Assembly (NCBI RefSeq): GCF_031624395.1
Contig: NZ_JAMQON010000001.1
Location: forward strand, 1,302,001 to 1,366,000
Origin: Halomicroarcula saliterrae
GTDB taxonomy: Archaea; Halobacteriota; Halobacteria; Halobacteriales; Haloarculaceae
Reading direction: 5' to 3'
Length of the DNA stretch: 64,000 nt
Shown here: positions 1 to 64,000 of the stretch, in pieces
Position numbering within the stretch: position 1 is the first letter of the stretch
Layout: each line of letters begins with the position of its first letter
Translations under genes and position numbers: made by a program
The notes under the pieces: model-generated
Databases searched by the model: none
Told to the model about the DNA's origin: nothing
What the model saw: only the letters and a program-made list of their open reading frames with translations

Positions 1-165
1 CAGCCGGTCGGCTGCGAGCGGGGTGTCGTAGGCCCCGGGGACCGAGAGTGTATCTGCGATTGTCGCACCCGCGTCGGCCGCGGCCGTGCGAGCTGACTCC
101 GACATCGCGTCGATGACGTCCCCGTGTTTGTCGTACTGAGCGACGACCAGTCCGAGCTGCACCAT
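1..165 (-). CDS. ribH: 6,7-dimethyl-8-ribityllumazine synthase, N-terminal part (runs off the window)
   Basis: This is the penultimate enzyme of riboflavin synthesis. It condenses 5-amino-6-ribitylaminouracil with 3,4-dihydroxy-2-butanone 4-phosphate. Only the first 55 codons are present; the ATG is the reverse complement of 163-165 and the rest lies outside the left edge. The visible protein begins MVQLGLVVAQYDKHG and ends with PGAYDTPLAADRL. The PGAYD-x-PLAADRL stretch is the recognisable lumazine-synthase signature. The gene is divergent from the membrane protein gene at 256, so the 90 bases between them must hold both promoters. Identification rests on the short N-terminal segment only. 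Confidence 0.8.
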   Translation of the reverse strand, partial: MVQLGLVVAQYDKHGDVIDAMSESARTAAADAGATIADTLSVPGAYDTPLAADRL

Positions 166-255
166 ACCTGAGTGGGTGGCGTTCGCACCTAAAGAACTAC
201 CGTTCCGTGTCGGGAAACCAGAAAGATTCTAATCCCCGCTCGTCTTGCACCCGAC

Positions 256-2196
256 ATGGCAACGTCGAGCGGTGTGGTGCCCGCCCTCCAGCAGTTCCGT
301 CGCCGTGGCGAGTCGTGGCTCCGGACCGACGAGTACGCGACGGTCAAGCTCGTCGTCGGTATCACGCTGCTTGGCCTCGTCTTGCGCCTCCTGTTTCTCG
401 GCGCCCGGCCCGCTCACTTCGACGAGGGCCGGGTGGCCTACTGGGCGTGGCACTTCGGGGATTCCGGCAGTTTCGCCTACCGATACATCATCCACGGACC
501 GTTCATCCAGCACGTCGACCGGTGGGTGTTCGCCCTCATCGGCCCGAGCGACTTCGCGATGCGGCTGCCGGTCGCCGTCGTCGGCGGGCTGCTCCCGCTG
601 TCCGCGCTGCTCTTCCGGCGACATCTCTCGCGGAGCGAGATCGTCGCGCTGGCGGTCCTCTTTACCGCCGACCCCGTCCTGCTGTACTACTCGCGGTTCA
701 TGCGCAGCGACGTCCTCGTCGCGGCGTTCATGTTCACCGCGTTCGGGCTGCTGGTCCGCCTCTACGACACGCGGAACGCCCGCTACATGTACGCCGCGGC
801 CGTCTTCCTCGCTCTCGGTTTCGCATCGAAGGAGAACGCGCTCGTCTACGTCGTGACCTGGCTCGGCGCGACCGGCCTCCTGCTGGCGAAGCTGCTGGTA
901 CTGCCCAACGGGTTCCGGGACGCGATCCTCTTCATCACGGACACGCCCTCGGCCGAGGCGATACGCGACCGCGTCGTCGGTCGGGTGAGAGGCGACGTGA
1001 AACGCGTCGTCGGCCTCGTCCGCTCGTTTCGCGCCCGGCACGACGCCGCCTGGCGCGTCGCCGGCGGCTACGTCGGCCACATCGTCCTCGCGCTCCTGTG
1101 TTTCGGGTTCGTCTCGCTGTTCTTCTACGCGCCGCGCGGAGCCGGCGTCGCCGGCATCGAACACCCCCCGGTCGCGGCCACCGCGCCCGGCTACGTCGGT
1201 TTCTGGGAGGGCATAACGAACCCGTCGCTGTTCGGGCAACTGCTCGGGACGACGACCGAGCGTGTCGTCGACCAGTGGGGCAACTGGCTCGAACCCGCCG
1301 AAGGGAAATCCTTCGACAGCTACCTCAGCCACTTCTGGGTGTTCGTCGACGCGCTGCTGGTGGGGTCACGGGCCGTGGCGGTGCTCGCGGGCCTCGGCTA
1401 CGCCCTCGACCGACTTGGCTACACCCCCCCGCGGCATCTGATTCCGTTCACCTTCTACGCCGGGTTCGTCTCCGTCTTCGGCTACCCGCTCGGGACCGAC
1501 ATCGGCGCCCCGTGGATCGCCGCACACGCGATCGTCCCGCTAGCGGTGCCGGCGGCCGTCGCACTCGCCGCGGTCTTCCGATGGGGGTCGCAGGCGCTGG
1601 CTGCGGGCGATATCAACCGTCTCGGCAGCGCAACCATCGTGCTGGTGTTGCTCTCGGCGCTCGTGGCCCAGTCGGCCGTGGGCCTCGTGTACACGAACAC
1701 GACACAGGACGGGAACCCGCTGGTCCAGTACGCCCAGCCGAACGAAGAGCTGAAAGGCGAGTTAGAGGAGATGAACCGCCTCGCGGCGGCCCACAGCGGG
1801 GACAGCGACGTGCTGGTCTACTACGGGGAGAGCGGGGGCCAGCACGACAACGTCAACGCCTACGTCGGGCCGAACCGGGACGAGTGGGACGAGTCGTGGT
1901 GGAACAACCAGCCGACCTGCATGATGTGGTACAACTCCCTGCCGCTGCCGTGGTACTTCGCCGCGGGCGATATGGACGTAAACTGCGAGAACAACGAGCG
2001 GAACCTGGAATCCATCGTCCGAAACGACCCGCCGCCGGTACTCATCACCCAGAACTTCGACCCGACGGTCCCACGTGCGCAACTGGAGGCCGCGGACTAC
2101 GACGGGGACACCTACCGGATGCGCACCACCGGGCAGCGGAACCGCTTTACCGTCTGGACGAACGAGGCGTACGTCGGCAACGGAACAGCCCAGTGA
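256..2196 (+). CDS. agl23: Agl23-type integral membrane protein (glycosyltransferase-39-like fold)
   Basis: A 646-residue polytopic membrane protein resembling the haloarchaeal 'flippase activity-associated protein Agl23' family (TIGR03663), which is distantly like GT39 protein O-mannosyltransferases. A hydrophobic segment at about residues 30-50 is followed by an FDEGRVAYW motif, the acidic motif in the first external loop of GT-C enzymes. About residue 145 carries YYSRFMRSD, typical of this family. Many further membrane spans follow, then a soluble C-terminal domain (about 490-646) rich in Trp, Asn and Tyr. A role in moving or attaching lipid-linked glycans for surface N-glycosylation is inferred from the family name, not shown here. 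The start was chosen at the ATG after an AT-richer leader; other long frames over this stretch are GC-driven shadows. Confidence 0.75.
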   Translation: MATSSGVVPALQQFRRRGESWLRTDEYATVKLVVGITLLGLVLRLLFLGARPAHFDEGRVAYWAWHFGDSGSFAYRYIIHGPFIQHVDRWVFALIGPSDFAMRLPVAVVGGLLPLSALLFRRHLSRSEIVALAVLFTADPVLLYYSRFMRSDVLVAAFMFTAFGLLVRLYDTRNARYMYAAAVFLALGFASKENALVYVVTWLGATGLLLAKLLVLPNGFRDAILFITDTPSAEAIRDRVVGRVRGDVKRVVGLVRSFRARHDAAWRVAGGYVGHIVLALLCFGFVSLFFYAPRGAGVAGIEHPPVAATAPGYVGFWEGITNPSLFGQLLGTTTERVVDQWGNWLEPAEGKSFDSYLSHFWVFVDALLVGSRAVAVLAGLGYALDRLGYTPPRHLIPFTFYAGFVSVFGYPLGTDIGAPWIAAHAIVPLAVPAAVALAAVFRWGSQALAAGDINRLGSATIVLVLLSALVAQSAVGLVYTNTTQDGNPLVQYAQPNEELKGELEEMNRLAAAHSGDSDVLVYYGESGGQHDNVNAYVGPNRDEWDESWWNNQPTCMMWYNSLPLPWYFAAGDMDVNCENNERNLESIVRNDPPPVLITQNFDPTVPRAQLEAADYDGDTYRMRTTGQRNRFTVWTNEAYVGNGTAQ

Positions 2197-2242
2197 GTCG
2201 GGAACTCAAAGGCTTAAGCGGACCCCAGCGGTAGGCCCGGAT

Positions 2243-3394
2243 ATGACACGAACGTCCCCCGGCCCGACCGTCGGCGTGGTCGGTGGCGGGCAACTCGGAC
2301 GCATGCTCGGCGAAGCGGCCGCACCACTCGGCGTCGAACTCGTCGTCGCCGACCCGACGCCGGACTGCCCGGCGACCCCGGTCGTCCGCGACCAGCTCGT
2401 GGGCGGCTTCGAGGACGAATCGACGTTCCGGGCGCTGGCCGAGCGAGCCGACGTGCTCACCTTCGAGATAGAGCTTGCCGACCCCGACGTGCTCGAACGC
2501 GTCGCCGAGGAGACGGACACCCCGGTCCACCCGGCCCCGGAGACGCTGCGGCTGATTCAGGACAAACTGGTCCAGAAGCGCCGGCTGGCGGCGGCGGGCG
2601 TCCCGGTCCCCGACTTTCGCGGCGTCGACACCGCCGCGGAACTCCGGGCTGCCTGCGAGGAACTCGGCTACCCGGCGATGCTGAAAGCCCGCACCGGCGG
2701 CTACGACGGCCGCGGCAACGTTCCCGTCTCCGGCCCGGACGAGGTCGAGGCGGCGATGGACGACATCGCCGGCCCCGCGATGGTCGAGGAGATGGTCGAC
2801 TTCGAGCGGGAACTGGCCGTGATGGGCTGTCTGGGCGACGGCGAACGGGACACCTTCCCCGTGACCGAAACTATCCACCGCGAGGAGATTCTCAGAGAGA
2901 GCGTCGCCCCCGCACGGGCGAGCGAGGCCGTCAGCGAACGCGCTCGCGAAGTGGCACTCGACGTGCTGGACGTGATGGAGGGACGGGGCGTCTTCGGCGT
3001 CGAGTTGTTCCAGACGGCCGACGACGAGATCCTGCTCAACGAAATCGCGCCCCGCCCCCACAACTCCGGCCACTGGACCATCGAGGGCTGTCACACCTCC
3101 CAGTTCGAGCAGCATATCCGGGCGGTGCTGGGCGAGCCGCTGGGGACCACGGAGCTGCGGGACCCGACGGTTTCCGCGAACATCCTCGGCGACGTCGACG
3201 AGCGCCGGACCGCGACCATGGCCGGTGAGGAGTCGGTGTTCGCCACGGAGCGGGCCCACCTCCACTGGTACGGCAAGCGCGAGGTGTACCCGCTCCGGAA
3301 GATGGGCCACGTCACGATGACCGGCGACGACTGCGGCGAACTGCTCGCCGACCTCCGGGAACTGCGCGACGGGCTGACGTTTCGGTCGGACTGA
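2243..3394 (+). CDS. purK: 5-(carboxyamino)imidazole ribonucleotide synthase (ATP-grasp)
   Basis: PurK makes N5-carboxyaminoimidazole ribonucleotide from AIR, bicarbonate and ATP in purine synthesis. The 383-residue protein starts with a nucleotide-fold motif (VGVVGGGQLGRMLGEAA). The ATP-grasp domain follows, with the conserved QDKLVQKRRLAAAGVPVP and PAMLKARTGGYDGRG segments. The end contains ELFQTADDEILLNEIAPRPHNSGHWTIEGC, typical of PurK metal and ATP binding. The ATG at 2243 was preferred to the longer open frame upstream because that extension overlaps the agl23 reading frame and has no family similarity. The partner mutase gene purE, often adjacent to purK, is not seen here. Length fits the family. 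Confidence 0.95.
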   Translation: MTRTSPGPTVGVVGGGQLGRMLGEAAAPLGVELVVADPTPDCPATPVVRDQLVGGFEDESTFRALAERADVLTFEIELADPDVLERVAEETDTPVHPAPETLRLIQDKLVQKRRLAAAGVPVPDFRGVDTAAELRAACEELGYPAMLKARTGGYDGRGNVPVSGPDEVEAAMDDIAGPAMVEEMVDFERELAVMGCLGDGERDTFPVTETIHREEILRESVAPARASEAVSERAREVALDVLDVMEGRGVFGVELFQTADDEILLNEIAPRPHNSGHWTIEGCHTSQFEQHIRAVLGEPLGTTELRDPTVSANILGDVDERRTATMAGEESVFATERAHLHWYGKREVYPLRKMGHVTMTGDDCGELLADLRELRDGLTFRSD

Positions 3395-3541
3395 GTCGTC
3401 GCGGACCCACGCCGGACCGTGGAACTCGATATCGGACCCGCCAGTGTGACCACTCACCTTTGCAGACCGCGCGGGCTGTGCCACCCGGAATCGAGAGTCC
3501 GACCACGACCGTCCGACACGCTTTGTCGAACTGTACGAAAC

Positions 3542-3605
3542 ACCGCCAATCGGCGGTATATTCAGTTCTCACCGGTATTGTTTATAGTTTATCATCCATA
3601 AAATT
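3542..3605 (+). promoter_or_regulatory. AT-rich promoter region of the flavoprotein gene, with a small hairpin
   Basis: The 238-base gap after purK (3395-3632) holds no gene that I can support. Near its end is a perfect 6-bp inverted repeat (ACCGCC-AATC-GGCGGT, 3542-3557). After it comes a run of A/T with TATA-like sequence (TTGTTTATAGTTTATC, about 3577-3592), 40-55 nt before the ATG at 3633. The TATA assignment is by composition only. The hairpin could be an operator or the end of the purK message. Confidence 0.45.
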
Positions 3606-3632
3606 AAGAGCGATGCCTGACAAGCCAACCGT

Positions 3633-4241
3633 ATGTCTGGAAAAGACCATTTCGGGGGCACCGAGGAGTCGCGTTCAGACGAGGAGCTGCCCGGTAGTGA
3701 AGGCGAACACGAGATTCAGGAGGAGCTAAATACCAAAGAGCGGGCACTTCAGTTCTACGACGGGGCCATGCAGGAGAGTTTGAACGACCGGATGATCTCG
3801 TTCATCGACGAGCGAATCATGTTTTTTCTCTCCACAGCGGACGGAGCGGGTGAAACCGACTGCTCGCCCCGGTTTGGGCCACAGGGGTTCGTGAACGTGC
3901 TCGACGAGAACCGTCTCGCGTACCCCGAGTATCGGGGTAACGGTGTCCAGGCCTCGCTGGGTAACATGCAGGAGAACTCGCAGGCGACGTTTCTGTTCGT
4001 CGACTGGTGGGAGACAACTGTCGGCCTGCACGTCAACGGCGAGGTCACTCTCCGCGAACAGCTCCCCGAAGCGGTCGACCCGACGGACGTGGACAAGACG
4101 AAGCTGTGGGTGGAACTAGAGGTCGAGGAGGCCTACATCCACTGCGCGAAACACGTCCCGAAACTCGCTATCGAGGAGTTCGACCCCCCGTGGGGGATAG
4201 ACGACTTGGAGGTGAAGAAGGCCAACTACTTCGTCGATTAG
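3633..4241 (+). CDS. Pyridoxamine 5'-phosphate oxidase-like FMN-binding protein
   Basis: A 202-residue cytoplasmic protein of the PNPOx-like split-barrel flavoprotein group. The first 35 residues are acidic and probably disordered. The core contains RMISFIDERIMFFLSTA, then GFVNVLDENRLAYPEYRGNG, SLGNMQENSQATFLFVDWW and EEAYIHCAKHVPKL. The last motif (Y-I-H-C-x-K) is characteristic of the family's substrate/FMN edge. Such proteins usually bind FMN, F420 or heme; the exact reaction cannot be told from sequence. It lies 141 bases upstream of the H-NOX gene on the same strand but has its own AT-rich promoter. Two redox-type proteins together suggest a link to oxidative or nitrosative stress, which is inference. 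Confidence 0.8.
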   Translation: MSGKDHFGGTEESRSDEELPGSEGEHEIQEELNTKERALQFYDGAMQESLNDRMISFIDERIMFFLSTADGAGETDCSPRFGPQGFVNVLDENRLAYPEYRGNGVQASLGNMQENSQATFLFVDWWETTVGLHVNGEVTLREQLPEAVDPTDVDKTKLWVELEVEEAYIHCAKHVPKLAIEEFDPPWGIDDLEVKKANYFVD

Positions 4242-4321
4242 GACGCCACGGCCGAACCGAGGTGGGATAGACGCCTGAAGCGGTCCGGGTCAGTCCCGCG
4301 ACGTGCGCTCTTCGCACGCGG

Positions 4322-4374
4322 AATTATTTGATATACTATAGAAAAATTTTTAAATTTACTGTTGATTTATAAAC
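4322..4374 (+). promoter_or_regulatory. AT-rich promoter island of the H-NOX gene
   Basis: Fifty bases of almost pure A/T (for example ATTTGATATACTATAG and TTTTTAAATTTA) stand out from the GC-rich surroundings. TTTTTAAATTTA at about 4347-4358 is 25-36 nt before the ATG at 4383, the distance expected for a TATA box on a leaderless haloarchaeal transcript. Assignment is by position and composition. Confidence 0.55.
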
Positions 4375-4382
4375 GTAGTCAG

Positions 4383-4931
4383 ATGCACGGAGTCGTGATG
4401 ACAGGTCTGAGGACGTTCGTTATCGAAGAGCACAGTCGCAACAGGTGGGAGCAGGTCAAGGAAGTCGCAGGTGTGGACACGGACTGGTACACGCGGATGG
4501 AAGACTATCCGGACGAGGAGTTCCAGGGCATATATGAGGTACTTCTAGAAGACGCCGGCGTGAGCGACGCGGAGCTCCAGCGAACGTTCGGTCAGTTCCT
4601 CTTCGAGAAGTTGGCGGACATGTACGGCCAGATTTACTTCGACGACGAGTGGGGGGTACTCGACCTGATCGACAACGTCGAGGAGACGATTCACCAGTCG
4701 CTCAAACAGCGCAACGACAGCGGGTTCACCCCACCGGAACTGGAGACTGAACCGTTCGGTGAGGACGGGCTGGCTGTCCTGTACAGCTCCGACCGGCACC
4801 TCTGTGAGTTCGGCAAAGGTCTGATACAGGGGAGCGCCGCTCACTACGGGACGAACCTGACGATCGAGGAGCCACAGTGCATGAAAGACGGCGCCGACAT
4901 CTGCCGCATCGAGGTGCGGCAGGCGGACTGA
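4383..4931 (+). CDS. H-NOX (heme-nitric oxide/oxygen binding) sensor protein
   Basis: A stand-alone 182-residue heme NO/O2-binding domain. It begins MHGVVMTGLRTFVIEEH, matching the conserved H-NOX N-terminus. His104 (EETIHQSLKQ) sits where the proximal heme ligand belongs. Y134-x-S136-x-R138 is the diagnostic heme-propionate YxSxR motif. The proximal His and this motif are shifted by only 2-3 residues from the positions I recall for bacterial H-NOX (H102, Y131/S133/R135). The C-terminus (MKDGADICRIEV) also fits. The ATG at 4383 was chosen because homology starts there; an upstream codon at 4362 would add seven unrelated residues. The family senses NO or O2 and passes the signal to a separate partner. 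The next gene, a HAMP/transducer-like protein, is the obvious candidate. Confidence 0.9.
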   Translation: MHGVVMTGLRTFVIEEHSRNRWEQVKEVAGVDTDWYTRMEDYPDEEFQGIYEVLLEDAGVSDAELQRTFGQFLFEKLADMYGQIYFDDEWGVLDLIDNVEETIHQSLKQRNDSGFTPPELETEPFGEDGLAVLYSSDRHLCEFGKGLIQGSAAHYGTNLTIEEPQCMKDGADICRIEVRQAD

Positions 4932-5034
4932 CCGGCGAGTGCCGTCGTCGGAACGGTGTTCTGTGAGCGACCGTAATACCGGTCACGATAGCTGCCTGAG
5001 ACATCTCTGTGACAGATGGTGCAGCAACCGGTAG

Positions 5035-5068
5035 TTTTTTTCTCATAGATAGTGTTATTTATATAAAT
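5035..5068 (+). promoter_or_regulatory. Promoter of the HAMP-protein gene
   Basis: A T-run (5035-5042) is followed by the palindromic ATTTATATAAAT at 5057-5068, a strong TATA-like box in GC-rich DNA. It is about 115 nt before the ATG at 5183, implying a 5' leader of some 85-90 nt. The leader contains GAGGTGA (about 5170-5176) just upstream of the start, a usable ribosome binding site. The 251-base gap 4932-5182 otherwise holds no supported gene. Confidence 0.5.
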
Positions 5069-5182
5069 CCATGTGCACGGAACATACAGCCCTGTTTCCT
5101 ACGGAAGGAAGAAACACGGGTCGGGCGACCGTTTTCCATATCGCCGGGGCGAAACAGCTTGCCGGCACCGAGGTGAGTTGCG

Positions 5183-6118
5183 ATGGCTGAAGAGGACGGG
5201 TCGAAACCGAACGTGTTGACTCGCAGCTTCGCGTCGATTCGCGACGCTTTCACGGGGAAGCCCAGCGACGCCGGGCAGTCAGGGGACAACGCCGGACAGG
5301 ACGGTGTGGCACAGTCACAGGACGATTCAGAGCAGAGACGCGACAGCACAGAGCCGGGACTGGAAGACACAGAACAGAGACAGAACGGCGCGGAGCCGGG
5401 CCAGGCAGACACCGAGCAGTCACAGGAACTCCCCCGTGCCGTGGCCGAGGGGACGAGCGACTCCCCCCGGCGGAAAGCCGAGGAGTACGCCGACATCATG
5501 CAGCAGTGTGCGGCCGGTGACCTCACCACGCGGATGGAGGCGACGGGCGAAGACGAGGCGATGGACAGAATCGCCGTGGAGTTCAACGACATGGTCGCGG
5601 AGCTGGAGAAGACGACCGACCAGCTCAAATCCTACGTCGACGAGGTCGAGTCGGCCGGTGTCGGGGTCGAGCGGAGCTCCGACACCGTCCGGAGAGCCAG
5701 CAGCGACGTCGTCGACGCCATGCAGAACATCTCCGCCGACGCGGAGGCCCAGAGAGAGCAGTTGCAGGCGATATCGGAGACGATGGAGGGAGTGGCAGCG
5801 ACGCTCGAACAGTTCGCCGCGAGCCACCCCGGCGCGGACTTCGAGCCACAGGTGGCCCAGCTCGAAGAGAAAGCCAGCGAGGTTCGGGACGTCGCACAGG
5901 CCAGTGAGACGATACAGACCGAGACCACTATCGTCAGCGCCGCGACCGAAGAGCAGGCGGCGGAGCTCGGCGAGATGTCGAGCCGAGCGGCCGACCTCCA
6001 GCGGTACGCCAAGCCGCTCCACGCTATCCTCGACCGGTTCGACACCGAGTCCGAACACGAACTCGTCTTCTCGGCCGGGAGTGCCACGGGCAACGAAGCG
6101 GACGGAACGGGGGACTGA
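5183..6118 (+). CDS. Soluble HAMP-domain, transducer-like protein lacking the chemoreceptor signalling tip
   Basis: A 311-residue acidic protein with no signal peptide or membrane segment. Residues 1-95 are a Gln/Asp/Ser/Glu-rich, probably disordered region. About 98-150 is a HAMP-like segment (RKAEEYADIMQQCAAGDLTT, then AMDRIAVEFNDMVAELE), very like haloarchaeal Htr transducers. About 150-285 is coiled coil resembling the methylation helices (SETMEGVAATLEQFAAS; VSAATEEQAAELGEMSSRAADL), ending like an Htr C-terminus (LHAILDRFDTES). The conserved hairpin tip that binds CheA/CheW (the NMLALNAAIEAARAGE type sequence) is absent. It could therefore be an adaptor or partner for the upstream H-NOX protein rather than a true chemoreceptor; that is inference. 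The start has a good ribosome binding site. Confidence 0.75.
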   Translation: MAEEDGSKPNVLTRSFASIRDAFTGKPSDAGQSGDNAGQDGVAQSQDDSEQRRDSTEPGLEDTEQRQNGAEPGQADTEQSQELPRAVAEGTSDSPRRKAEEYADIMQQCAAGDLTTRMEATGEDEAMDRIAVEFNDMVAELEKTTDQLKSYVDEVESAGVGVERSSDTVRRASSDVVDAMQNISADAEAQREQLQAISETMEGVAATLEQFAASHPGADFEPQVAQLEEKASEVRDVAQASETIQTETTIVSAATEEQAAELGEMSSRAADLQRYAKPLHAILDRFDTESEHELVFSAGSATGNEADGTGD

Positions 6119-6337
6119 CCACGCGCTGCGTTCGGAATCGCCGGTGAAAGTTCGAGGGCCAGTCGCTCCCGGATGCGTCTTTGCGTCCACGGGCACAGTC
6201 TGTGTAGACCTCGGGAGACACCTCAGAGCCGTCCGTCGGCGTGGGCGCGTGCTACACCCGTCCTCGCAGACGGCTCAGAGACCGGCGACGGTCGATACCG
6301 AGCGGTCTATGTCTATCCAGCCCGGACAGGGCGGTAT

Positions 6338-6793
6338 ATGGAGCGACGGGCCTTCCTCCGGGCGGCGGTGCCGACAGCCGCGGTCGGACTCGCGGGTTGT
6401 ATCGGGAGCAGCGAGCCCACCGACTACGACGTGGGCATGGGTGCGAAGGTGTTCCGCCCCGAGACCCTCGAGGTCACGGCCGGGACGACTGTCACCTGGC
6501 TCAACACCAACAAGCAGGGCCACTCGGTGACTGCCTACGAGAGCAGCCTCCCCGAGGGGGCCGAATACTTCGCCTCCGGCGGCTTCGACAGCGAGCAGGC
6601 CGCCCGGGAGTCGTGGGCCAACAGCACGAGCGGGACGCTGTTCGAGGGCCAGACCTACGAACACACCTTCGAGGTGCCCGGGGAGTACCCCTACTTCTGT
6701 ATCCCACACGAGTCGGGCGGCATGGTCGGGACCGTCGTCGTGACCGAGGGACCGGCGACGGAGACAGCCGAGTCCGGGACGACCACCAGCTAA
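6338..6793 (+). CDS. Halocyanin/plastocyanin-type blue copper lipoprotein
   Basis: A 151-residue type 1 copper protein, probably a membrane-anchored electron carrier on the outer face. The N-terminus (MERRAFLRAAVPTAAVGLAGC) has an arginine pair and a lipobox ending at Cys21, consistent with Tat export and lipid attachment. Copper ligands are visible as His62 (GHSVTAYE), Cys121, His124 and Met129 (YFCIPHESGGM), the usual His-Cys-His-Met set. The start at 6338 gives an intact signal sequence; the frame is open further upstream but without similarity. The gap 6119-6337 shows nothing recognisable. It is convergent with the eS1 gene, with 154 bases between stop codons. Confidence 0.9.
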   Translation: MERRAFLRAAVPTAAVGLAGCIGSSEPTDYDVGMGAKVFRPETLEVTAGTTVTWLNTNKQGHSVTAYESSLPEGAEYFASGGFDSEQAARESWANSTSGTLFEGQTYEHTFEVPGEYPYFCIPHESGGMVGTVVVTEGPATETAESGTTTS

Positions 6794-6947
6794 CGCGGCT
6801 GGTCACCCGGCACAGCGGCCGCTCGACGATCGTTCGGCCACAAAAAGTGAGTCGTGTGGTCCGAATCAGACGGCGCGTCGTAGTGCTGTCCCGGTGGACA
6901 CCGACCCGGGGCCGGTGCAATCCGGAAACAATCTACGGCGTTCCGTC

Positions 6948-7589
6948 TCAGGCGTCGACGTCGACGTCTTCCTCGTCGACATCGACGGCCGTCTCCTCTT
7001 CGGCGGCGACTTCGGCGGGACGCGCTTCGAGCGTCGTCTTCTGAATCTCGACGCGTCGGAGCGGGTAGATGTCCTTGGCCTCGCCGTAGATGGCCGAGGA
7101 GAGGCGGCCCTCGACGACGCTGTCGACGACTTCCTCGAAGGTCCGCTCTTTGACCGTCTCCCTGACGAGGTCTATCATCGTGCGGCGGATAGCCTTCTCC
7201 TGGGAGGCGTCGGCCTTCTTGGTCGTGACGGCGACCGGCTGAATCTGGACGCGGTAGTCGTCCGTCGTCAGCACGGTGACGAAGGCCTCGACCTTCGAGG
7301 AGCCCCGGCGGACGAGCGAGCGCAGGTAGTCCCGCGTGAGCTCGTGTTTGATGAACTCCGTGTAGGCGGTGTCGGAGGCGACCTCGTTGATCTTGAACGT
7401 GAGTTTGGTGTTGTTCTCGCTGGCGTCGTTGTTCAGTTCGCCCAGCGTGGTCTCGATGGTGCGACCGAGCACCTTGTCCGGTTCGTCTGCTGTGGTCTTG
7501 CCGAGAGTCTCCCGACCGAACTGCTCGGGAGCCTGCACGGTGTACCACCGTTTCTGCTGTTTGCGCTTGGAGACGCTTCGTTCACTCAT
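6948..7589 (-). CDS. rps3ae: 30S ribosomal protein eS1 (S3Ae)
   Basis: A 213-residue archaeal/eukaryotic-type small-subunit protein. The basic N-terminus (SERSVSKRKQQKRWYTVQAP) and the segments IKHELTRDYLRSLVRRGSSKVEAF and VEIQKTTLEARPAE are typical of the eS1 family. The C-terminus is a haloarchaeal acidic tail (EEETAVDVDEEDVDVDA). It is the last gene of the uS15 - RecJ-like - Pcc1 - eS1 unit. Its start codon (7587-7589) overlaps the end of pcc1 by 8 bases, so translation is probably coupled. Confidence 0.97.
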   Translation of the reverse strand: MSERSVSKRKQQKRWYTVQAPEQFGRETLGKTTADEPDKVLGRTIETTLGELNNDASENNTKLTFKINEVASDTAYTEFIKHELTRDYLRSLVRRGSSKVEAFVTVLTTDDYRVQIQPVAVTTKKADASQEKAIRRTMIDLVRETVKERTFEEVVDSVVEGRLSSAIYGEAKDIYPLRRVEIQKTTLEARPAEVAAEEETAVDVDEEDVDVDA

Positions 7590-7821
7590 GATTGGATTGT
7601 GTTGGTTGGTCGGAAAGCTGTGCTGCGACCCGGAGATTGACGACGTAGTCGTCGACAGTCGACTGGAGGCCGTTCGTGGCGTCGCGCTCGATGGTGGTGA
7701 CCACCGTCTCGCCCTCGACGCGGGTGGTCATCTCGGCGGTGTTGTCCGGGCGGACGGCCGCGGCGACGCGCTCGGCGCCGGCGGGCGAGCCGTGTGACGT
7801 CCGGATTGCTGCCCGTCTCAT
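7582..7821 (-). CDS. pcc1: KEOPS complex subunit Pcc1
   Basis: A 79-residue protein (MRRAAIRTSHGSPAGAERVAAAVRPDNTAEM) of the Pcc1 family. Pcc1 is the dimerisation subunit of the KEOPS complex, which makes the t6A37 modification on ANN-decoding tRNAs. The pattern of small/aliphatic residues and the late VDDYVVNLRVA segment match haloarchaeal Pcc1. The start overlaps the RecJ-like gene by ATGA (7818-7821), and the end overlaps eS1 by 8 bases. A much longer open frame runs upstream in the same phase but is the shadow of the RecJ-like gene. Confidence 0.88.
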   Translation of the reverse strand: MRRAAIRTSHGSPAGAERVAAAVRPDNTAEMTTRVEGETVVTTIERDATNGLQSTVDDYVVNLRVAAQLSDQPTQSNHE

Positions 7822-8930
7822 GTCGCCTCCCGGAACGCTTCGATGAGCTCCGACGTCGGGACGTCGAACCGTGCGCGTGCACGGTCGCCCCGTCCGGCGG
7901 TGGTTCCCCCGACGCTGTCGGTCGCGGTCCGCATGGTCGCGGCCACGTCCCGACCGTCGGTCGCCCGGGCGGCCGCCTCGCCGTCGGTGACCACCAGTAC
8001 CAGCGGTTCCGGCGCGTGGTAGTCGGCGACGAGGCGGGCGACGGTCCCGACTGGCATGCCGTCGCCGCGGGCGACGAAGAGGCCGTCGTAGCGGCCGGTC
8101 GTCGCTTCGGCGACGGCGTGGTGTGCCCGTTCGGCGTGGGTCCGCCACGCCGACAGCGCCCGTTCGCGGACGCTGTCGTGGCCCAGCGCGAGCGCGATGC
8201 CCGTGCCCGGCTCCGCGCGTGCGGCGGCGTCTAACACGTCGGCGTAGCCGCCGACCGTCTCGAAGGGGCCGCCGACGTAGGGGTGGAGCCCCCGAGCGAG
8301 CGCTGACGACGCGCGTTCGGGCGCGTCGTCGGTGACGGCCAGCGCGACCAGCGACGCGACGCGTCGGTGGTCGTCCGCGGTCGGTTCGCTCGGGAGGTCC
8401 AGCCCCGCCAGCGCGGCCCGCGCCGCGTCTTCGTCGCCCGAGAAGGGCCCCGAAAGGAGCGTCGAGTGGGCCAGTCCGTCGGCGAGGTCCGCGACGGGGA
8501 CGGCGAGGCCCGGCCGGCGTTCGAGTCCCGCCCGCTCGGCGGCGTCGGCCACCGTCCCGTCCACGTCGCCGCCGGCGACCGTGCCGGCGAGCGCGAGAGT
8601 CGGGTCGGCGGTCGCCCCGAGTTCGCGGGCGATCTGGAACGCCGTGGCGGCGGGCGTCGCCGACAGCGTGTGGTCGGCGCTCGCGTGCGTCCGACCGAGC
8701 GCGACGGTCAGGTCGGCCTCGGTAGTCCGGTCGGGGTCGGCGAAGGGCGCGACGACGCTCGCCTGGAACGGCGTGTCGTCGTCGGCGAGCGCCCGTGCCA
8801 GCACGCCCGTCCCGGCCAGCGAGTCGCCGGTCGCGTCGCTGACGAGCCGAACGAACGTGGCCCGTTCCAGCGCGGCGGCGAGGTCGCTGGCGGCTGGGGC
8901 TGGCGCCTGGTCCCGACCGGTCGTCGACAT
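7818..8930 (-). CDS. RecJ-like (DHH superfamily) protein with degraded catalytic motifs
   Basis: A 370-residue protein in the position usually occupied in haloarchaea by a 'RecJ-like exonuclease' between uS15 and pcc1. The overall layout (an N-terminal domain with LVSDATGDSLAGTGVLARAL, a long helical middle, and a C-terminal DHHA1-like part with LVLVVTDGEAAARATDGRD) fits that assignment. The metal-binding signatures of active DHH enzymes (HxDxD and DHH) are not visible: the first motif reads SDATGDSLA and no DHH occurs. It is therefore probably a non-catalytic paralogue. I recall that Haloferax has inactive RecJ-type proteins partnering active ones, but orthology was not tested. It is coupled to pcc1 by a 4-base overlap and overlaps the uS15 stop by one base. 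Confidence 0.7.
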   Translation of the reverse strand: MSTTGRDQAPAPAASDLAAALERATFVRLVSDATGDSLAGTGVLARALADDDTPFQASVVAPFADPDRTTEADLTVALGRTHASADHTLSATPAATAFQIARELGATADPTLALAGTVAGGDVDGTVADAAERAGLERRPGLAVPVADLADGLAHSTLLSGPFSGDEDAARAALAGLDLPSEPTADDHRRVASLVALAVTDDAPERASSALARGLHPYVGGPFETVGGYADVLDAAARAEPGTGIALALGHDSVRERALSAWRTHAERAHHAVAEATTGRYDGLFVARGDGMPVGTVARLVADYHAPEPLVLVVTDGEAAARATDGRDVAATMRTATDSVGGTTAGRGDRARARFDVPTSELIEAFREAT

Positions 8931-9400
8931 TAGTCGTCGTCGAGCAGCGCGACGGCCTTGTCGTAGCTGTAGGTGAAGTCCTCGTCGAGCTCGTCACCGC
9001 GGTAGTAGTCGACGAGTCGGCGGATCTTCGACTGCGTGTTCTGCAGGGCCCGCTTGTTCTGGTGGTCGCCGGGGTTCTCGTCCATGTGGTCGCGCAGACG
9101 GACTGCACGCTCCATCAGGTTGCGGATGTCCTCGGGGACGTCGGGGTCGGCGTCGTTGTCCTCGAGAATCTCGGTGACCTTCTGGCCGGTCGCGAGTTTG
9201 ACGTTCGGGACCGGGGTGCCCTGAACGCCTTCGTCGCGCAGCTTCAGGCCGATTTCACTGGGCGAGTGGCCCTGTTCGGCGAGTTCGACGACGCGCTCTT
9301 CGACGGCGTCGGCGTCGACGTCGCTCCACTCCGGGGGTTCGTCTGCCGCCGGCTTGTCCGAGTCGGACGAGCCGCGACGGCGTGTATGCATTCGTGCCAT
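8930..9400 (-). CDS. rps15: 30S ribosomal protein uS15
   Basis: A 156-residue archaeal S15. The N-terminal archaeal extension (MARMHTRRRGSSDSDKP) leads into PPEWSDVDADAVEERVVELAEQG. The conserved S15 core follows, with GDHQNKRALQNTQSKIRRLVDYYRG. The archaeal/eukaryotic form is longer than the roughly 88-residue bacterial one, as here. It is the first gene of a four-gene minus-strand operon with the RecJ-like protein, Pcc1 and eS1. Confidence 0.97.
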   Translation of the reverse strand: MARMHTRRRGSSDSDKPAADEPPEWSDVDADAVEERVVELAEQGHSPSEIGLKLRDEGVQGTPVPNVKLATGQKVTEILEDNDADPDVPEDIRNLMERAVRLRDHMDENPGDHQNKRALQNTQSKIRRLVDYYRGDELDEDFTYSYDKAVALLDDD

Positions 9401-9701
9401 AGTTGGGTTGGAACCGCACGAACCGCTCGTCGCTGCCGGTAGCGAGGCGTATCGGCATCAGACGATGCCAAACACGGCCGCAATCCCGAGCCGTGGAATC
9501 CCACGGCGTGTCAGATTTGCGGTCGCGCTGTTCCCGTGGAACGGTCGTCGGCCCCGGAACTAAACCGTTTCCATCTCCGTACGGGCGATACGGTCCGGCT
9601 GACACACACCCGCACGGTGTCGGCTGTTCGACCGCATCGGTCGGCAGCGCCCCCGAGTTCGGCCAGCGGGCTTATTACTCAGGCTTCCGTTTCCCTGTCC
9701 A
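9401..9701. promoter_or_regulatory. Divergent intergenic region between uS15 and the first DUF7289 protein
   Basis: These 301 bases hold no gene I can support; the open frames in them are weak. At the right end CTTATTACT (9671-9679) lies about 25 nt before the ATG at 9702 and reads as a TATA box for a leaderless transcript. The uS15 promoter must lie at the left end, but no clear TATA box is visible in this GC-rich stretch. Confidence 0.5.
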
Positions 9702-11495
9702 ATGCCTAACCGTTCGGGTCAGGGTGACCAGCGACAGCTACGGGCACAGTCCGGACCGCTCGGATTCCTGCTCGTGTTCGCGCTGGTCATCGCGGCGACG
9801 ACACTCATCGTAGCGCTGGGCGCGAGTGCGATCGGAGGGACACAGGACACACTCGACGAGGAGCGAGCCGAGAAGGCGATGACGCAACTGGACTCACAGG
9901 CCGCGCTGGTCGCGCTCGGCAACTCGGACGTCCAGCGGGTCGACCTCTCGACGGGGAGCGAAGGCACCTATGCCGTGGAGGACGGCGCCGGCCGGATGAC
10001 GCTGTCCTACAAGAACCAGACGAACGGGAATACGACGACCGTCTTCTCAGAGAAGATGGGGCGCATCGTCTACGAGAGCGGGAGCGGGACGACGATAGCG
10101 TATCAGGGCGGCGGCGTCTGGCGGGCGGACGGCGGCGGGAACGCGGTGATGATATCCCCACCGGAGTTCCACTACCGCGATGCGACGCTCACGCTGCCCC
10201 TCGTCACTGTCGGTTCGTCGGGCACCGTCGGTGACCGCGCGGTCATCTCCCAGCCGAACACGACGCGGTACTTCCCGAACAGGACGAAAAAGAAGGCGTA
10301 CAAGAACCCGCTGGAGAACGCCCGCGTCGAGGTGTCGGTCACGAGCGAGTACTACCGCGCGTGGGGCGAGTACTTCGAGACCCGTACCGACGGTCAGGTG
10401 GAGTACGACCACCCCAACGACAGGGTGACGCTGGCACTGGTGACGCCGCTCCAGAACACCAAGATAACGTCCGCGACGGCGAGTCTCGCCGCCAGCGGCT
10501 CCTTCGAGATCAACGGGAACGCGGGCAACTTCTGTGGCCCCGACGTGTACACGAACAGCTACAACTCCTCGGGAACGACTACCGGCTACTGTGGCCAGTC
10601 CCACGGGACAAACGGCGATATCGTCTACGGCGGCGACGTGGATATCGACGAGGGGTCCGGCGGGGCGAGCATCCGGGGTGACGTCACCTCCGGTGGGACG
10701 GTGTTCGCGGGCAAGGGCGGTCCCGACGTCCTCGGGAACATCAGCTACAGCGCCAAATGCAACAGATGCGATGACGCGATAACGAAGTCTTCGGCGTCGG
10801 AGACCCAGATAAGCGGTATCGAGAAGGCACCGGCGATAAACGGCATCGTCCAGACGCAGGTCAACGAGACTAGCTCGACGAACGACAACGGGGACGCTCC
10901 GATCAGTGGAACCACGCTCGATCCCGGTTCAGTCGAGCTGGAGGCCGGCAGCTACTACCTCACGAACATGGACGTCGCCGGCGGCGACACGGTGACACTG
11001 AACACCACCGACGGAGACATCTACGTCGGCGTCAAGGAGAACGTCGAACTCGACTCGGAGGCGAAGATAGAGGTCATCGGGAACGGGACGGCCAGCGTGT
11101 ACGTCCTCGGGGCCGGTGGGAACGCGAACCAGCTGGAGATGGCGTCCGAGAGCAACATCTCGAACCCGGGCGACGACGCGCCCCAGTTCCGGATGTTCGG
11201 GCTGGACAACTTCACCGCCCAGATAGGCGACGGCAGCGGCGGAAAAAAGGGGCCAGCGAAGTACGTCGGCGTCATCTACGCGCCCCCGGGCACCGACGGG
11301 ACCGGGACGGTCACGCTCAGCAAGGGCGTCGTCTACGGCGGGGTCCTCACCGGGACGACGACTATCGAGACCCTCGGCAGTATCCACTACGACGAGGCCC
11401 TGCGCACACAGAAGGTGCTCACACAGAGCGAATCCATCGTTCGGGTGACGTACATCCACGCCTCGACCAACGAAGTGCAGGTCGAAGACGGCTGA
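9702..11495 (+). CDS. DUF7289-like prepilin-type protein with DUF7305-like beta-rich C-terminus
   Basis: A 597-residue secreted protein. Residues 1-45 form a prepilin-like N-terminus (polar start, then GPLGFLLVFALVIAATTLIV). Residues 45-250 follow the DUF7289 pattern shared by four proteins of this locus: VYESG, then YQGGGVWRADGGG, a PP motif, and YYRAWGEYF. From about 255 a long Gly/Thr/Asn-rich region has the features of DUF7305-like or bactofilin-like repeats: VELEAGSYYLTNMDVAGGD, YVGVIYAPPGT and a terminal SIHYDEALR. Several N-x-S/T sites suggest surface glycosylation. Two Cys pairs near 275-360 could form disulfides. It probably sits in or tips a pilus-like structure. It is convergent with the DUF7289 gene at 11497, one base between the stop codons. 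Confidence 0.7.
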   Translation: MPNRSGQGDQRQLRAQSGPLGFLLVFALVIAATTLIVALGASAIGGTQDTLDEERAEKAMTQLDSQAALVALGNSDVQRVDLSTGSEGTYAVEDGAGRMTLSYKNQTNGNTTTVFSEKMGRIVYESGSGTTIAYQGGGVWRADGGGNAVMISPPEFHYRDATLTLPLVTVGSSGTVGDRAVISQPNTTRYFPNRTKKKAYKNPLENARVEVSVTSEYYRAWGEYFETRTDGQVEYDHPNDRVTLALVTPLQNTKITSATASLAASGSFEINGNAGNFCGPDVYTNSYNSSGTTTGYCGQSHGTNGDIVYGGDVDIDEGSGGASIRGDVTSGGTVFAGKGGPDVLGNISYSAKCNRCDDAITKSSASETQISGIEKAPAINGIVQTQVNETSSTNDNGDAPISGTTLDPGSVELEAGSYYLTNMDVAGGDTVTLNTTDGDIYVGVKENVELDSEAKIEVIGNGTASVYVLGAGGNANQLEMASESNISNPGDDAPQFRMFGLDNFTAQIGDGSGGKKGPAKYVGVIYAPPGTDGTGTVTLSKGVVYGGVLTGTTTIETLGSIHYDEALRTQKVLTQSESIVRVTYIHASTNEVQVEDG

Positions 11496-11496
11496 G

Positions 11497-12243
11497 TTAG
11501 GACTCGATGTCGACCGCGATGTCGTGGTAGACGACGTACACCTGGTCGATGTCGTTCCCCGGCTGGTACGTACACTCGATATCGTCACCTGACGACGCAC
11601 AGGTGAACCCGGCTCCCTCGAAGTACGCCCTCCAGAGCTCCGTCCGCGGCGTCCCGCGGAGCCGCACGGTGACGCTGTCGACATCGTCGGCCGTGGTGTT
11701 GTACGCCACCGAGGTGGCCTGTCGTCGCCCCCGGACGAGCACCGTCGACCCGCCGAGTGCCTGACGGTCCGGCCGGTTGAGACCGACGACGGAGACGAGG
11801 ACGCGCTCCTCGCTGACGACGAGCGGTGGGTCGTGGACGCGGATTCCGCCCCCGTCGGCCGTCCGGAACACCGCCCCCGCTTCGTACACCAGTTGGCGGT
11901 CCTCGGCGCCGCGGTAGATTATCGGCCGGAGCCGCCACTCGGGGCTCCGCCAGGTCCCACTACTGTCCGTGACGTTTACCAGCATCGTGACGTTCTCCCC
12001 GGTCTCCAGCTGGGCCTCGCCGAGACTTATCTCCGTAGCGCGGCTCGGTGCGTCCCGTCGATGGATGTCCGCGAGGTTATCCGCGAGCACGTCGAAGGCG
12101 CGCTCCGCGTTGTCCATCTGCTCGGCGGTGCGAGCGTCCTGGAGGGTGCTGAGCCCGCTCACCGAGATGATACCCACGGCGGACACGACGAGGCCGAACA
12201 CCAGCACGTAGCTGACGACCTCGCTCACGGCGCGCTCAGACAT
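11497..12243 (-). CDS. DUF7289-family prepilin-like protein (cassette A, fifth gene)
   Basis: A 248-residue protein starting MSERAVSEVVSYVLVFGLVVSAVG, a type III (prepilin-like) N-terminus with a single hydrophobic helix; the rest is predicted to be exported. It carries the DUF7289 signature LVYEAGAVFRTADGGG followed by PP, and a late WRAYFEGAGF plus a Cys pair. The start at 12243 was chosen because the upstream eight codons lie inside the preceding gene. It overlaps the DUF7266 gene by 8 bases, so translation is likely coupled. It is the last member of the five-gene cassette and the counterpart of 19605-20309. Confidence 0.75.
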   Translation of the reverse strand: MSERAVSEVVSYVLVFGLVVSAVGIISVSGLSTLQDARTAEQMDNAERAFDVLADNLADIHRRDAPSRATEISLGEAQLETGENVTMLVNVTDSSGTWRSPEWRLRPIIYRGAEDRQLVYEAGAVFRTADGGGIRVHDPPLVVSEERVLVSVVGLNRPDRQALGGSTVLVRGRRQATSVAYNTTADDVDSVTVRLRGTPRTELWRAYFEGAGFTCASSGDDIECTYQPGNDIDQVYVVYHDIAVDIES

Positions 12244-12685
12244 CCTGCACCTCCAGATGTTCGTCACCGGCGTCGTAGCTGATGCGGATGGTACCCCCGC
12301 TCACGGCGCTGTCGCTGAGGTCCGTCTCCGTCGTGACGCCGACCCGAACGCTCACCTCGGGACGGGACGTGTTGAGGACGACGGACGACCGGCTCTGGTC
12401 AAGCCCGACGGTGTAGGTCGACCCAGTGACCGAGTTCGAGAACGTCTGGTTCACGGAGACGACGACCGGGCTGTCGGTGTCACCGGCCCGCACCAGGCGG
12501 TCCGCCCGCTCGATGTCCGCCGCCAGCTGCTGGCCGACGACGGTGAGTTCGTCCCTGATGACCTGGTCGCGCTGGGTCTCGACGTAGCTCCCGCCGGCGA
12601 TGATGAGCCCGGTGATGAGCAGCGTGGCGATGGCCAGCGAGAGGACGTAGCCGAGCGTCGTCGAGACCGCACGCGTCTCAGACAT
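12236..12685 (-). CDS. DUF7266-family prepilin-like protein (cassette A, fourth gene)
   Basis: A 149-residue protein with MSETRAVSTTLGYVLSLAIATLLITGLIIAG at the N-terminus, one membrane helix, and then DVERAD-type polar sequence with the conserved VETQRDQVIRDEL stretch. It aligns well by eye with the cassette B protein at 20306-20755 (SYVETQRDQVIRDEL against SYIDTKRDNTVRQGL, with similar ends ISYDAGDEHLEVQ and VVYDATEPCLEVR). It was given the second in-frame ATG (12685), where homology begins. It is probably a minor pilin or pseudopilin; exact role unknown. Confidence 0.75.
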   Translation of the reverse strand: MSETRAVSTTLGYVLSLAIATLLITGLIIAGGSYVETQRDQVIRDELTVVGQQLAADIERADRLVRAGDTDSPVVVSVNQTFSNSVTGSTYTVGLDQSRSSVVLNTSRPEVSVRVGVTTETDLSDSAVSGGTIRISYDAGDEHLEVQDV

Positions 12686-13697
12686 CCGCTTCACCCGGGG
12701 CGACCCGAACGTCGGTCTCGTAGCGCATATCGGTCGTCAGATACGTATAGCGGACCGTCACGTCGTAGAGCGCGGGGCTCGACGCCGGGGCGGTGCGCAG
12801 GGGCGAGACCTCGGGACTGAGCGGCGACCGCCGGTACAGGACCATCGAGAAGTTCCCGGAGATGGCGTCCGCGTTGGCAAAGGAGATGTTGTACGACTCG
12901 GTCGTCCCGGGTGTTACCCCCGTGCCGGCGCCGAAGTGGAAGTTCCGTCCGGTCGGTGCGGTGCCGAGCGCGTCACACTCCTCGCCGTCGATAGTGCCGC
13001 CGGTGACGTCGATGTCGACGGACGCTCCCGGCCCGTCGTGAGTCACTGTACAGTCCTCGACGGCGGTGGTCGAACCGACGTCCCGGAGCGTCCGAACGTG
13101 GACGGTGTCGCCCCCCGATTCCCAAATGCGTGCGCGCCAGCTCTCCTGTACGCCCGTGGCCGGCGTCGACTGGGCCCGTATCTCGAAGGCCGAGCCGTTG
13201 TCCGTGGCCGTGATGGAGTTCGCCTCTATCTCGAACGCCCGCGTCCCGTTGGCGCCGTCGGCCCGGGAGACCAGGCCGGCCACCTGGTAGCTCTCGTCGC
13301 CGGCGTCGTCGGTGAACGTCGAGTTGTTCGACTGGTAGACGCGCACCCCCGGCGTCGACGACTGGTAGGCCACGTCGACCACGCGCCCCGACCGGGCCGA
13401 CTGGCGGCCCGTCTGCTCGGAGATGTTTCTGACGCCGGCCTGAACAGCGGTGGCGAGCGCCGCGGCGGTGGCGTTGTCGTTGCGGTTCGCCGCCGCGACG
13501 CTGTCACCGACGTTCGCCTCGACCATGGCCCGCATCGAGAGCGCCCCGTTGCTCCCCGTCGTCTCTCCCCGACTCGCCAGGTTCTCCGTGAATATCGCGG
13601 AGTTGACGATGAGCGCCATCACGACGAAGATGACCGCGAGCGCGAACGCGGCCACGAGGATAATCTGCCCGCGGTCGTCCCGCCTCAGATCCGCCAC
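12678..13697 (-). CDS. DUF7261-family prepilin-like protein (cassette A, third gene)
   Basis: A 339-residue protein with MADLRRDDRGQIILVAAFALAVIFVVMALIVN at its start. An RGQ-type motif before one hydrophobic helix recalls bacterial TadE/TadG pseudopilins. The remaining 300 residues are predicted exported, rich in Ser, Thr, Asn and Gly with many N-x-S/T sites, and end in a small beta-like segment (YDVTVRYTYLTTDMRYETDVRV). It overlaps the upstream DUF7288 gene by 13 bases and the downstream DUF7266 gene by 8. Its counterpart is 20752-21603. Confidence 0.75.
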   Translation of the reverse strand: MADLRRDDRGQIILVAAFALAVIFVVMALIVNSAIFTENLASRGETTGSNGALSMRAMVEANVGDSVAAANRNDNATAAALATAVQAGVRNISEQTGRQSARSGRVVDVAYQSSTPGVRVYQSNNSTFTDDAGDESYQVAGLVSRADGANGTRAFEIEANSITATDNGSAFEIRAQSTPATGVQESWRARIWESGGDTVHVRTLRDVGSTTAVEDCTVTHDGPGASVDIDVTGGTIDGEECDALGTAPTGRNFHFGAGTGVTPGTTESYNISFANADAISGNFSMVLYRRSPLSPEVSPLRTAPASSPALYDVTVRYTYLTTDMRYETDVRVAPGEADV

Positions 13698-14269
13698 GCG
13701 ACCACCTCCACCTGCACCGTGTTGTACAGGTTGCCGCCGACGTCCGGCATCGGATAGGTGACGTTCTGGGCCCCGAGAGCCGTCCCGCTCGGCGTCCCGT
13801 CAGCGTCGTACAGCGGGTCGTCGTCCCGGAGTGTGACCGTGTGGGCCGCCGTGACGGCGTTGTCCGTCGGCACGCCGCTGTAGACGTACTGTCGCGTTAT
13901 CGGCTCCCCGTCGTCGTTCTGGAACCGGAAGTAGACGTTGTAGGCGATGCCGTTGTCGTTGAACGCCCGCTCCAGCATGCGCCCGAAGCGGTTGTCCGGC
14001 GGCCCCGACGTGTAGAAGCGCTGGACGTCGACGCCGTGGTGGCGCGCGGAGCTGTTGTTCCAGTACAACACCGCCGGCTTCAGCGCCCCTGTCTGTGCGG
14101 CCACCGCCAGCACGCCCTGTCCGGTCGCCTGCTGCTGGTTCTCGATATGCTGGCTGGACGTGCTGGCCGATAGCGGCGTCACAGCGGTCATCTGTAGCGC
14201 GAAGATGAGACTCGACAGCATGAGCAGTCCAGCGACCGTCGCCTCCAGTGTGTGTGCTTGTGCTCGCAT
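13685..14269 (-). CDS. DUF7288-family prepilin-like protein (cassette A, second gene)
   Basis: A 194-residue protein, N-terminus MRAQAHTLEATVAGLLMLSSLIFALQM with the 'QA-x-TLE' prepilin-like motif. Its cassette B equivalent at 21597-22175 begins MVDRGQAYTLEGVLAAILVV. Both continue with a Leu/Gly-rich stretch (VLAVAAQTGALKPAVLYWN; VLTLAGESGALRDAVLCFS) and a YNVYFRF/YNLYFSY motif. Both end with a YNTVQVEVVAWRI/YNVVEVRLVVW strand. The gene follows the DUF7287 gene with one base between stop and start. It is probably a minor pilin-like component. Confidence 0.75.
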   Translation of the reverse strand: MRAQAHTLEATVAGLLMLSSLIFALQMTAVTPLSASTSSQHIENQQQATGQGVLAVAAQTGALKPAVLYWNNSSARHHGVDVQRFYTSGPPDNRFGRMLERAFNDNGIAYNVYFRFQNDDGEPITRQYVYSGVPTDNAVTAAHTVTLRDDDPLYDADGTPSGTALGAQNVTYPMPDVGGNLYNTVQVEVVAWRI

Positions 14270-14270
14270 G

Positions 14271-14855
14271 TTACCACATCTCCACGAACAGCGTCACGTC
14301 CGCCCCGTCGATCGAAACCACCCGGACCGACGTGACCGACGGCTGGGTCGTCGGAACTGGGTCGCCCCGGGCGAACGTCGTATCACAGTCCCCGCTCGAC
14401 GATTCTACGAGCCCCGTGTCCGTCCCGGTGCTGTCCCAGCACACGAACTCCTCTCCGCTCCCGGACGCCGTGAGGTTCCCCCGGAGACTGACGTTCACCT
14501 GCTGATAGCTCGACGCCACCCCGACCTGCGATTCGAGGCTTCCGCCCGGGAACGGACAGCCCGCCGAGTTGCCCTCGAAGAACGTCACCGTACAGTAGCT
14601 GTCCAGTGCGTAGGGCTCAGCCGGGGACGCCAACATCCCGACCGCGAGCTGGTCCGCGACTCTGTTTGACGAGACCGTTTCGTCCTGTGCACTCGCCGTG
14701 AACGGCGAGAGGATACCCGGAATGAACAGGAAGATGAACAGCAACACCGCGAGGAAGATGCTCACGCCGATAGCGAAGTCTATCGTCGTCTGTCCCCGGT
14801 CGGTTCTGCGAGCCGCTGGGGAGTCCCGCGGCTCATCGCTGTGCTGTGTGCCCAT
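14271..14855 (-). CDS. DUF7287-family prepilin-like protein (cassette A, first gene)
   Basis: A 194-residue protein. A polar leader (MGTQHSDEPRDSPAARRTD) precedes RGQTTIDFAIGVSIFLAVLLFIFLF, the strongest TadE-like 'RGQ..hDFAhG' motif of the set. The exported part holds two Cys pairs and ends with VVSIDGADVTLFVEMW, like the cassette B member (VVQLTNYDCGTVCWVVVRIW). The ATG at 14855 was chosen because the longer frame has an unrelated N-terminus. It heads the minus-strand cassette. The divergent tRNA-Ala gene starts 150 bases upstream. Confidence 0.75.
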   Translation of the reverse strand: MGTQHSDEPRDSPAARRTDRGQTTIDFAIGVSIFLAVLLFIFLFIPGILSPFTASAQDETVSSNRVADQLAVGMLASPAEPYALDSYCTVTFFEGNSAGCPFPGGSLESQVGVASSYQQVNVSLRGNLTASGSGEEFVCWDSTGTDTGLVESSSGDCDTTFARGDPVPTTQPSVTSVRVVSIDGADVTLFVEMW

Positions 14856-14967
14856 TTTTAGACCCGTTGTGACCCGCCGACTGTTTCGTAATCGACTGTC
14901 GTGGACGATATTAGCCATTGTGGCCGAACCACGCTATCGACTGTCGTCCCCGAGTCGCTTCGATGGG

Positions 14968-14976
14968 TTTAATAAA
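14968..14976 (+). promoter_or_regulatory. TATA-like box of the tRNA-Ala gene
   Basis: TTTAATAAA is about 30 nt before the first base of the mature tRNA at 15006. This is the right spacing for an archaeal TATA box with a short 5' leader. No other AT-rich element is nearby. Confidence 0.6.
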
Positions 14977-15005
14977 CGCCGTCGGATACGGTTGGTTGCG
15001 AACGC

Positions 15006-15077
15006 GGGCTCGTAGATCAGGGGTAGATCACTCCCTTGGCATGGGAGAGGCCCCGGGTTCAAATCCCGGCGAGTCCA
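15006..15077 (+). tRNA. tRNA-Ala, anticodon GGC
   Basis: The 72 bases fold into a standard cloverleaf. The acceptor stem is GGGCTCG/CGAGTCC with discriminator A, the D stem GATC/GATC, the anticodon stem CTCCC/GGGAG with loop TTGGCAT, and the T stem CCGGG/CCCGG with loop TTCAAAT. The anticodon GGC reads GCC and GCU alanine codons. The third acceptor pair is G3-U70, the universal alanine identity element. No CCA is encoded and no intron is present. It lies inside the pilus-like locus between cassette A and the 1268-residue protein gene. Confidence 0.97.
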
Positions 15078-15550
15078 TTTCTTCGCTCACGTCCGTTCGC
15101 TCAGTCGCGGACTCGCCAACCCTCGCGAACCCGAAGGGTTCGCTCAGTCCCGGCGATGTCATTTCTTTCCGTCGCTCCGTCAGTCCACGATTCATGTCAC
15201 TCGCGAGCGACTGAACCGCGTCTGTTCGAGGCGGGACAGAGCCGTATCTGTCACGCCCCGCAAAGCGGAGGGCAGCGAACGTCCGGGCGGAGCTCCCCGT
15301 CGAGTTCAGATACCGCGATTTTCGCGCGTTCAGTCCGAGACGCGTCACCCCGCGAAGCGGAGACCAGTTTGTCCGGCGAATCGCGTGGCTCACGAGCGGT
15401 CCGTCACCGGCGACACGGTCGTCCCTACGTCGTGTCCCTCTATTAAACTTGAAGAGAAACTGCCGACAGAACCCCTCAGGACCACAATATCGGTATTATA
15501 GACCGATCTCACCGATAGTTTTTTGTGCGCGTGAGATGATTTAGGGTAAG
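15078..15550. other. 473-base gap after the tRNA with a partial copy of the tRNA 3' end
   Basis: No gene is supported here; the longest open frames are low-complexity by-products. The sequence at 15148-15167 repeats 17 of 20 bases of the tRNA 3' end and the bases just after it (15064-15083, TCCCGGCGA...ATTTCTT). Two similar words, CCCCGCAAAGCGGAG (about 15256) and CCCCGCGAAGCGGAG (about 15350), also occur. At the right end TATTATA (15494-15500) and an AT-rich stretch (15515-15525) probably serve as promoter of the gene at 15551. Confidence 0.5.
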
Positions 15551-18500
15551 ATGGGTCAGGGCATTTGCTTATCGTCGGACGGACGCGGGGTCTCTAACGT
15601 CGTTGCGGTGATACTTCTCGTCGGGCTCACACTGGTAGGGGTCGTCGCTATTCTCGCGACAGGAGTGGTGACCATCGACGAGACGAACCAGGATGCGAAC
15701 ATGGAGATCGCCGAGGAGTCGATGCTCCAGATAGACAGCGCACTAGAGCAGGACAGTGGTGGCAACACGTCGGTATCGGTGCCGGACCAGTTGGAGGGGA
15801 AGGTGGCCGTCTCGAACGACCAGTCGTACCGGCTAACGCTGAACGAGAACTCCCAGTGTACGACCGGCTCACGCGACCTGAGCAGCGTCGAGTACGAGGA
15901 GAACGGGCAACGGGTGGCCTACGAGGGGGGCGGGGTGTGGCGGCTGACTGAATCGGGTGCGACGATGACGTCGCCGCCCGGGGTCGAGTACGACGAGGGG
16001 TCTCTCTCCGTCTCGTTCATCGAACTCGACGGTCGGATCACCGACTCCAGCGAGTTCACCACGAAGGCCGACACCTCGGAGCAGCGGCGACACCAGTTCC
16101 GGCTCACTCGTGGGCTGTACACCGACGGCACGTATAGCTCGCCACCGGCCGACGGCAGCCTCAACTACATCTGCCGACCCACACAGGTAGAGAACGCCAC
16201 GCTGACCATCGAGAACAGCCAGTACGCACGTGCGTGGAAGGACTGGGCCGAGAGCAACTACGACAGCGATCTGGTGACTGTCAAGACGAGCGGAGACGTC
16301 GAGCCCGGAGACGACGTGACGATTCGGTATTCGCTGGGAGACGTCTCGGAGGCGGAGTACGAGGTCACCGATATCCGAGCGAGCCGGGCCTCGGGTAGCG
16401 GTCCCGTTACGGTGAACGCGACGGTCGAGAACGTCGGTGGACTGCGGGAACGGAAGGATATCGAGTTAAGGTACGGCACCTACAGCGAAACCAAGACGAA
16501 AGGAATCGGCGGAGGCGATACCAAGTACGTGACCTTCGAGATTCCAAAGAGCGAGGTGGTGACGGGGACCAACACGATGACCGTCGAAACGCCCTCTGAT
16601 ACAGCGAACGAGGACATCACGTTCAACAGTATCAGCGCCGTCCCCAAGGTCACGCTCCAGGCCGTCTCGGTTCCCAGCGAAGTCGCCGTCGACGCGGCGC
16701 CGAGTGGGGCCAACCTGGAGGTGATAAACACCGGCGGAATGACCGCCTTCGATACGGTCACCATGGATATCAGCGACGGGCCCGAAGTGACCTACAACGT
16801 GACGGTGGCACCGGGTTCGTCGAAGGACCAGCCCGTGGGAGCTGACCTGCCGACGGACAACACCGGCTCACACGACCTCGTGTTCAGTAGCCGTCTGGCG
16901 TCGAGCGACGTGAGCAAGACGCTCACAATCGGCGACGTCGGCTACTTCGCGCTGGAGGACGTGTCAGCGCCCTCCGACGTCCGCCGGGGCGAGACAGTCC
17001 GACTGGAGGCGACAGTCAACAACACCGGTATCAAGGAACTTCGAGGGGAGATCGACGCGAACATCACCAACCTCGATACGGGTACCGAAGTCGAGGCAAT
17101 CGACCCGACGGAAACGCCGGTAACACTGAGAGGAACTGCGACGGGGCCGGACACGAAGGACATCTCGCTTTCCTACACGGCCAACACCCGAGGGAACTAC
17201 AGTTACCGCCTCGAAACGCCGAACGAAACCCGAATCGGTCAGTTCTACGTCGGGATACCCCCGGGGCCGAACCTCATCGTCAGGAGTGTGAACATCACCC
17301 AGGACCCGGTCGATATGGGTAGCGAGACGACATTCGAGGTGGAAGTGGCAAACACCGGTACGGAACCGGCGGACCAGACGGTCAGGCTGAACACCTCCGA
17401 CGGGAAAGTGGTCAAAGAGACGGACCTGAACGTCTCCTCGGGTGACTCGGAGGAGTTTGACTGGACAGTTACCACAGACGAATCGGTGTTTATCGACGGA
17501 TTCAACGAGCTCAACGTCACTACCGAGAACGTCACGCTACCGACGTCTCTCAACGTCAAGGACCCGAGTACGTACTCGAGAAACGACGACGGCAGCGTCA
17601 CGTTCACCGAGGCGGTAAACGTGACAGTGTCGATGGAGGGCGCGGAACTCGAGGCGAACACCTCCGCCGAAGGCGAGGAAGTCTTCGAGTACGGCGTGAC
17701 TGTCGAGATGTCGCTGGTGATAGAGAACGAATCGGGCCGGTTCGAGAAGGTGCTGTGGGAGGACGTTCCGGAGACCGGAGCGGACGTCGGCCATCCGATC
17801 GCCGAGCGGGCGATGCAACAGGACGACGAGCCGAACTCGTATACCGAAACGCTCCGGTTCGACAACGGGACTACCTTCGCTCTGTACGCGACGAGTTACT
17901 ACTGCCGTGACTGGGACGTGACGGACGTGGTGCATCCGGACCGTGGTATCGCCGGGAATCTTCGGGATACGACCGGGATAGCCTGCGATGACGCGGGCGG
18001 TGAACGGCTCCGAATCGGACAGGGAACGAATACGGAAAACGTCGTTATCAAGAAAGACGGGGAGAGCGTTCCCGCCTACGACTCCGGCTCGCCGTTACAG
18101 CTCACGCTCGACGACATGCTCGGAGACGAGAAGATAGACGACGACGGGAACCTCAATCTCGCGAACGGTGAAGCGGTGTTCCTCTACGAGCTCTCCCAGC
18201 AAGACGCCGACCCGGCCAACGCGACAGACAACACGGGCGGCGACCCGGACTACAACGACGCTATCGCGCGGTTCCAGGTCGAAGAGATAAACAAGACGGT
18301 CAAGACAGAGCCCAGCTTCGAGATTACGAACGTGGACGTGCCGGCACGGGTCGGTGCGGGCAACGACGCCGGGATGGAAGTGACCGTCCGCAACAACGGT
18401 GGACAGGCCGGAAAGACGCCCGTCGAAGTGACGATGGACGGCAAGACGTATCAGAAGACAACCGACGAACTCTCCACCAACGAGACCGACGATCTGACCT

Positions 18501-19357
18501 TCGTGCTGGATACGTCCTCGGGCTCGGTCGGGAAGAACTACCGGGTCACAGCCAGTGCACTCGAGACGCCGAGGGCCGAGTGGGTCGGGTTCGTGACCGT
18601 CGGCGAACCCAGCGAGCCGTTCTTCCAGGTGAGCGGACTCACCGGGCCGGCCGTGGCCGACGACGACGACTCACCGGAGGCGGCAGTCAACATTACCAAC
18701 GTCGGAACCAGCGACGGCAGCCAGGAGGTCGTTCTGGAGTACAAAAACAACGACACGGCGAGTGCGACGTGGCAAGAGGAGAGCACCACGACACTCTCGA
18801 TAGACCCCGGTGAGACGGTAAACACCACCCTCGCCCTGCCCGATAGCAAAGGGAACTACACATACCGCGTCAGGACGGAGAACGTCACGAGTTCGGACCT
18901 CGAGCTGTTCGTCGGCTCCTCGGACGTCTACGTGGCCGAAACGAACTCCATAAACATCGGTGCCCAGGAGTACGACGCAGGGACCCTCGTAGAGCGCAAA
19001 GGCAGTATCACGTCGCTGAACGTCGAACTGAAGAACAACGGGACCGTCGGAGACGAGCGGGACGTCCGGCTGGAGATCTCGAACGACAGCTCGACACCGG
19101 TCGACCGGACGATACGCAAACAGGTCGGTGGCGGCGACCTGCTCGGACAGGGCAGCGTCCCCGCCTACGCCGACTTCAACGCGGAGCTCGACCCCGGCTT
19201 CTACACCTACACCATCACGGTGTACGACGACACGCCGTCGGACGGGCCCGGCCACGAGGTCAGTGGGCAGCTCTACCTGCGCGCCGTATCCAGCGACATA
19301 GCCGACGCCGACAACTCCCCGATAACGATAGACTCGGGGACAGTGACTGTCGGCTAA
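15551..19357 (+). CDS. Giant prepilin-like surface protein: DUF7289-like module plus CARDB/Ig-like repeats
   Basis: A 1268-residue protein. Residues 1-40 are a prepilin-like N-terminus (GRGVSNVVAVILLVGLTLVGVVAI). Residues 50-240 carry the locus-wide DUF7289 signature (VAYEGGGVWR, a PP motif, YARAWKDWAESN). From about residue 270 to the end come roughly seven Ig-like modules of the CARDB kind, each with the 'V-x-V-x-NTG/NVG' strand: VNATVENVGG, LEVINTGG, LEATVNNTG, FEVEVANTG, MEVTVRNNGG, AVNITNVG, LNVELKNNG. A different domain at about 675-910 has three Cys. Many N-x-S/T sites suggest heavy N-glycosylation. It probably projects from the cell surface or a pilus as an adhesin or stalk. It has its own promoter and a T-run terminator. 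Confidence 0.75.
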   Translation: MGQGICLSSDGRGVSNVVAVILLVGLTLVGVVAILATGVVTIDETNQDANMEIAEESMLQIDSALEQDSGGNTSVSVPDQLEGKVAVSNDQSYRLTLNENSQCTTGSRDLSSVEYEENGQRVAYEGGGVWRLTESGATMTSPPGVEYDEGSLSVSFIELDGRITDSSEFTTKADTSEQRRHQFRLTRGLYTDGTYSSPPADGSLNYICRPTQVENATLTIENSQYARAWKDWAESNYDSDLVTVKTSGDVEPGDDVTIRYSLGDVSEAEYEVTDIRASRASGSGPVTVNATVENVGGLRERKDIELRYGTYSETKTKGIGGGDTKYVTFEIPKSEVVTGTNTMTVETPSDTANEDITFNSISAVPKVTLQAVSVPSEVAVDAAPSGANLEVINTGGMTAFDTVTMDISDGPEVTYNVTVAPGSSKDQPVGADLPTDNTGSHDLVFSSRLASSDVSKTLTIGDVGYFALEDVSAPSDVRRGETVRLEATVNNTGIKELRGEIDANITNLDTGTEVEAIDPTETPVTLRGTATGPDTKDISLSYTANTRGNYSYRLETPNETRIGQFYVGIPPGPNLIVRSVNITQDPVDMGSETTFEVEVANTGTEPADQTVRLNTSDGKVVKETDLNVSSGDSEEFDWTVTTDESVFIDGFNELNVTTENVTLPTSLNVKDPSTYSRNDDGSVTFTEAVNVTVSMEGAELEANTSAEGEEVFEYGVTVEMSLVIENESGRFEKVLWEDVPETGADVGHPIAERAMQQDDEPNSYTETLRFDNGTTFALYATSYYCRDWDVTDVVHPDRGIAGNLRDTTGIACDDAGGERLRIGQGTNTENVVIKKDGESVPAYDSGSPLQLTLDDMLGDEKIDDDGNLNLANGEAVFLYELSQQDADPANATDNTGGDPDYNDAIARFQVEEINKTVKTEPSFEITNVDVPARVGAGNDAGMEVTVRNNGGQAGKTPVEVTMDGKTYQKTTDELSTNETDDLTFVLDTSSGSVGKNYRVTASALETPRAEWVGFVTVGEPSEPFFQVSGLTGPAVADDDDSPEAAVNITNVGTSDGSQEVVLEYKNNDTASATWQEESTTTLSIDPGETVNTTLALPDSKGNYTYRVRTENVTSSDLELFVGSSDVYVAETNSINIGAQEYDAGTLVERKGSITSLNVELKNNGTVGDERDVRLEISNDSSTPVDRTIRKQVGGGDLLGQGSVPAYADFNAELDPGFYTYTITVYDDTPSDGPGHEVSGQLYLRAVSSDIADADNSPITIDSGTVTVG

Positions 19358-19368
19358 CTGGAACAGGC

Positions 19369-19398
19369 GTTCTTTTTGTCCGCTGCTCGGAGCAGCGG
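19369..19398 (+). terminator. Transcription terminator after the giant protein gene
   Basis: A T-run (TTCTTTTTG, about 19369-19378) comes 12 bases after the stop codon. It is followed by a 9-bp perfect inverted repeat CCGCTGCTC/GAGCAGCGG (19380-19388 and 19390-19398). Archaeal termination mainly needs the oligo-T tract; the hairpin may protect the message end or serve the converging minus-strand cassette. The rest of the gap to 19604 shows nothing recognisable. Confidence 0.55.
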
Positions 19399-19604
19399 GT
19401 CCGGTGACCGGCCAGCGGTACTGTGGTCGTCTCACAGCGGGTGTACCAGCCCCCGCCCGCACTCGACGAGTGACACCTGGAGCGAAAACCGTACGCTGCC
19501 GGGGGAGACACAGTCGTCGTCAACCCATCGGAGCTGCCGGTGTCGCTCTGTGAAAAGCCCAGTCGCCTTCGACAGCACACTGGCGACCGACTGCGCCGCG
19601 GGCC

Positions 19605-20309
19605 TCAGTTTATCACGTTGATGCGGACCGTCGTCTGATGAACGACGACTCGCTCGATGGAGTCACACGTGTAGCTCGGACCGGAGCCCGTCCAGCCGCC
19701 GCTCGTGAGCGTCTCCCCCCACGAGTCCGGGCGCGCGGTCTCGTCGGTGTAGACGGTGACGCTGTCGGTCTCTCTGGTCGTGAGGCTCTGGTTGACGAGT
19801 TCGCTCTCCAGCGTGACGCGGCTGTCGGACGAGATACTGAACTCGCCGACGAGCCGCGTCACCGGGAGATGCGCCGTCTGGTCGCCACACCGAAGCGGTG
19901 GCCGGCGGACGACGACCGACCCGCCGTCCTGTGCACGGAACAGCGCGCCGCTCTCGTAGACCAGCTCGGTGTCGGTGTCGGTCGTCCGGACCAGCGCGCC
20001 CGTCCTGTTCTCTATCCGCGTCGGGTTCCCGCTGACGCTCCACTTGAGCAGCGAGTCGGAACGGGTGAGGCTGTGCCCCTGGAGTTTGATCGTCGTGGAC
20101 CGGCGCGGGGCGCTGGCAGTTCGGTGGTCGGCGAGCGTCGAGGCGTAGTTGCGCATCGTCTCCTCGGCGACGTTCGATTCGGTGCCCGCCTGAACGTCGC
20201 CCAGCGTCCCGATGCCGGTGACCGTGACGACACCGATCATGAAGATGATGGTGGCGAACACGAGCGTGAACGAGACCACGTCGGACACGCCACGCCGTCG
20301 GCTGGTCAC
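19605..20309 (-). CDS. DUF7289-family prepilin-like protein (cassette B, fifth gene)
   Basis: A 234-residue protein beginning MTSRRRGVSDVVSFTLVFATIIFMIGVVTVTG, one hydrophobic helix after a short basic/polar start. It has the DUF7289 motif LVYESGALFRAQDGG then PP, a Cys pair (RCGDQ and YTCDS) and a late W-containing segment. It overlaps the DUF7266 gene by 4 bases. It is the cassette B copy of 11497-12243 and is convergent with the giant protein gene. Confidence 0.75.
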   Translation of the reverse strand: MTSRRRGVSDVVSFTLVFATIIFMIGVVTVTGIGTLGDVQAGTESNVAEETMRNYASTLADHRTASAPRRSTTIKLQGHSLTRSDSLLKWSVSGNPTRIENRTGALVRTTDTDTELVYESGALFRAQDGGSVVVRRPPLRCGDQTAHLPVTRLVGEFSISSDSRVTLESELVNQSLTTRETDSVTVYTDETARPDSWGETLTSGGWTGSGPSYTCDSIERVVVHQTTVRINVIN

Positions 20310-20755
20310 GCGGCTCGCACCTCCAGACAGGGCTCCGTCGCGTCGTAGACGACCTGGATCGGTCCGCCCGTGACACGGCTCTCACAGACAGCGGTCGTGT
20401 TCTTGAATCGAACCTGCGTCCGGCGGTCGCTCGCCGTCGAGTTGATGTAGATTGTCGTCCGGTCGGCGCTCGGGTCGAGGTGGATACGATACCCCTCGCC
20501 ACCGACCCTGTCGGGGTACGCCGAGGAGAACGAGATCTCTTGTGAGACACCGTCGGTGTCGAACTGGTCGAGTCGGACGAGGTCACTGGCCACGCCCGAC
20601 CCGACGTCTATCAGTCCCTGTCGGACCGTGTTGTCCCGTTTGGTGTCGATGTACGACGACCCGCCCAGAAGCAGGCCCGTAATCAGTATCGTCGAAATGC
20701 CGATGGTCAGCGCCTGCGTGACGGCCGGTGAGACCGCGCGTGTGTCCCCGATCAT
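20306..20755 (-). CDS. DUF7266-family prepilin-like protein (cassette B, fourth gene)
   Basis: A 149-residue protein, the same length as its cassette A copy. N-terminus MIGDTRAVSPAVTQALTIGISTILITGLLLGGSSYIDTKRD: a 'TRAVS' start, a hydrophobic helix, then the SY-hDTKRD turn. The C-terminus VVYDATEPCLEVRAA matches the cassette A end. It is coupled by 4-base overlaps to both neighbours. Role unknown; probably a minor pilin-like subunit. Confidence 0.75.
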   Translation of the reverse strand: MIGDTRAVSPAVTQALTIGISTILITGLLLGGSSYIDTKRDNTVRQGLIDVGSGVASDLVRLDQFDTDGVSQEISFSSAYPDRVGGEGYRIHLDPSADRTTIYINSTASDRRTQVRFKNTTAVCESRVTGGPIQVVYDATEPCLEVRAA

Positions 20756-21603
20756 GACGTTTCGTTCACCAGGATAGTTCGTTCGTAGCTCGTGTCCGGC
20801 CCGACGTACTCGATCTCGACCGCCGGGTTGAGTACGCCGGGGGTGACAGCGGGGAACGTCCCGGAGCCGACGAACCTGAACTCGCCATCGTTACTACCGG
20901 ATTTATCGAAGGTGACCGTGTACGGACCCGAGAGCGACGCGTCGTAGGTTGTGAACGTCCCGCCGCCCGAACACGTCCCTTCGGTGATGTTCACTGTTAC
21001 CGGCGTGGTGCCGGTACAGCCCGGCACCTCGCTCCAGCCGGTGCCGTCGTCGACGGACACCTTGGTGGTTCCCGTACTCGGTTCCTCGTACACCCGGACG
21101 GCCCAGAACCCTGAGTCACCCGATATTCTGACCTCGTAGGCGGCCGTAGTCCCGGGGTTTTGGACGTTAGTGACAGTGAAGTTGAACTCGGTTATCCGCT
21201 CCGACCCGGTGACGAGGTCGTCGTTCCAGTTCCCGTTCGACGGGCCGGGTCTGGACAGGGTACTCCGGTCGACCTCTCGCAACGAGTCGCCGGGGCTCAC
21301 CGTGGCGTTGACGTACACCCCGTCTCGCTGGGCGCTTGTCCGGGTGTAATCCCTCGAAAAGTTCCAGAGCGAGCGATTCAGCTCGTTTATGTTGCTCGTG
21401 TCCATCTCGTTCGCGAGCGCGCGGACGCCCCGCTCGACGCTGGCTTCCCGGTCGGCCGTCCTGTCGATGTCGCTCACCGTCTCCGAACTGGCCGCGCTCT
21501 CGGACACGACGAGGCTGTTCGACAGCGGGATGGCCGTCAGGAACACGATGGCGATGGCGAGCCCGCCGAGGAGCAACACCTGCCCGCGGTCGTCGGCTAC
21601 CAT
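20752..21603 (-). CDS. DUF7261-family prepilin-like protein (cassette B, third gene)
   Basis: A 283-residue protein starting MVADDRGQVLLLGGLAIAIVFLTAIPLSNSLV, equivalent to the DDRGQIILVAAFALAV start in cassette A. The exported region includes RGVRALANEM and many N-x-S/T sites. The end (PAVEIEYVGPDTSYERTILV) resembles the beta-like end of the cassette A protein. It overlaps DUF7288 by 7 bases and DUF7266 by 4. Confidence 0.75.
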   Translation of the reverse strand: MVADDRGQVLLLGGLAIAIVFLTAIPLSNSLVVSESAASSETVSDIDRTADREASVERGVRALANEMDTSNINELNRSLWNFSRDYTRTSAQRDGVYVNATVSPGDSLREVDRSTLSRPGPSNGNWNDDLVTGSERITEFNFTVTNVQNPGTTAAYEVRISGDSGFWAVRVYEEPSTGTTKVSVDDGTGWSEVPGCTGTTPVTVNITEGTCSGGGTFTTYDASLSGPYTVTFDKSGSNDGEFRFVGSGTFPAVTPGVLNPAVEIEYVGPDTSYERTILVNETS

Positions 21604-22175
21604 ACGACCAGTCGCACCTCCACGACGTTGTACAGCGACGACTTCTCGTCGGTGTCCTTCTGGATGTAGAACTCCGAGTCGTCCTGGATGTCGATCGGAA
21701 TCGAGTTACACCGGTTCCCGTTGCGGATGTCCATCCCGTCGGTCAGCGTCACCGTCGTCGAGGCGGCAGCCGCACTCGTCGGTGGTCGCCTGTCCGACTC
21801 CTGTGAGGTCTCGGAGACGAGTCGCGTCTCCCGGCTCTCGCTCTCGTTCCAGTAGCTAAAATAGAGGTTGTACTGGTCGGCCTGACTGTCGAACGTGGTG
21901 TTGAGCATGGACTCGAAGGTCGAACGGGGTTCGGGACGGTCGCCGTCGATGGCGCGAGCCGACGAGAAACAGAGCACCGCATCGCGCAACGCTCCCGACT
22001 CCCCGGCCAGCGTCAACACGTCACTGGCCCGGTGCTTGAGTTCCTGTGTCTCGCCCCGCGTCGTGTCTTCCCAGGCGCGGGTATCGATGGCCTGCAAGCC
22101 GTACACCGTCGCTGTGACGACCAGAATGGCCGCGAGGACTCCCTCCAGCGTGTACGCCTGACCGCGGTCTACCAT
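21597..22175 (-). CDS. DUF7288-family prepilin-like protein (cassette B, second gene)
   Basis: A 192-residue protein beginning MVDRGQAYTLEGVLAAILVVTATVYGLQAID. The start at 22175 was chosen by this conserved N-terminus and by the 7-base overlap with the preceding DUF7287 gene; a longer frame upstream lies within that gene. Shared blocks with cassette A are the Leu/Gly-rich VLTLAGESGALRDAVL, the FESMLNTTF/FGRMLERAF region and the YNLYFSYW motif. Confidence 0.75.
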   Translation of the reverse strand: MVDRGQAYTLEGVLAAILVVTATVYGLQAIDTRAWEDTTRGETQELKHRASDVLTLAGESGALRDAVLCFSSARAIDGDRPEPRSTFESMLNTTFDSQADQYNLYFSYWNESESRETRLVSETSQESDRRPPTSAAAASTTVTLTDGMDIRNGNRCNSIPIDIQDDSEFYIQKDTDEKSSLYNVVEVRLVVW

Positions 22176-22693
22176 ATCCGAACCACCACCCAGCAGACCG
22201 TCCCGCAGTCGTAGTTCGTCAGCTGGACGACTCGCGAGGACGTGACTGGCTCGGAGCGACGGTACTCGCCCCACGCCAGTCGCGACCCGTCCATCGCAGG
22301 CGTCCGGTCGCCGCTGTCGAGCGTCGTCCCGTTGACGATGCTCACGTTGACTATGGGGTCCGTCCGGCGGTCCGACTGCACGTCTGCACCGGCGGCCTCG
22401 ATGAGACTGGTCAGTTCCTTCGTGGCACCGGCCGACTGTGCTCTCGAAAGATTGACGTCGATACTGCCGGGGCCGGAGTCGTATCTGAGGACGTTGCGGT
22501 CCCCCTCCGTGCTGTAGTTCTCGACGACGTACGAGGCGATACGGTCGGCCTGGGGCTGTTCGACCCCGGGCGAGGTCCCCTCGTACACCGCCAGCGCACC
22601 GCCCTGCGTGAAAAAGAAGGCACCGATAACCGTCACTAGGAGGACGCTAACGCCGATTGCGAAATCCTGAGTGGTTTGTCCCCGAATCCCCAT
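22169..22693 (-). CDS. DUF7287-family prepilin-like protein (cassette B, first gene)
   Basis: A 174-residue protein with MGIRGQTTQDFAIGVSVLLVTVIGAFFFT, matching the RGQTTIDFAIGVSIFLA start of cassette A. It contains a Cys pair near the end (YDCGTVCWVVVRIW). It starts 35 bases after the stop codon of the platform protein gene, so the cassette may be read from the same transcript as the secretion ATPase and platform genes. Confidence 0.75.
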   Translation of the reverse strand: MGIRGQTTQDFAIGVSVLLVTVIGAFFFTQGGALAVYEGTSPGVEQPQADRIASYVVENYSTEGDRNVLRYDSGPGSIDVNLSRAQSAGATKELTSLIEAAGADVQSDRRTDPIVNVSIVNGTTLDSGDRTPAMDGSRLAWGEYRRSEPVTSSRVVQLTNYDCGTVCWVVVRIW

Positions 22694-22728
22694 ACTTCTG
22701 CCTTCCGTTCTGACCGAACCGACTTATA

Positions 22729-24771
22729 TCATCCGACCGCCATCCACACAACTAAAGCGATCGTCGAGAGGATGACGGCGAACTTCACGCCGGCCATCAG
22801 TTTCACTTCGCGGATATACCCGGCGATAAACGACGACAGCAACGCCTGCAGGGTGACTGCGTGGAAAAACAGCATCGACAGCGCGTCGGTGTCGATGTTG
22901 CTGCCGAACTGGCCGCCCCCGGCGGGGCTACCCCCGCCGGCGCCGCTTGCCTGCTGGGTCAGCCCCGACATCACGTCGAGGAACTGGGTCTTCAACAGCG
23001 CCATGACGCCCAGCAGCGTCAGATAGGTCATGATGATGATGACCGTCTGCATCCGGGTTCGGGACTTCCGGGAGCGGTCGATGTCGTCCTGGTTCTCGGC
23101 GGCCTGTGCCGCCGTCGACAGCACGTCCTGAATCTGGCTGGAGGCCTCCTGTGCCTCCGCGATGAGCTTCACCGTCCGGGCCATCCGCGGGACGTGGTAC
23201 TTGTTGTTGAACTCCCGCAGGGCATCCTTGAGGCTGGTCCCGTAGTTCACCTTCGCGTGCATCGTCTCGAACTCGTCCGAGAGCTTACCCGCCGACGTCT
23301 CCGAGACGACCTTGATGGACTCGAGCAGCGTCATGCCGGTGTCGTTCGCCGAGGCGAGCTTCCGGAGGTTCTCCGAGAGGTTCCCGATGATGGCCTTTCG
23401 GGAGCGCTGGTTCCACTCGTAGAAGATGGCGAGCGGGATGAAGTTGATGTACATCGGTACGTACACCCAGAAGAACGTCCCCGAGACGGGGTTGGACTCC
23501 ATGCCGGAGATGGTGAGCGGAGCCCATCCCAAGACGATGCTCAGGACCACGGCGAGGACGGAGAGGGGCGCCGACAGCCCCAGCACCAGCATCGGGTGGT
23601 CACGGAAGAACAGATGGGGCTTTTTTAGTATCTGGACCAGTTCGTAGGTGCCTTCACGGCCCTTGATACGGTCGAAGACGCTGTAGGACCCGGTGTAGGA
23701 CTCGATGAGGCCGAGGTTGAAAACGGCGATACCCTCGTCGACGACGATCTCCTCCTCGTCGGAGTTGGGCCTGAGGTAGCCGTCCCCGACCGCGTCCTGA
23801 GTCACCGTCGAGACCAGCACCAGGAAGGCGATGCCGGTCAGCGGGATGAGTCCGTAGACGGTCCCGTAGATGAGCATCCCCTGCGCGTTGCCCATCATCG
23901 ACATGATGACGAGGATGATGATGAGCAAGAGCGGGAACAGCGAGAGCGTCATGTACATCTCGCCGAACAGCTCCAGCGTCTCCAGCATCTTCTCCTGTTC
24001 CTGCTTGGTCGTCCGCATGTGCTTTTCCTTCTGGTCCTCGAGGAACGAGGTCATGTCCCCACCGGAGTTGATGATAGACAGCATGTCGGTGAGGAACTGC
24101 GAGAGCTCGTCAGAGGGGGTCTGTATCGCCTGGTTCCGAACGGCGGTCCGGTAGTCGGTGTCGAAATACTCCGTCTCGAGGACGATGGACTTGAACTCCT
24201 GTGCGACCTCGCCGTAGGTGTCGTCGGCCTCGCCCATCGCCTGCAGGATTTCGAGCTGGTTCAGGCCGCCCACGGAGAGCGCGTACATGAAGGAGATGGC
24301 GTCGGAGAGGAGGATGTTGATTTCGCGTTCACGCGCGCTGGCGCGGAAATAGGGTATCGAAACGAGCGAGCCGAAGCCGACGCCGAAGCCGATCGCCCCG
24401 AAGACGACGCCGGTGACGAGGATAATAAAGGGGAGTTTCAGCGTGTCGATGATCGAGAGCAGCATCTCGTTCTGTATCGAGATCCCGATAAAGGTCGGCG
24501 CCTCCGACCCGGAGAAGAAGATGGTCACGGCGAGAAAGCCCAGCAGGCTGCCGACGAGCCAGAGGGCGACGCCGGCGATGATACCGACGGCGAGCGCCCG
24601 CGCGAGGAACATCTCGACGTTGTCGGCCATCCGGGCCTGTGCGAGTTTGTCCTCGACGCTGTCGACGAACTCGCCTTCCTCGTCGAACAGGCGCTGGTAG
24701 GCCGGGTAGAAGGCGTCACCGAGGGTGCCGCCGCTGGCGAGGCGCTTTTGCTCTCTCGTGTCGAGACTCAT
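22729..24771 (-). CDS. pilC: Type II/IV secretion system F-like membrane platform protein (TadC/PilC/ArlJ type)
   Basis: A 680-residue inner-membrane platform protein, about double the usual single T2SSF unit. A cytoplasmic N-terminus is followed by a hydrophobic region (about 55-130), a first helical T2SSF domain (about 150-290, with ARERE-INILLSDAISFMYALSVGG), and more membrane spans (about 290-345). A second T2SSF domain (about 460-600, with GNLSENLRKLASANDTGMTLLESIKVV) and C-terminal membrane spans complete it. This is the architecture of archaeal pilus platform proteins. The start overlaps the end of the ATPase gene by 4 bases (ATGA, 24768-24771). A Gly/Ala loop (GAGGGSPAGGG) lies near residue 630. 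The gene symbol is by analogy. Confidence 0.9.
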   Translation of the reverse strand: MSLDTREQKRLASGGTLGDAFYPAYQRLFDEEGEFVDSVEDKLAQARMADNVEMFLARALAVGIIAGVALWLVGSLLGFLAVTIFFSGSEAPTFIGISIQNEMLLSIIDTLKLPFIILVTGVVFGAIGFGVGFGSLVSIPYFRASAREREINILLSDAISFMYALSVGGLNQLEILQAMGEADDTYGEVAQEFKSIVLETEYFDTDYRTAVRNQAIQTPSDELSQFLTDMLSIINSGGDMTSFLEDQKEKHMRTTKQEQEKMLETLELFGEMYMTLSLFPLLLIIILVIMSMMGNAQGMLIYGTVYGLIPLTGIAFLVLVSTVTQDAVGDGYLRPNSDEEEIVVDEGIAVFNLGLIESYTGSYSVFDRIKGREGTYELVQILKKPHLFFRDHPMLVLGLSAPLSVLAVVLSIVLGWAPLTISGMESNPVSGTFFWVYVPMYINFIPLAIFYEWNQRSRKAIIGNLSENLRKLASANDTGMTLLESIKVVSETSAGKLSDEFETMHAKVNYGTSLKDALREFNNKYHVPRMARTVKLIAEAQEASSQIQDVLSTAAQAAENQDDIDRSRKSRTRMQTVIIIMTYLTLLGVMALLKTQFLDVMSGLTQQASGAGGGSPAGGGQFGSNIDTDALSMLFFHAVTLQALLSSFIAGYIREVKLMAGVKFAVILSTIALVVWMAVG

Positions 24772-27281
24772 CCGCTATCTGCCTCCTTGCCGGCCTTCGG
24801 GACGAACTGACCGAACTCGGTGGGTTCGTCGTCGTCGGTGTCGCCGTCGTTCTCTTCGAGGGCGTTGCCGTCCATCAGCGCGGAGACGATGTCGGGGGTG
24901 TCGCCGCTCTTGAACTTCGTGAACAGCGGTCCGGCGTTGTCGAGCACCTGTTTGGTCTCCTCGACCATCTCCGGCGGCGCGTCCGGTCGCGGCACCATCT
25001 CCTCTTTGTCCGGGTCGATGTCGATCTTGACCGACTCCATCTCCCGGAGGTCCTCCAGCGAGCGTTCCAGCTGGTCGTTCGCGATGAGCGTGAGGATGGT
25101 CTCGGGGTCATTGATAAAGGCCTGAATGGTCGCGGCGACCTCGGTGTAGGTGTTGATGCCCTGCTCGATGAGATAGGCCAGCACGACCTTCCGCTTGAAC
25201 AGTTCCTCGTCGAGTTTCTCCTGTGTCCACCCGCGGTCGAACTTGATCTCTTCGAGGGTGTTCGAGTTACCCATCTGGATGTACTCGTCGGTCTCGGCGC
25301 GCCACTCGTAGACGTCCCGGACGTTTATCTCGTCGTTCTCGGCGGAGTACTCGTTTATCTCCGTGAGCGATTTGTTCCGGCGGACCTTGTTCCCGTCGAC
25401 CCGGGTCTGGGTCTGGATGGAGACGAGATCGAGCGCGGTAAAGAGCGTCTTCGAGACGTTGATGGGCTCGGTGGTGAAGCGCTTGATGACCTCGCCCACC
25501 GAGTCGGCGTGGAAGGTGGTGTAGGTGGTGTGGCCGGTCGACATGACCTGGAACAGCGTCCGACCTTCCTCACCACGAATCTCACCCATGACGATGTAGT
25601 CGGGGCGTTGACGGAGCGCGGCCTCCAGCAGGTCGAACTCGTCGACGTCGCCCTTGTCGTCCTCCCCGAAGGAGGGACGGGTGATGCTCGCGACCCAGTT
25701 GCGCTGGGGGAGCTCGACCTCACGGGTGTCCTCGATGGAGACGATTTTGGAGTTCGACGGGATGAACAGGGAGACGGCGTTCAGGCTCGTCGTCTTTCCG
25801 GAGGCCGTACCGCCGGCGAAGATGAGGCTCTTGTTGTTCTCGATACAGAGCCACAGGAAGGCCATCTCGTCCAGCGAGAAGGTGTTCCAGTTGATGAGGT
25901 CGATGGGCGTGAAGGGGACGTCCTTGAACTGACGGATGGTGTAGTTGGTCCCGTGGTCCGAGACCTCCCGGCCGAGCGTCAGCTGCGCACGCGAGCCGTC
26001 CGGGAGCGTGGCGTCGATCTGTGGCTGTCGTTTGGAGATGCCCTTCCCGGAACGCTGGGCGAGTTTGACGACGAAGTCGTCGAGCTCGGTCTCGCCGTGT
26101 TCGACGTTCGAGATGATCTGCTCGTAGTCGGTGTGGTAGACGAACACCCGGGAGTTGTAGCCGTCACAGGAGATGTCCTCCACGTTGATGTCGTGTTTCA
26201 CCGGGTCGATGAGCCCGTAGCCGACGAAGTCCCGTTTCAGCATGTACAGCAGCTTCTCGACCTGATACTCGCTGAGCGTCGACGGGTCGTCCGCGATAAT
26301 CGCCGGTTCGGGTCGGACCGAGAGCCCGTTGAGCTGGCCCACCGCTTCGGTGGGCGTCACGTCGTCGGGGTCGAACAGGTCCTTGAGCTGGTCGAAGAAG
26401 CCGGTCCCGCCGCTCGTCGAATTGATCGGGTCGTCGTAGAGGTCGTACCGCGAGAGGAGCTGTTCGGCCTCGCGCTGGATGACCTGTGCCCGGTCGGCGT
26501 TGCTCCCCTTGACGATGACGTCGTCCTCGGAGTATTTGATGGCCGTCTTGAGCTTGCCGGAGAGAAAGCCCTTGAGGTCGCTCTCTATCGGGTTGAGATG
26601 GGGTTCGACGACGTAGTACTTCTTCTCGTTTTCCTTCCGGGACTGGAAGACGATGGCACAGGCGTAAGGCTTGTTGACCCAGTAACGCTCCAGTTCTTTG
26701 AAGTGTGTCTTCTTCGAGAACGGGACCGCCTTCTCCAGGTCGTAGCGGTTGACCACCGTGGTGTGGCCTTCCCGCGTCGAGAAGAACTCGTCTTCGTCGA
26801 GCTCCGGGTTCACGTCGACGGTGCGCTCCTCGACGAGTTCGTCGAGCTCCGAGGCGAAGTCCTCGGCCTGTGAGAGGTGGTTCTCCGCGTCCTCGGGCTC
26901 GAAGCCGAGGTGCGACCTTGGGTCGAACGGGACGACGTTGCCCTCGCCGTCCAGGGGCTGGTCGCCGTTCTCGTAGTAGAACTCCTGTTTGAAGTGCTCC
27001 CACGTGTAGGTCCCCTTGACCACGGGCGTCGTCGTCGGGTCGATATACTCGGCGAACGGCCGATTGACTGTCTTCGCGGCGCTGGCTCCCGCTTCGAGCC
27101 GGTCAGCTATCGCCTCGGGGTCGAACCCGAGATACTCGCTCCGATCGAACGGACCGCCGTCGTGTAGTTCACGCCGAAGGTCCTCCCACGTGTATGCCCC
27201 CACAGCCGCGTTTCGCTCAGGCGACGTGACCCCAGCGTCGGCCTGATCCGACCCGGATTCGTTTGTGTCCTCTATTGCCAT
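24768..27281 (-). CDS. pilB: Type II/IV secretion ATPase (TadA/VirB11/ArlI type) with duplicated N-terminal motif
   Basis: An 837-residue cytoplasmic hexameric ATPase that would power assembly of pilins. Walker A (GGTASGKTT) is at about 490-498, and Walker B with the adjacent Glu (IVMGEIRGEEG) at about 560-570. Between them is an Asp/Arg box region (SIEDTREVELPQRN). A His box (STGHTTYTTFHADS) follows. The first 130 residues contain two copies of a motif YTWE-(D/H)-hhx-E...PFD-x-S-x-LGF-(D/E)-PE, at about 30-55 and 80-120. The C-terminal 60 residues are acidic. It is the first gene of an operon with the platform protein and probably cassette B. An AT-rich TATA-like stretch (GATTTTTTAC on this strand, about 27304-27313) lies about 25 nt upstream. 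Confidence 0.93.
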   Translation of the reverse strand: MAIEDTNESGSDQADAGVTSPERNAAVGAYTWEDLRRELHDGGPFDRSEYLGFDPEAIADRLEAGASAAKTVNRPFAEYIDPTTTPVVKGTYTWEHFKQEFYYENGDQPLDGEGNVVPFDPRSHLGFEPEDAENHLSQAEDFASELDELVEERTVDVNPELDEDEFFSTREGHTTVVNRYDLEKAVPFSKKTHFKELERYWVNKPYACAIVFQSRKENEKKYYVVEPHLNPIESDLKGFLSGKLKTAIKYSEDDVIVKGSNADRAQVIQREAEQLLSRYDLYDDPINSTSGGTGFFDQLKDLFDPDDVTPTEAVGQLNGLSVRPEPAIIADDPSTLSEYQVEKLLYMLKRDFVGYGLIDPVKHDINVEDISCDGYNSRVFVYHTDYEQIISNVEHGETELDDFVVKLAQRSGKGISKRQPQIDATLPDGSRAQLTLGREVSDHGTNYTIRQFKDVPFTPIDLINWNTFSLDEMAFLWLCIENNKSLIFAGGTASGKTTSLNAVSLFIPSNSKIVSIEDTREVELPQRNWVASITRPSFGEDDKGDVDEFDLLEAALRQRPDYIVMGEIRGEEGRTLFQVMSTGHTTYTTFHADSVGEVIKRFTTEPINVSKTLFTALDLVSIQTQTRVDGNKVRRNKSLTEINEYSAENDEINVRDVYEWRAETDEYIQMGNSNTLEEIKFDRGWTQEKLDEELFKRKVVLAYLIEQGINTYTEVAATIQAFINDPETILTLIANDQLERSLEDLREMESVKIDIDPDKEEMVPRPDAPPEMVEETKQVLDNAGPLFTKFKSGDTPDIVSALMDGNALEENDGDTDDDEPTEFGQFVPKAGKEADSG

Positions 27282-27470
27282 TGTTGTTCACTTGCCTCCC
27301 TGTGTAAAAAATCTACTCGCCGACTCGGTGACGATAATCTCACCGGCCTGCACAGAGTAATGAGACACAGTATGCCCGAGTATCAACAGCTATCTTACTT
27401 AATCTTTCGCCACATTTATATCAACTGATAGCTGGTCGGTTACCAGCCGGCTCTGGGACCGATACGAGCC
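27282..27470 (-). promoter_or_regulatory. Promoter region of the secretion ATPase operon
   Basis: Reading on the minus strand, GATATAAATG (about 27414-27424) and GATTTTTTAC (about 27304-27313) are TATA-like. The second is at leaderless distance from the ATG at 27281, which also has AGGGAGGC about 15 nt upstream. The 189-base gap contains no supported gene and is markedly AT-richer than its neighbours. Confidence 0.45.
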
Positions 27471-28616
27471 TTACGAGATGAACGACTCGATGCGGTTCAT
27501 CGCGGTCTTGAGCTCGTCGAGTCCGGTGGCATACGAGATGCGGAGGTGGCCGTCGCCGCCCGCACCGAAGGCCGTCCCGGGGACCACGGCGACTTTCTCG
27601 GACTGGAGGAGCGCCTCGGCGAACTCGTCCGCGTCGTCCCACGGACACTCGGGGAAGGCGTAGAACGCGCCGGCGGCCGGGAAACAGGAGAGCCCCATCT
27701 CCTCGAACCGCGAGAGGACGTAGTTCCGGCGGCGGTCGTACTGGGCGGTCATCTCGTCGACCTCGTCGAGACAGCTGTCCAGCGCTTCGATGGCCGCGTG
27801 CTGGGCGGTCGTCGGCGCCGACAGCATCGTGTACTGGTGGACCCGGTTCATCGCCGTGATGGCCTGTTCCGGCCCCATCGCGTAGCCCAGTCGGAACCCG
27901 GTCATCGCGAACGCCTTCGAGAAGCCGTTGAACACGACGGTCCGTTCCCGCATCCCGGGGAGGGTGGCGATGGACGTGTGCTCGTGCTCGTAGGTGAGGT
28001 CGGCGTAGATCTCGTCGGCGAGGACGGCGAGGTCGTGTTCGCGGCAGAACGCCGCCACGTCGGCGAGTTCGTCGCCCGTCATGGTCGCCCCCGTCGGGTT
28101 GTTCGGATAGCAGTAGACGAGCGCGTCTGCCTCGGCGGCGCCCGACGCTTCGAGCGCGTCGCGGGTCAGTTTGAACTCGTCCTCGGCGCGGGTCTGTACG
28201 TCGAGCACGTCGACGCTCGCGAACGTGGCGCCGGGGACGTAGGAGATGTAACAGGGCTGGGCGACCGCGAGCGTGTCACCGGGGTCGAGCAGCGCGCGGA
28301 AGGCGAGGTCCAGCCCCTCGCTGGCGCCCGCAGTCACCAGTAGCTCCGTCTCGGGGTCGTACTGCAGGTCGTGCTCTGCGTGCTCGAACCGGGCGATGCG
28401 CTCCCGGAGCTCGCGCTTGCCCTTGTTGGCCGTGTAGGAGGTCTGGCCCCGCTCGAGCGACGTGATGGCCGCTTCACGGGCCGCCCACGGCGCGGAGAAG
28501 TCGGGCTCGCCGACCCCCAGCGAGATGATGTCGTCCATCTCCTCGGCCAGTTCGAAGAACCGACGGATACCCGACGGCGGCACGTCGTCGACCCGGTCCG
28601 CTGGCTCCAGTGTCAT
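27471..28616 (-). CDS. Class I/II pyridoxal-phosphate aminotransferase (aspartate aminotransferase family)
   Basis: A 381-residue fold-type I aminotransferase. PLP contacts are visible: Lys234 in the FSKAFAMTG motif (Schiff base), Asn173 in PNNPTG, Asp201 and Tyr204 in ADEIYADLTY, and the carboxylate-binding Arg in GHLRISYA near the C-terminus. Start MTLEPADRVDDVPPSGIRRFFEL is typical of haloarchaeal members. The amino donor cannot be settled from sequence; aspartate, alanine or aromatic substrates are all possible. It is coupled by a 4-base overlap to the upstream Lrp/AsnC gene, which suggests that regulator controls it. Confidence 0.9.
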   Translation of the reverse strand: MTLEPADRVDDVPPSGIRRFFELAEEMDDIISLGVGEPDFSAPWAAREAAITSLERGQTSYTANKGKRELRERIARFEHAEHDLQYDPETELLVTAGASEGLDLAFRALLDPGDTLAVAQPCYISYVPGATFASVDVLDVQTRAEDEFKLTRDALEASGAAEADALVYCYPNNPTGATMTGDELADVAAFCREHDLAVLADEIYADLTYEHEHTSIATLPGMRERTVVFNGFSKAFAMTGFRLGYAMGPEQAITAMNRVHQYTMLSAPTTAQHAAIEALDSCLDEVDEMTAQYDRRRNYVLSRFEEMGLSCFPAAGAFYAFPECPWDDADEFAEALLQSEKVAVVPGTAFGAGGDGHLRISYATGLDELKTAMNRIESFIS

Positions 28617-29107
28617 GGCGAGATGGAGAGCCGGTCGTCGTCGTCGTGGTCGTCGAAGTTCATCCCCTGTTCCTTGTACGACTCCATGATGTAGTGGGTG
28701 ACCGTCTGGGTTATCTCGGGGATGGGTGCGACCTTGTCGCTGATGAAGTGCGAAACCTCCCGCATCGAGTCGCCCTCGACGGTGAGGTCGAAGTCGTAGT
28801 CGCCGCTGACCAGGCGCAGCGACGTCACTTCGGGGAACTTCGCGATGCGGTCGGCGATGTCGCCGTAGTTGGTCTCGCGGTCCAGCGCGACGTTGAGCTC
28901 GACGGTCGCCCGGACCCGCTCCTCGTCAGTGTCGACCGCGTCCCAGTTGATGACGGCCTGATAGCCGGTGATGACGCCGGCCTCCTCGAACTCCGCGACG
29001 ATGTCCTCGACCTCGCTCTCTGTGAACTCGGTCATGTGAGCGAGGTCCTCGGTGGTGTAGCGGGCGTTCTCCCCAAGCAGGTCCAGAATCTCGCGTCGGC
29101 TGCTCAT
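28613..29107 (-). CDS. Lrp/AsnC-family transcriptional regulator
   Basis: A 164-residue regulator. The N-terminal helix-turn-helix (residues 1-60) contains SRREILDLLGENARYTTEDLAHMT and VEDIVAEFEEAGVITGYQAV. The C-terminal ligand-binding RAM domain (about 70-145) contains VRATVELNVAL and VTSLRLVSGDYDFDLTVEG. The start at 29107 was chosen by homology; the frame continues upstream without family similarity. It overlaps the aminotransferase by ATGA, so the pair forms one operon, and amino acids are the likely effectors. Confidence 0.93.
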   Translation of the reverse strand: MSSRREILDLLGENARYTTEDLAHMTEFTESEVEDIVAEFEEAGVITGYQAVINWDAVDTDEERVRATVELNVALDRETNYGDIADRIAKFPEVTSLRLVSGDYDFDLTVEGDSMREVSHFISDKVAPIPEITQTVTHYIMESYKEQGMNFDDHDDDDRLSISP

Positions 29108-29222
29108 ACAGAGTGGGCGGTACTCACTCTCAAAAGCCTTGCTCAACGATGGAAGACCGTGACAGTGTGTGGAGCCGTGGACGACGCGAGATTTAATTGG
29201 GAGCAGTCCGACGGATGGAGTA

Positions 29223-29555
29223 ATGTTCGAGGACGCGACTGACGAGGCCGAGACCGGTTGGGGCCACGTCGCCTCACACGACGACGCGCCGGCCGTCATC
29301 GACACCCTCCTGCGGCTGGACCCGGACCGAACCTACACCAAGACCGAGCTGAGCGACGAGGCCGGCGTCGCGCTGAAGTCGCTGTATCTGGACGGGACGC
29401 TCGACCATCTCGTCGAGATGGGCTTTCTGGAGAAACACGCGGACGAGGGCGAGGAGGTGCTGTTCAGCGTCGACTCCGGGACCGCCGTCTTCGAGGCCGC
29501 CGCCGCGTTCGACGACGCCATCGCGGCCCGGCTCGACGACTACAGTAGCAACTGA
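29223..29555 (+). CDS. Small winged-helix regulator-like protein
   Basis: A 110-residue acidic protein with a probable winged-helix domain. VIDTLLRLDPDRTYTKTELSDEAGV looks like helices 1-2, VALKSLYLDGTLDHLVEMGFLEK like the recognition helix and wing approach, and EVLFSVDSGTAVFEAAAAF like the wing and last helix. Similar short haloarchaeal proteins are annotated as transcriptional regulators. It is divergent from the Lrp gene (115 bases between starts). The ATG at 29223 follows an AT-rich ATTTAATTGG about 25 nt upstream. No target can be named. Confidence 0.7.
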   Translation: MFEDATDEAETGWGHVASHDDAPAVIDTLLRLDPDRTYTKTELSDEAGVALKSLYLDGTLDHLVEMGFLEKHADEGEEVLFSVDSGTAVFEAAAAFDDAIAARLDDYSSN

Positions 29556-29690
29556 AAATCAGTGCACGCCCGACCCCACGGCGACAGTGCGGTCGGTGTG
29601 TAAATCGTTTCAGTCGTTACTGTAGCCCGGCGGCGACCGGACGGCCGAATCCGCGCGTTCTTTATCTCGGCGGTCGAACCGCCGCCAACA

Positions 29691-30950
29691 GTGGCTCAAG
29701 CCGACCAGTCCCGGCTCGTCGTCGGTCTCGTCGGCGGCTCCCACCTCGTCAACCACGCCTACTTCATGCTGTTGCCGCCGATTTTCGGCCCGTTGCGGGC
29801 CGACCTCGGTCTGACAAGCGCCCAGCTGGGTATCGCGCTGGGGACCGTCGGCGTCGTCGTCACCGCGTTGCAGTTGCCCTTCGGCTCGCTGTCCGACTCG
29901 CGGGGGCGAACGCCGGTGCTGGCCGTCTCGCTCACCTTCGGCGCGCTGGGAGCGCTCCTGACGGCGACCGCGGGGAGCTACGCGTGGCTGCTCGCGGCGA
30001 GTGTCGTCACCGGCGTCGGTATCGCCGGCCACCACCCCGCTCACTACCCGCTCATCGGTGCGGCGACGACCCCCAATACGAGGGGGCGGGCCTACAGCGT
30101 CCACGGGTTCACCGGGGCGCTGGGCTTCGCTGCGCCGCCGGCCATCGTCGCGACGGCCGCGACGCTGGGCGTGGACTGGCGACTGGCCATCGGTTCTATC
30201 GCTGCCGTCGGGGCCCTCTACGGCGTGGCCTGTCTGCTCGCGTTCGACCGGTACGTCGACGAGCGCATCACGCATCCGACGGGCTCGGACGACACCACCG
30301 CACAGGGGCCGGCCACCGACGGCTCGCTCGTGGCCCGCGCCCGGCGGGAACTCCGCGGCCTGCTGTCCTCGCCGCCTATCGTCGCGCTCACCGTCCTCTG
30401 GTTTCTCACGTCGGCGGCCGGATGGGGGATAAAACAGTACACCGCGACGCTGCTCTCGACGGGCTACCCCGTGCCCGACGCCACCGCGAACTTCGCCGTC
30501 TCGGCGATGCTCACGGTCGGCGCGGTGGTCATCTTCGGCGGCGGCTGGCTCACCGACCGGTACGCCCCGGGACCGGTGCTGGTCGGCGGCTACGCCGCGC
30601 TGGTAGTCGTCGCGGGCCTGCTCGCGCTCGGGACGCTTCCGGTGGTTGGGGCGCTCGCACTCGTGCTCGTTCTCTCGGCGACCGTCGACGGCAGCCGGCC
30701 CGCCAGAGCGGCGCTCGCCGACGCGCTCTCCAGTGACGACGCGGCAGGCAAGAACTTCGGGCTCCTGACCATCGGTATCTCCGGAGGCGCCGCGGTGGCG
30801 CCGCCGGTGCTCTCGGTCGTCGTCGCCCGAGCCGGCGTGGCCGCCGCCTTCTGGGCTATCGCCGCCCTCGGTGTCACCGCCATCGGGCTCACGGCCGTCG
30901 TCCTGTCGGTCAGCCGGACGGGCATCCCACGCGTTCAGCCCGGCGACTGA
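29691..30950 (+). CDS. Major facilitator superfamily transporter
   Basis: A 419-residue protein with about 12 membrane helices. The loop between helices 2 and 3 has the MFS signature GSLSDSRGRTPVLA, repeated in weaker form in the second half (GGWLTDRYAPGP). The central cytoplasmic loop is acidic (HPTGSDDTTAQGPATDGS). The start is a GTG at 29691; no upstream ATG gives a better N-terminus. Hydrophobic composition and length are standard. The transported compound cannot be predicted. Confidence 0.9.
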   Translation: MAQADQSRLVVGLVGGSHLVNHAYFMLLPPIFGPLRADLGLTSAQLGIALGTVGVVVTALQLPFGSLSDSRGRTPVLAVSLTFGALGALLTATAGSYAWLLAASVVTGVGIAGHHPAHYPLIGAATTPNTRGRAYSVHGFTGALGFAAPPAIVATAATLGVDWRLAIGSIAAVGALYGVACLLAFDRYVDERITHPTGSDDTTAQGPATDGSLVARARRELRGLLSSPPIVALTVLWFLTSAAGWGIKQYTATLLSTGYPVPDATANFAVSAMLTVGAVVIFGGGWLTDRYAPGPVLVGGYAALVVVAGLLALGTLPVVGALALVLVLSATVDGSRPARAALADALSSDDAAGKNFGLLTIGISGGAAVAPPVLSVVVARAGVAAAFWAIAALGVTAIGLTAVVLSVSRTGIPRVQPGD

Positions 30951-31015
30951 CGGGCGTGGGTCCGGCTGGCCGCCGTCCCCGGGCTTTTACTGCCCGGCCG
31001 CGTAGATGGGCCACT

Positions 31016-31606
31016 ATGGTCTCACTCGACTCCGAATCCGACGTGCTCCAGCGCGGTGACGCCGCGCCGCCGTTCGAACTCGCCGGTGCGGACGGCGAGC
31101 AGTACAGCCTCGAGTCGTTCACCGACGCGGAGGCGCTGCTGGTCGTGTTCACGTGCAACCACTGCCCGTACGCGAAGGCCAAGATTCCGGAGCTGAACCG
31201 GCTCGCCGAGGCGTACGACGACCTCGCCGTCGTGGGAATCAACGCCAACGACCCCGAGGAGTACCCCGACGACTCCTTCGAGCGGATGCGGGAACTCGTC
31301 GCCGACGGCACCGTCGACTACGACGCCTATCTCTTCGACCAGGGCCAGTCGGTCGCGGCGGCCTACGGGGCGCGCTGTACGCCCGACCCGTTCCTCTTTC
31401 GCAACGACGACGACACCTTCCGCCTCGCGTACCACGGTCGCCTCGACGACGCGCCGAACCCGGACGACGAACCCAGCGAACGGGAGATGGCCGCCCACGT
31501 CGAGACGCTGCTCGCCGGCGAGGAGATAACCGCCGCGGAGAAGCCCTCCCGCGGCTGTTCGATAAAGTGGCGCGAGGGGTCGGAGCCGGAGTACTGGGAC
31601 CTCTGA
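31016..31606 (+). CDS. Thioredoxin-fold, peroxiredoxin-like protein
   Basis: A 196-residue thioredoxin-fold protein of the AhpC/TSA-Redoxin type. It begins with the usual GDAAPPFELAGADGEQYSLESF, followed by VVFTCNHCPYAKAKIPELNRLA. The CNHC motif (C-x-x-C) forms the redox centre. GARCTPDPFLF contains the conserved cis-Pro region, and a late CSIKWREG segment adds another Cys. Such proteins reduce peroxides or disulfides in the cytoplasm; no signal peptide is present. The ATG at 31016 follows the MFS gene by 65 bases. Confidence 0.88.
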   Translation: MVSLDSESDVLQRGDAAPPFELAGADGEQYSLESFTDAEALLVVFTCNHCPYAKAKIPELNRLAEAYDDLAVVGINANDPEEYPDDSFERMRELVADGTVDYDAYLFDQGQSVAAAYGARCTPDPFLFRNDDDTFRLAYHGRLDDAPNPDDEPSEREMAAHVETLLAGEEITAAEKPSRGCSIKWREGSEPEYWDL

Positions 31607-31668
31607 GCGTCCGGGGTATCTCCGTGCCGACAAGACCTGTCTCCCAGTAGAACACTACGCACGTTGTA

Positions 31669-31710
31669 ATTCACCGTGCAGGTTTATGTTTCACCGTGTC
31701 GTCTATAATC
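31669..31710 (+). promoter_or_regulatory. dhaKLM promoter with a tandem TTCACCGTG repeat
   Basis: TTCACCGTG occurs at 31670-31678 and again at 31690-31698, exactly 20 bases apart (about two helical turns). TATA-like sequence (TTTATGTTT, 31683-31691) lies between and over the second copy; TCTATAATC follows at 31702-31710. The start codon is at 31718. The placement fits an operator for a regulator of dihydroxyacetone or glycerol use; no protein can be named. Confidence 0.5.
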
Positions 31711-31717
31711 ATGTACT

Positions 31718-32716
31718 ATGAAGAAACTTATCAACGACCCGGACGACGTGGTCGACGAGATGCTCGACGGGATGGTCGCTGCGTACCCCGACCAGGTCCG
31801 TCGGCTTCCTGACACGAAAGTGCTGGTACGCGCTGACGCGCCGGTCGATGGGAAGGTCGGTATCGTGAGCGGGGGCGGGAGCGGCCACGAACCAACCCAC
31901 GCGGGCTATCTCGGTGCGGGAATGCTCGACGGTGCCGCGGCCGGCGAGGTGTTCACCTCGCCGACCGCCGACGAACTGGAAGAGCTGGTCGCCGCCGCCG
32001 ACAGCGGCGAGGGCGTCCTCATGGTCATCAAGAACTACGAGGGCGACGTGATGAACTTCGAGACGGCCGGCGAGATGGTGGAGATGGAGGGGACCGACGT
32101 GGCCGAGGTCGTCGTGGACGACGACGTGGCCGTCGAGGACTCGCTGTACACCTCCGGCCGCCGCGGGGTCTGTGGCACCATCCTCGTCCACAAGGCCGCC
32201 GGGGCGAAAGCCGCCGAGGGCGCGGACCTGGCGGAAGTACAGCGCGTGGCCCAGAAGGTCGTCGACAACGTGGGGACGATGGGGATGGCCCTCACGTCGT
32301 GTGTCACCCCCGAGAAGGGCGAGCCGACCTTCGACCTGCCCGAGGACGAGATCGAGCTCGGCATCGGTATCCACGGCGAGCCGGGCGTCGAGCGGACCGA
32401 CGTGATGTCGGCCGACGAGATAACCGAGGAGCTGACGGGAGCCGTTCTGGACGACCTCGACCTCGACGAGGGACAGGAGGTGCTGACCATCGTCAACGGG
32501 ATGGGCGGCACGCCACAGATGGAGCTGTTCGTCGTCAACCGCAAGCTCCAAGAGCTGCTGGGCGAACACGGCCTCGAGACGTGGGACGCCTGGGTCGGCG
32601 ACTACATGACGTCGCTCGACATGGAGGGCTGTTCCATAACCGTCTGTGCCGTCGATGACGAGCTGAAGGAACTGCTCGGCGCGTCGGCCGAGACGCCGGC
32701 ACTGACGGTGAAATGA
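31718..32716 (+). CDS. dhaK: PTS-dependent dihydroxyacetone kinase, substrate-binding subunit DhaK
   Basis: DhaK holds dihydroxyacetone through a covalent hemiaminal to a histidine and receives phosphate from DhaL-ADP. The 332-residue protein shows the early MKKLINDPDDVVDEMLDGM, the GGGSGHEPTHAGYLGAGMLDG loop and FTSPTADEL typical of the family. His219 in LGIGIHGEPG matches the covalent His (218 in E. coli). DhaL follows with an ATGA overlap, then DhaM with a one-base overlap, making a single operon for phosphorylating dihydroxyacetone to DHAP. The promoter region carries a tandem repeat. Confidence 0.96.
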   Translation: MKKLINDPDDVVDEMLDGMVAAYPDQVRRLPDTKVLVRADAPVDGKVGIVSGGGSGHEPTHAGYLGAGMLDGAAAGEVFTSPTADELEELVAAADSGEGVLMVIKNYEGDVMNFETAGEMVEMEGTDVAEVVVDDDVAVEDSLYTSGRRGVCGTILVHKAAGAKAAEGADLAEVQRVAQKVVDNVGTMGMALTSCVTPEKGEPTFDLPEDEIELGIGIHGEPGVERTDVMSADEITEELTGAVLDDLDLDEGQEVLTIVNGMGGTPQMELFVVNRKLQELLGEHGLETWDAWVGDYMTSLDMEGCSITVCAVDDELKELLGASAETPALTVK

Positions 32717-33417
32717 GCGACCAGGGTGAGGCGGTCGTCGCCGCGGTCGCGGCGGTCGCGGACCGGCTAGAGGCGGAGCGGAGCTATCTCACCGACCTGG
32801 ACTCGGCTATCGGCGACGCCGACCACGGCGGAAACATGGCCCGCGGGTGGGCCGCCGCCGCCGAGGCCGTCGCCGACATGGCGGACCCCGAGCCCGGCGA
32901 CGTGGTGAAGACGGCCGGCAAGACGCTGCTGTCGGAGGTCGGCGGCGCGTCGGGGCCGCTGTACGGCGGCTCGCTCGTCTTCGCCAGTCCCGAGCTCGCG
33001 GACGGTCTCACGGCCGAGACGGCCGTCGCCTTCGCGGAGACCTATCTGGAGAAAGTCCAGGACCGCGGCGACGCCCGCATCGGCGACAAGACGATGGTGG
33101 ACGCGCTGGTACCGGCGGTCCACACGTTCAAGAAATCCGTCGAGGTCGACGAGATGACGCCTGTCGAGGGGCTGTCGAAGGCCGTCGCCGCCGCCGAGCG
33201 CGGCGTCGATTTCACTGTTCCGATACGGGCCTCGAAGGGCCGGGCCTCGTATCTGGGCTGGCGTTCTGTGGGGCATCAGGACCCCGGTGCGACCAGTACG
33301 CTGTACATCATGGAGGAGCTTCTCGGTGTCGCACGGGAGCGCCTCGACGTGACCGAACCGCTCCCCGACGACGCCGAGTCACCGACCGTTCCCGACGGGG
33401 AGGTCACCGAGGACTGA
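32713..33417 (+). CDS. dhaL: Dihydroxyacetone kinase ADP-binding subunit DhaL
   Basis: A 234-residue nucleotide-binding subunit. The motif LTDLDSAIGDADHGGNMARG carries the Asp cluster that binds ADP through two Mg ions. SEVGGASGPLYGGSL and DARIGDKTMVDALVPA are equally conserved. The ASYLGWRSVGHQDPGA end matches PTS-type DhaL, where ADP stays bound as a cofactor. The C-terminus has an extra acidic tail. It overlaps dhaK by four bases and dhaM by one. Confidence 0.96.
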   Translation: MSDQGEAVVAAVAAVADRLEAERSYLTDLDSAIGDADHGGNMARGWAAAAEAVADMADPEPGDVVKTAGKTLLSEVGGASGPLYGGSLVFASPELADGLTAETAVAFAETYLEKVQDRGDARIGDKTMVDALVPAVHTFKKSVEVDEMTPVEGLSKAVAAAERGVDFTVPIRASKGRASYLGWRSVGHQDPGATSTLYIMEELLGVARERLDVTEPLPDDAESPTVPDGEVTED

Positions 33418-33797
33418 TGGTCGGACTCGTCGTCGTCTCTCACAGCGCAACGGCCGCCGAAGGTATCGCCGAGGTCGCGGGTGAGATGGGCGGGGACACG
33501 CGTATCGAACCGGTCGGCGGGGACGGGCAGGGCGGTTTCGGAACCGTCGCCGACGGTATCGAGGACGCGCTGGACGAGGCCGACAGCGGGGACGGCGTGG
33601 TGGTCCTCGTCGACCTCGGGAGCGCCGTGATGAACGCGGAAGTTGCTATCGAGACGAGCGACGTCAAGGCGGTCATCGCCGACGCGCCGGTGCTCGAAGG
33701 CGCTGTCAACGCCGCCGTGGCCGCGACGAGCTCGAAAGCGACTGTCGAATCGGTCCGGGAACAGGCCGAAGCGGCCCGGGGCGTCGAGAAGCTGTAG
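33417..33797 (+). CDS. dhaM: Dihydroxyacetone kinase phosphotransfer subunit DhaM (EIIA-Man-like)
   Basis: A 126-residue, single-domain DhaM that passes phosphate from HPr to the ADP on DhaL. His9 in MVGLVVVSHSATAAEG is the phosphorylated residue. The loop VVVLVDLGSAVMNAEVAIE and the end APVLEGAVNAAVAATSS are typical. It lacks the HPr and EI-like extensions found in some bacterial DhaM proteins, so a separate HPr is needed; one is encoded convergently just downstream. EI (ptsI) is not in the window. Confidence 0.95.
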   Translation: MVGLVVVSHSATAAEGIAEVAGEMGGDTRIEPVGGDGQGGFGTVADGIEDALDEADSGDGVVVLVDLGSAVMNAEVAIETSDVKAVIADAPVLEGAVNAAVAATSSKATVESVREQAEAARGVEKL

Positions 33798-33799
33798 GG

Positions 33800-34060
33800 T
33801 CACTCGGGCGTCGAAAGCACCGCTTCGATGGCGTCGAGGGCCGCCTCGGCGTCGTCACCGGTGGCGACGAGGCGCACGGTGTCGCCGTGTTTCGCGCCGA
33901 GTCCCGTCACCGCGAGCATACTGTTTGCGGGCACCAGTTTCTCGCCGTCGGCCAGTCCGATCTCGACCGTCGCGTCGTACTCGGTGACCGTCTGGACGAA
34001 CTGTGAGGCGGGGCGTGCGTGCAGCCCGGCCTCCGGGACGATATCGACTAGTCGCTCCAT
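33800..34060 (-). CDS. ptsH: Phosphocarrier protein HPr
   Basis: An 86-residue HPr. The active-site His14 lies in EAGLHARPASQFVQ, with the adjacent Arg that stabilises the phosphohistidine. The second conserved block PANSMLAVTGLGAKHGDTVRL is also present. The ATG at 34060 was preferred to a GTG two codons upstream. It is convergent with dhaM (two bases between stop codons), so it is placed to serve that kinase but is transcribed on its own. PTS components are unusual in archaea outside some haloarchaea. Confidence 0.93.
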   Translation of the reverse strand: MERLVDIVPEAGLHARPASQFVQTVTEYDATVEIGLADGEKLVPANSMLAVTGLGAKHGDTVRLVATGDDAEAALDAIEAVLSTPE

Positions 34061-34139
34061 ACACACCAGACGCGCCGTACGACCATTACTATACTGGAGT
34101 CTCCAAACGGTTTAGTGACCACGCGCTCTCTGGCCGGCC

Positions 34140-35096
34140 GTGAGTCGCCCTCTCGGTTACCTGTCGGTCGCGCTGTCGGTGGCCTGTGCGTTCGGGTACC
34201 TCGTCGTCCAGCGGATCAGGGTCGACGCGCTCCTCCCCGGGGTAGGCCCCGGAGTGACCCTCTTTCTGGCCGACGCACTCGCCCTCGCCGCCATCGGCTT
34301 CGCCACGTACGGTTCGTACCGACTCGTCCTCGTCGCCTTCGACCGCCACACCCCCGACAAGCGCCGTCAGCACGACGCGCGAAACGTCTTCCGCCTGACC
34401 TTCGGCGTGGCCGGGACCATAGCGGTCCTCGGTGTCATCACCCAGCAGTGGGTCGGGCTGCTGTTCTCCCTGGGGGTGGTCGGGTTCGCCGTCACCTTCG
34501 CGCTCCAGCAGCCGCTGTTCTCGCTCATCGGCTGGCTGTACATCATGGTCAAGCGCCCCTACCAGGTGGGCGACCGGGTCGAGATCGAGGATTCGAAAGG
34601 CGACGTGGTCGAGGTCTCCTTTCTGGTGACGACGCTGTGGGAGATAAACGGCGGGCTGGTGTCCTCGAACCAGCCCTCCGGTCGCATCATCACGCTGCCA
34701 AACAGCGTCGTCCTCTCCTCGCACGTGATGAACTACACCCGCGAGGACTTCCCGTTCGTCTGGAACGAGCTGTCGATACAGGTGGCCTACGAGACCGACT
34801 TCGAGTTCGCGACCGAGCGGATGCGGACGGTGGCCGACGAGTACATCGGCGACGAGATGGCCGCCCGTATCGGCCGGTACCGGAAACGCCTCTCGGAGAC
34901 GCCGGTCGAACTGGAAGTGCAGGACCGCCCGTCGGTCAACGTCGTCCAGCAGGAGTCGTGGGTCGAGTTCCGCCTGCGGTACCTCGTCCACCCGCGGCGC
35001 GGCCAGCGGGTGCGAAACGAGCTGTACAAGCGGATTCTCGACGCGTTCAACGAGGAGCCCGAGCGGGTGAAGTTCCCGGTGAGCCGGAATCGGTGA
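34140..35096 (+). CDS. MscS-family mechanosensitive ion channel
   Basis: A 318-residue protein with three or four membrane helices (about 5-22, 38-60, 85-105, 110-130). The pore-lining helix (VGLLFSLGVVGFAVTFALQQPLFSLIGWLYIM) leads into the MscS beta domain (VKRPYQVGDRVEIEDSKGDVVEVSFLVTTLW and GRIITLPNSVVLSSHVMNYT). The C-terminal alpha/beta part follows. It would release solutes on osmotic downshock. The start is a GTG at 34140, 79 bases from the divergent HPr start; the signal is moderate. Confidence 0.92.
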   Translation: MSRPLGYLSVALSVACAFGYLVVQRIRVDALLPGVGPGVTLFLADALALAAIGFATYGSYRLVLVAFDRHTPDKRRQHDARNVFRLTFGVAGTIAVLGVITQQWVGLLFSLGVVGFAVTFALQQPLFSLIGWLYIMVKRPYQVGDRVEIEDSKGDVVEVSFLVTTLWEINGGLVSSNQPSGRIITLPNSVVLSSHVMNYTREDFPFVWNELSIQVAYETDFEFATERMRTVADEYIGDEMAARIGRYRKRLSETPVELEVQDRPSVNVVQQESWVEFRLRYLVHPRRGQRVRNELYKRILDAFNEEPERVKFPVSRNR

Positions 35097-35130
35097 CAGC
35101 CTTTACCGTCGGGGCGGGCTCAACACCGGT

Positions 35131-35799
35131 ATGGACGAGACGCCGCTCCCGGCCGTCACCGAGCAGTTCGCACGCGCCCTCGCCCCCGAGCCCGACGCCA
35201 TCGTCGCGGAGATGGACGAACGAGCCGACCGCGAGGGGTTTCCCACCGTCGGCCCGGCCGTCGGCGCGTGGCTCCGCATGCTCGCCCGACTGACCGACGC
35301 CGACCGCGTCTTCGAGTTCGGGTCGGGCTTTGGCTACTCGGCGTACTGGATGGCGCCGGCAGTTCCCGAGGACGGTGAAATCGTCCTCACCGAAATCGAC
35401 GCCGACGAACTCGATTCGGCCCGGGAGTACTTCGAGCGCGGCGGCTACGCCGACCGCGCCGCCTTCGAGCACGGCGACGCGCTCGACGTCGTCGAGCGCT
35501 ACGACGGCCCCTTCGGCGTGGTGTTGGTCGACAACGAGAAACAGCGCTACGTCGAGGCGTTCGAGGCCGTCCGGGAGAAGGTGCCCGTCGGCGGCGTGGT
35601 GGCTGCCGACAACGCCGTCGAGGCCGAGCCGCTCGACTTCGGCGACATCCGGGCGTTGCTCGCCGGTGAGCGGGTCGCGGCCAGCGACGCGAGCCGCGGT
35701 ATCGCCGACTATCTGGAGCGGGTCCGGGACGACCCCGACTTCGAGACCGGGCTGTTGCCGCTGGGTGAAGGCGTCGCGGTCAGCGTCCGCGTCGCCTGA
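35131..35799 (+). CDS. SAM-dependent O-methyltransferase (family 3-like)
   Basis: A 222-residue class I methyltransferase like the catechol/caffeoyl-CoA O-methyltransferase group. The N-terminal helical part is followed by the SAM motif VFEFGSGFGYSAYWMA, the acidic motif IVLTEIDADELDSARE, HGDALDVVERYDGPFGVVLVDNEKQRY (the Asp metal/SAM region) and a late VPVGGVVAADNAV. No target is predictable. It starts 34 bases after the MscS gene and may share its transcript. Confidence 0.85.
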   Translation: MDETPLPAVTEQFARALAPEPDAIVAEMDERADREGFPTVGPAVGAWLRMLARLTDADRVFEFGSGFGYSAYWMAPAVPEDGEIVLTEIDADELDSAREYFERGGYADRAAFEHGDALDVVERYDGPFGVVLVDNEKQRYVEAFEAVREKVPVGGVVAADNAVEAEPLDFGDIRALLAGERVAASDASRGIADYLERVRDDPDFETGLLPLGEGVAVSVRVA

Positions 35800-35882
35800 T
35801 AGGGACGTCACAGAGCACGTACGAGCGCCGTGCCCGGCGGTCCGACAGAAGAATCATTTCCGTTCGCGGCCCTAGTCACCAT

Positions 35883-36275
35883 ATGTCGACTGACGACACA
35901 GACAGTACGGGCGACATTTTCGGGATAGACGGGGCTGTCATCGACCGGACAGCAGACCGCGCCGGCGTGGAGCCGGACCGACTGGCCGGCGCACTGGAGG
36001 TGTTACACGCCGACCTCATCGGTCGCCACTCGAATCTCGAACGCACGACCGAGTACGTGACCGTCGACGGGGTGCGGGCCTACCGGGTCGCGTCGTCGGT
36101 CTGGGAGGAGTTCCTCGAAGCGTTCGACTTCGACGCCGACCTCGCCGGGGCACTGCGGGCCGCCCACACCGAGCAGGCACGCCTCCTGTTCGCGAAGTCC
36201 GTCACCGGTGACGACCACTTCGGCGCCGACGAGGCCGGAGTGGTCGTCAGCATCGACACCGCCGAGCAGTTCTGA
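35883..36275 (+). CDS. Uncharacterised acidic haloarchaeal protein
   Basis: A 130-residue acidic protein I do not recognise. After a Thr/Asp-rich start (MSTDDTDSTGDIF) it has two helix-rich parts: DGAVIDRTADRAGVEPDRLAGALEVLHADLIG and WEEFLEAFDFDADLAGALRAAHTEQARLLF. A short strand-like piece (TEYVTVDGVRAYRVAS) lies between them. No membrane segment, Cys or catalytic motif is visible. It stands alone between the methyltransferase and cheC genes, with a weak AT-rich stretch upstream. Codon use matches its neighbours, so I take it as real. Confidence 0.65.
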   Translation: MSTDDTDSTGDIFGIDGAVIDRTADRAGVEPDRLAGALEVLHADLIGRHSNLERTTEYVTVDGVRAYRVASSVWEEFLEAFDFDADLAGALRAAHTEQARLLFAKSVTGDDHFGADEAGVVVSIDTAEQF

Positions 36276-36349
36276 TACTGGCGGCTGTGCGTTCGGACAG
36301 CTATTCGCCACGCGAACTCCGTCAGTGTGTTACAGCCGGCAGTACGGCG

Positions 36350-36385
36350 CCCATTCTCGTCTGCGAAAATGGGGGTGTATAGCTT
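36350..36385 (+). promoter_or_regulatory. Inverted repeat and TATA-like box before the CheC-family gene
   Basis: A 10-bp inverted repeat with one mismatch and a 4-base loop (CCCATTCTCG / CGAAAATGGG, 36350-36359 and 36364-36373) lies directly upstream of TGTATAGCTTA (about 36376-36386). That element is 35-45 nt before the ATG at 36421. It could be an operator over the promoter or the end of the upstream message. Confidence 0.4.
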
Positions 36386-36420
36386 ATGTGGCAGGCCTCG
36401 CAACCTCCGGGCAACTAATC

Positions 36421-37020
36421 ATGAGTTTGATGATAGACATCAGGAAGCTCGGGCTGTTCAACAAGATGGCCAAGGAGGGCGGCAACACCGTCGCCAACCA
36501 TCTGAGCCAGATGACCGGGATGGAGACGGAGATGGAGATCACGAAGATAAACTTCATCGACATCCCCGACATCAAGACGCACATCGGCGACGAGAAGCAG
36601 ATCGGCATCAGTATCGAGATGGTCGAGAAACCCCACGGCTATATCCTCTTTCTGTTCAACGCCCGGAGCGCCAAGGACCTCGCTCACGGCATGATCGGCG
36701 ACATGGGCGAGACCAGCGACGCGGGCGGGTTCACCGACATGGAGCGGTCCGCCATCCAGGAGATCGGGAACATCATGACCAGCGGCTTCATCGACGGCTG
36801 GGCCAACGTCCTCGATACGACCATCGACATCTCGACGCCGAACTTTACCTTCGGCCCCGGCTCGGGGATGGTCGACCAGCTCGTGGGCGGCCGGGACAAC
36901 GACATGGCGCTGATGTTCGACTCGCGGGTCCACGCGCTGGACTCGGACATCAACGTGAAGGTGTACACGTTCCCCGAACTGGAGGAACTGGTCGGGCTCA
37001 TGCAGGAAATCGAGGTCTGA
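36421..37020 (+). CDS. cheC: CheC-family chemotaxis phosphatase
   Basis: A 199-residue protein of the CheC/CheX/FliY family, which dephosphorylates CheY-P or binds CheD. The active-site helix ERSAIQEIGNIMTSGFIDGWANVL shows the E-x2-GN signature. A second, weaker site (helix around 80-100, SAKDLAHGMIGDM) lacks the paired E/N, so one active centre may be lost. Start MSLMIDIRKLGLFNKMAKEGG is typical of haloarchaeal CheC. It is isolated; no other che or arl genes are in the window. The longer upstream frame is not supported. Confidence 0.85.
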   Translation: MSLMIDIRKLGLFNKMAKEGGNTVANHLSQMTGMETEMEITKINFIDIPDIKTHIGDEKQIGISIEMVEKPHGYILFLFNARSAKDLAHGMIGDMGETSDAGGFTDMERSAIQEIGNIMTSGFIDGWANVLDTTIDISTPNFTFGPGSGMVDQLVGGRDNDMALMFDSRVHALDSDINVKVYTFPELEELVGLMQEIEV

Positions 37021-37050
37021 GACGGACTGGAACAACGCGTTGTCCGTCAC

Positions 37051-37060
37051 TATTAATTTA
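37051..37060 (+). promoter_or_regulatory. TATA-like box of the acyl-CoA ligase gene
   Basis: TATTAATTTA at 37051-37060 is 36-45 nt before the ATG at 37096 and is the only AT-rich element in the short gap after cheC. It supports the ATG over the GTG at 37072, which would lie too close to the expected transcription start. Confidence 0.5.
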
Positions 37061-37095
37061 CGGACTTTCTTGTGGTATGGGCTCTATTCACACGT

Positions 37096-38769
37096 ATGCC
37101 AGGTGGTTCTCCCCAGACACTCCGGCCGTTCCTGTGGCGCGCGCGCCAGCTGTACGCTGAGACGGAGGTCGTCTCGCGAACGCACGAGGGTATCGTCAGG
37201 TACGACTACGACACCTACGGCGACCGCGTCGCGCAACTCGCCAACGCGCTCACAGCGGCGGGCTACGGCGCCCCCGACTCGGCACCACAGGACTCCCCCG
37301 CGCGTATCGGGACGTTCTGCTGGAATCACCATCGCCACTTCGAGACGTACTTCGGCGTCCCGGGAGCGGGCGCGCAACTGCACACCATCAATCCGCTGTT
37401 GCCCGACGAGCACATCCAGTACATCGTCGAGAACGCGGCCGACCGGACGCTCTTTGTCGACCAGTCGCTGCTGCCGAAACTCGAAGGCGCAGTCGCCGAC
37501 GACCCCGACCCCTTCGAGACGGTCGAGCGGTACGTGGTGATGGGCGAGTCGGTCCCCGAGACCGAGCTCGACGCCGTCGCCTACGAGTCGTTCATCGGCG
37601 ACCAGCCGACGACCTACGACTGGCCCGAACTTTCCGAGGACCGGCCCGCCGGGCTCTGTTACACCTCCGGGACGACCGGGCGGCCCAAAGGCGTCGAGTA
37701 CACCCAGCAGATGCTGTGGTCGCACACGATGGGCATCCAGTCACCGCAGGGAATCCCGCTCGCGGACGACGACGTGATGATGCCTATCGTCCCGATGTTC
37801 CACGTCAACGCGTGGGGGCTCCCCTTCTCGGCGACCGCCGGGGGCGCGAAACACGTCTATCCCGGTCCCAAACCGTCGCCCGAAGACCTCGCCGGCCTCA
37901 TCGAGGACGAGGGCGTCACCGTCACCGCCGGCGTCCCGACCGTCTGGCTCGGGCTGATGGAGTACGTCGAGGAGCACGACGTCGACCTCTCGTCGCTCGA
38001 CCGACTGGTGGTCGGCGGCAGCGCCGCGCCCGAGGCGATGATACGCTTTTTCGACGACAGAGGGGTCGACCTCGTCCACGCCTGGGGGATGACCGAGACC
38101 GCCCCCGTCGGCACGGTGTCGCATCTCAAACACGGTCTCGCGGAGGAGGACTACGAGACCCAGCTCTCGAAGCGCCGCAAACAGGGGCTCGTGGTTCCGG
38201 GACTCGAGTTCAGGGTCGTCGACGACGACGGCGAGCGGGTCCCCCACGACGGGGAGTCGTTCGGCGAACTCCACGTTCGCGGGCCGTGGGTCACCACGGA
38301 GTACTTCGCGCGGCCGGAGGCCACCGAAGCGGAGTTCGCGGACGGCTACCTCAAGACCGGCGACGTGGTGACGGTCGACCCCGACGGCTACATCGACATC
38401 GTCGACCGCGCCAAGGACGTCATCAAGAGCGGCGGCGAGTGGATATCCTCACAGGAGCTGGAGAACGAACTGCTGAGCCACGAGGCCGTCGCCGAGGCCG
38501 CGGTCATCGGCGTCCCCCACGAGCGCTGGCAGGAACGCCCGCTCGCGCTGGTCGTCCCCAGCGAGGACGGCGCCGAGTCGCTGTCGGACGTGCTGCGTGA
38601 CCACATCCGGGAGAAGTACCCGGACTGGTGGGTCCCGGACACCGTCGTCACCATCGACGAGATACCCAAGACAGCGACGGGGAAGTTCGACAAGAAGGTG
38701 CTTCGCGACGAGTACGCGGACGAGTCGCTGGTCAGGGGACGCGTCCCCGACGACGCGGCGCCGGAGTAG
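37096..38769 (+). CDS. AMP-forming acyl-CoA ligase (long-chain fatty acid-CoA ligase type)
   Basis: A 557-residue adenylate-forming enzyme that activates a carboxylic acid to its CoA ester with ATP. Motifs are in order: CYTSGTTGRPKGVEYT (phosphate loop, about residues 182-197), HAWGMTETAPVGTVS (adenylation), and YLKTGDVVTVDPDGYIDIVDRAKDVIKSGGEWIS (hinge). The catalytic lysine is near the end in PKTATGKFDKK. Substrate chain length is uncertain. An acyl-CoA dehydrogenase follows on the same strand, suggesting a beta-oxidation pair. The start was chosen at the ATG 36-45 nt after a TATA-like box. Confidence 0.93.
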   Translation: MPGGSPQTLRPFLWRARQLYAETEVVSRTHEGIVRYDYDTYGDRVAQLANALTAAGYGAPDSAPQDSPARIGTFCWNHHRHFETYFGVPGAGAQLHTINPLLPDEHIQYIVENAADRTLFVDQSLLPKLEGAVADDPDPFETVERYVVMGESVPETELDAVAYESFIGDQPTTYDWPELSEDRPAGLCYTSGTTGRPKGVEYTQQMLWSHTMGIQSPQGIPLADDDVMMPIVPMFHVNAWGLPFSATAGGAKHVYPGPKPSPEDLAGLIEDEGVTVTAGVPTVWLGLMEYVEEHDVDLSSLDRLVVGGSAAPEAMIRFFDDRGVDLVHAWGMTETAPVGTVSHLKHGLAEEDYETQLSKRRKQGLVVPGLEFRVVDDDGERVPHDGESFGELHVRGPWVTTEYFARPEATEAEFADGYLKTGDVVTVDPDGYIDIVDRAKDVIKSGGEWISSQELENELLSHEAVAEAAVIGVPHERWQERPLALVVPSEDGAESLSDVLRDHIREKYPDWWVPDTVVTIDEIPKTATGKFDKKVLRDEYADESLVRGRVPDDAAPE

Positions 38770-38884
38770 TCGTTCCGCGCCCGACTTGCGATGCCATCAC
38801 CGGTCGACACGAGCCGGAAACAACTCTGTTGAGGTTTCCTCCCGTTTCACGAGGTATTTGGTGACACCACACATGGGTAGGAGT

Positions 38885-40039
38885 ATGGAGCTACTTTCGG
38901 AGTATCCGGTGCCCGAACACGCCCGACCAGTCAAAGCCGAGGCCCGCGAGTTCGCCCAGGAACACATCGCGCCCGTCGCCGCAGATTACTACGAGTCGGG
39001 AGAGTACCCATGGGAGGTGCTCGAAGCGGGGATGGACGCCGGGCTCGTCGCCGGTGACATCAGCGAGGAGCTCGGCGGGCAGGGGTACGACCTGGAGCAG
39101 ATGCTCGCTATCGCGGAGGAGTTCTATCGGGCCGACGCCGGCATCGCGCTGACGCTGCAGCTGGCGAGTTTCGGCGCGGAGATAATCGAGGACCACGGCA
39201 GCGAGGCCCAGCAAGAGGAGTTCCTCCGGCCGGTCGCCGAGCACGACCAGATAACCGGGCTCGCCGTCTCCGAACCAGAGACCGGCAGCGACCTCGCGGG
39301 GATGACCACCAGCGCCGAGAAGGACGGCGACGAGTGGGTCCTCAACGGCGAGAAGTACTGGGTGGGCAACGCCGTCGAGGCCGACTGGCTCACGCTCTAC
39401 GCGAAGACGGGCGACGACCCGAACAACCGCTACGGCAACTACTCGATGTTCATCGTCCCGACGGACGCGCCCGGGTATCACGCCGAACACATCCCGGAGA
39501 AGATGGGCTTTCGCGCGTCCAAACAGGGCCACATCGTCCTGGAGGACTGTCGCATCCCCGAGGACCACCTCGTCGGCGTCGAGGGCGCCGGCTTCTACAT
39601 GCTCGCGGAGTTCTTCAACCACGGGCGGGTCGTCGTCGCCGGCCACGGGGTCGGTCTCGCCGCCGCCGCCATCGAGGAGGCGTGGGAGTTCGTCCACGAC
39701 CGGGAGGCCTTCGGCCGGACCGTCGACGAGTTCCAGGCCGTCCAGCACAAGCTCGCGGACATGCAACTGCAGTTCCAGTCGGCCCGCTCGCTCTCCTGGG
39801 ACGCCGCCGCGCGCGTCGCCAATCAGGAGAACGCCGGCTACTGGGCGGCGCTGGCCAAGACCGCCGCGACCGAGGCCGCCACGGAGTGTTCCCAGATGGG
39901 CATGCAACTCCACGGCGGCCGGTCGGTCCTGCTGGAGAACCGCATCTCGCGGGTGTTCCGCGACGCCCGGATTCCGGTCATCTACGAGGGCGCCAACGAC
40001 ATCCAGCGGAATCTCATCTACCGGCAGACGCCGGAGTAG
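38885..40039 (+). CDS. Acyl-CoA dehydrogenase
   Basis: A 384-residue flavoprotein that oxidises acyl-CoA to enoyl-CoA with FAD. GLAVSEPETGSDLAGMTTSAEKDGDEWVLNGEK is the FAD/substrate block. WVGNAVEADW and FGRTVDEFQAVQHKLADMQ are also typical. The C-terminal QMGMQLHGGRSVLLENRISRVFRDARIPVIYEGANDIQRNLIYRQ includes the catalytic Glu in the YEG motif. An in-frame ATG four codons upstream (38873) is an alternative start. It follows the acyl-CoA ligase by 115 bases. Confidence 0.94.
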   Translation: MELLSEYPVPEHARPVKAEAREFAQEHIAPVAADYYESGEYPWEVLEAGMDAGLVAGDISEELGGQGYDLEQMLAIAEEFYRADAGIALTLQLASFGAEIIEDHGSEAQQEEFLRPVAEHDQITGLAVSEPETGSDLAGMTTSAEKDGDEWVLNGEKYWVGNAVEADWLTLYAKTGDDPNNRYGNYSMFIVPTDAPGYHAEHIPEKMGFRASKQGHIVLEDCRIPEDHLVGVEGAGFYMLAEFFNHGRVVVAGHGVGLAAAAIEEAWEFVHDREAFGRTVDEFQAVQHKLADMQLQFQSARSLSWDAAARVANQENAGYWAALAKTAATEAATECSQMGMQLHGGRSVLLENRISRVFRDARIPVIYEGANDIQRNLIYRQTPE

Positions 40040-40324
40040 TCACTCCGTCAGTACGACATCGACGTCTGCGATATCCCGCACCGGCCCGCGGTCGAAGTCG
40101 TTCCTGTTGTGTGTGACGAACGTCCCACCGGCTTCCTGCGCCGTCGCCAGGTTCAGCAGGTCGACGGGGTCGAGGGTTACGCCCTGTGACTGCAGCTTCT
40201 CGTCGAGATACGCGGTGTCGATTGTGAACGGGAGGATTCTGTCGAAGCTGGACCGGAGGTGCTGGATTACCGTCCGGTTCGAGTTCCGGAGCTTCACCAG
40301 TACGTCCCTGTCGAGGACAATCAT
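40040..40324 (-). pseudogene. Truncated VapC-like PIN-domain toxin
   Basis: A 94-codon open frame clearly derived from a PIN-domain ribonuclease toxin. The first acidic motif (MIVLDRDVLVKLRN) and the third and fourth (DPVDLLNLATAQEAGGTFVTHNRNDFD) are intact. PIN toxins are usually 125-135 residues. Here TVIQHLRSSFDRILPF follows the first strand directly, so about 30 residues that normally carry the second conserved acid are missing in frame. It is probably inactive. It lies immediately downstream of a frameshifted antitoxin gene, supporting decay of the whole pair. Confidence 0.7.
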
Positions 40325-40539
40325 CTACCGGCGGTTCTCCAGCGAGTCGTTCAATCGGTCACGGGCGTCGTCCATCCGCTCGACTTCGCTCTCGTCGACG
40401 GACGGCAGCGACTGTGCGATGGCTTCGACGTCTTTCTCGGTCCGGCTGAGCCTGTCCAACAGGTCGTTGAAGCTCTCGTCGTCCCGTTTCAGGTCCGGAG
40501 CCGTTCTTTCACTTCGTCGCTGACGCGTATCGTGCTCAT
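40325..40539 (-). pseudogene. Frameshifted VapB-like antitoxin
   Basis: Reading from the ATG at 40539 gives MSTIRVSDEVKERLR, a typical haloarchaeal antitoxin start, and then a stop after 16 residues. One base further, the other frame continues smoothly with DLKRDDESFNDLLDRLSRTEKDVEAIAQ and ends DRLNDSLENRR. Restoring a single C in the run near 40493-40499 would rejoin both halves into a normal protein of about 71 residues. The gene is therefore broken by a one-base deletion, unless it is a sequencing error. The truncated PIN toxin gene follows directly. Confidence 0.75.
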
Positions 40540-40632
40540 GTGTATACGATGTGTACAGGACGGCGTAGTAGTTTCGGCGAACCACAACTAGTTCGGACCC
40601 ACCCTTTTCTTTTCAGCCGTCCAAGGTCCGGT

Positions 40633-41418
40633 ATGGAAGACGTAGGACTCACTTTCCTCGACCGCGGCCGCGTGATGGCCGACCGGAGCTTCGTCGTCGA
40701 CGGCACGAGCGTCGCGACGGCCTCGAACCGCGAGCCCGACCACGAGTACGAGGAGTACGTGGTCTGGAACCTCGTCATCGAGACGCCCGAGCGGACGATA
40801 CTGTGGGACACCGGCTCGCATCCGGAGGCCGGCGACGGCTACTGGCCCGAGCCGCTGTACGAGGCCTTCGCCCACGTCGACGCCGCCGACCATACCCTGG
40901 AGGGCGACCTCTCCGAGGCGGGCTACGCGCTGGAAGACATCGACGCGGTCGTGATGAGTCACCTGCATCTGGACCACGCCGGGGGGCTGTACAACTTCGC
41001 GGGCACCGACGTGCCCGTCTACGTTCACCGGGAGGAACTCCCCTACGCCTACTACAGCGCCAAGACCGCCGAGGGCTCTATCGCCTATCTCGCCAGCGAC
41101 TTCGACCACGAGCTGAACTGGGAGGTCGTCCACGGCGATAGCTACCACCTCGCCGACGGCGTCGAGTTGCTCCACCTCCCGGGCCACACACCCGGGCTGC
41201 TGGGCGCGCTCGTCGAGCGGCCGGGCGACCCGCTGCTGGTCGTCGGCGACGAGGCGTACGTGGCGGCCAACTACGAGGGCCAGTCCATGGCCACGAGCCT
41301 GCTGTGGAACAACGCGGCCTGGCGGGAGAGTCTGGCGCGCTGTCGGGATATCCAGCGCGAGACCGGGGCCGAAATCCTGCTGGGCCACGACCTGTCGGTG
41401 TTCGAGCGGCGGCGTTAG
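40633..41418 (+). CDS. Metallo-beta-lactamase fold hydrolase (N-acyl homoserine lactonase-like)
   Basis: A 261-residue MBL-fold enzyme. The dinuclear zinc motif is SHLHLDHAGGL (H-x-H-x-D-H). Further ligands are His in LPGHTPGLLG, Asp in VVGDEAYVAAN and His in LLGHDLSV. The order resembles AHL lactonases such as AiiA. Family annotation is broad; an actual lactone substrate in an archaeon is unproven. The start (MEDVGLTFLDRGRVMADRSF) was chosen by homology. A more upstream frame runs over the decayed antitoxin promoter. Confidence 0.85.
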   Translation: MEDVGLTFLDRGRVMADRSFVVDGTSVATASNREPDHEYEEYVVWNLVIETPERTILWDTGSHPEAGDGYWPEPLYEAFAHVDAADHTLEGDLSEAGYALEDIDAVVMSHLHLDHAGGLYNFAGTDVPVYVHREELPYAYYSAKTAEGSIAYLASDFDHELNWEVVHGDSYHLADGVELLHLPGHTPGLLGALVERPGDPLLVVGDEAYVAANYEGQSMATSLLWNNAAWRESLARCRDIQRETGAEILLGHDLSVFERRR

Positions 41419-41582
41419 CCCACTGGCCGCAACGTCAGCGTCTCGCCGTCGCGGGTCCGGACGAGCCAGCGCTCCGCGTCCCGCTCGCGGACCCTCCAGA
41501 GGCCGAACTGCAGGTGTAGTTCGAGTTCGACGGCGTTGACGCGCTGGCCTGTCTCCTCGATGCGGTAGGCCGTGGCGTCCAT
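41415..41582 (-). CDS. Small conserved-looking protein of 55 residues
   Basis: A short gene, convergent with the lactonase-like gene and overlapping its last four bases. It encodes MDATAYRIEETGQRVNAVEL, then ELHLQFGLWRVRERDAERWL and ends in VRTRDGETLTLRPVG. It looks like a small beta-rich domain with alternating hydrophobic and charged residues. It starts only 6 bases after the stop of the DICT gene on the same strand, so it is probably co-transcribed with it. Function unknown. Confidence 0.55.
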   Translation of the reverse strand: MDATAYRIEETGQRVNAVELELHLQFGLWRVRERDAERWLVRTRDGETLTLRPVG

Positions 41583-41588
41583 AGCGAG

Positions 41589-42314
41589 CTACTGTTCGAG
41601 CATCCCGTAGCGCCCTTCGAGGTGGTCGACGATGTAGTCGACCGTCGACGCGTCGTAGGTCCAGAAGCCGTAGAACCGGCGGGGCTCGCGCTCCTCGGCC
41701 AGCAGGGCGCACTTCTGTGTGGTCCCGTCGCCGCCGCTCGTCTCGTCGTCGAAGACGACGAACCAGGAGTTCGCGATCTCGTCAGCGCGGTCGAGGTGGA
41801 GCTGGAACGCGCTCTGTTGGGGCGGGTCGACGTCGGGGACGGCGTAGGCGTGGACCGCCACGGGCGAATCGCCCAGCCGCTCGTAGAGGTCCAGCTCCCC
41901 GCGGAGCGTCGAGAGGGTCTGGAAGCCGGCATAGAGCGAGCCGCGGCCGACCCGCCACGCGCGGTCCTCTATCTCGCGGGAGGCCGAGACCATCCGCCCG
42001 ATGGACCAGGAGGTAAACAGCGTCTCGTCCAGATGGTCGAGGACCGTTCGTCGCGCGCCGTCGGAGAGATGGCGGTCCCGGCCCGCCAGCGTCTCGTAGA
42101 AGGAGTCGAGATCCGTCGCCGTGTAGACGCCGTCCCCGTCCGAGAGCGTGAGGAACTCGCCGGGGCGGCCGCTAGCGGTCGTCTCGGAGACGACGCGGAC
42201 GTTCCGGTCCGCGAACCGCTCGCGCAGTTCGTCGGTGTCCGCCTGCCCGGCGTTGAACACGGTTAGCGTCTGCTCGTGGTCTTCAACGCCGGCGATGAGT
42301 TCACTGAGCGACAT
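41589..42314 (-). CDS. DICT-domain sensory protein
   Basis: A 241-residue protein resembling DICT sensory domains, found alone or fused to signalling modules. It begins MSLSELIAGVEDHEQTLTVFNAG. Further blocks are PGEFLTLSDGDGVYTATDLDSFYETL, then LFTSWSIGRMVSASREIEDRAWRVG and a final FYGFWTYDASTVDYIVDHL. No DNA-binding or kinase domain is attached. The ATG at 42314 was preferred to one ten codons upstream because family similarity starts there. It is followed by a 55-residue small protein gene. Confidence 0.75.
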   Translation of the reverse strand: MSLSELIAGVEDHEQTLTVFNAGQADTDELRERFADRNVRVVSETTASGRPGEFLTLSDGDGVYTATDLDSFYETLAGRDRHLSDGARRTVLDHLDETLFTSWSIGRMVSASREIEDRAWRVGRGSLYAGFQTLSTLRGELDLYERLGDSPVAVHAYAVPDVDPPQQSAFQLHLDRADEIANSWFVVFDDETSGGDGTTQKCALLAEEREPRRFYGFWTYDASTVDYIVDHLEGRYGMLEQ

Positions 42315-42642
42315 TCTCACGCCACCGTTCGGCTGGGACGGCATTAGCCCTTCCGACGGGGTGCAACCCCGGCCTGCCTCGGGGCCGGGAGTGTGGCCAA
42401 ACGTGTGAACTACCGACGGGTTTTCGATGTTCCTGAGAAAATATCGACTGACAAATCTATCTCTGTTCCCACATGATAGGAATTTTATATCCGGCGCGAA
42501 TTACTCAGTGAATCGATTCCGGAAAATTGGGTGCCCTCGTCCGAATAATAACGATTAATGGGCCTTGATATAGTGGAAAATCTTTAGTCGTGGCCCCCCA
42601 ACCTTCCGGTACGGCACCAGAGCTGGGGCCGAGGATTTCACA
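42315..42642 (+). promoter_or_regulatory. 328-base intergenic region upstream of porA
   Basis: No gene is seen. The region has several AT-rich patches: AATTTTATATCC (about 42480-42491), AATAATAACGATTAATG (about 42544-42560) and TTGATATAGTGGAAAATC (about 42567-42584). The last is 60-75 nt before the ATG of porA and is a reasonable promoter. The leader that follows has GGCCCC and GGGGCC words about 30 bases apart that could pair. The DICT gene, divergent, must take its promoter from the left end. Confidence 0.45.
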
Positions 42643-44541
42643 ATGACAGACAACGAACTAATCTGGCGAATCGCTGGCGGTTCCGGTGACGGGATCGACT
42701 CGACGAGTCAGAACTTCGCGAAGGCCCTGATGCGTTCGGGACTTCACGTTTTCACACATCGTCACTACCCGTCGCGCATCCGTGGCGGCCACACGTACGT
42801 CGAAGTACGTGCCAAAGACGAACAGGTACAGTCACGCGGCGACGGCTACAACTTCCTGCTCGCCCTGGGTGACTCCTTCGCCCGGAACCCACAGGACGAG
42901 GCCTACTACGGCAAGGAAGAGCTGAAGCCGCTGTACGAGAACTTCGACGACCTCCGCGAGGGCGGCGTCCTCCTGTACGACGAGGGCCTCCTCGACGAGG
43001 AAGACGTCGACGAGATCGAACTCGAAGAACACGCCGAAGAGAACGGCTGGCACGTCGTTCCGATGGATCTGCGCGGTATCGCGAAGGAACACGGCCGGGA
43101 GATCATGCGCAACACGGCCGGTATCGGTGCGACCGCCGCTATCCTCGATATCGGTACCGAGGAGTTCGAGGAGCTCATCGAGCAGAACATGTCCGGCGAC
43201 ATGCAGGAGGCGAACCTCAACGTCCTGCAGGACGCCTACGAGGCCGCCTCGGAGCTGGACATCGACCACGACATCGACGTCCCCTCGGGCTCGCACGACG
43301 AGGAACAGGTCATCCTCTCGGGCTCTAACGCTATCTCCTACGGTGCGCTCGACGAGGGCTGTCGGTTCATCTCGGGCTACCCGATGACCCCGTGGACCGA
43401 CGTCTTCACTATCATGTCCCAGCACCTCCCTGAGTTCGGCGGTATCTCGGAGCAGGTCGAGGACGAGATCGCCGCGGCGGCGCTCGCGCTCGGTGCGTCC
43501 CACATGGGCGTCAAATCCATGTCCGGGTCCTCCGGCGGTGGCTTCGCGCTGATGTCCGAGCCGCTCGGCCTCGCGGAGATGACGGAGACGCCGATCGTGC
43601 TGGTCGAAGCGATGCGTGCCGGTCCATCGACCGGGATGCCGACCAAGCCCGAACAGGCCGACCTCGAACACGTCCTGTACACCTCACAGGGCGACTCCGC
43701 CCGCGTCGTGTTCGCGCCGGCGAACATCCGCGAGTGTTACACGCAGACCCGCGCCGCGTTCCGGATCGCCTACGAGTACCAGATTCCGGCCATCGTCGTC
43801 TACGACCAGAAGATTCAGGGCGAGCTCCGGAACATGCCCGCGAGTCACTTCGACGAACAGGCCAACTCCGACCCAGGGTCGGTGCTGACCGAGGAGGAAA
43901 TCGCGGAGGCTGCCCACCATTCGTCGGGCAAGTTCCAGCGCTTCCTCCACGAGCCCGAAGACGGCTCGAACGTGAGCCCCCGTTCCGTCCCCGGCCAGAA
44001 GGACGGACGGTACCTCGCGACCGGTAACGAGCACAACCCATCCGGGCACATCAGCGAGGACCCCGAGAACCGCATCGCGCAGATGGAGCGTCGGCTGAAC
44101 AAGCTCGACGACATCCGCGCGGACCTCGACGAGAACGCCTCCCACCAGACCTACTACGGCCCCGAGGACGCCGAACACGGCGTTCTCGTCTGGGGCAGCC
44201 AGCAGGACACGGCCTTCGAGGCCGTCGACCGACTCAACGAGAACGGTCACTCCGTGAAGGCGCTGGGCGTCTCCGACATGATGCCCTACCCCGTCGAGGA
44301 GGTCTCCGAGTGGCTCGACTCCGTCGACCAGGTGCTGGTCGTCGAGATGAACGCCACGGCCCAGTTCCGCGGGCTCACCCAGAAGGAGATCGGCAAGTAC
44401 GGCGACAAGATGTCGAGCCTGCTGAAGTACAACGGCAACCCCTTCGAGCCCGCCGAGATCGTCGACGGGTTCGAGTCCAGTATCAACGGCGAGGAGCTCG
44501 CCGCGACCAACATGAAGTACCTGCCAGCGGCAGGTGACTAA
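42643..44541 (+). CDS. porA: 2-oxoacid:ferredoxin oxidoreductase subunit alpha, probably pyruvate (fused gamma-alpha)
   Basis: A 632-residue fused gamma-alpha subunit of the haloarchaeal CoA-acylating 2-oxoacid:ferredoxin oxidoreductase. The gamma part (1-190) shows GGSGDGIDSTSQNFAKALMRSG and YPSRIRGGHTYVEV. The alpha part (from about 220) has ISGYPMTPWTDVFTIM, SMSGSSGGGFALMSEPLGLAEMTETPIVLVEAMRAGPSTGMPTKPEQADL, and a C-terminal transketolase-like domain. Length and partner size match my memory of Halobacterium PorA/PorB rather than KorA/KorB, but pyruvate versus 2-oxoglutarate is not settled by visible residues. porB follows two bases after the stop codon. Confidence 0.88.
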   Translation: MTDNELIWRIAGGSGDGIDSTSQNFAKALMRSGLHVFTHRHYPSRIRGGHTYVEVRAKDEQVQSRGDGYNFLLALGDSFARNPQDEAYYGKEELKPLYENFDDLREGGVLLYDEGLLDEEDVDEIELEEHAEENGWHVVPMDLRGIAKEHGREIMRNTAGIGATAAILDIGTEEFEELIEQNMSGDMQEANLNVLQDAYEAASELDIDHDIDVPSGSHDEEQVILSGSNAISYGALDEGCRFISGYPMTPWTDVFTIMSQHLPEFGGISEQVEDEIAAAALALGASHMGVKSMSGSSGGGFALMSEPLGLAEMTETPIVLVEAMRAGPSTGMPTKPEQADLEHVLYTSQGDSARVVFAPANIRECYTQTRAAFRIAYEYQIPAIVVYDQKIQGELRNMPASHFDEQANSDPGSVLTEEEIAEAAHHSSGKFQRFLHEPEDGSNVSPRSVPGQKDGRYLATGNEHNPSGHISEDPENRIAQMERRLNKLDDIRADLDENASHQTYYGPEDAEHGVLVWGSQQDTAFEAVDRLNENGHSVKALGVSDMMPYPVEEVSEWLDSVDQVLVVEMNATAQFRGLTQKEIGKYGDKMSSLLKYNGNPFEPAEIVDGFESSINGEELAATNMKYLPAAGD

Positions 44542-44543
44542 CT

Positions 44544-45482
44544 ATGAGTGCATTCAGTGCAATCGGAGACGACCGCGAGATAGACCGAGACGAGTTCACG
44601 CCCGGCATCGAGCCACAGGCCACGTGGTGTCCCGGCTGTGGTGACTTCGGTGTCCTCAAGGCGCTGAAACAGGCCATGCCCGAGGTCGGCCGTAACCCCG
44701 ACGAGGTCGCCCTGTTTACGGGTATCGGCTGTTCCGGGAAGCTCAACAGCTACTTCAACAGCTACGGCTTCCACACCATCCACGGCCGCTCGCTGCCCGT
44801 CGCCCGGGCCGCGAAGCTGGCCAACCCCGACGTCGAAGTCATCGCCGCCGGCGGCGACGGCGACGGCTACGGTATCGGTGGGAACCACCTCATCCACACC
44901 GCTCGTGAGAACCACGATATGACGTATATCGTGTTCAACAACGAGATCTTCGGCCTCACCAAGGGCCAGACCTCGCCGACCTCGCCGAAGGGTCACAAGT
45001 CGAAGACCCAGCCCCACGGCTCGGCGAAGTCGCCGATTCGACCGCTCAGCCAGTCGCTCAACGCCGGCGCGACGTACATCGCCCGCACCGCGGCTGTCAA
45101 CCCGAACCAGGCGAAGGAGATAATCGCCGAGGCCATCGAGCACGACGGCTTCGCGCATATCGACTTCCTGACGCAGTGTCCGACCTGGAACAAGGACGCG
45201 AAACACTACGTCCCGTACACGGACGTCCAGCAGTCCGACGAGTTCGACTTCGACCTCTCGGACCGCGCGGAAGCCGCCGAGATGATGCGAAAGACCGAAG
45301 AGCGCCTCTACGAGGGCGAGGTGCTCACCGGTCGGATGTACGTCGAGGACGAGCGCCCCTCCTACGGGGCCGAGAAGCGCGCCATCGGCGAGATGCCCGA
45401 AGAGCCGCTCGCGGAGCGGTACTTCGACGAGGACGCGGAGTGGGAGCGGACCTACGACAACCTCCTCGAACACCACAAGTAA
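44544..45482 (+). CDS. porB: 2-oxoacid:ferredoxin oxidoreductase subunit beta (TPP-binding)
   Basis: A 312-residue thiamine-diphosphate subunit. TWCPGCGDFGVLKALKQAMPE holds the Cys pair typical of these beta subunits. The TPP motif GDGDGYGIGGNHLIHTARENHDMTYIVFNNEIFGLTKGQTSPTS (the GDG...NN pattern) is intact. A third Cys in GIGCSGKLNSY may bind the Fe-S cluster, together with one in FLTQCPTWN. The gene is two bases after porA, so they form one operon. The complex oxidises the 2-oxoacid and reduces ferredoxin. Confidence 0.9.
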   Translation: MSAFSAIGDDREIDRDEFTPGIEPQATWCPGCGDFGVLKALKQAMPEVGRNPDEVALFTGIGCSGKLNSYFNSYGFHTIHGRSLPVARAAKLANPDVEVIAAGGDGDGYGIGGNHLIHTARENHDMTYIVFNNEIFGLTKGQTSPTSPKGHKSKTQPHGSAKSPIRPLSQSLNAGATYIARTAAVNPNQAKEIIAEAIEHDGFAHIDFLTQCPTWNKDAKHYVPYTDVQQSDEFDFDLSDRAEAAEMMRKTEERLYEGEVLTGRMYVEDERPSYGAEKRAIGEMPEEPLAERYFDEDAEWERTYDNLLEHHK

Positions 45483-45576
45483 GCCGTCCGTCTCGGGTCT
45501 GCCGGCCGCATCGACGGACCCGAAACCCGGTTACTGATTCGGAACATATTTTTTCACCCACGGTAAATAATCGTTC

Positions 45577-46005
45577 ATGAGTGTCGAGTCTACGGAGCGT
45601 CGTATCCTGTCCGTCCTCGAAGAGGACGCGCAGGCATCATACGCCGAGATAGCGGACCGGGCCGAAGTCTCGAAACCCACCGTCCGCAAGTACATCAAGA
45701 AACTCGAAGAGGAGGGGGTCATCGTCGGCTACTCCGCCGACATCGACCCCAAGAAGCTCTCGGGGCAGTCGATAGCCATGGTCGGTATCGACGTGGCCAG
45801 CGAGCGCTACGTCGAGGCGACCCGCCGGCTCTCGGACATCGACGCCGTCGAATCGCTGTACACCTCCAGTGGCGACCACATGCTGATGGCCGAGGTGCGC
45901 GCGACCGACGGGAACTCGCTGGCCGCCGTCATCGAAGACGAGATCCTCGAACTCGACGGCGTGACCGCGGCGCACCCGTCGTTCCTGCAGGAACGACTGA
46001 AATAA
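45577..46005 (+). CDS. Lrp/AsnC-family transcriptional regulator
   Basis: A 142-residue regulator. The DNA-binding domain (1-50) has ILSVLEEDAQASYAEIADRAEVSKPTVRKYIKKLEEEGVIVGYSA. The RAM effector domain (about 65-140) has AMVGIDVASERYVEATRRLSDIDAVESLYTSSGDHMLMAEV. It starts 94 bases after porB, with a TATA-like AACATATTTTTTC about 30 nt before its ATG. It is positioned to regulate porAB or itself, which is inference from proximity. Confidence 0.93.
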   Translation: MSVESTERRILSVLEEDAQASYAEIADRAEVSKPTVRKYIKKLEEEGVIVGYSADIDPKKLSGQSIAMVGIDVASERYVEATRRLSDIDAVESLYTSSGDHMLMAEVRATDGNSLAAVIEDEILELDGVTAAHPSFLQERLK

Positions 46006-46039
46006 CGGGTTTTTAGACGCTCCGGAGCGGAGGGGGCCT

Positions 46040-47548
46040 ATGCCGTCTCGGTTGGTTGTGGGCGCCGGTTCGACTGCGAGAGCGATACTCGACGGGATCA
46101 GCGGCGACCACGACCGGCTCCACGTGCTGACTGCGGACGAACACCGGGCCGAAACGCTTCGCGAGGACGGGATCTCGGTCACCGTCACGGAGACGTACCG
46201 GGACGCGATGGCCGACCTCGCCGTCGAACCGGCGACGGTCGTCGTCGCGACCGCCGAGCCAGCGGCGAACGTGACCGCCGCCGAGGTGGCGAGCGCCGCC
46301 TTCCCCGACGCCTATCTCCTGTGTTACGCCGGCTACGACGCCACGGAAGCCCAGCTGCTACGGCTCAGGGCCGTCGCCGACCGGCTGATAGAGCCGGAGG
46401 CGGTCGTCAGGGACCACCTCTCACAGTCTATCGGGTCGGCGGGGACGCGGACCCGCCAGCTCCAGCAGGTGTTGCGGGACATCGACGACCACCTCGCGGT
46501 CGTCACCCACGACAACCCCGACCCGGACGCCATCGCGAGCGCGGTGGCACTGGGCGAGCTCGCCGCCAGAGCCGGCTGTGAGGTGTCGCTGTGTTACTAC
46601 GGGGATATCTCCCATCAGGAGAACCGGGCGTTCGTGAACCTGCTGGAGTACGACCTCGTCAACCTCGACCCCGAAGACGACGACGCACTCGACGCCTACG
46701 ACGGGTTCGCGCTGGTCGACCACTCCCGGCCGGGCGTCAACGACCAGCTGCCCGAGGAGCTTCCCATCGACATCGTCATCGACCACCACCCGCCCCGGCT
46801 CCCCGTGGAGGCGCGCTACGTCGACCTGCGCAGCGGCGTCGGCGCGACGAGTACCCTGCTCGTGGACTACTTCCGGCGACTCGACATCGAGGTGCCCGAA
46901 TCCATCGCGACCGGGCTCCTCTTCGGTATCCGCGTCGACACCAAGGACTTCCGCCGGGAGGTGTCACCGGAGGACTTCGAGGCCGCCGCCGAGCTCGTCT
47001 CGCGTGCGGACATGGGCGCCCTCCAGCGCATCGAGGACCCGAGCGTCAGCGGCGAGACCCTGGCGGTCGTCGGCCGGGCCATCACCAACCGCAGGGAGGA
47101 GGGGTCGGTGTTGCTCTCCTGTGTCGGCCAGCTGTCGGACCGCGACGCCCTCGCTCAGGCCGCCGACCAGCTACTGGACCTGGAGGGGATTCACGCGACG
47201 ATGGTGTACGGCGTCCTCGACGGGACCATCTACATCTCGGCGCGGGCCCGCGGCGCCGATATCGACCTCGGCGAGGCGCTGCGGGACGCCTTCGGGCAGA
47301 TCGGGTCCGCCGGCGGCCACGCCGACATGGCCGGCGCACAGATAACGCTCGGCGTGCTCGACTCCGTGGACGACCGCGAGGAGTCACTCCACAGCATCGT
47401 CAGCTCGGTCGTCAACGACCGCTTCCTCGACGTCGTCCAGTCCCGCTCGCACCGGCTCCTCGGCCGGATGAACGGCCGCACAGAGTACGCGACGGACGGC
47501 TACAGCGAGCTGACGGGTCCGGGGTCGGACGAGCACGACACGGCGTAG
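46040..47548 (+). CDS. DHH-family phosphoesterase with N-terminal TrkA-N-like domain
   Basis: A 502-residue protein. Residues 1-120 resemble a TrkA-N/Rossmann domain (LVVGAGSTARAILDGISG...). The DHH domain follows with all active-site blocks: VVTHDNPDPDAIASAVAL, YGDISHQENRAF, ALVDHSRPG and IVIDHHPPRLP. A DHHA1 domain ends with GSAGGHADMAGAQITLGVL. Active sites are intact, in contrast to the RecJ-like protein at 7818-8930. It may hydrolyse a nucleotide or cyclic di-nucleotide; the substrate is uncertain. It starts 34 bases after the Lrp gene. Confidence 0.88.
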   Translation: MPSRLVVGAGSTARAILDGISGDHDRLHVLTADEHRAETLREDGISVTVTETYRDAMADLAVEPATVVVATAEPAANVTAAEVASAAFPDAYLLCYAGYDATEAQLLRLRAVADRLIEPEAVVRDHLSQSIGSAGTRTRQLQQVLRDIDDHLAVVTHDNPDPDAIASAVALGELAARAGCEVSLCYYGDISHQENRAFVNLLEYDLVNLDPEDDDALDAYDGFALVDHSRPGVNDQLPEELPIDIVIDHHPPRLPVEARYVDLRSGVGATSTLLVDYFRRLDIEVPESIATGLLFGIRVDTKDFRREVSPEDFEAAAELVSRADMGALQRIEDPSVSGETLAVVGRAITNRREEGSVLLSCVGQLSDRDALAQAADQLLDLEGIHATMVYGVLDGTIYISARARGADIDLGEALRDAFGQIGSAGGHADMAGAQITLGVLDSVDDREESLHSIVSSVVNDRFLDVVQSRSHRLLGRMNGRTEYATDGYSELTGPGSDEHDTA

Positions 47549-47585
47549 CCGAGTCTTTTTCCCGGTCGCTTCGCAAGTAGCGGTG

Positions 47586-48383
47586 ATGGCAGACTCGAAT
47601 CGGCCGACGGTCGGGGACTATATGACACGGGACGTGGCGACCGTCGAACTGGACGACACCGTCACCGAGGTGGCAAAGCGTATCGCCGAGAGCGACGATT
47701 TCAGCGGCTTCCCCGTCACCGACGGGCGCCGAGTCGAGGGGTTCGTCAGCGCCCGTGACCTCCTGCTCGCCGCGGGCCACGAACCCATGTTCCGGGTGAT
47801 GAGCGAGGATATCATCGTCGCCCACCCCGACATGGCAGTGCAGGACGCCGCCCGCGTCATCCTCCGGTCGGGCATCCAGAAGCTCCCGGTCGTCGACGAC
47901 GCGGGGAACCTCGTGGGCATCATCTCCAACGCCGACGTCATCCGCTCACAGATCGAGCGGGCGACCCCCGACAAGGTCGAGAAGCTCTCGCGGACGCTGG
48001 CGAACATCCACGACATCGCCACCCACGACGACCGCCGGATGGTCGACCTGAGCGCGCTCACGCCGACCCAGGAGACGGTGTACGCCGACGAGCTGGAGGG
48101 CCGGGTGTACGAACTCGAACGCGGGCTGGCCGAGCCGCTGGTCGTCATCGACAACGGCGGCAAGCTCTATCTGGCCGACGGCCACCACCGGGTGAAGGCG
48201 GCCGAACGACTCGATATCAGAGGGATGGAGGCGAACGTCATCGTCCTCGACGAGACCGTCGAGCTCGGCATGGCCAAGACGGCCCGCGAGGCCGACCTCG
48301 AACGCATCGGCGACATCGAGGTCGTCGACTACGCCCGCCACCCGCTGGTGCAGACGACCGAGCGCCTGCAGGACGAGGGGTAG
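47586..48383 (+). CDS. CBS-domain protein with C-terminal ParB/SerK-like domain
   Basis: A 265-residue protein. Two CBS domains (about 1-125) are seen in VGDYMTRDVATVELDDTVTEVAKRI and MSEDIIVAHPDMAVQDAARVILRSGIQKLPVVDDAGNLVGIIS. The C-terminal part (about 145-250) has TPTQETVYADELEGRVYEL and the ParB-like LYLADGHHRVKAAERL. The DGHHR motif occurs in ParB-like enzymes such as the free-serine kinase SerK; that activity here is speculation. CBS pairs usually bind adenosine nucleotides. A GTG one codon upstream is an alternative start. Confidence 0.8.
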   Translation: MADSNRPTVGDYMTRDVATVELDDTVTEVAKRIAESDDFSGFPVTDGRRVEGFVSARDLLLAAGHEPMFRVMSEDIIVAHPDMAVQDAARVILRSGIQKLPVVDDAGNLVGIISNADVIRSQIERATPDKVEKLSRTLANIHDIATHDDRRMVDLSALTPTQETVYADELEGRVYELERGLAEPLVVIDNGGKLYLADGHHRVKAAERLDIRGMEANVIVLDETVELGMAKTAREADLERIGDIEVVDYARHPLVQTTERLQDEG

Positions 48384-48528
48384 GGCGGTCCCTCGCCGCC
48401 TCACTTCAGTCCGGCTTCGCCGCTGTTCCGCGGGTCGCGTCGCTCCCCGCTCCACTTCGAGGTCGCTCACTTCGTTCGCGACCTCGCTTCCCAGAACCTT
48501 CTTGCGAACCGATACCGTACCACATGGC

Positions 48529-50220
48529 ATGTACGACGACGAGGAGCTCCGGGCGATACGCGAGGCCAAAGCCGACTGGGAGGCCGACACCCTCGACCCC
48601 GCGTTGTCCGCTCACGGGGAACGGCGCGACCGCTTCGCGACCGTCTCCAACCTCGACGTCGACCGCCTCTACACGCCGCTTGACATCGCCGACACGGACT
48701 ACGAGACAGACCTGGGCTTCCCGGGCGAGGCGCCCTACACGCGCGGCGTCTACCCCACGATGTACCGCGGACGCCAGTGGACGATGCGCCAGTTCGCCGG
48801 CTTCGGGACCGCCGAGGAGACCAACGAGCGCTTTCACTACCTCATCGACGAGGGACAGACCGGGCTCTCGACGGCCTTCGACATGCCGACTCTGATGGGG
48901 CTCGATTCGGACGACGCGATGGCCGACGGCGAAGTGGGCAAAGAGGGCGTCGCCGTCGACACGCTGGCCGACATGGAGCGCCTCTTCGACGGTATCGACC
49001 TCGCCGACGTCTCGACCTCGTTCACCATCAACCCCAGCGCGCCGGTCGTCTACGCGATGTATCTCGCGCTGGCCGACCGCAGAGGCGTCCCCCGTGAGCA
49101 GCTGCGGGGGACCCTCCAGAACGACATGTTCAAGGAGTTCATCGCACAGAAAGAGTGGGTCGTCGGTCCGGAGCCGTCCCTGAAGCTCGTCACCGACGTC
49201 ATCGAGTTCGCCAGCCGGGAGACGCCCGGATTCAAGCCCGTCTCGGTGTCTGGTTATCACATCCGTGAGGCGGGCGCGACCGCCGTCGAGGAACTGGCCT
49301 TTACCCTCGCCGACGGCTTCGCCTACGTGGAAGCCTGTCTGGACAGGGGGCTCGACGTGGACGACTTCGCCCCGCAGCTCTCCTTCTTTTTCAATGCCCA
49401 CAACGCCATCTTCGAGGAGGTCGCGAAGTACCGGGCGGCCCGTCGTATCTACGCGCGGGTGATGGCCGAGTGGTACGGCGCCGAGGCCGAGGCGAGCAGA
49501 CAGCTGAAGTTTCACACACAGACGGCCGGCCAGTCACTGACGGCCCAGCAGCCGCTGAACAACGTCGTCCGCGTCACCATACAGGCCCTCGCGGGCGTGC
49601 TGGGCGGGACCCAGAGCCTCCACACAAACAGCTTCGACGAGGCGCTGGCACTGCCCTCCGAAGCGGCCGTCAGGGTGGCGCTGCGGACCCAGCAGATTAT
49701 CGCCGAGGAGTCGGGCGCGGCCGACATCGTCGACCCCCTCGGCGGGAGCTTCGCCGTCGAGGCGCTCACCGACGAGCTGGAGTCGAAGGCGATGGACCAC
49801 ATCGAGCATATCCGCGCGGAACTGGGCGACGGGTCCATGCGAGACGGCGTTCTCGCCGGCATCGAACAGGGCTACTTCCAGCGGGCGATACAGGACTCGG
49901 CCTACGAGTACCAGCAGCGCGTCGAGCGCGACGAGGCGGTTGTCGTCGGCGTCAACGCGTACACGGTCGAAGAGGAGCGAGACCCGGAGGTCCTCTCGGT
50001 GGACGAAGCGGTCCAGGAACGGCAGCGCGAGCGGCTGGCGGCGGTCAGAGACGAGCGCGACGAGAACGCGGTAGCGACAGCCCTCGACGGCGTCCGTGAC
50101 CGCGTCGATAACGGGGAAAACGTGATGCCGGCCGTCGTCGACGCGGTGAAGGCCGACGCGACGATGGGGGAGATAATGGCCGTCTTCGAGACCGAGTACG
50201 GCGCCTATCGCGAGACGTAG
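48529..50220 (+). CDS. mcmA: Methylmalonyl-CoA mutase large subunit (catalytic domain)
   Basis: A 563-residue adenosylcobalamin mutase catalytic subunit that interconverts methylmalonyl-CoA and succinyl-CoA. Motifs include YTRGVYPTMYRGRQWTMRQFAGFGTAEETNERF, GQTGLSTAFDMPTLMGLDSDD, SVSGYHIREAGATAVEEL and FHTQTAGQSLTAQQPLNNVVRVTIQALAGVLGGTQSLHTNS. The B12-binding domain is absent, as expected for haloarchaeal two-subunit enzymes; its gene is not in the window. The ATG at 48529 was chosen; the ATG at 48524 is out of frame. The 145 bases before it are GC-rich without a clear TATA box. Confidence 0.93.
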   Translation: MYDDEELRAIREAKADWEADTLDPALSAHGERRDRFATVSNLDVDRLYTPLDIADTDYETDLGFPGEAPYTRGVYPTMYRGRQWTMRQFAGFGTAEETNERFHYLIDEGQTGLSTAFDMPTLMGLDSDDAMADGEVGKEGVAVDTLADMERLFDGIDLADVSTSFTINPSAPVVYAMYLALADRRGVPREQLRGTLQNDMFKEFIAQKEWVVGPEPSLKLVTDVIEFASRETPGFKPVSVSGYHIREAGATAVEELAFTLADGFAYVEACLDRGLDVDDFAPQLSFFFNAHNAIFEEVAKYRAARRIYARVMAEWYGAEAEASRQLKFHTQTAGQSLTAQQPLNNVVRVTIQALAGVLGGTQSLHTNSFDEALALPSEAAVRVALRTQQIIAEESGAADIVDPLGGSFAVEALTDELESKAMDHIEHIRAELGDGSMRDGVLAGIEQGYFQRAIQDSAYEYQQRVERDEAVVVGVNAYTVEEERDPEVLSVDEAVQERQRERLAAVRDERDENAVATALDGVRDRVDNGENVMPAVVDAVKADATMGEIMAVFETEYGAYRET

Positions 50221-50490
50221 CTACTGGCCGGCCGGGCCGTCGCTCCGCCGCGAGACGTAGACGACCAGCCCCAGGAACACGCCCAGCCCGACGCCGACCG
50301 TCACCATCCCGTACAGCGCCACACCGAAGGGGGTCGGCGGCAGGGCGATGACGCCGAACAGCGCGGGCTGGAGGTCGGTGGGTCGGATCGTCCCGAGGAC
50401 GAAGCCCATCACGCCGGCCAGCGCCACGATGACGACGTATATCTGGACGACGACTTTCTCGCCGGCGGTCTCTCCGACCGGTTCGCTCAT
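50221..50490 (-). CDS. DUF7520-family membrane protein
   Basis: An 89-residue protein with two membrane helices (VVVQIYVVIVALAGVMGFVLG and YGMVTVGVGLGVFLGLVVYVS) joined by a Pro-rich loop, and a short C-terminal basic tail. It abuts the end of the mutase gene. Similar small proteins sit next to the cytochrome oxidase genes in haloarchaea, so a role at that complex is possible. It is divergent from a 30-codon gene with only 58 bases between starts. Confidence 0.65.
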   Translation of the reverse strand: MSEPVGETAGEKVVVQIYVVIVALAGVMGFVLGTIRPTDLQPALFGVIALPPTPFGVALYGMVTVGVGLGVFLGLVVYVSRRSDGPAGQ

Positions 50491-50548
50491 ACGCCGGGTT
50501 GGAGAGCCATACGATTAGCCTTTTTCACTTCCGGCCCCAAGCCGTGGT

Positions 50549-50641
50549 ATGTCACAGAAGGAACTGCTGTTTATCGTCCTCTCCGGCATCGCGCTGATGA
50601 TGTTTCTGACCGCTATCGTTCTGGTCTCCGGTGCGAGCTGA
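50549..50641 (+). CDS. 30-residue single-span membrane microprotein
   Basis: The open frame from the ATG at 50549 encodes MSQKELLFIVLSGIALMMFL then TAIVLVSGAS and stops. It is a polar N-terminus followed by one transmembrane helix. It resembles in size and layout the tiny single-span subunits (CbaD/subunit IIa type) of some oxidases. It is located in the gene group around cytochrome oxidase subunit I. No sequence identity to such subunits was established. Both the start and the clean hydrophobic pattern make it a plausible real gene. Confidence 0.5.
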   Translation: MSQKELLFIVLSGIALMMFLTAIVLVSGAS

Positions 50642-50695
50642 GTCCCCGAACGCTTATTTTCGCGGTGTGTCTCTGTGAATCCGGACTGAGTTCAG

Positions 50696-50884
50696 ATGAC
50701 AGCAGCCCCGCTCGACCTCCCCGACAGCGTCCAGCTGGCCCTCTTTACGCTGGGTTCGCTGGTGACCGCCATCGCTGCCTACCGGACGGCGACGACCGGC
50801 GATCCGACGGCGCTGTTGCTGGCGGCCTCGGGACTCGGTACGCTGCTCGTGCTCACGACGGATTACGAGAAGCTCGAAAAATAA
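50696..50884 (+). CDS. Small two-span membrane protein
   Basis: A 62-residue protein, MTAAPLDLPDSVQLALFTLGSLVTAIAAYRTAT and then LLLAASGLGTLLVLTTDYEKLEK, with two short hydrophobic helices. A TATA-like CTTATTTT (about 50652-50660) is 36-44 nt upstream, and the frame ends 17 bases before the cytochrome oxidase stop codon on the other strand. No family was recognised. Its position in the oxidase cluster suggests an accessory role, which is inference. Confidence 0.6.
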   Translation: MTAAPLDLPDSVQLALFTLGSLVTAIAAYRTATTGDPTALLLAASGLGTLLVLTTDYEKLEK

Positions 50885-50901
50885 TGCGCCGGGAACGGTC
50901 C

Positions 50902-52692
50902 TCAGTCGTCGCTCTGCGTACCGCCGTCGGTCAGCGCCGACTGTTCTTCGTCCTCGCCGCCGTCGGTGACGGCCGTCTCCAGCTTGCGGTCGAACCACTC
51001 GAACTCGCGGTCGAGCATGTCGTCGCGCTCTAGGTTCCACGGGTCGCCGTCCTCGACTATCGGCCCTTCGAGCCAGGACTGGACGAGGTTCCAGACGAAG
51101 ATGAGCTGGCCGACGAGCAGGATAAAGGCTCCCGCAGTGGCGAGCAGGTGGAACGTACTGACCTGTGCCAGCGGCGCGATGGCGCCGTCGAACTGGTAGG
51201 TCGCGTAGCGGCGCGGCATCCCCAGATACCCCAGCGCCAGCATCGCGAAGAAGGTGAGATTGGTCCCGATCATCGAGAGCCAGAAGTGGGCCTTCCCGAG
51301 CGTGCGCTGGTACATCCGACCGGTGAAGATGGGGAACCAGTAGTAGATGCCCGCAAACACCGCGAAGCCGATGGCCCCCATCACGATGTAGTGGAAGTGG
51401 CCGACGACGTAGTAGGTGTCGTGGAGCACGAGGTCGACGGGGATGGCGGCGAGGAAGACGCCGGTGACCCCCCCGATGATGAAGTTCGAGACGAAGCCGA
51501 TACAGAACAGCATCGGGCTCGTCAGGCGCAGACGGCCGTTCCACATCGTCGTGATCCAGTTGAACGTCTTGACGGCGCTGGGTATCGCGATAGCCAGCGA
51601 GACCGCCATGAACGAGGCCCGTAGCCGCGGGTCCATGCCCGTCGAGAACATGTGGTGGGCCCAGACGCCAAAGGAGAGGACCCCGATAGCCAGCGTGGAG
51701 TAGACGACGAACTTGAAGCCAAACAGCTTCCGGCCGGAGAACTTCGGCAGGATGAGACTGACGAGTCCCATCGGCGGGAGGACGAGGATGTACACCTCGG
51801 GGTGGCCGAAGAACCAGAACAGGTGTTGCCACAGCAGCGGGCCGCCGCCCTCGACGGCGAAGAACGTCGTGGCGAGGTTCCGGTCCAGCAGCAACATGAC
51901 GATAGCGCTGCCAAGCAGCGGGAACGCGAAGAGGATGAGCGCCGACTGGGTGAGGATGGTCCACGAGAAGATGTCGAGGTTCGCCCAGCTGACGTCCTCA
52001 CCGCGTTCGGTGAAGATAGTCGCGATGAAGTTGATGGCACCCATCGTCGCTGCGACCCCCGAGAGGTGGAGCCCGAGCAGCATCAGGTCGACGCCGGGGT
52101 TAGCCTGCTCGACCGACAGCGGCGTGTACATCGTCCACGCGGTCTGTGCCGGCTCAATCATGTTCTCCGTGACCGGTGCGAGGAAGAAGCCGGCCCAGAT
52201 GAGCAGCGCCGCGGGCGGGAGCAGCCAGAACGCGATGGCGTTGATGCGCGGGAACGCCATGTCGTCGGCCCCGATGAGCAGCGGGATGAAGTAGTTCGCG
52301 AACGCGGCGATGATGGGCGTCCCGAAGAGGAACAGCATCGTGATGCCGTGACTCGTCAGGATCGAGTTGTACGCACTCGTCCCCAGTATCGCCCCGCCAG
52401 GGGTGATGAGCTGGACCCGGATGAGCATCGCCATGATACCGCCGACGGCGAAGGCGATGATACCGTACAGCCCGTACAGCAGCCCGATATCCTTGTGGTC
52501 GACAGTGGTCAGCCAGCGGATGATACCGGCGGGTTTCTCCCGATTGAGGACAGCGGCGTCCTCACCTGTTGCGGTACCACCTCCGGCCAGCGGCGTGTAC
52601 GACCGCCAGTTCTCGATGCGCGTGAGTAACGCGATGATGCCGACGAGGAGGACGGCCATCAACCCCGTCAGCACTAGATCTCCTACAGCCAT
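50902..52692 (-). CDS. coxA: Cytochrome c oxidase subunit I (heme-copper oxidase, A type)
   Basis: A 596-residue catalytic subunit with about 12-14 membrane helices. The low-spin heme His is in LTSHGITMLFLFG. The Cu-B His and cross-linked Tyr are in GHPEVYILVLPPMG, and the Cu-B His pair is in WAHHMFSTGMD. HDTYYVVGHFHYIVMG supplies the heme a3 and low-spin heme ligands. The GHPEVY form indicates an A-type (aa3-like) proton-pumping oxidase. Subunits II and III are not in the window. The C-terminus is acidic. A TATA-like TTCATTATC (on this strand, about 52711-52719) precedes it. Confidence 0.96.
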   Translation of the reverse strand: MAVGDLVLTGLMAVLLVGIIALLTRIENWRSYTPLAGGGTATGEDAAVLNREKPAGIIRWLTTVDHKDIGLLYGLYGIIAFAVGGIMAMLIRVQLITPGGAILGTSAYNSILTSHGITMLFLFGTPIIAAFANYFIPLLIGADDMAFPRINAIAFWLLPPAALLIWAGFFLAPVTENMIEPAQTAWTMYTPLSVEQANPGVDLMLLGLHLSGVAATMGAINFIATIFTERGEDVSWANLDIFSWTILTQSALILFAFPLLGSAIVMLLLDRNLATTFFAVEGGGPLLWQHLFWFFGHPEVYILVLPPMGLVSLILPKFSGRKLFGFKFVVYSTLAIGVLSFGVWAHHMFSTGMDPRLRASFMAVSLAIAIPSAVKTFNWITTMWNGRLRLTSPMLFCIGFVSNFIIGGVTGVFLAAIPVDLVLHDTYYVVGHFHYIVMGAIGFAVFAGIYYWFPIFTGRMYQRTLGKAHFWLSMIGTNLTFFAMLALGYLGMPRRYATYQFDGAIAPLAQVSTFHLLATAGAFILLVGQLIFVWNLVQSWLEGPIVEDGDPWNLERDDMLDREFEWFDRKLETAVTDGGEDEEQSALTDGGTQSDD

Positions 52693-52752
52693 AGACGCAC
52701 GTCAGGACTGAGTGATAATGAAAGGGGCGGTTCCGGCGGGCCGGCAGACGAT

Positions 52753-53103
52753 TCAGGCCTCGGGGAGTTCGTCGTCGTCGGACGCCAGTTCTGCGCCGTC
52801 ATCGTCGTCGCTGGACTCCACGCCGTCGTCGAGGGTCCCAGTCGCCGAATTCGGTTCCTCTATCGCGGAATGGTCCGTCGCTTCCTCCGCGCCCTCGATG
52901 GCCCGGCCGGCGTAGTACGTGAGGACGGCCAGCAGGAGGAACATCGAGATCATCAGCGCGAACTGGAGGGTCGTAAACACCGTGTCGACACCGAACGCAG
53001 GAACGACCGCGAACGCGCCGATGAAAAAGAGGATGATACCGAGCGGGATGACGTTGACAGTGAGATCGAGCAGCGTGTCCTTTTCGAACCCGAACAGTGG
53101 CAT
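52753..53103 (-). CDS. DUF6684-family membrane protein
   Basis: A 116-residue protein starting MPLFGFEKDTLLDLTVNVIPLGIILFF, with two membrane helices (about 14-35 and 45-67) and a very acidic tail (DDDDGAELASDDDELPEA). This family accompanies the oxidase subunit I gene in haloarchaea and may help its assembly or electron supply; function is unproven. Its start is 34 bases after a TATA-like CCTATTTACC. It lies 60 bases upstream of coxA on the same strand, so it may be co-transcribed. Confidence 0.75.
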   Translation of the reverse strand: MPLFGFEKDTLLDLTVNVIPLGIILFFIGAFAVVPAFGVDTVFTTLQFALMISMFLLLAVLTYYAGRAIEGAEEATDHSAIEEPNSATGTLDDGVESSDDDDGAELASDDDELPEA

Positions 53104-53150
53104 ATATCAGGGCTTTCGGAGCGGGGCGGTAAATAGGCTGTTGGTTTGAT

Positions 53151-53546
53151 TCAGACCTTCGTCTGCTCCATCACGGAGCCGACCCCGCCCATCGCCACCA
53201 TCACGACGCCGGCGACGGCGACGGCGACGAGGCGGGTAAACAGCGCCCCCTCGCCGATGTTGGCGACGGTGATATCCGCCATCGGGAGATACCAGACAGC
53301 GAGTCCAGCCGCGAGCGCGGCGAGCACGGCGCCGACGCTCGTCAGCGTCGGCCACGGGCGCGTCACGTAGCCCGATTCCGTGAGAATTCCCGCTATGGAC
53401 CCGCCAAAGAGGATGAGACCGAAGACGGCCACCGGAAAGAGGCCGATGAAGACGCCGATCTCCGAGAGGGCAAGTCCCAGCGCGACGAACACCGGCCACG
53501 GACTCGCTGTCCGGTACTGGTCGCTCAGTCCGGGTTGCTCTTCCAT
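53151..53546 (-). CDS. DUF7541-family membrane protein
   Basis: A 131-residue protein with about four membrane helices (PVFVALGLALSEIGVFIGLFPVAVFGLILFGGSIAG, SVGAVLAALAAGLAVWYL, and VAVAVAGVVMVAMGGVG). The start at 53546 was chosen at MEEQPGLSDQYRTASPWPVF. It is first in a minus-strand run with DUF6684 and coxA. The set is probably one transcription unit tied to the oxidase. Confidence 0.75.
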   Translation of the reverse strand: MEEQPGLSDQYRTASPWPVFVALGLALSEIGVFIGLFPVAVFGLILFGGSIAGILTESGYVTRPWPTLTSVGAVLAALAAGLAVWYLPMADITVANIGEGALFTRLVAVAVAGVVMVAMGGVGSVMEQTKV

Positions 53547-53654
53547 ACCCGTTGTTGGGAGTCGGGCGGCATATGCCCATCGGAGTTTGCCCGCGTTCGG
53601 TCGGGGCCACAGAGGGCACAAACTATTTGTCTGCGATACGGCTTGGTGAAGGTA

Positions 53655-55928
53655 ATGAGTACGCGTACGGTAGAGCTAGTATCCGAGTGGGACACGGTGC
53701 CCTTTGGCGGCGGCTACGAGGGGCTCCACACCCTCTCAGACCAGGGTTTCTCCGGGGCCGTCACCGCCGGGCCGACACAGCTGTTCATGCTGAACGGCAC
53801 GGTCGTCGGCATCCTCGACGGCGATATCGAGGCGTTCGAGGACGCGGCGGGCACGGCGCGGGCGGCGCCCCACGACGCGCTCCCGCTGCTCGTCGTGATG
53901 CAGGACCGGGCCGACACCCCACGGGCACAGTACTACACACAGGACACACCGATATCCGAGGTCGACCGGACGCTGGAGGACGGCAACTTCACCGGATTCG
54001 TCGAGCTCTCGGAGAACGTGCTCTCGGGTGACTACTACCTCGTCTACCACCAGGGTCGGTCGATGAGCGTCGCGTGGGTCGGGAGTTCCCAGCGGCTCAT
54101 CACCGACGAGGACGCCTTCGAGCAGGCCGACGACGAGGTCGGTATCTACCAGGTCATGCCGGCCGCAATCGAGCCGGTCGAACTGCCCGAGCTCCCCGAG
54201 CCCGACGACGAGCCGGTGGCTACCGCCGCGACGGAACAGGACGAGTCAAGCGGCGGTGTCGACGACGACGAGGAACCGTCGACGACGAGCGAGGAGCCAC
54301 AGTCGACCGCCGTTTCGGAGCCGTCCCCGACGACCGACGATGGGGCGGCCGGGGGCTCCGGGCGGAGCGAACCGACCGACCGGACGGACGCCGACGACGC
54401 GGACGCGACCCCCTCGGCGACCGCGGACACGGGCGCCGCTGGCCCGCCCGGGTCCAAAGCGGCCGGCGCGAGCCATGGGTCTGCCGTCGAGGAACAGCAG
54501 CGGGAGGAGCCACGAGACAGCGCGGAGCCGGAGGAGAGCGGGACAGCGGAGCCCCGCCGTGACTCGGAGACCGCCCGAGCGGAGAGCGAGCCGGCGACCC
54601 GGGAGCCGGCCGACCCCGAACCGGAACCGACCCCGAGTGAGGCCGAGACGGCACAGCCGTCCGAGCCCCGGTCGGCGCCGGTCGATCCGACCGCACGGGA
54701 GTCTGACGAGACCGACGAGTCCGAACCGGTACCGTCGGGAGAGACAGGGACTGCCGCCACAGCGGCTGACAGTGACGCCGCGGGCGCGCTCGAAACCCGG
54801 TCGATCCCGTCGCTCGACCCCGACCGGTCGAGTTCGACACCGGACGAGCCGGTCACCCAGACGACGGTGACGGAGCCCAAGTCGGCGCCCTCGTCGACGG
54901 CATCGACGACGACGCCGTCGCCGCCGGAACAGAGCCAGCAGGCGTCCGCCCGGACGACCGAGCCCGAACCGACCGACAGCGAGCGCGACGCCGCGCCGAC
55001 CGCCGAGCTGGAGGCGCGAGTCGAGGAGCGCGAGTCCGAAATCGCGGCGCTGGAGTCCGAGATAGACGCTCTCTCGACCGAGAACGAGGAGCTCGCCGCC
55101 GAGCGCGACCAGTTGCTGACCGACCTCGAGGAGGCCCGGGCCGAGATACAGCGACTGGAGGATGAACTGGAGGCCGCCGGCGGTACCGCGACCGGCGGGC
55201 TCCAGCTGTCGGCCGCCGAGGCCATCGACGGGACGAATCTCTTCGTGCGCTACCACTCGAAGGGCGAGGCGACGCTGGCGAAAGCACAGGACGGGAGCGC
55301 AAACCGCGCGGCCGTCGACGAGAACCTCCGGCTGGAGTATCACACCCAGTTCGACGGCGACGAGGCCGTCGTCGACGGCGAGGCGTTCGAGGCCTTCCTC
55401 CGCGACAGCATCCAGTACCGGTTCGTCGACTGGCTCGTCGGGGACCTGCTGTACGAGATACGCGACACCGGCCACGAGAGCGCGATGGACGTGCTGTACG
55501 ACGCGCTGCCCGACATCGACCGCGCGGAGCTAAACGGTAAAGTGTCGGTCACCTACACCGAGGACGGACAGGAACACCGTTCACAGGAGACCTTCGACGT
55601 GGTCGTTCGCGACCGCATGGGGAACCCCTTAGTCGTCGCGAACATCAACGACTCCCGACAGCCGGCGACCGACGGCCAGATGACCGACATCGTCCGCAAC
55701 GCCGAGCGTGTCGGGAACGCCTCGGACTCGCTTTCGGGGGCCTTCCTGGTCACGAGCAGTTTCTTCGAGCCGGAGGCCTTGGAGACCGCGAAGGAGGCGA
55801 CCTCCAGCGGCCTGTTCAGCCGCGACAAGCGCAAGAGCTTCGTCAACCTCTCGCGGAAAGGCGGCTACCACCTGTGCCTGCTCGAAGCGCGAAACAAGGA
55901 GTTCCACCTCGCGGTGCCCGAACTGTAG
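53655..55928 (+). CDS. DUF7527-family protein: N-terminal domain, disordered linker, coiled coil, C-terminal domain
   Basis: A 757-residue protein in four parts. Residues 1-175 form a globular domain (VPFGGGYEGLHTLSDQGFSGAVTAGPTQLFML...). Residues about 178-445 are low-complexity Glu, Ser, Thr and Pro, with GC-rich DNA. About 449-510 is a strong coiled coil (ELEARVEERESEIAALESEIDALSTENEELAAERDQLLTDLEEA). About 525-757 is a second globular domain (SAAEAIDGTNLFVRYHSKGEAT... and AFLVTSSFFEPEALETAKEA) that ends in HLAVPEL. No membrane segment or catalytic motif is seen. Similar haloarchaeal proteins are uncharacterised. Many antisense frames here are shadows of the repetitive linker. Confidence 0.7.
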   Translation: MSTRTVELVSEWDTVPFGGGYEGLHTLSDQGFSGAVTAGPTQLFMLNGTVVGILDGDIEAFEDAAGTARAAPHDALPLLVVMQDRADTPRAQYYTQDTPISEVDRTLEDGNFTGFVELSENVLSGDYYLVYHQGRSMSVAWVGSSQRLITDEDAFEQADDEVGIYQVMPAAIEPVELPELPEPDDEPVATAATEQDESSGGVDDDEEPSTTSEEPQSTAVSEPSPTTDDGAAGGSGRSEPTDRTDADDADATPSATADTGAAGPPGSKAAGASHGSAVEEQQREEPRDSAEPEESGTAEPRRDSETARAESEPATREPADPEPEPTPSEAETAQPSEPRSAPVDPTARESDETDESEPVPSGETGTAATAADSDAAGALETRSIPSLDPDRSSSTPDEPVTQTTVTEPKSAPSSTASTTTPSPPEQSQQASARTTEPEPTDSERDAAPTAELEARVEERESEIAALESEIDALSTENEELAAERDQLLTDLEEARAEIQRLEDELEAAGGTATGGLQLSAAEAIDGTNLFVRYHSKGEATLAKAQDGSANRAAVDENLRLEYHTQFDGDEAVVDGEAFEAFLRDSIQYRFVDWLVGDLLYEIRDTGHESAMDVLYDALPDIDRAELNGKVSVTYTEDGQEHRSQETFDVVVRDRMGNPLVVANINDSRQPATDGQMTDIVRNAERVGNASDSLSGAFLVTSSFFEPEALETAKEATSSGLFSRDKRKSFVNLSRKGGYHLCLLEARNKEFHLAVPEL

Positions 55929-55939
55929 AAAGAGACCGC

Positions 55940-56245
55940 TTAGCTCTCTATCTCTGCCGCGTCGTCGATTTTCATTCCTTCGAGCTTGTCGATGATCTCG
56001 TCGATCTTCTCGTCTAGATCGTCGACGAACTCGCCGGTCTGTTCTGTGGTAATAGCGCCCTGGCTGGAGGGCTCGATGAGGTTCTCCTCTTCGAGAACGC
56101 GAAGGGAGTAGCGAACCTTGTGGTGGGGGTAGCCCGTCTCGTTGGACATCTTCACGATACCGATAGGCTCATTCTCTATTACCATGCGAAGCACCTGCAG
56201 GTGGCGCTCCAGCATGTCGACTTCCTTCTCAAGCCTGTCTATCAT
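55940..56245 (-). CDS. Winged-helix transcriptional regulator
   Basis: A 101-residue DNA-binding protein. The N-terminal helix and leucine-rich start (MIDRLEKEVDMLERHLQVLRMV) lead to a winged helix (IGIVKMSNETGYPHHKVRYSLRVLEEENLIEPS). A helical tail for dimerisation follows (FVDDLDEKIDEIIDKLEGMKI). The start at 56245 follows AACAATTGCC; a longer frame upstream lacks similarity. It is convergent with the DUF7527 gene with 11 bases between the stops. Target unknown. Confidence 0.8.
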   Translation of the reverse strand: MIDRLEKEVDMLERHLQVLRMVIENEPIGIVKMSNETGYPHHKVRYSLRVLEEENLIEPSSQGAITTEQTGEFVDDLDEKIDEIIDKLEGMKIDDAAEIES

Positions 56246-56510
56246 GGCAATTGTTAACTTGTGTTGGGTGGGTTTAAAAGTTACCCTCACACACCCGACC
56301 TTGCCGGTTTCACCGTACTGCGGGGGGCCTATTAAACCCGTCGTAACGTTTCACATGGGGTATGTTGTCGTACCGGCGTTCGCCTGCAGACAGTGACTGT
56401 TGGGGGCCGTTTCGGGGACTGCCGACCGCAGTCGGGGGGTACTACCGAACGCTACGGCGACCACTGTGAGACCGTAATCTGTTTATCATGGTGGACGGAA
56501 CGTCCGGGCG

Positions 56511-57887
56511 ATGACCGTAACCATCGTCGGCTCACAGCTCGGCGACGAGGGCAAGGGCGGCATCGTCGACCTGTACGGCGACGACGTGGACGTCGTCGCT
56601 CGCTATCAGGGCGGCGACAACGCCGGCCACACCGTCGTCCACGAGGGCGAGACCTACAAGCTCTCCCTCGTCCCGAGCGGAGCCATCCGCGGCAAGGTCG
56701 GCGTGCTCGGCAACGGCTGCGTCGTCAACCCGCGAACACTGTTCGACGAGCTAGACACGCTACAGGAGCGCGGTCTGGAGCCGGACGTGCGTATCGCCAA
56801 GCGCGCGCATATCATCTTCCCGTTCCACCGCGTACTGGACGGTATCGAGGAGCAAGTAAAGAGCGAGTCCGACAGCGAGGTCGGCACCACGGGTCGAGGT
56901 ATCGGACCGACGTACGAGGACAAGGCCGGCCGGCGCGGTATTCGCGCCGGTGACCTGCTGGACGACGACGTGCTCCGGGAGCGACTGGAGTACATCGTCC
57001 CGCAGAAGCGGGCCGTCGTCGAGGACGTCTACGGCGTCGACGTGGCGGACCTCGAAGATCCCGACGCACTCGACGTGGACGCGCTCTTCGAGGAGTTCCG
57101 CGAGTACGGCGAACGCTTCGAGACCGAGGGGATGACGGTCAACGCCAGCGTCTTCCTCACCGAGGCCATGGCCGAGGGTCAGAACGTGATGCTGGAGGGT
57201 GCGCAAGGCACCACCATCGATATCGACCACGGGAACTACCCATACGTCACGTCCTCGAACCCGACCGCGGGCGGCGCCACCACGGGGACGGGCCTCAGCC
57301 CCGGCGTCGTCGGCGGCGGCGAGGTAATCGGTATCGTCAAGGCCTACCTCACCCGCGTCGGCAGCGGTCCGCTGCCCACGGAGCTGGGCGGTGTCGTCGG
57401 TGACACGCCGGGCTACGAGGAGCAGGGCGAGGGCGAGAACGAGGAACTGGCCACCGACATCCGCGAGGAGGGCGGCGAGTACGGCACTGTCACCGGCCGA
57501 CCCCGTCGGGTCGCCTGGCTCGACATGCCGATGCTCCGCCACGCCGCGCGTGTCTCCGGGTTCACCGGGCTCGCTATCAACCACCTCGACGTGCTCGCGG
57601 GCCTGGACGAGGTCGAGGTCGGTCACTCGTACACGCTCGACGGCGAGGAGCTGCTGACGCTGCCGGCCACCACCGAGGAATGGGGCCGCTGTACGGCCAA
57701 CTACCGGAGCTTCGACGGCTGGCCCGAGGTCGACTGGGCCGAGGTCGCGAGCGACGGGTACCAGGCCCTCCCCGAGAGCGCGCGTGCGTACATAGAGTAT
57801 ATCGAGACCGAACTCGACACGCCGGCCTACGCCATCGGCGTCGGCCCCGGCCGCGGCGAGACCATCGTCCGCGAGCGTCCCTTCTAG
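56511..57887 (+). CDS. purA: Adenylosuccinate synthetase
   Basis: PurA makes adenylosuccinate from IMP, aspartate and GTP, the first step to AMP. The 458-residue protein has VGSQLGDEGKGGIVD (GTP/phosphate loop with the catalytic Asp), GGDNAGHTVVHEG (IMP), GTTGRGIGPTYEDKAGRRGIRAGDLL and EGAQGTTIDIDHGNYPYVTSSNPTAGGA. It ends with the family block GRPRRVAWLDMPMLRHAARVSG. Length and motifs are complete. The gap 56246-56510 has an AT-rich TGTTTATCATGG near 56480-56492, about 20-30 nt before the ATG. It complements purK in this window. Confidence 0.97.
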   Translation: MTVTIVGSQLGDEGKGGIVDLYGDDVDVVARYQGGDNAGHTVVHEGETYKLSLVPSGAIRGKVGVLGNGCVVNPRTLFDELDTLQERGLEPDVRIAKRAHIIFPFHRVLDGIEEQVKSESDSEVGTTGRGIGPTYEDKAGRRGIRAGDLLDDDVLRERLEYIVPQKRAVVEDVYGVDVADLEDPDALDVDALFEEFREYGERFETEGMTVNASVFLTEAMAEGQNVMLEGAQGTTIDIDHGNYPYVTSSNPTAGGATTGTGLSPGVVGGGEVIGIVKAYLTRVGSGPLPTELGGVVGDTPGYEEQGEGENEELATDIREEGGEYGTVTGRPRRVAWLDMPMLRHAARVSGFTGLAINHLDVLAGLDEVEVGHSYTLDGEELLTLPATTEEWGRCTANYRSFDGWPEVDWAEVASDGYQALPESARAYIEYIETELDTPAYAIGVGPGRGETIVRERPF

Positions 57888-57936
57888 GGCTCCGGCAGAC
57901 AGTATCCTTTTATTCCCACCGGCCCGACGCTCGGGT

Positions 57937-58131
57937 ATGAAAGAGGACCTGATGGACATCATCTGCTGTCCGCTGGACAAACACGACCTCGACCTCGATG
58001 TCTCCGAGCGCGACGGCGAAGAGATTCTCGCGGGCACGCTCGTCTGTACCGAATGCGGCGAGCAGTTCCCCATCGAGGACGGCATTCCGAACCTCCTCCC
58101 GCCGGACATGCGGGAAGAGGCCCCCGCGTAG
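57937..58131 (+). CDS. trm112: Trm112-family methyltransferase activator
   Basis: A 64-residue zinc-ribbon protein, MKEDLMDIICCPLDKHDLDL ... GTLVCTECGEQFPIEDGIPNLLPPD. Cys9/Cys10 in IICCPLDK and the CTEC pair form a probable zinc site. Trm112 binds and activates several RNA/protein methyltransferases and is widespread in archaea. It lies 49 bases after purA and may be co-transcribed. Confidence 0.85.
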   Translation: MKEDLMDIICCPLDKHDLDLDVSERDGEEILAGTLVCTECGEQFPIEDGIPNLLPPDMREEAPA

Positions 58132-58171
58132 CGCCTGAACCTTTTTCTTTCGTCGCTGCCGACATGCTAGG

Positions 58172-58729
58172 GTGCCAGACGCCCTGACTGTCCATGTTAA
58201 CCGCGGGGAGCTCCACGGGCTAGCGGTCCCCGACAGCTTCGAGACGAGCGAGAGCTTCGACGTGGTGCTGGTCAACCACGGCGAATCGACACACGTCCAC
58301 ATCCACCTCGACGACGCGCTCTCCGAACAGGCGGCCGTGGAGGCGCCGAACCACCACGTCGAGGGCGGGGACGAGCGGCGCGTCCGGGTGACCCGAACCG
58401 CCGACGGGACCGCTCGCGGCAATCTGAAGCTCGTCACCGCCTACGGGGCGACGACGCGTCTGGTCGACGTGCAACTCACCGAACCGGTCTACACCGACGA
58501 ACCGGTCGAGGTGGGTGAAGAACTGACGAAGCCACAGCCGCGACCGGACCCCGGCGGGTCGTCACTGCTCGCAGACCGCCGGGTGCCGCTCGTGGCCGCG
58601 CTTCTCTTGGTCGTGTTCCTCGCCGCGGTCGCCGGTGCAGTCGCCCGGAATCCCCTCGTCGCCGTCGCCGTCGTGGTGCTCGCGGCCGCCGGGCTCGTCG
58701 CCGCTGTCGCCGTGGGACGGGGCGACTAG
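58172..58729 (+). CDS. DUF7524-family membrane-anchored protein, copy 1
   Basis: A 185-residue protein with a GTG start at 58172. The N-terminal domain (residues 1-110) includes VHVNRGELHGLAVPDSFETSESFDVVLVNHGE and an AVEAPNHHVEGGDERRVRVTR block. A two-span C-terminal membrane part follows (VPLVAALLLVVFLAAVAGAVA and PLVAVAVVVLAAAGLVAAVAVG). The domain faces away from a C-terminal anchor. The next gene is a closely related copy. Function unknown. Confidence 0.7.
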   Translation: MPDALTVHVNRGELHGLAVPDSFETSESFDVVLVNHGESTHVHIHLDDALSEQAAVEAPNHHVEGGDERRVRVTRTADGTARGNLKLVTAYGATTRLVDVQLTEPVYTDEPVEVGEELTKPQPRPDPGGSSLLADRRVPLVAALLLVVFLAAVAGAVARNPLVAVAVVVLAAAGLVAAVAVGRGD

Positions 58730-58885
58730 CCGTCGCCGGGGCACCGGTAGTGCCGAGCGAAACGAATCACCGACTAACCGTACCGCTGTCGCGTGGTCGG
58801 AGAGGCATCGCTTTTCACTGGCTACTGTGCGCAGACGCGGACTGACCCGCGAGACGCTCCCCGTCGTACCACTCCGTGTGGTTTT

Positions 58886-58912
58886 TATTTTACCGCTTTA
58901 GACGGTAAAATA
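58886..58912 (+). promoter_or_regulatory. Perfect 10-bp inverted repeat touching the start codon of DUF7524 copy 2
   Basis: TATTTTACCG (58886-58895) and CGGTAAAATA (58903-58912) form a perfect 10-bp inverted repeat with a 7-base spacer. The right arm ends one base before the GTG start at 58913. The left arm overlaps the TATA-like TTTTTATTTT (58882-58891). It could be an operator or, in RNA, a hairpin that hides the start. Confidence 0.55.
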
Positions 58913-59734
58913 GTGTCTGAAGCCCTGCCTATCCATGTCAATTCCGAGGGGCTCCATAGCCTCGGTGTGCCCGACAGCTACGAGACGAGCGAGAGCTTCG
59001 ACGTGGTGCTGCTCAACTACGGCGGGGCGACACACGTCACGCTGCAGCTTGACGACGCGCTCTCGGACCAGCTGGCCGTCGAGGCCCCGAACCACCACGT
59101 CGCCGGTGGGACCGAGCGCCGCGTCACCGTCGCGCGGACTGGGTCGGACGCCGCACACGGGAATCTGAGGGTGATTACGGACCACGGGGCGAACACCCGT
59201 CTCGTCGAGGTCCGCCTGACCGAACCTGTCGAGACCGAGACGACTGTCGAGGCAACCGGGCCCGACACCGAAAGAGCGGTCCAGATGGCCCGGCAGTTAT
59301 CGGGAACTCCCGAGCGGCCCGAATCATCCGACTCGGGTCAGGTCAGTTCGACCGAGAGAGACGACGAGCAGACCTGGACACTCGAACTGAATCAGGGAGA
59401 CGACGGGGCGGCCGGGACAGCCGAGGGAACCGGGTCGTCGGACAGCGAACCCGCCGTCGAAGGGGAGCAACCCCGTCGCGGGAGTAGTGACGCGGAGCGG
59501 GGAGACAGCGAGTCGATGCCCGAACAGGGAGACGGAGAGTCGGTGCCGGAACGGGACGCATCGGGCGGACTCCGACCGGCGGAACGGCGTGCCCTCGCGG
59601 TCGGCGCCGTGGTCCTGTCGGTGCTGGGCCTCACCACGGGCGTCGTGACCGAGGACCGCAGCGCGATGCTGGTCGTCGTCGCACTCGGGGCGGGCGGCGT
59701 CGTCGCCGCGATGGCGGTCAACCGCGCCGTTTAG
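58913..59734 (+). CDS. DUF7524-family membrane-anchored protein, copy 2 with acidic linker
   Basis: A 273-residue paralogue of the preceding gene. The N-terminal 110 residues align almost without gaps (LPIHVNSEGLHSLGVPDSYETSESFDVVLLNYGG and AVEAPNHHVAGGTERRVTVART). It then has an 85-residue Glu/Ser/Gly-rich linker (about 115-205) absent from copy 1, and the same two-span C-terminal anchor. The GTG start gives VSEALPIHVN, matching copy 1. It is convergent with the DR2241 gene, overlapping at the stop codons by four bases. Confidence 0.7.
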   Translation: MSEALPIHVNSEGLHSLGVPDSYETSESFDVVLLNYGGATHVTLQLDDALSDQLAVEAPNHHVAGGTERRVTVARTGSDAAHGNLRVITDHGANTRLVEVRLTEPVETETTVEATGPDTERAVQMARQLSGTPERPESSDSGQVSSTERDDEQTWTLELNQGDDGAAGTAEGTGSSDSEPAVEGEQPRRGSSDAERGDSESMPEQGDGESVPERDASGGLRPAERRALAVGAVVLSVLGLTTGVVTEDRSAMLVVVALGAGGVVAAMAVNRAV

Positions 59735-60810
59735 TCGTCGGTCTCGACGCCGGCGAGGTTGCCCTCCTCGTCGAACAGCTTCGCCCGGAGAAAGCGGGCG
59801 CGGTAGCGGTTCGCCCCGTCGTAGACGTCGGCTTCGCGGATGTCCTCGCTCTCGCCGTCCGCGACGGCGTCGACGATGGCCTCTATCTGCTCTTTCTCGC
59901 TCGGCGTCAGCTCGAACTCGTAGGTCCGGGTCTGTTCGCCTTCGAGTTTCGTCCACTGGCGCGCGGCCGCGATGACGAGCGAACACGGTTCCCGGCAGGG
60001 GAACTCGCCGTCGCCGCCCGCGACGTCCAGCTCGGTCTCCTCGTCGTACTGCCACTCGCGGCGTTTCAGACACTGGGAGTCGTCACAGCAGGCCTCGGCG
60101 ACCCAGTTGACGTGTTCGTACCCCTCGCCGCGGTCCCACGTCCGGACGACGCCGTAGATACCGGTCTGGCGCTCGACAGTCTCGTGCCAGTGGGTGATAT
60201 CAAGCGCGCCCTCGCGCTCGCGGTGCCAGTTCTGGACCGTCGCCGGGTAGAAGGCGTGGACGGCCTCGACGAGGTCGGCGGGACCGAGCGCCGGGAACTG
60301 CCACCCCGTCCGGAGCGACGGCGCGGTCTTGAGCGGCCGGTAGTCACCGTCGTCGTCGCGTTTTGCGAGCTCGCGGGCGTCGAGGGGGTCCTCGTGAGCC
60401 GTCAGGTCCGACGCGGGCGTCTCGGCGTCGTCGACGTGCCGGAGGCCGTAGCGACGCCCCGCCGTGCCATCGAGCGAGACGGTGACGCGAAGCTGGCCCC
60501 ACTCGGTCGCGAGCCCGTCGTCGAGGGCGTCGTACCGCTCCGGAACCGCGTGCTCGGCGCTCCCTTCGAGCCACCTGAGGAAGTCCCACCGGGCGTCGGT
60601 CTGCGGGGCGACCGCGTGCCAGAAGTACCAGTTCCCCACGTAAGGCGACGCGGCCGCGGCCTCGCGGAGGCCGGCCTCGTCGAGCCCCGTCTCCGCGCGG
60701 TCGGGCGTCTCGAACGTGTAGCCGTCCGTCCCCGCTCCGACACGGAGGCCGTCGAAATCGATGCCGTCCGGCGCAGTGGCCACCAGCGCGTCCACCGGGT
60801 CCTCGTCCAT
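59731..60810 (-). CDS. DR2241-family protein with putative Fe-S cysteines
   Basis: A 359-residue protein of the DR2241 family, often found beside CbiX-type sirohydrochlorin chelatase genes in haloarchaea. Candidate cluster ligands are Cys in EACCDDSQCLKRREW and in GEFPCREPCSLVIAAARQW. The N-terminal region is acidic and the middle contains WYFWHAVAPQTDARWDFLRWL. The start at 60810 (MDEDPVDALVATAPDGIDFD) is by homology; the frame runs on upstream as a shadow. Role in tetrapyrrole metabolism is inferred from its neighbour. Confidence 0.75.
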   Translation of the reverse strand: MDEDPVDALVATAPDGIDFDGLRVGAGTDGYTFETPDRAETGLDEAGLREAAAASPYVGNWYFWHAVAPQTDARWDFLRWLEGSAEHAVPERYDALDDGLATEWGQLRVTVSLDGTAGRRYGLRHVDDAETPASDLTAHEDPLDARELAKRDDDGDYRPLKTAPSLRTGWQFPALGPADLVEAVHAFYPATVQNWHREREGALDITHWHETVERQTGIYGVVRTWDRGEGYEHVNWVAEACCDDSQCLKRREWQYDEETELDVAGGDGEFPCREPCSLVIAAARQWTKLEGEQTRTYEFELTPSEKEQIEAIVDAVADGESEDIREADVYDGANRYRARFLRAKLFDEEGNLAGVETDD

Positions 60811-60878
60811 ACCGGACCACGGGACTCCCGAGAAAAAAGCTAGCTGATTCGGTCGGCTGTTGCCGCCGCCAAGGGATG

Positions 60879-61757
60879 TCAGTCCCCGGTCGCGCTCGCG
60901 CCGTCCGTCTCGCCGCGGACCTGCTCGATGGCCGCGCTCACGTCCGCGCCGGCGTCGGCCGCCCGCTCCAGCACCACGTCGGCCATCAGCGGCTCGGTCC
61001 CGACGGCGCCCGCATACCAGATTCGGTGGCCCTCGACAGTCTCGGGGACGCCCCAGCCGTCGCGGTAGTCCTCGCACAGCCCCATGTCCTCGGGAATGTC
61101 CTCCTGGGTGTGGTAGCCGTCGGCGATGAACTGCGGGACGACGACCACGTCCTCGCTCTCGAAGAACTCCGTCACGTCGTCGACCTCCGGGTCCTCGTCC
61201 ATGAACAGCGCCTTTACCTCGTCGAAGCGGTCCATCCCGGCGATGCGGTCGGCGTGGTACTCGATGGCCTTCGCGGAGTTCTCGTTGCGCTCGGTGCCGT
61301 GACCGACGACGGCGAGGCCGAACCCCTCACCCACGTCGGGGTCGTCGGTGACCGACTTCGCGCGCTGGACGATGACGTCGCTCATCGAGTCGTGGGTGCC
61401 CACGGGACCACAGTAGTGGACCGTCTGGCCCGTGTCCTCGGCGGTCAGCGTGGCGTGGCTCGCGCTCGTTCCGTCCGAGTCCCACAGTTCGGGGTCCCAC
61501 TCGTCCAGGCGGAACTCCCGCGGGATGACCTGCTCGGTGAAGTACCCCTCGGAGATGAAAAGCGGGACCAGATACACCTCGTCGGCGTCGACCGTTCTGA
61601 GCACCTCGCGGAAGTGGGGCTCCTCCTTCCAGAAGGACTCCCGTACCTCGCCGAACGCGCCGGTCGCGCGGATGGTGTCCGCGTGGGTAAAGGTCGGCGT
61701 GCTCGACTCGGCGTTCAGATGCGAGCCGTGGGCCGCGATGACGAGCGCTTGCTCCAT
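60879..61757 (-). CDS. cbiX: CbiX/SirB-like sirohydrochlorin chelatase
   Basis: A 292-residue protein with two CbiX halves: VIAAHGSHLNAESSTPTFTHAD in the first and LAVVGHGTERNENSAKAIEYHADRI in the second, each with the conserved His at the metal site. VYLVPLFISEGYFTEQVIP and VVVVPQFIADGYHTQEDIP are the paired second blocks, showing internal duplication. It would insert cobalt or iron into sirohydrochlorin for cobalamin or siroheme. The window also contains a B12-dependent mutase (mcmA). It lies 68 bases upstream of the DR2241 gene. Confidence 0.88.
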   Translation of the reverse strand: MEQALVIAAHGSHLNAESSTPTFTHADTIRATGAFGEVRESFWKEEPHFREVLRTVDADEVYLVPLFISEGYFTEQVIPREFRLDEWDPELWDSDGTSASHATLTAEDTGQTVHYCGPVGTHDSMSDVIVQRAKSVTDDPDVGEGFGLAVVGHGTERNENSAKAIEYHADRIAGMDRFDEVKALFMDEDPEVDDVTEFFESEDVVVVPQFIADGYHTQEDIPEDMGLCEDYRDGWGVPETVEGHRIWYAGAVGTEPLMADVVLERAADAGADVSAAIEQVRGETDGASATGD

Positions 61758-61844
61758 GCGGGACCCTTGGAACGAATCGCTCTTAGGGGCTTCGCTGGCG
61801 ACATCGGCTACGCTTTTGTGTCTCCGACGCCCGCGTTCTCCCAT

Positions 61845-62318
61845 ATGTCACTCGCCGCTGCCACCCGCGACGCCGTCCGCGAGCGCCCCTTCCTCTACGA
61901 CGCGCTCCGGGCCGGCGTCGTCAACTACACCGCCGCCGCCCGACAGCTCGGCGTCGAGGGGGACACGGACGCCGTCGCCACCGCCCTGCGCCGGTTCGCC
62001 GAGGAACTGCCCGACGGGCCGGCCCACGACAGCGAGGCGCGCGTCTCGATGCGGAGCGGGCTGGGCCGGAGCGGCGACGGCGACGCGCTTCTCTCGGTCG
62101 GTGACGCCCGCTTTACCGACGGGACGGGGTCGCTCACCGGCGTCGTCGCGAGCGGCGACCTCTCACCAGCGGCGCTGGGCGACGTGCTCGGTCGGCTGCG
62201 AGCGGCGGACATCGCCGTCGAAGCGGCCGGCGTCGGCGACGGGACGCTGGTGGTCGTCGTCAAGCGGCGAGGCGGTCCGGACGCCGTGCGCGTCGTCGAG
62301 GGCACCGTCGGTCGGTAG
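61845..62318 (+). CDS. DUF7523-family protein
   Basis: A 157-residue protein divergent from cbiX (87 bases between the starts). The N-terminal part (AAATRDAVRERPFLYDALRAGVVNYTAAARQLG and AVATALRRFAEEL) looks like a small helix-turn-helix domain. The second half (LTGVVASGDLSPAALGDVLGRLRAADIAVEAAGVGDGTLVVVVKRR) looks like an ACT-like alpha/beta fold. A regulatory role is possible but not shown. The ATG at 61845 was chosen as the first of the conserved frame. Confidence 0.7.
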   Translation: MSLAAATRDAVRERPFLYDALRAGVVNYTAAARQLGVEGDTDAVATALRRFAEELPDGPAHDSEARVSMRSGLGRSGDGDALLSVGDARFTDGTGSLTGVVASGDLSPAALGDVLGRLRAADIAVEAAGVGDGTLVVVVKRRGGPDAVRVVEGTVGR

Positions 62319-62429
62319 CTCGCTACCCAGCCGGCGAGGGGGACGTTCTGCCCGGCAACAGCCGCGAGCACACGAGTCAGACGAATCGTTCCGACGCTTT
62401 GAAGCGGCCCGATAGAGAGAACACAGGTA

Positions 62430-63923
62430 ATGACGCTGCGCGTGACGAACACGTTAACCGGCGAGACGGAGCCGTTCGAGCCACGCGACCCCGATTCGGT
62501 GTTGCTGTACTACTGCGGGCTGACCACGTCGGACCCGCCCCATCTGGGCCACGCCCGAGGGTGGGTCCACGTCGACGTCATGTGTCGCTGGCTCGACTGG
62601 CTGGGCTACGACGTGCGTCACGTCGAGAACTTCACCGACGTCAACGAGAAGATCGTCGCCCGCGTCGGCGAGGACGGCGAGAGCGAGGCCGACGTCGCGG
62701 CCCACTACGTCCAGGAAGTCATCACGGACATGCGGTCGCTGAACCTGTCTCGTGCGGAAGTGTACCCGCGCGTCTCCGAACACGTCCCCGAAATCGTCGC
62801 ACTGGTCGAGCGTCTCGTCGAGGGCGGACACGCCTACGAGACCAACGGCTCGGTCTACTTCGACGTGACCAGCTTCGACGACTACGGCAAGCTCTCGAAC
62901 CAGACCGTCGACGACATCGAGGCCCAGGGCACCGACGCCGAGAGCGAGAAGCGCCACCCCGCGGACTTCGCGCTCTGGAAGGCCGGGGGCGTCGCCCCCG
63001 AGGATATCGCCGACCATCAGCACCCGGAGGCCGCGCCCGCCGAGGAGGCCTGCGAGACGGCCCAGACCTGGGACTCGCCGTGGGGCGAGGGCCGGCCCGG
63101 CTGGCACATCGAGTGTTCGGCGATGTCGATGGCCCACCTCGACGAGACCATCGATATCCACGTCGGCGGACAGGACCTCGTCTTCCCTCACCACGAGAAC
63201 GAGGTGGCCCAGAGCGAGGCCGCCACCGGGCAGCGCTTCGCCGACTACTGGCTCCACGTCCGCCTGCTGGAGACGAAAGGCGAGAAGATGTCCTCCTCGC
63301 TGGGGAACTTCTTCACCGTCTCCGAGGCCGTCGCCGAGTTCGGCGCGGACGTGCTCAGAACGTTCCTGCTGTCGACGGCGTACACCTCGCGGGCCACGTT
63401 CAGCGAGGAGACCATCGGCGAGGCCGAGGAACGCTGGGACCGCCTCCAGCGGGGCTACGAGCGGGCGGTGGCGGCCTGCGACGACGTCGACGCCTACGCC
63501 ACGACGACCCACGACGAGCTCCGGGACGCGGTCGCGGCCGCCCGCGAGGGGTTCGAGACGGCGATGAACGACGACTTCAACACCCGTGAGGCGATGACCG
63601 CGCTGCTTGACCTCACCGGGACCCTCAACGCGTACGTCGACGACCACGAGGCGTACGACTACGTGGCGCTCCGGCGGGCCGTCGAGACCTTCGAGGAGTT
63701 CGGCGGCGGTGTCCTCGGTCTCACCTTCGGCGAGAGCGGCGACGGGGGCGACGTGGCGCTCGCGGGCGAACTCGTCGAACTCGTCTTGCAGGCCCGGGAA
63801 GACGAGCGGGCCGCGGGCAACTACGAGCGCGCCGACGAGCTCCGCGACGAGCTCGAAGCGATGGGCGTCGAGGTACAGGACACCGACGAGGGACCGACCT
63901 ACCGGCTATCGGGCTCCGACTGA
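62430..63923 (+). CDS. cysS: Cysteine--tRNA ligase
   Basis: A 497-residue class I synthetase. The HIGH-type motif is HLGHARG and the first zinc Cys is in LLYYCGLTTSD. Further zinc ligands are in GWHIECSAMSMAHL and FPHHENEVAQS. The KMSKS-type motif is KMSSSLGNF. The C-terminal helical domain (about 350-497) ends with an acidic haloarchaeal tail. All core motifs are present, so it is probably active. The gap 62319-62429 shows no clear gene. Confidence 0.97.
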   Translation: MTLRVTNTLTGETEPFEPRDPDSVLLYYCGLTTSDPPHLGHARGWVHVDVMCRWLDWLGYDVRHVENFTDVNEKIVARVGEDGESEADVAAHYVQEVITDMRSLNLSRAEVYPRVSEHVPEIVALVERLVEGGHAYETNGSVYFDVTSFDDYGKLSNQTVDDIEAQGTDAESEKRHPADFALWKAGGVAPEDIADHQHPEAAPAEEACETAQTWDSPWGEGRPGWHIECSAMSMAHLDETIDIHVGGQDLVFPHHENEVAQSEAATGQRFADYWLHVRLLETKGEKMSSSLGNFFTVSEAVAEFGADVLRTFLLSTAYTSRATFSEETIGEAEERWDRLQRGYERAVAACDDVDAYATTTHDELRDAVAAAREGFETAMNDDFNTREAMTALLDLTGTLNAYVDDHEAYDYVALRRAVETFEEFGGGVLGLTFGESGDGGDVALAGELVELVLQAREDERAAGNYERADELRDELEAMGVEVQDTDEGPTYRLSGSD

Positions 63924-64000
63924 GGCGGGCCGGTCGGCCCGCAACCGGCCTTCGACCGCCGAGAGGCCACGAAACTTATCACGGCGGGCTCGCCTGTCGT
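63924..64000. other. Right-edge intergenic sequence
   Basis: GC-rich with a single AT-richer stretch (GAAACTTATCACGG, about 63970-63983) that may be the TATA box of a gene beyond the right edge. No coding start is seen inside the window. Confidence 0.35.

Follow-up and report, generated by a model that had tools for sequence, protein, structure and literature searches.

The locus raises two questions: what is encoded by the reading frame at 9702–11495 (+) of the window, i.e., of the whole 64,000-nucleotide stretch of Halomicroarcula saliterrae DNA that was analysed, and how much of the product is shared with bacterial pili. The frame was confirmed (597 aa), and by ORF and Pfam data its product is a modular minor prepilin composed of DUF7289, a bactofilin-like part and DUF7305. 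It is probably a modular minor type IV pilin that displays a solenoid of the ComZ/ice-binding-protein/tapirin type at the pilus tip as an adhesin or a receptor.

The DUF7289 pilin module (PF23960) was located at 9741–10427 (+; residues 14–242; E = 2.4e-28, 99.7 bits, profile positions 1–215 of 238) and DUF7305 (PF23981) at 10791–11408 (+; residues 364–569; E = 6.3e-40, 137.5 bits, profile positions 3–184 of 185), the curated Pfam cut-off being 27 bits for both. The earlier note had named DUF7305 from its strands and had extended it over the last 340 or so residues; the name was right for 206 of them (364–569), and residues 243–363 (10428–10790, +) were found by hhalign to be a separate, bactofilin-like part, the first of the predicted solenoid. 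This part carries the motif NSYNS (10554–10568, +; residues 285–289), of the type D/N-S-Y-N/D-S, that is common to the archaeal and the bacterial proteins; the motif IHYDEAL (11382–11402, +; residues 561–567) lies at the end of DUF7305. The protein contains GSIHYDEALRTQKV, and about 28 residues follow the motif SIHYDEALR, at which the earlier note had ended it; they include a C-terminal tail (11421–11492, +; residues 574–597; pLDDT <50) with the pattern TYLHxSxNxVxV, seen in most archaeal relatives. The Gly/Thr/Asn-rich strands described earlier are present, in a stretch that begins at residue 252 and takes in almost all of the beta-rich part, and the last 346 residues are beta-rich and enriched in these residues: Gly 15.3%, Thr 10.7%, Asn 6.6% and Ser 9.5% for residues 252–597; 8.7, 6.3, 3.0 and 5.5%, respectively, for ten other long ORFs of the window, pooled and selected by length alone, gene status not being a criterion. 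Neither Bactofilin (PF04519, cut-off 27.9 bits) nor Ice-binding protein (PF11999) was matched in the 597-aa protein by Pfam up to E = 1.

The bactofilin-like part contains four cysteines (residues 278, 297, 353 and 356; window 10533–10769), spaced as C-x18-C and CxxC; some close relatives have cysteines there, others do not. Disulfides or a metal site are possible.

The N-terminus, taken earlier for that of a prepilin, bears this out: besides DUF7289 it contains the class III (prepilin) processing motif RAQS (9741–9752, +; residues 14–17), just ahead of a hydrophobic stretch, and a 55-residue helix (20–74) predicted by AF2, residues 39–254 being mostly at pLDDT <50. Class III signals follow a processing-motif rule (FlaFind). 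The motif occurs in 45 of the 46 archaeal DUF7305 ORFs that have a hydrophobic N-terminus; the latter is absent in 3 of the 49 archaeal ORFs, 47 of which carry DUF7289 (the 597-aa protein counted in each case). Passages of PMC4371748 report RAVS processing sites. With the signal RA/QS and the hydrophobic helix, the DUF7305 protein would be targeted to the membrane and incorporated into the pilus that the adjacent pilin, pilB and pilC genes encode.

That these neighbours form an archaeal pilus locus, as had been supposed, was confirmed by pilin-family operons and a pilB–pilC pair in the window. Two minus-strand operons are each ordered DUF7287-7288-7261-7266-7289. The first consists of DUF7287 (14271–14918), DUF7288 (13685–14269), the pilin-like proteins DUF7261 (12678–13697) and DUF7266 (12236–12694), and a stand-alone DUF7289 pilin (11497–12267; Pfam E = 9.7e-65), all on the minus strand and assigned by Pfam. 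The second, likewise on the minus strand, comprises DUF7287 (22169–22693), DUF7288 (21597–22274), a DUF7261-like protein (20752–21603; E = 1.8e-4, under the Pfam cut-off), a DUF7266 pilin (20306–20755) and a stand-alone DUF7289 pilin (19605–20309; E = 6.1e-38); it comes directly after the genes of the PilB-type assembly ATPase (T2SSE, PilB3_C; 24768–27281, −) and the PilC/TadC-type membrane platform (T2SSF; 22729–24771, −; E = 6.4e-28). Each operon faces, tail-to-tail, one large DUF7289 protein, of the DUF7305 type in the first case and of the CARDB type in the second. The DUF7305 gene is separated from the facing stand-alone DUF7289 gene by 1 base; the CARDB gene (15551–19357, +; 1268 aa; DUF7289 E = 1.3e-18, CARDB E = 2e-10) converges on the second operon. 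A search of the organism's own genome gave four DUF7289 matches, all in the window: two stand-alone and two modular, one pair per operon. The DUF7305 gene is thus linked to pilus assembly genes (pilin operons, pilB and pilC).

A convergent DUF7289 gene was found within 400 bp of 35 of the 49 archaeal DUF7305 ORFs, the 597-aa protein counted (23 of 25 in the genus of the window, 12 of 24 elsewhere), and was absent within the stretch examined in the remaining 14. The DUF7289 head would pair with pilins of the facing operon. It could be argued instead that the prepilin pathway serves export and membrane anchoring only, the solenoid standing on the surface outside the pilus; archaeal prepilin peptidases also process non-pilins, e.g., substrate-binding proteins, according to passages of PMC4371748. 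Two stand-alone proteins of the pilin operons, however, consist of DUF7289 alone, one of them being faced by the DUF7305 gene, and the surface anchor is considered quite improbable.

Two RNA features flank these genes: an S15-Halobacteria ribosomal leader (Rfam RF03143; 9472–9537, −) ahead of the rpS15 gene (8930–9400, −), from which the start of the DUF7305 gene diverges at a distance of about 160 bases, and a tRNA gene (15006–15077, +) between the two pilin operons.

Bacterial counterparts were collected by one DNA-pattern scan of genome contigs for G-I/V-HYDEAL, which gave 35 loci; since the pattern selected for this motif, its conservation in the bacterial sample is by design, and homologues with another motif are missed, whereas neither the DSYDS-type motif nor the bactofilin-like part was selected for. 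A DUF7305-like protein is encoded at 18 bacterial and 3 archaeal loci; the other 14 are unrelated or frameless. Nine of these bacterial proteins and one of the archaeal ones were submitted to Pfam, and all ten scored over the DUF7305 cut-off; among them, PilX_N was below its cut-off in four, Tad domains were above theirs in one, Bactofilin was over the cut-off in the middle part of one (L067) and below it in four, Ice-binding protein (PF11999) was below it in one (L067), and pAdhesive_15 overlapped DUF7305 in five. The bacterial prepilin-like proteins (Shewanella, Chromohalobacter, Kushneria, Omnitrophota and others; among L065–L096) contain both segments in the same order, with DSYDS-type and IHYDEAL motifs; they differ in having a PilX_N-like (below cut-off) or Tad-type N-terminus in place of DUF7289, and another tail. 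One of them, from Eisenbacteria (L095, 3006–4163), is short (386 aa) and starts with Tad and Tad_C, the others having a PilX_N-like start.

Comparison of profiles (hhalign) placed both segments across the two domains of life. Over the whole length, 18 haloarchaeal and 12 bacterial DUF7305 proteins were aligned in the DUF7305 part (E = 2.8e-19); with the parts cut out, prob 98.5 was obtained for archaeal against bacterial DUF7305 and prob 96.2 for the archaeal middle part (243–375) against its bacterial counterpart, in neither case equalled by any of 60 column shuffles. The D/N-S-Y-N/D-S motif is present in the middle part of both sets. Sharing across domains thus holds at the level of sequence for the bactofilin-like + DUF7305 module, and the earlier suggestion of a factor common to bacterial and archaeal pili stands for this module. 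It does not stand for the pilin heads: without the hydrophobic helix these gave prob 1.3. Inclusion of the helix raised this to prob 35.5 (31 columns), a score that none of 60 column shuffles reached but that a shared helix alone can yield; no kinship of the heads was detectable. Stand-alone DUF7289 against the DUF7289 module of the 597-aa protein, as positive control, gave prob 99.4.

The pilus link of the bacterial proteins, stated earlier, was found in their neighbourhoods as well: next to L065, L067, L072 and L094, eight of ten neighbours carry an N_methyl pilin motif, one is PilM, and one is without match. In L067, L072, L066 and L077, the DUF7305 homologue comes after pilV- and pilW-like genes, in the position of pilX (assigned by eye, the Pfam matches being limited to N_methyl or GspH). 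PilX acts as an assembly initiator or tip cap. A protein of this GspK/PilX kind, whose solenoid would be structural, priming the filament with no outside ligand, is therefore to be weighed, the more so as the pilin part of ComZ is GspK-like according to the passages of PMC6561018. Against it are the absence of a DUF7305 match in 13 of 60 genomes (7 of the 13 being less than 90% complete), the range of 0 to 3 matches per genome, and the unlike C-terminal modules of the two operons (CARDB and DUF7305); the initiator is judged unlikely. In a gammaproteobacterial contig (L070; 1–2802 and 7325–7999), PilY1-like and PilX-like genes, read by eye, were observed beside a separate DUF7305 protein.

Bactofilin likeness, also claimed earlier, was divided between the two parts. 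The middle part (243–375) resembles segments of the bactofilin type from haloarchaea (prob 78.2, a score not attained in 60 column shuffles), and in some other haloarchaea, e.g., G076 and G226, one reading frame contains both DUF7305 and a Bactofilin match over the cut-off; DUF7305 itself gave prob 0.7 against the bactofilin set (2 of 60 shuffles equally good), so that its equation with bactofilin by profile was rejected, though one bactofilin structure fits part of the fold. This structure, the only bactofilin among the chains listed, aligns to residues 422–564, inside DUF7305 (Z 7.5, rmsd 2.0, 96 aligned), and as regards the fold, the term bactofilin-like can therefore be justified for either part. 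A bactofilin-like polymer, i.e., a cytoskeletal or matrix scaffold, would draw on this alignment and on the resemblance of the middle part; in view of the DUF7305 profile result, the export signal, and ice-binding proteins and ComZ as the best whole-module fold matches, it is hardly to be entertained.

The AF2 model of the 597-aa protein (16 sequences) has a mean pLDDT of 61.0; ten-residue block means are 92–96 over 411–470 and 68–96 over 301–560. In it residues 252–573 are predicted to form one beta-solenoid, the bactofilin-like part and DUF7305 together, in keeping with the beta-helix anticipated earlier; a 2025 paper, by its title, warns that AF2 may yield confident yet unrealistic solenoids for repeat proteins. 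VIA-align comparison, covering the 121 chains ranked highest by Foldseek, gave at the top the ice-binding proteins 8x1o (Z 17.5) and FfIBP (4nu2; Z 17.4, rmsd 2.7, 194 aligned); ComZ (6qvi) tied with them as best look-alike (Z 16.7, rmsd 3.6, 254 aligned; model 247–573 on ComZ 127–508) and was matched over most of the solenoid length, and tapirin followed at Z 8.5 (rmsd 4.1, 182 aligned). Foldseek E-values were weak (best 0.032; ComZ 0.10). For the model of the homologue from Shewanella (mean pLDDT 62.2, built with 12 sequences), VIA-align gave tapirin Z 18.1 (rmsd 3.7, 279 aligned), an ice-binding protein Z 17.1 (rmsd 3.2, 186 aligned) and ComZ Z 14.8 (rmsd 13.9, 319 aligned); Foldseek listed a curli subunit first (E = 0.019), then tapirin (0.025). 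On these models residues 252–573 would fold as one solenoid of the ComZ/ice-binding-protein/tapirin type.

By sequence, the bacterial profile A2 reached ice-binding chains of the PDB (best E = 1.9e-4) and the mixed profile A4 reached 4nu3 (E = 0.0037), whereas the archaeal DUF7305 profile A1 reached one ice-binding protein only at E = 0.017, beside ribosomal L21 chains at E = 0.024 and above; the best match in a PDB search with the 597-aa protein itself was at E = 0.23. The DUF3494 ice-binding proteins are secreted ice binders and are not known as pilins. The Caldicellulosiruptor tapirins (4wa0, 6n2b, 6n2c) are close to the bacterial model, at a distance from the archaeal one, and absent among the profile sequence matches.

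ComZ, a competence pilin of Thermus thermophilus, is according to the passages of PMC6561018 placed only at the tip on structural grounds, binds DNA, and has, besides its pilin part, a single large beta-solenoid, to which FfIBP is the closest among solved structures; like the DUF7305 gene, its gene is that of a minor pilin adjoining other pilin genes. It differs in its bacterial pilin part, which the solenoid interrupts ahead of the last strand (PMC6561018). A corresponding insertion found no support in the archaeal protein: none of 50 matches of a stand-alone DUF7289 profile fell on the C-terminal tail, and the solenoid may be either inserted or appended. DNA binding has been demonstrated for ComZ only, and neither phmmer (up to E = 10) nor three profiles (up to E = 1) revealed sequence similarity of ComZ to the 597-aa protein. 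A receptor for DNA uptake, as proposed for ComZ, would fit the place of this pilin among the best fold matches; the lack of a sequence match and the net charge of −17 over residues 364–573 speak against it, though proteins of halophiles are generally acidic. Ice-binding proteins and tapirins have a ComZ-like fold with other ligands, which also argues against DNA, and this receptor is very improbable. As for the broader proposal of a tip adhesin or receptor, the solenoid would be too large for filament packing, so that the protein would sit at the tip (the argument made for ComZ in PMC6561018), where the solenoid may be the module by which the pilus touches something, binding an outside ligand. 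The sequence families, the signal motif, the gene arrangement and the module common to bacteria are observed; incorporation in the pilus, tip position, pairing of the head and binding are what we infer.

DUF7305 was found in 47 of 60 genomes searched, H. saliterrae included, and in 30 of 32 genomes of near relatives; 23 of these 60 genomes have a pair of copies no more than about 2 kb apart, and H. saliterrae has one copy. Phylum-wide it was present in 44 of 294 genomes, 34 of them of the same order or nearer, and 3 of the 10 more distant ones were over the cut-off (G206, G300 and G316); pAdhesive_15 was found in 3 of 120 genomes of the phylum, one over the cut-off. In an unrooted tree built from 32 archaeal and 14 bacterial domains (five rows long-branched; L074 and L089 of the archaea and 4 of the 18 bacterial proteins not included) the two groups fell on opposite sides of a branch with support 99/94. 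One early transfer would give the same two-sided tree as an old split. That one tip module has been kept by bacterial and archaeal type IV pili since that split, the heads having been replaced and the haloarchaeal locus being a plug-in system in which every five-pilin operon is served by a separate DUF7289 protein whose tip module, DUF7305 or CARDB, can be exchanged, is conceivable but somewhat doubtful.

A viral origin was considered on account of PHROG 29908, which matches the 597-aa protein at near full length (residues 10–595; E = 1.2e-163), and was rejected: a tblastn search of 50,697 phage records produced just three matches, all at E of 1 and above, no relative was found in viral contigs, and a motif search of the latter gave four loci with one ORF containing the motif, a different protein. 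The entry in the PHROG library may be a provirus whose boundaries were wrongly set. Plasmid searches at E < 0.1 gave solely haloarchaeal records and one Paenarthrobacter match (E = 3e-3) of unrelated annotation; with the Kushneria protein no plasmid match was obtained.

The literature search found no paper naming DUF7305, and none naming DUF7289, DUF7288, DUF7287, DUF7266 or DUF7261. Modular pilins of the Raynaud type are described in PMC8179133. Streptococcus sanguinis PilB likewise has a bulky module on a small pilin displayed by the filament, but the module is vWA and the pilin bacterial (PMC8179133); the modular-pilin census in that paper used IPR012902, and the word archaea is absent from its main text. 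In PMC4858521, as far as its passages go, arCOG02911 is a predicted minor pilin of euryarchaeal pili, duplicated, of about 250 to 550 aa and usually FlaFind-positive; as a duplicated, length-variable minor pilin it resembles the DUF7289 family and is perhaps identical with it, but an Ig-like fold is suggested there, with no mention of bactofilin or beta-helix in the main text. Nor was a tip adhesin of haloarchaeal pili named in the literature passages. DUF7305, modular pilins and ComZ are thus already known; no paper among those found makes the link between them.

If the proposed tip reading is true, one type of solenoid would connect ComZ, the bacterial prepilin-like proteins and archaeal pili, and the bactofilin-like and DUF7305 pieces could be read as a single domain. 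A gene known to Pfam by domain numbers only would become a testable candidate for the tip adhesin of haloarchaea.

Follow-up and report, generated by a model that had tools for sequence, protein, structure and literature searches.

Two long-separated prepilin modules beside one PilB4-type motor in Haloarcula may provide alternative pilus tips

A haloarchaeal locus, analysed within a window of 64,000 nucleotides, contains two anciently diverged prepilin cassettes, two long prepilins and a single set of motor genes. We favour, with moderate confidence, the reading that one PilB4-type motor serves two interchangeable six-gene modules of minor pilins and a tip adhesin. An earlier sequence-only reading had suggested that a single motor may assemble alternative pili or tips; we retain this as the best reading, in which the sharing of the motor and the location at the tip are presumed. 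Since the two sets have been separate for a long time and each has its own end-piece, the cell probably can fit one motor with two pilus tips. Many haloarchaeal pilins lack an assigned function, and what they do and which motor they work with is a question in the field. This locus offers a defined case, with two co-segregating pilin sets, distinct large end-pieces and one motor, and H. rara is a natural strain without one of the sets. It also allows likely tip proteins to be named, and it would place an archaeal pilin with a modelled beta-solenoid beside the bacterial ComZ.

Results

All ten cassette genes were confirmed at the places and on the minus strand as first read, and the Pfam assignments give the same order, DUF7287-7288-7261-7266-7289, in both cassettes. 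Cassette A is composed of DUF7287 (14271..14918, start at 14918 or 14855, 144 bits), DUF7288 (13685..14269, 221 bits), DUF7261 (12678..13697, 44 bits), DUF7266 (12236..12694, 89 bits) and DUF7289 (11497..12267, likely start near 12243, 219 bits) prepilins. The corresponding prepilins of cassette B are DUF7287 (22169..22693, 97 bits), DUF7288 (21597..22274, likely start 22175, 143 bits), a DUF7261-like protein (20752..21603), DUF7266 (20306..20755, 57 bits) and DUF7289 (19605..20309, 131 bits). The DUF7261-like protein scores under the Pfam cut-off (22.2 vs 27 bits), and profile–profile comparison by hhalign matches the A-type and B-type with a probability of 100% and an E value of 1e-40. When the likely internal starts are allowed for, neighbouring genes overlap or are spaced by 1 nt throughout each cassette. 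Identity between A and B is 37, 31, 28, 37 and 30% for the five families, in line with the estimate by eye that fewer than half of the residues agree.

A class III cleavage motif is present in every small prepilin, in the forms RGQ., RAQ., RAVS or RGVS followed by a hydrophobic stretch; near-identical N-terminal motifs had been noticed for the two cassettes. The PibD-type combination of [KR][GA] and a hydrophobic stretch is found in 12 of the 12 prepilins of the window, both long proteins included; among relatives, 88-100% of each class carry the motif, against 209 of 4504 other ORFs under the hydrophobic-stretch rule. About 113 cassettes, spread over many genera, share this gene order, so chance is ruled out. 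All copies of DUF7288 (two) and DUF7289 (four) in the host genome lie within this locus, where the DUF7289 family is present in duplicate, with lengths between 234 and 1268 aa. PilA-type pilins are encoded elsewhere in the genome, and none of the DUFs is named in the literature searched, in which a single paper mentions HVO_1160. A viral origin of the cassettes was rejected, as no relative of the cassette A DUF7288 was found in viral contigs. An assembly artefact was rejected too, the tandem layout being present in other genera and in H. amylovorans. The window belongs to a Haloarcula.

Each cassette converges on a long prepilin with a DUF7289 head, a component that the earlier note had missed. 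Partner A (P0013, 9702..11495, plus strand) has 597 aa with a DUF7305 beta-solenoid (Pfam), and its stop codon is 1 bp from that of cassette A. Partner B (15551..19357, plus strand) has 1268 aa, and its head is followed by a long region of CARDB/Ig-like repeats (Pfam). By class, DUF7305 or DUF7308 is found in the partners of A and of canonical cassettes, and among the B partners CARDB and VWA each occur in 10 of 19 members. The heads follow the same A/B division as the cassettes in the partner tree and each partner co-segregates with its own module, so that the unit comprises six genes and not five.

In the AlphaFold model of partner A (pLDDT 86.6), a 54-residue N-terminal helix, a solenoid at about 250-570 and a last strand at 584-596 are predicted, the solenoid being inserted ahead of the final strand of the pilin head. 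VIA-align gave a Z of 17 with ice-binding proteins and of 15.8 over 252 residues with ComZ, and the fold assignment rests on these Z values, as Foldseek returned no PDB match at E < 0.001. ComZ is a tip pilin of Thermus thermophilus with a beta-solenoid (PMC6561018). Partner A would likewise combine a pilin head with an ice-binding-like beta-solenoid before the last strand; it is, however, archaeal and about 12% identical, and the likeness is one of modelled fold. The N-terminal part of partner B was modelled with a pLDDT of 74.5. Its bacterial counterpart could be PilB of Streptococcus sanguinis, a modular tip pilin with VWA (PMC8179133), which also joins a pilin module to a large adhesive module. 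Relatives of partner B bear VWA, whereas the partner B of the window bears CARDB, and its tip position is presumed. Both large partners are probably sticky end-pieces.

The motor genes lie directly upstream of cassette B on the same strand, with a PilC/TadC-type platform protein (T2SSF, 22729..24771, minus strand) and an adjacent PilB4-type assembly ATPase (24768..27281, minus strand). The ATPase has 837 aa, with T2SSE at 415-628, PilB3_C at 663-736 and extensions at both termini (Pfam), and over about 490 aa it shares 79% identity with the motor-linked ATPase of Haloferax species other than H. volcanii. An aminotransferase (27471..28616, minus strand) and an Lrp/AsnC regulator (28613..29305, minus strand), both assigned by Pfam, form a conserved flank that stands beside pilB in many relatives too. 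The closest known system is the haloarchaeal T4P locus of PilB4 type, clade 2 of Makarova et al. 2016 (PMC4858521; HVO_1160 in Haloferax volcanii). Shared with this type are an ATPase extended at both its N- and C-terminal ends, a TadC-type platform and a pilin set of its own. The duplicated DUF7289 family of variable length may correspond to the arCOG02911 minor pilin described for such loci; the prepilins directly downstream of pilC have the same order across Halobacteria. The difference is that here two long-split sets stand at one motor locus, with large convergent pilins of different classes.

Between the two modules lies a tRNA-Ala(GGC) gene (15006..15077, plus strand; ARAGORN), which is antisense to both cassettes. 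Its position is conserved in relatives, and it can be used as a synteny marker between the modules. The divergent gap between it and cassette A (14919..15005) contains a conserved TTTATTAAA box in the alignment of relatives, and this box could serve the tRNA-Ala, cassette A or both. The side-by-side arrangement of A and B is common to Halomicrobium, Halorientalis and Halapricum-like genomes, and in most sampled Haloarcula the cassettes lie on opposite strands with about 140-200 kb between them. In H. rara, the motor and A are kept while B is absent. The order is pilC, tRNA-Ala and A, about 177 bp stand in place of the 7.65 kb of B and its partner in the window, the genome has one DUF7288 gene, and no orthologue of partner B was found in it. 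Salinibaculum likewise has only A at the locus, with the PilB4-type motor still adjacent. It is true of the window that only B adjoins the motor genes, as had been noted. As a hint that A is the extra copy this is misleading, since A is canonical by sequence and is the neighbour of the motor in H. rara.

In each of the five family trees, and in the partner tree as well, A and B divide only once; the five A/B pairs are placed consistently, and the split is old. A and B were rejected as in-paralogues of Haloarcula; they are not each other's closest relatives, and the concatenated tree keeps them apart. A tree with A and B as sisters has a log-likelihood lower by 247 (p ~1e-4, LG+G4), and by 89 under a mixture model (24 rows). 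Cassette A is similar to the cassettes that accompany the motor in most Halobacteria. Cassette B is deviant and faster-evolving, with dN above that of A in most close pairs, and, with starred support, it branches outside every canonical cassette. Purifying selection acts on both cassettes. The pilB-pilC motor is vertically inherited, and the two-module genera form one clade in the pilBC tree (34 rows, 100*), while their pilins form two distant clades. In one genome (G106) the cassette block is about 53% identical to that of congeners vs 98-99% for the motor, which suggests that modules are exchanged as whole blocks.

Discussion

Minor pilin and tip complexes such as GspH-I-J-K, or FimU-PilV-W-X with PilY1, are made up of small pilins and a large tip protein that are encoded together. 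The modules described here resemble them in co-encoding several small pilins and one large protein; the difference is that function would here be assigned by analogy and not by sequence relation. We propose that a module is formed by five translationally coupled small prepilins and one large convergent prepilin, with signal peptides predicted from their motifs to be cut by prepilin peptidase. Like the minor pilins of bacterial T4P and T2SS, the small pilins would assemble a complex that primes the filament and forms its tip, and the large pilin would cap it as an adhesin or ligand binder. The same motor would then extend the filament under whichever tip complex is made. Cassette B is placed for possible co-transcription with pilBC, and cassette A is preceded by an intergenic gap of its own beside tRNA-Ala; the modules may be expressed differentially. 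Alternatively, the five small pilins and the large one could make distinct filaments instead of tips. A more specific version seems possible, though we put it forward tentatively: tips may be exchangeable, with the PilB4 motor and a shared filament carrying a solenoid or a CARDB/VWA tip according to expression, and with modules swapped between lineages at the slot that separates motor and tRNA-Ala(GGC).

The origin of B can be explained in two ways. It is conceivable, if somewhat doubtful, that B entered the motor/tRNA-Ala slot by horizontal exchange and ousted the resident, A being the resident lineage that now lies past the tRNA. The vertical motor tree set against the distant B pilins would fit this, as would the variability of the slot among relatives, which contains B, another cassette (L065, G265), unrelated genes (L158, L164, L177) or almost nothing (L155). 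H. amylovorans has an extra copy of the tRNA 3'-end, flanking a different insert, which points to integration at that site; no second copy, as a direct repeat around the module, was found within the window. However, no donor lineage was found in the sample, and B is there restricted to the family, bar a weakly attached group (f3). Also, A lies past the tRNA, on a side that is free of cassettes in outgroups, so that A too must have moved or duplicated.

It is rather unlikely that B instead arose within the family by tandem duplication, from A or from the shared ancestral cassette, and simply evolved faster beside the motor, with no foreign source. B occupies the ancestral motor/tRNA-Ala position, like the canonical cassettes of outgroups, and its higher dN would agree with this. 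Because the branches are very long and B is faster than A, its placement could reflect acceleration. Against an in-family duplication stand the rejection of A and B as sisters under both models and the position of B outside all canonical cassettes.

That two complete and separate pili are encoded, each cassette with its own major pilin, with PilB4 driving B and either PilB4 or another motor such as the PilB3-like one driving A, is unlikely. A dedicated major pilin has been proposed inside the PilB4-type pilin set (Makarova et al., PMC4858521). Four further T2SSE genes are present in the host genome, the nearest 47% identical to the PilB4-type ATPase, and by analogy with PilB3-C3 another motor could serve A. 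In Haloferax, pilB-C paralogues can serve differing pilin sets (PMC6491452, PMC4858521), and PilB3-C3 is able to complement a pilB1-C1 deletion (PMC6491452). This precedent also resembles our preferred reading of one motor serving different pilin sets, but there the sets belong to different motors, while here both stand beside one. In every sampled Haloarcula a single ATPase of PilB4 type accompanies two modules, and the A-only loci of H. rara and Salinibaculum, which retain this motor beside A, argue for a shared motor. So do a genus (g12) that lacks DUF7288 and the motor together, and the genomes G199 and G002, whose sole detected cassettes are unlinked and which have the motor elsewhere. 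Linkage accounts in part for the joint presence of cassette and motor.

Finally, that A is a silent, functionless relic, or the pseudo-operon that the sequence-only reading had allowed for, is hardly credible: although no motor genes adjoin it in the window, its ORFs are intact with dN/dS of 0.12-0.16 in close pairs, its partner is conserved, and A is kept where B has been lost.

Two diverged prepilin cassettes

The ten prepilin ORFs that the sequence-only reading had placed in cassette A (14855 down to 11497) and cassette B (22693 down to 19605), both on the minus strand, are found there. Pfam gives the order DUF7287, 7288, 7261, 7266, 7289 in both; the DUF7261 of B is sub-threshold in Pfam, and profile–profile comparison clearly places it in the same family. 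All ten proteins are prepilins by motif. The platform gene pilC (22729–24771) and the PilB4-type ATPase gene pilB (24768–27281) do precede cassette B, and the divergence noted by eye amounts to pairwise identities of 28–37%. Comparison of the closest pairs within Haloarcula gives dN/dS of 0.12–0.16 for A, 0.15–0.29 for B and 0.01–0.05 for the motor. The low values for A and B show that both cassettes are maintained.

Of 292 genomes sampled from the class, 273 have DUF7288, usually in a single copy; a second copy is for the most part confined to the window's family. When 113 cassettes are placed in one concatenated tree, A of the window falls inside a family clade of mostly unlinked cassettes, among the canonical motor-linked ones, while B lies in a clade apart. 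This placement is unchanged under a mixture model with 45 and 24 rows. A sister relationship of A and B is rejected by tree tests. The five gene pairs, read before as one syntenic set, are indeed consistent: every family tree parts A from B by a single change. The pilB+pilC tree tracks taxonomy and unites the two-module genera. Since the trees are midpoint-rooted and their branches are long, calling A canonical would denote similarity and clustering only, and does not prove an order of events.

A six-gene unit with a long convergent partner

A long protein, overlooked in the sequence-only reading, is convergent with each cassette, and its first ~240 residues are again DUF7289. P0013, the partner of A (9702–11495), has its stop 1 bp from that of the cassette; P0014, the partner of B (15551–19357), lies 247 bp away. 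Among relatives, a DUF7289-headed partner accompanies the unlinked cassettes outside the B clade (A-type plus a few more) in 37 of 38 cases, the canonical cassettes linked to a motor in 26 of 34, and those of the B clade in 21 of 41. The partner tree contains one clade of B-linked partners (99*) and a single A/B separation. Because partners accompany cassettes and their tree splits A from B once, the unit is one of six genes, not five. The usual gene order is asnC, aminotransferase, pilB, pilC, cassette, convergent partner. In Haloarcula with distant A and B, the P0014 orthologue remained next to the tRNA and A (five loci). The ~600 aa partner of A is a tandem duplicate in most sampled Haloarcula (L042–L060, split Haloarcula).

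The P0013 model (pLDDT 86.6) opens with an N-terminal helix of 54 residues and goes on to a beta head and a beta-solenoid, after which comes one last strand. Structural matches of the solenoid are ice-binding proteins (Z 17) and Thermus ComZ (Z 15.8 over 252 residues). ComZ has been described as a tip pilin in which a beta-solenoid sits between the last two strands, the nearest ice-binding protein being FfIBP (PMC6561018); the predicted P0013 fold shares both the solenoid and the final strand beyond it. The moderate-confidence P0014 model combines a long helix at the N terminus with a beta head and Ig-like repeats; CARDB or VWA domains occur in the relatives of P0014. A VWA modular pilin of S. 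sanguinis is an adhesin with a probable tip location (PMC8179133). From these domains and tip-pilin precedents we propose that A and B would be two tip modules; by analogy, they may sit at the tip and act in adhesion. A same-strand run of six PilA-type (Pilin_N) genes lies away from the cassettes in the same genome (G000:C1:492270–495983); these are candidate major pilins.

In two-module cells the motor is probably shared by A and B. Haloferax pilB-C pairs can work with different sets of pilins (PMC6491452, PMC4858521). Since Haloferax PilB4 protein is detected in one growth medium only (PMC7305310) and pilB4-C4 is down-regulated upon virus infection (PMC12542753), this type of motor is expressed and regulated.

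Locus history around tRNA-Ala(GGC)

An antisense tRNA-Ala(GGC), in the window at 15006–15077 on the plus strand, lies, where found, ~5–8 kb downstream of most motor-linked cassettes, B and outgroups included, but ~1 kb upstream of cassette A. These distances and sides indicate that B occupies the ancestral position and A lies past the tRNA; A is nevertheless the ordinary one by sequence. B would be either an ancestral duplicate that changed rapidly next to the motor, or a module of foreign origin that took over this position.

The window's tandem arrangement is common to other genera. In most sampled Haloarcula the cassettes lie ~140–200 kb apart in opposite orientation, most simply through an inversion, and an rRNA operon adjoins B in the split genomes examined. 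In H. amylovorans the 20-bp 3′ end of tRNA-Ala(GGC) recurs as an exact second copy 4.6 kb off (L156:3564 and L156:8137–8208), which suggests that an element has inserted at this tRNA, in the stretch separating the two modules. Seven Haloferax loci (L217, L222, L223, L225, L226, L230, L233) have two tRNA-Ala(GGC) ~0.7–3 kb apart downstream of the cassette.

Apparent loss and replacement of modules

The H. rara genome has a single DUF7288 gene, and no P0014 orthologue was found in it. Its order is pilC, tRNA-Ala, cassette A, with ~177 bp in place of the window interval 22733–15083. Since its PilB (88% identity) is nearer the window's than that of B-bearing congeners (82–84%), loss of B there is the simplest reading. 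In other Haloarcula the slot between pilC and tRNA-Ala is filled by unrelated genes. In H. pellucida a gene of the metallo-beta-lactamase fold, several genes of unknown kind and a weak match to a replication protein occupy the slot (L158:704–7723) in place of cassette B. In one Haloarcula genome (G106, L050) all five genes of cassette A together are ~53% identical to those of congeners, whereas its motor is 98–99% and its B 77–92% identical, as expected if the cassette had been replaced as a block.
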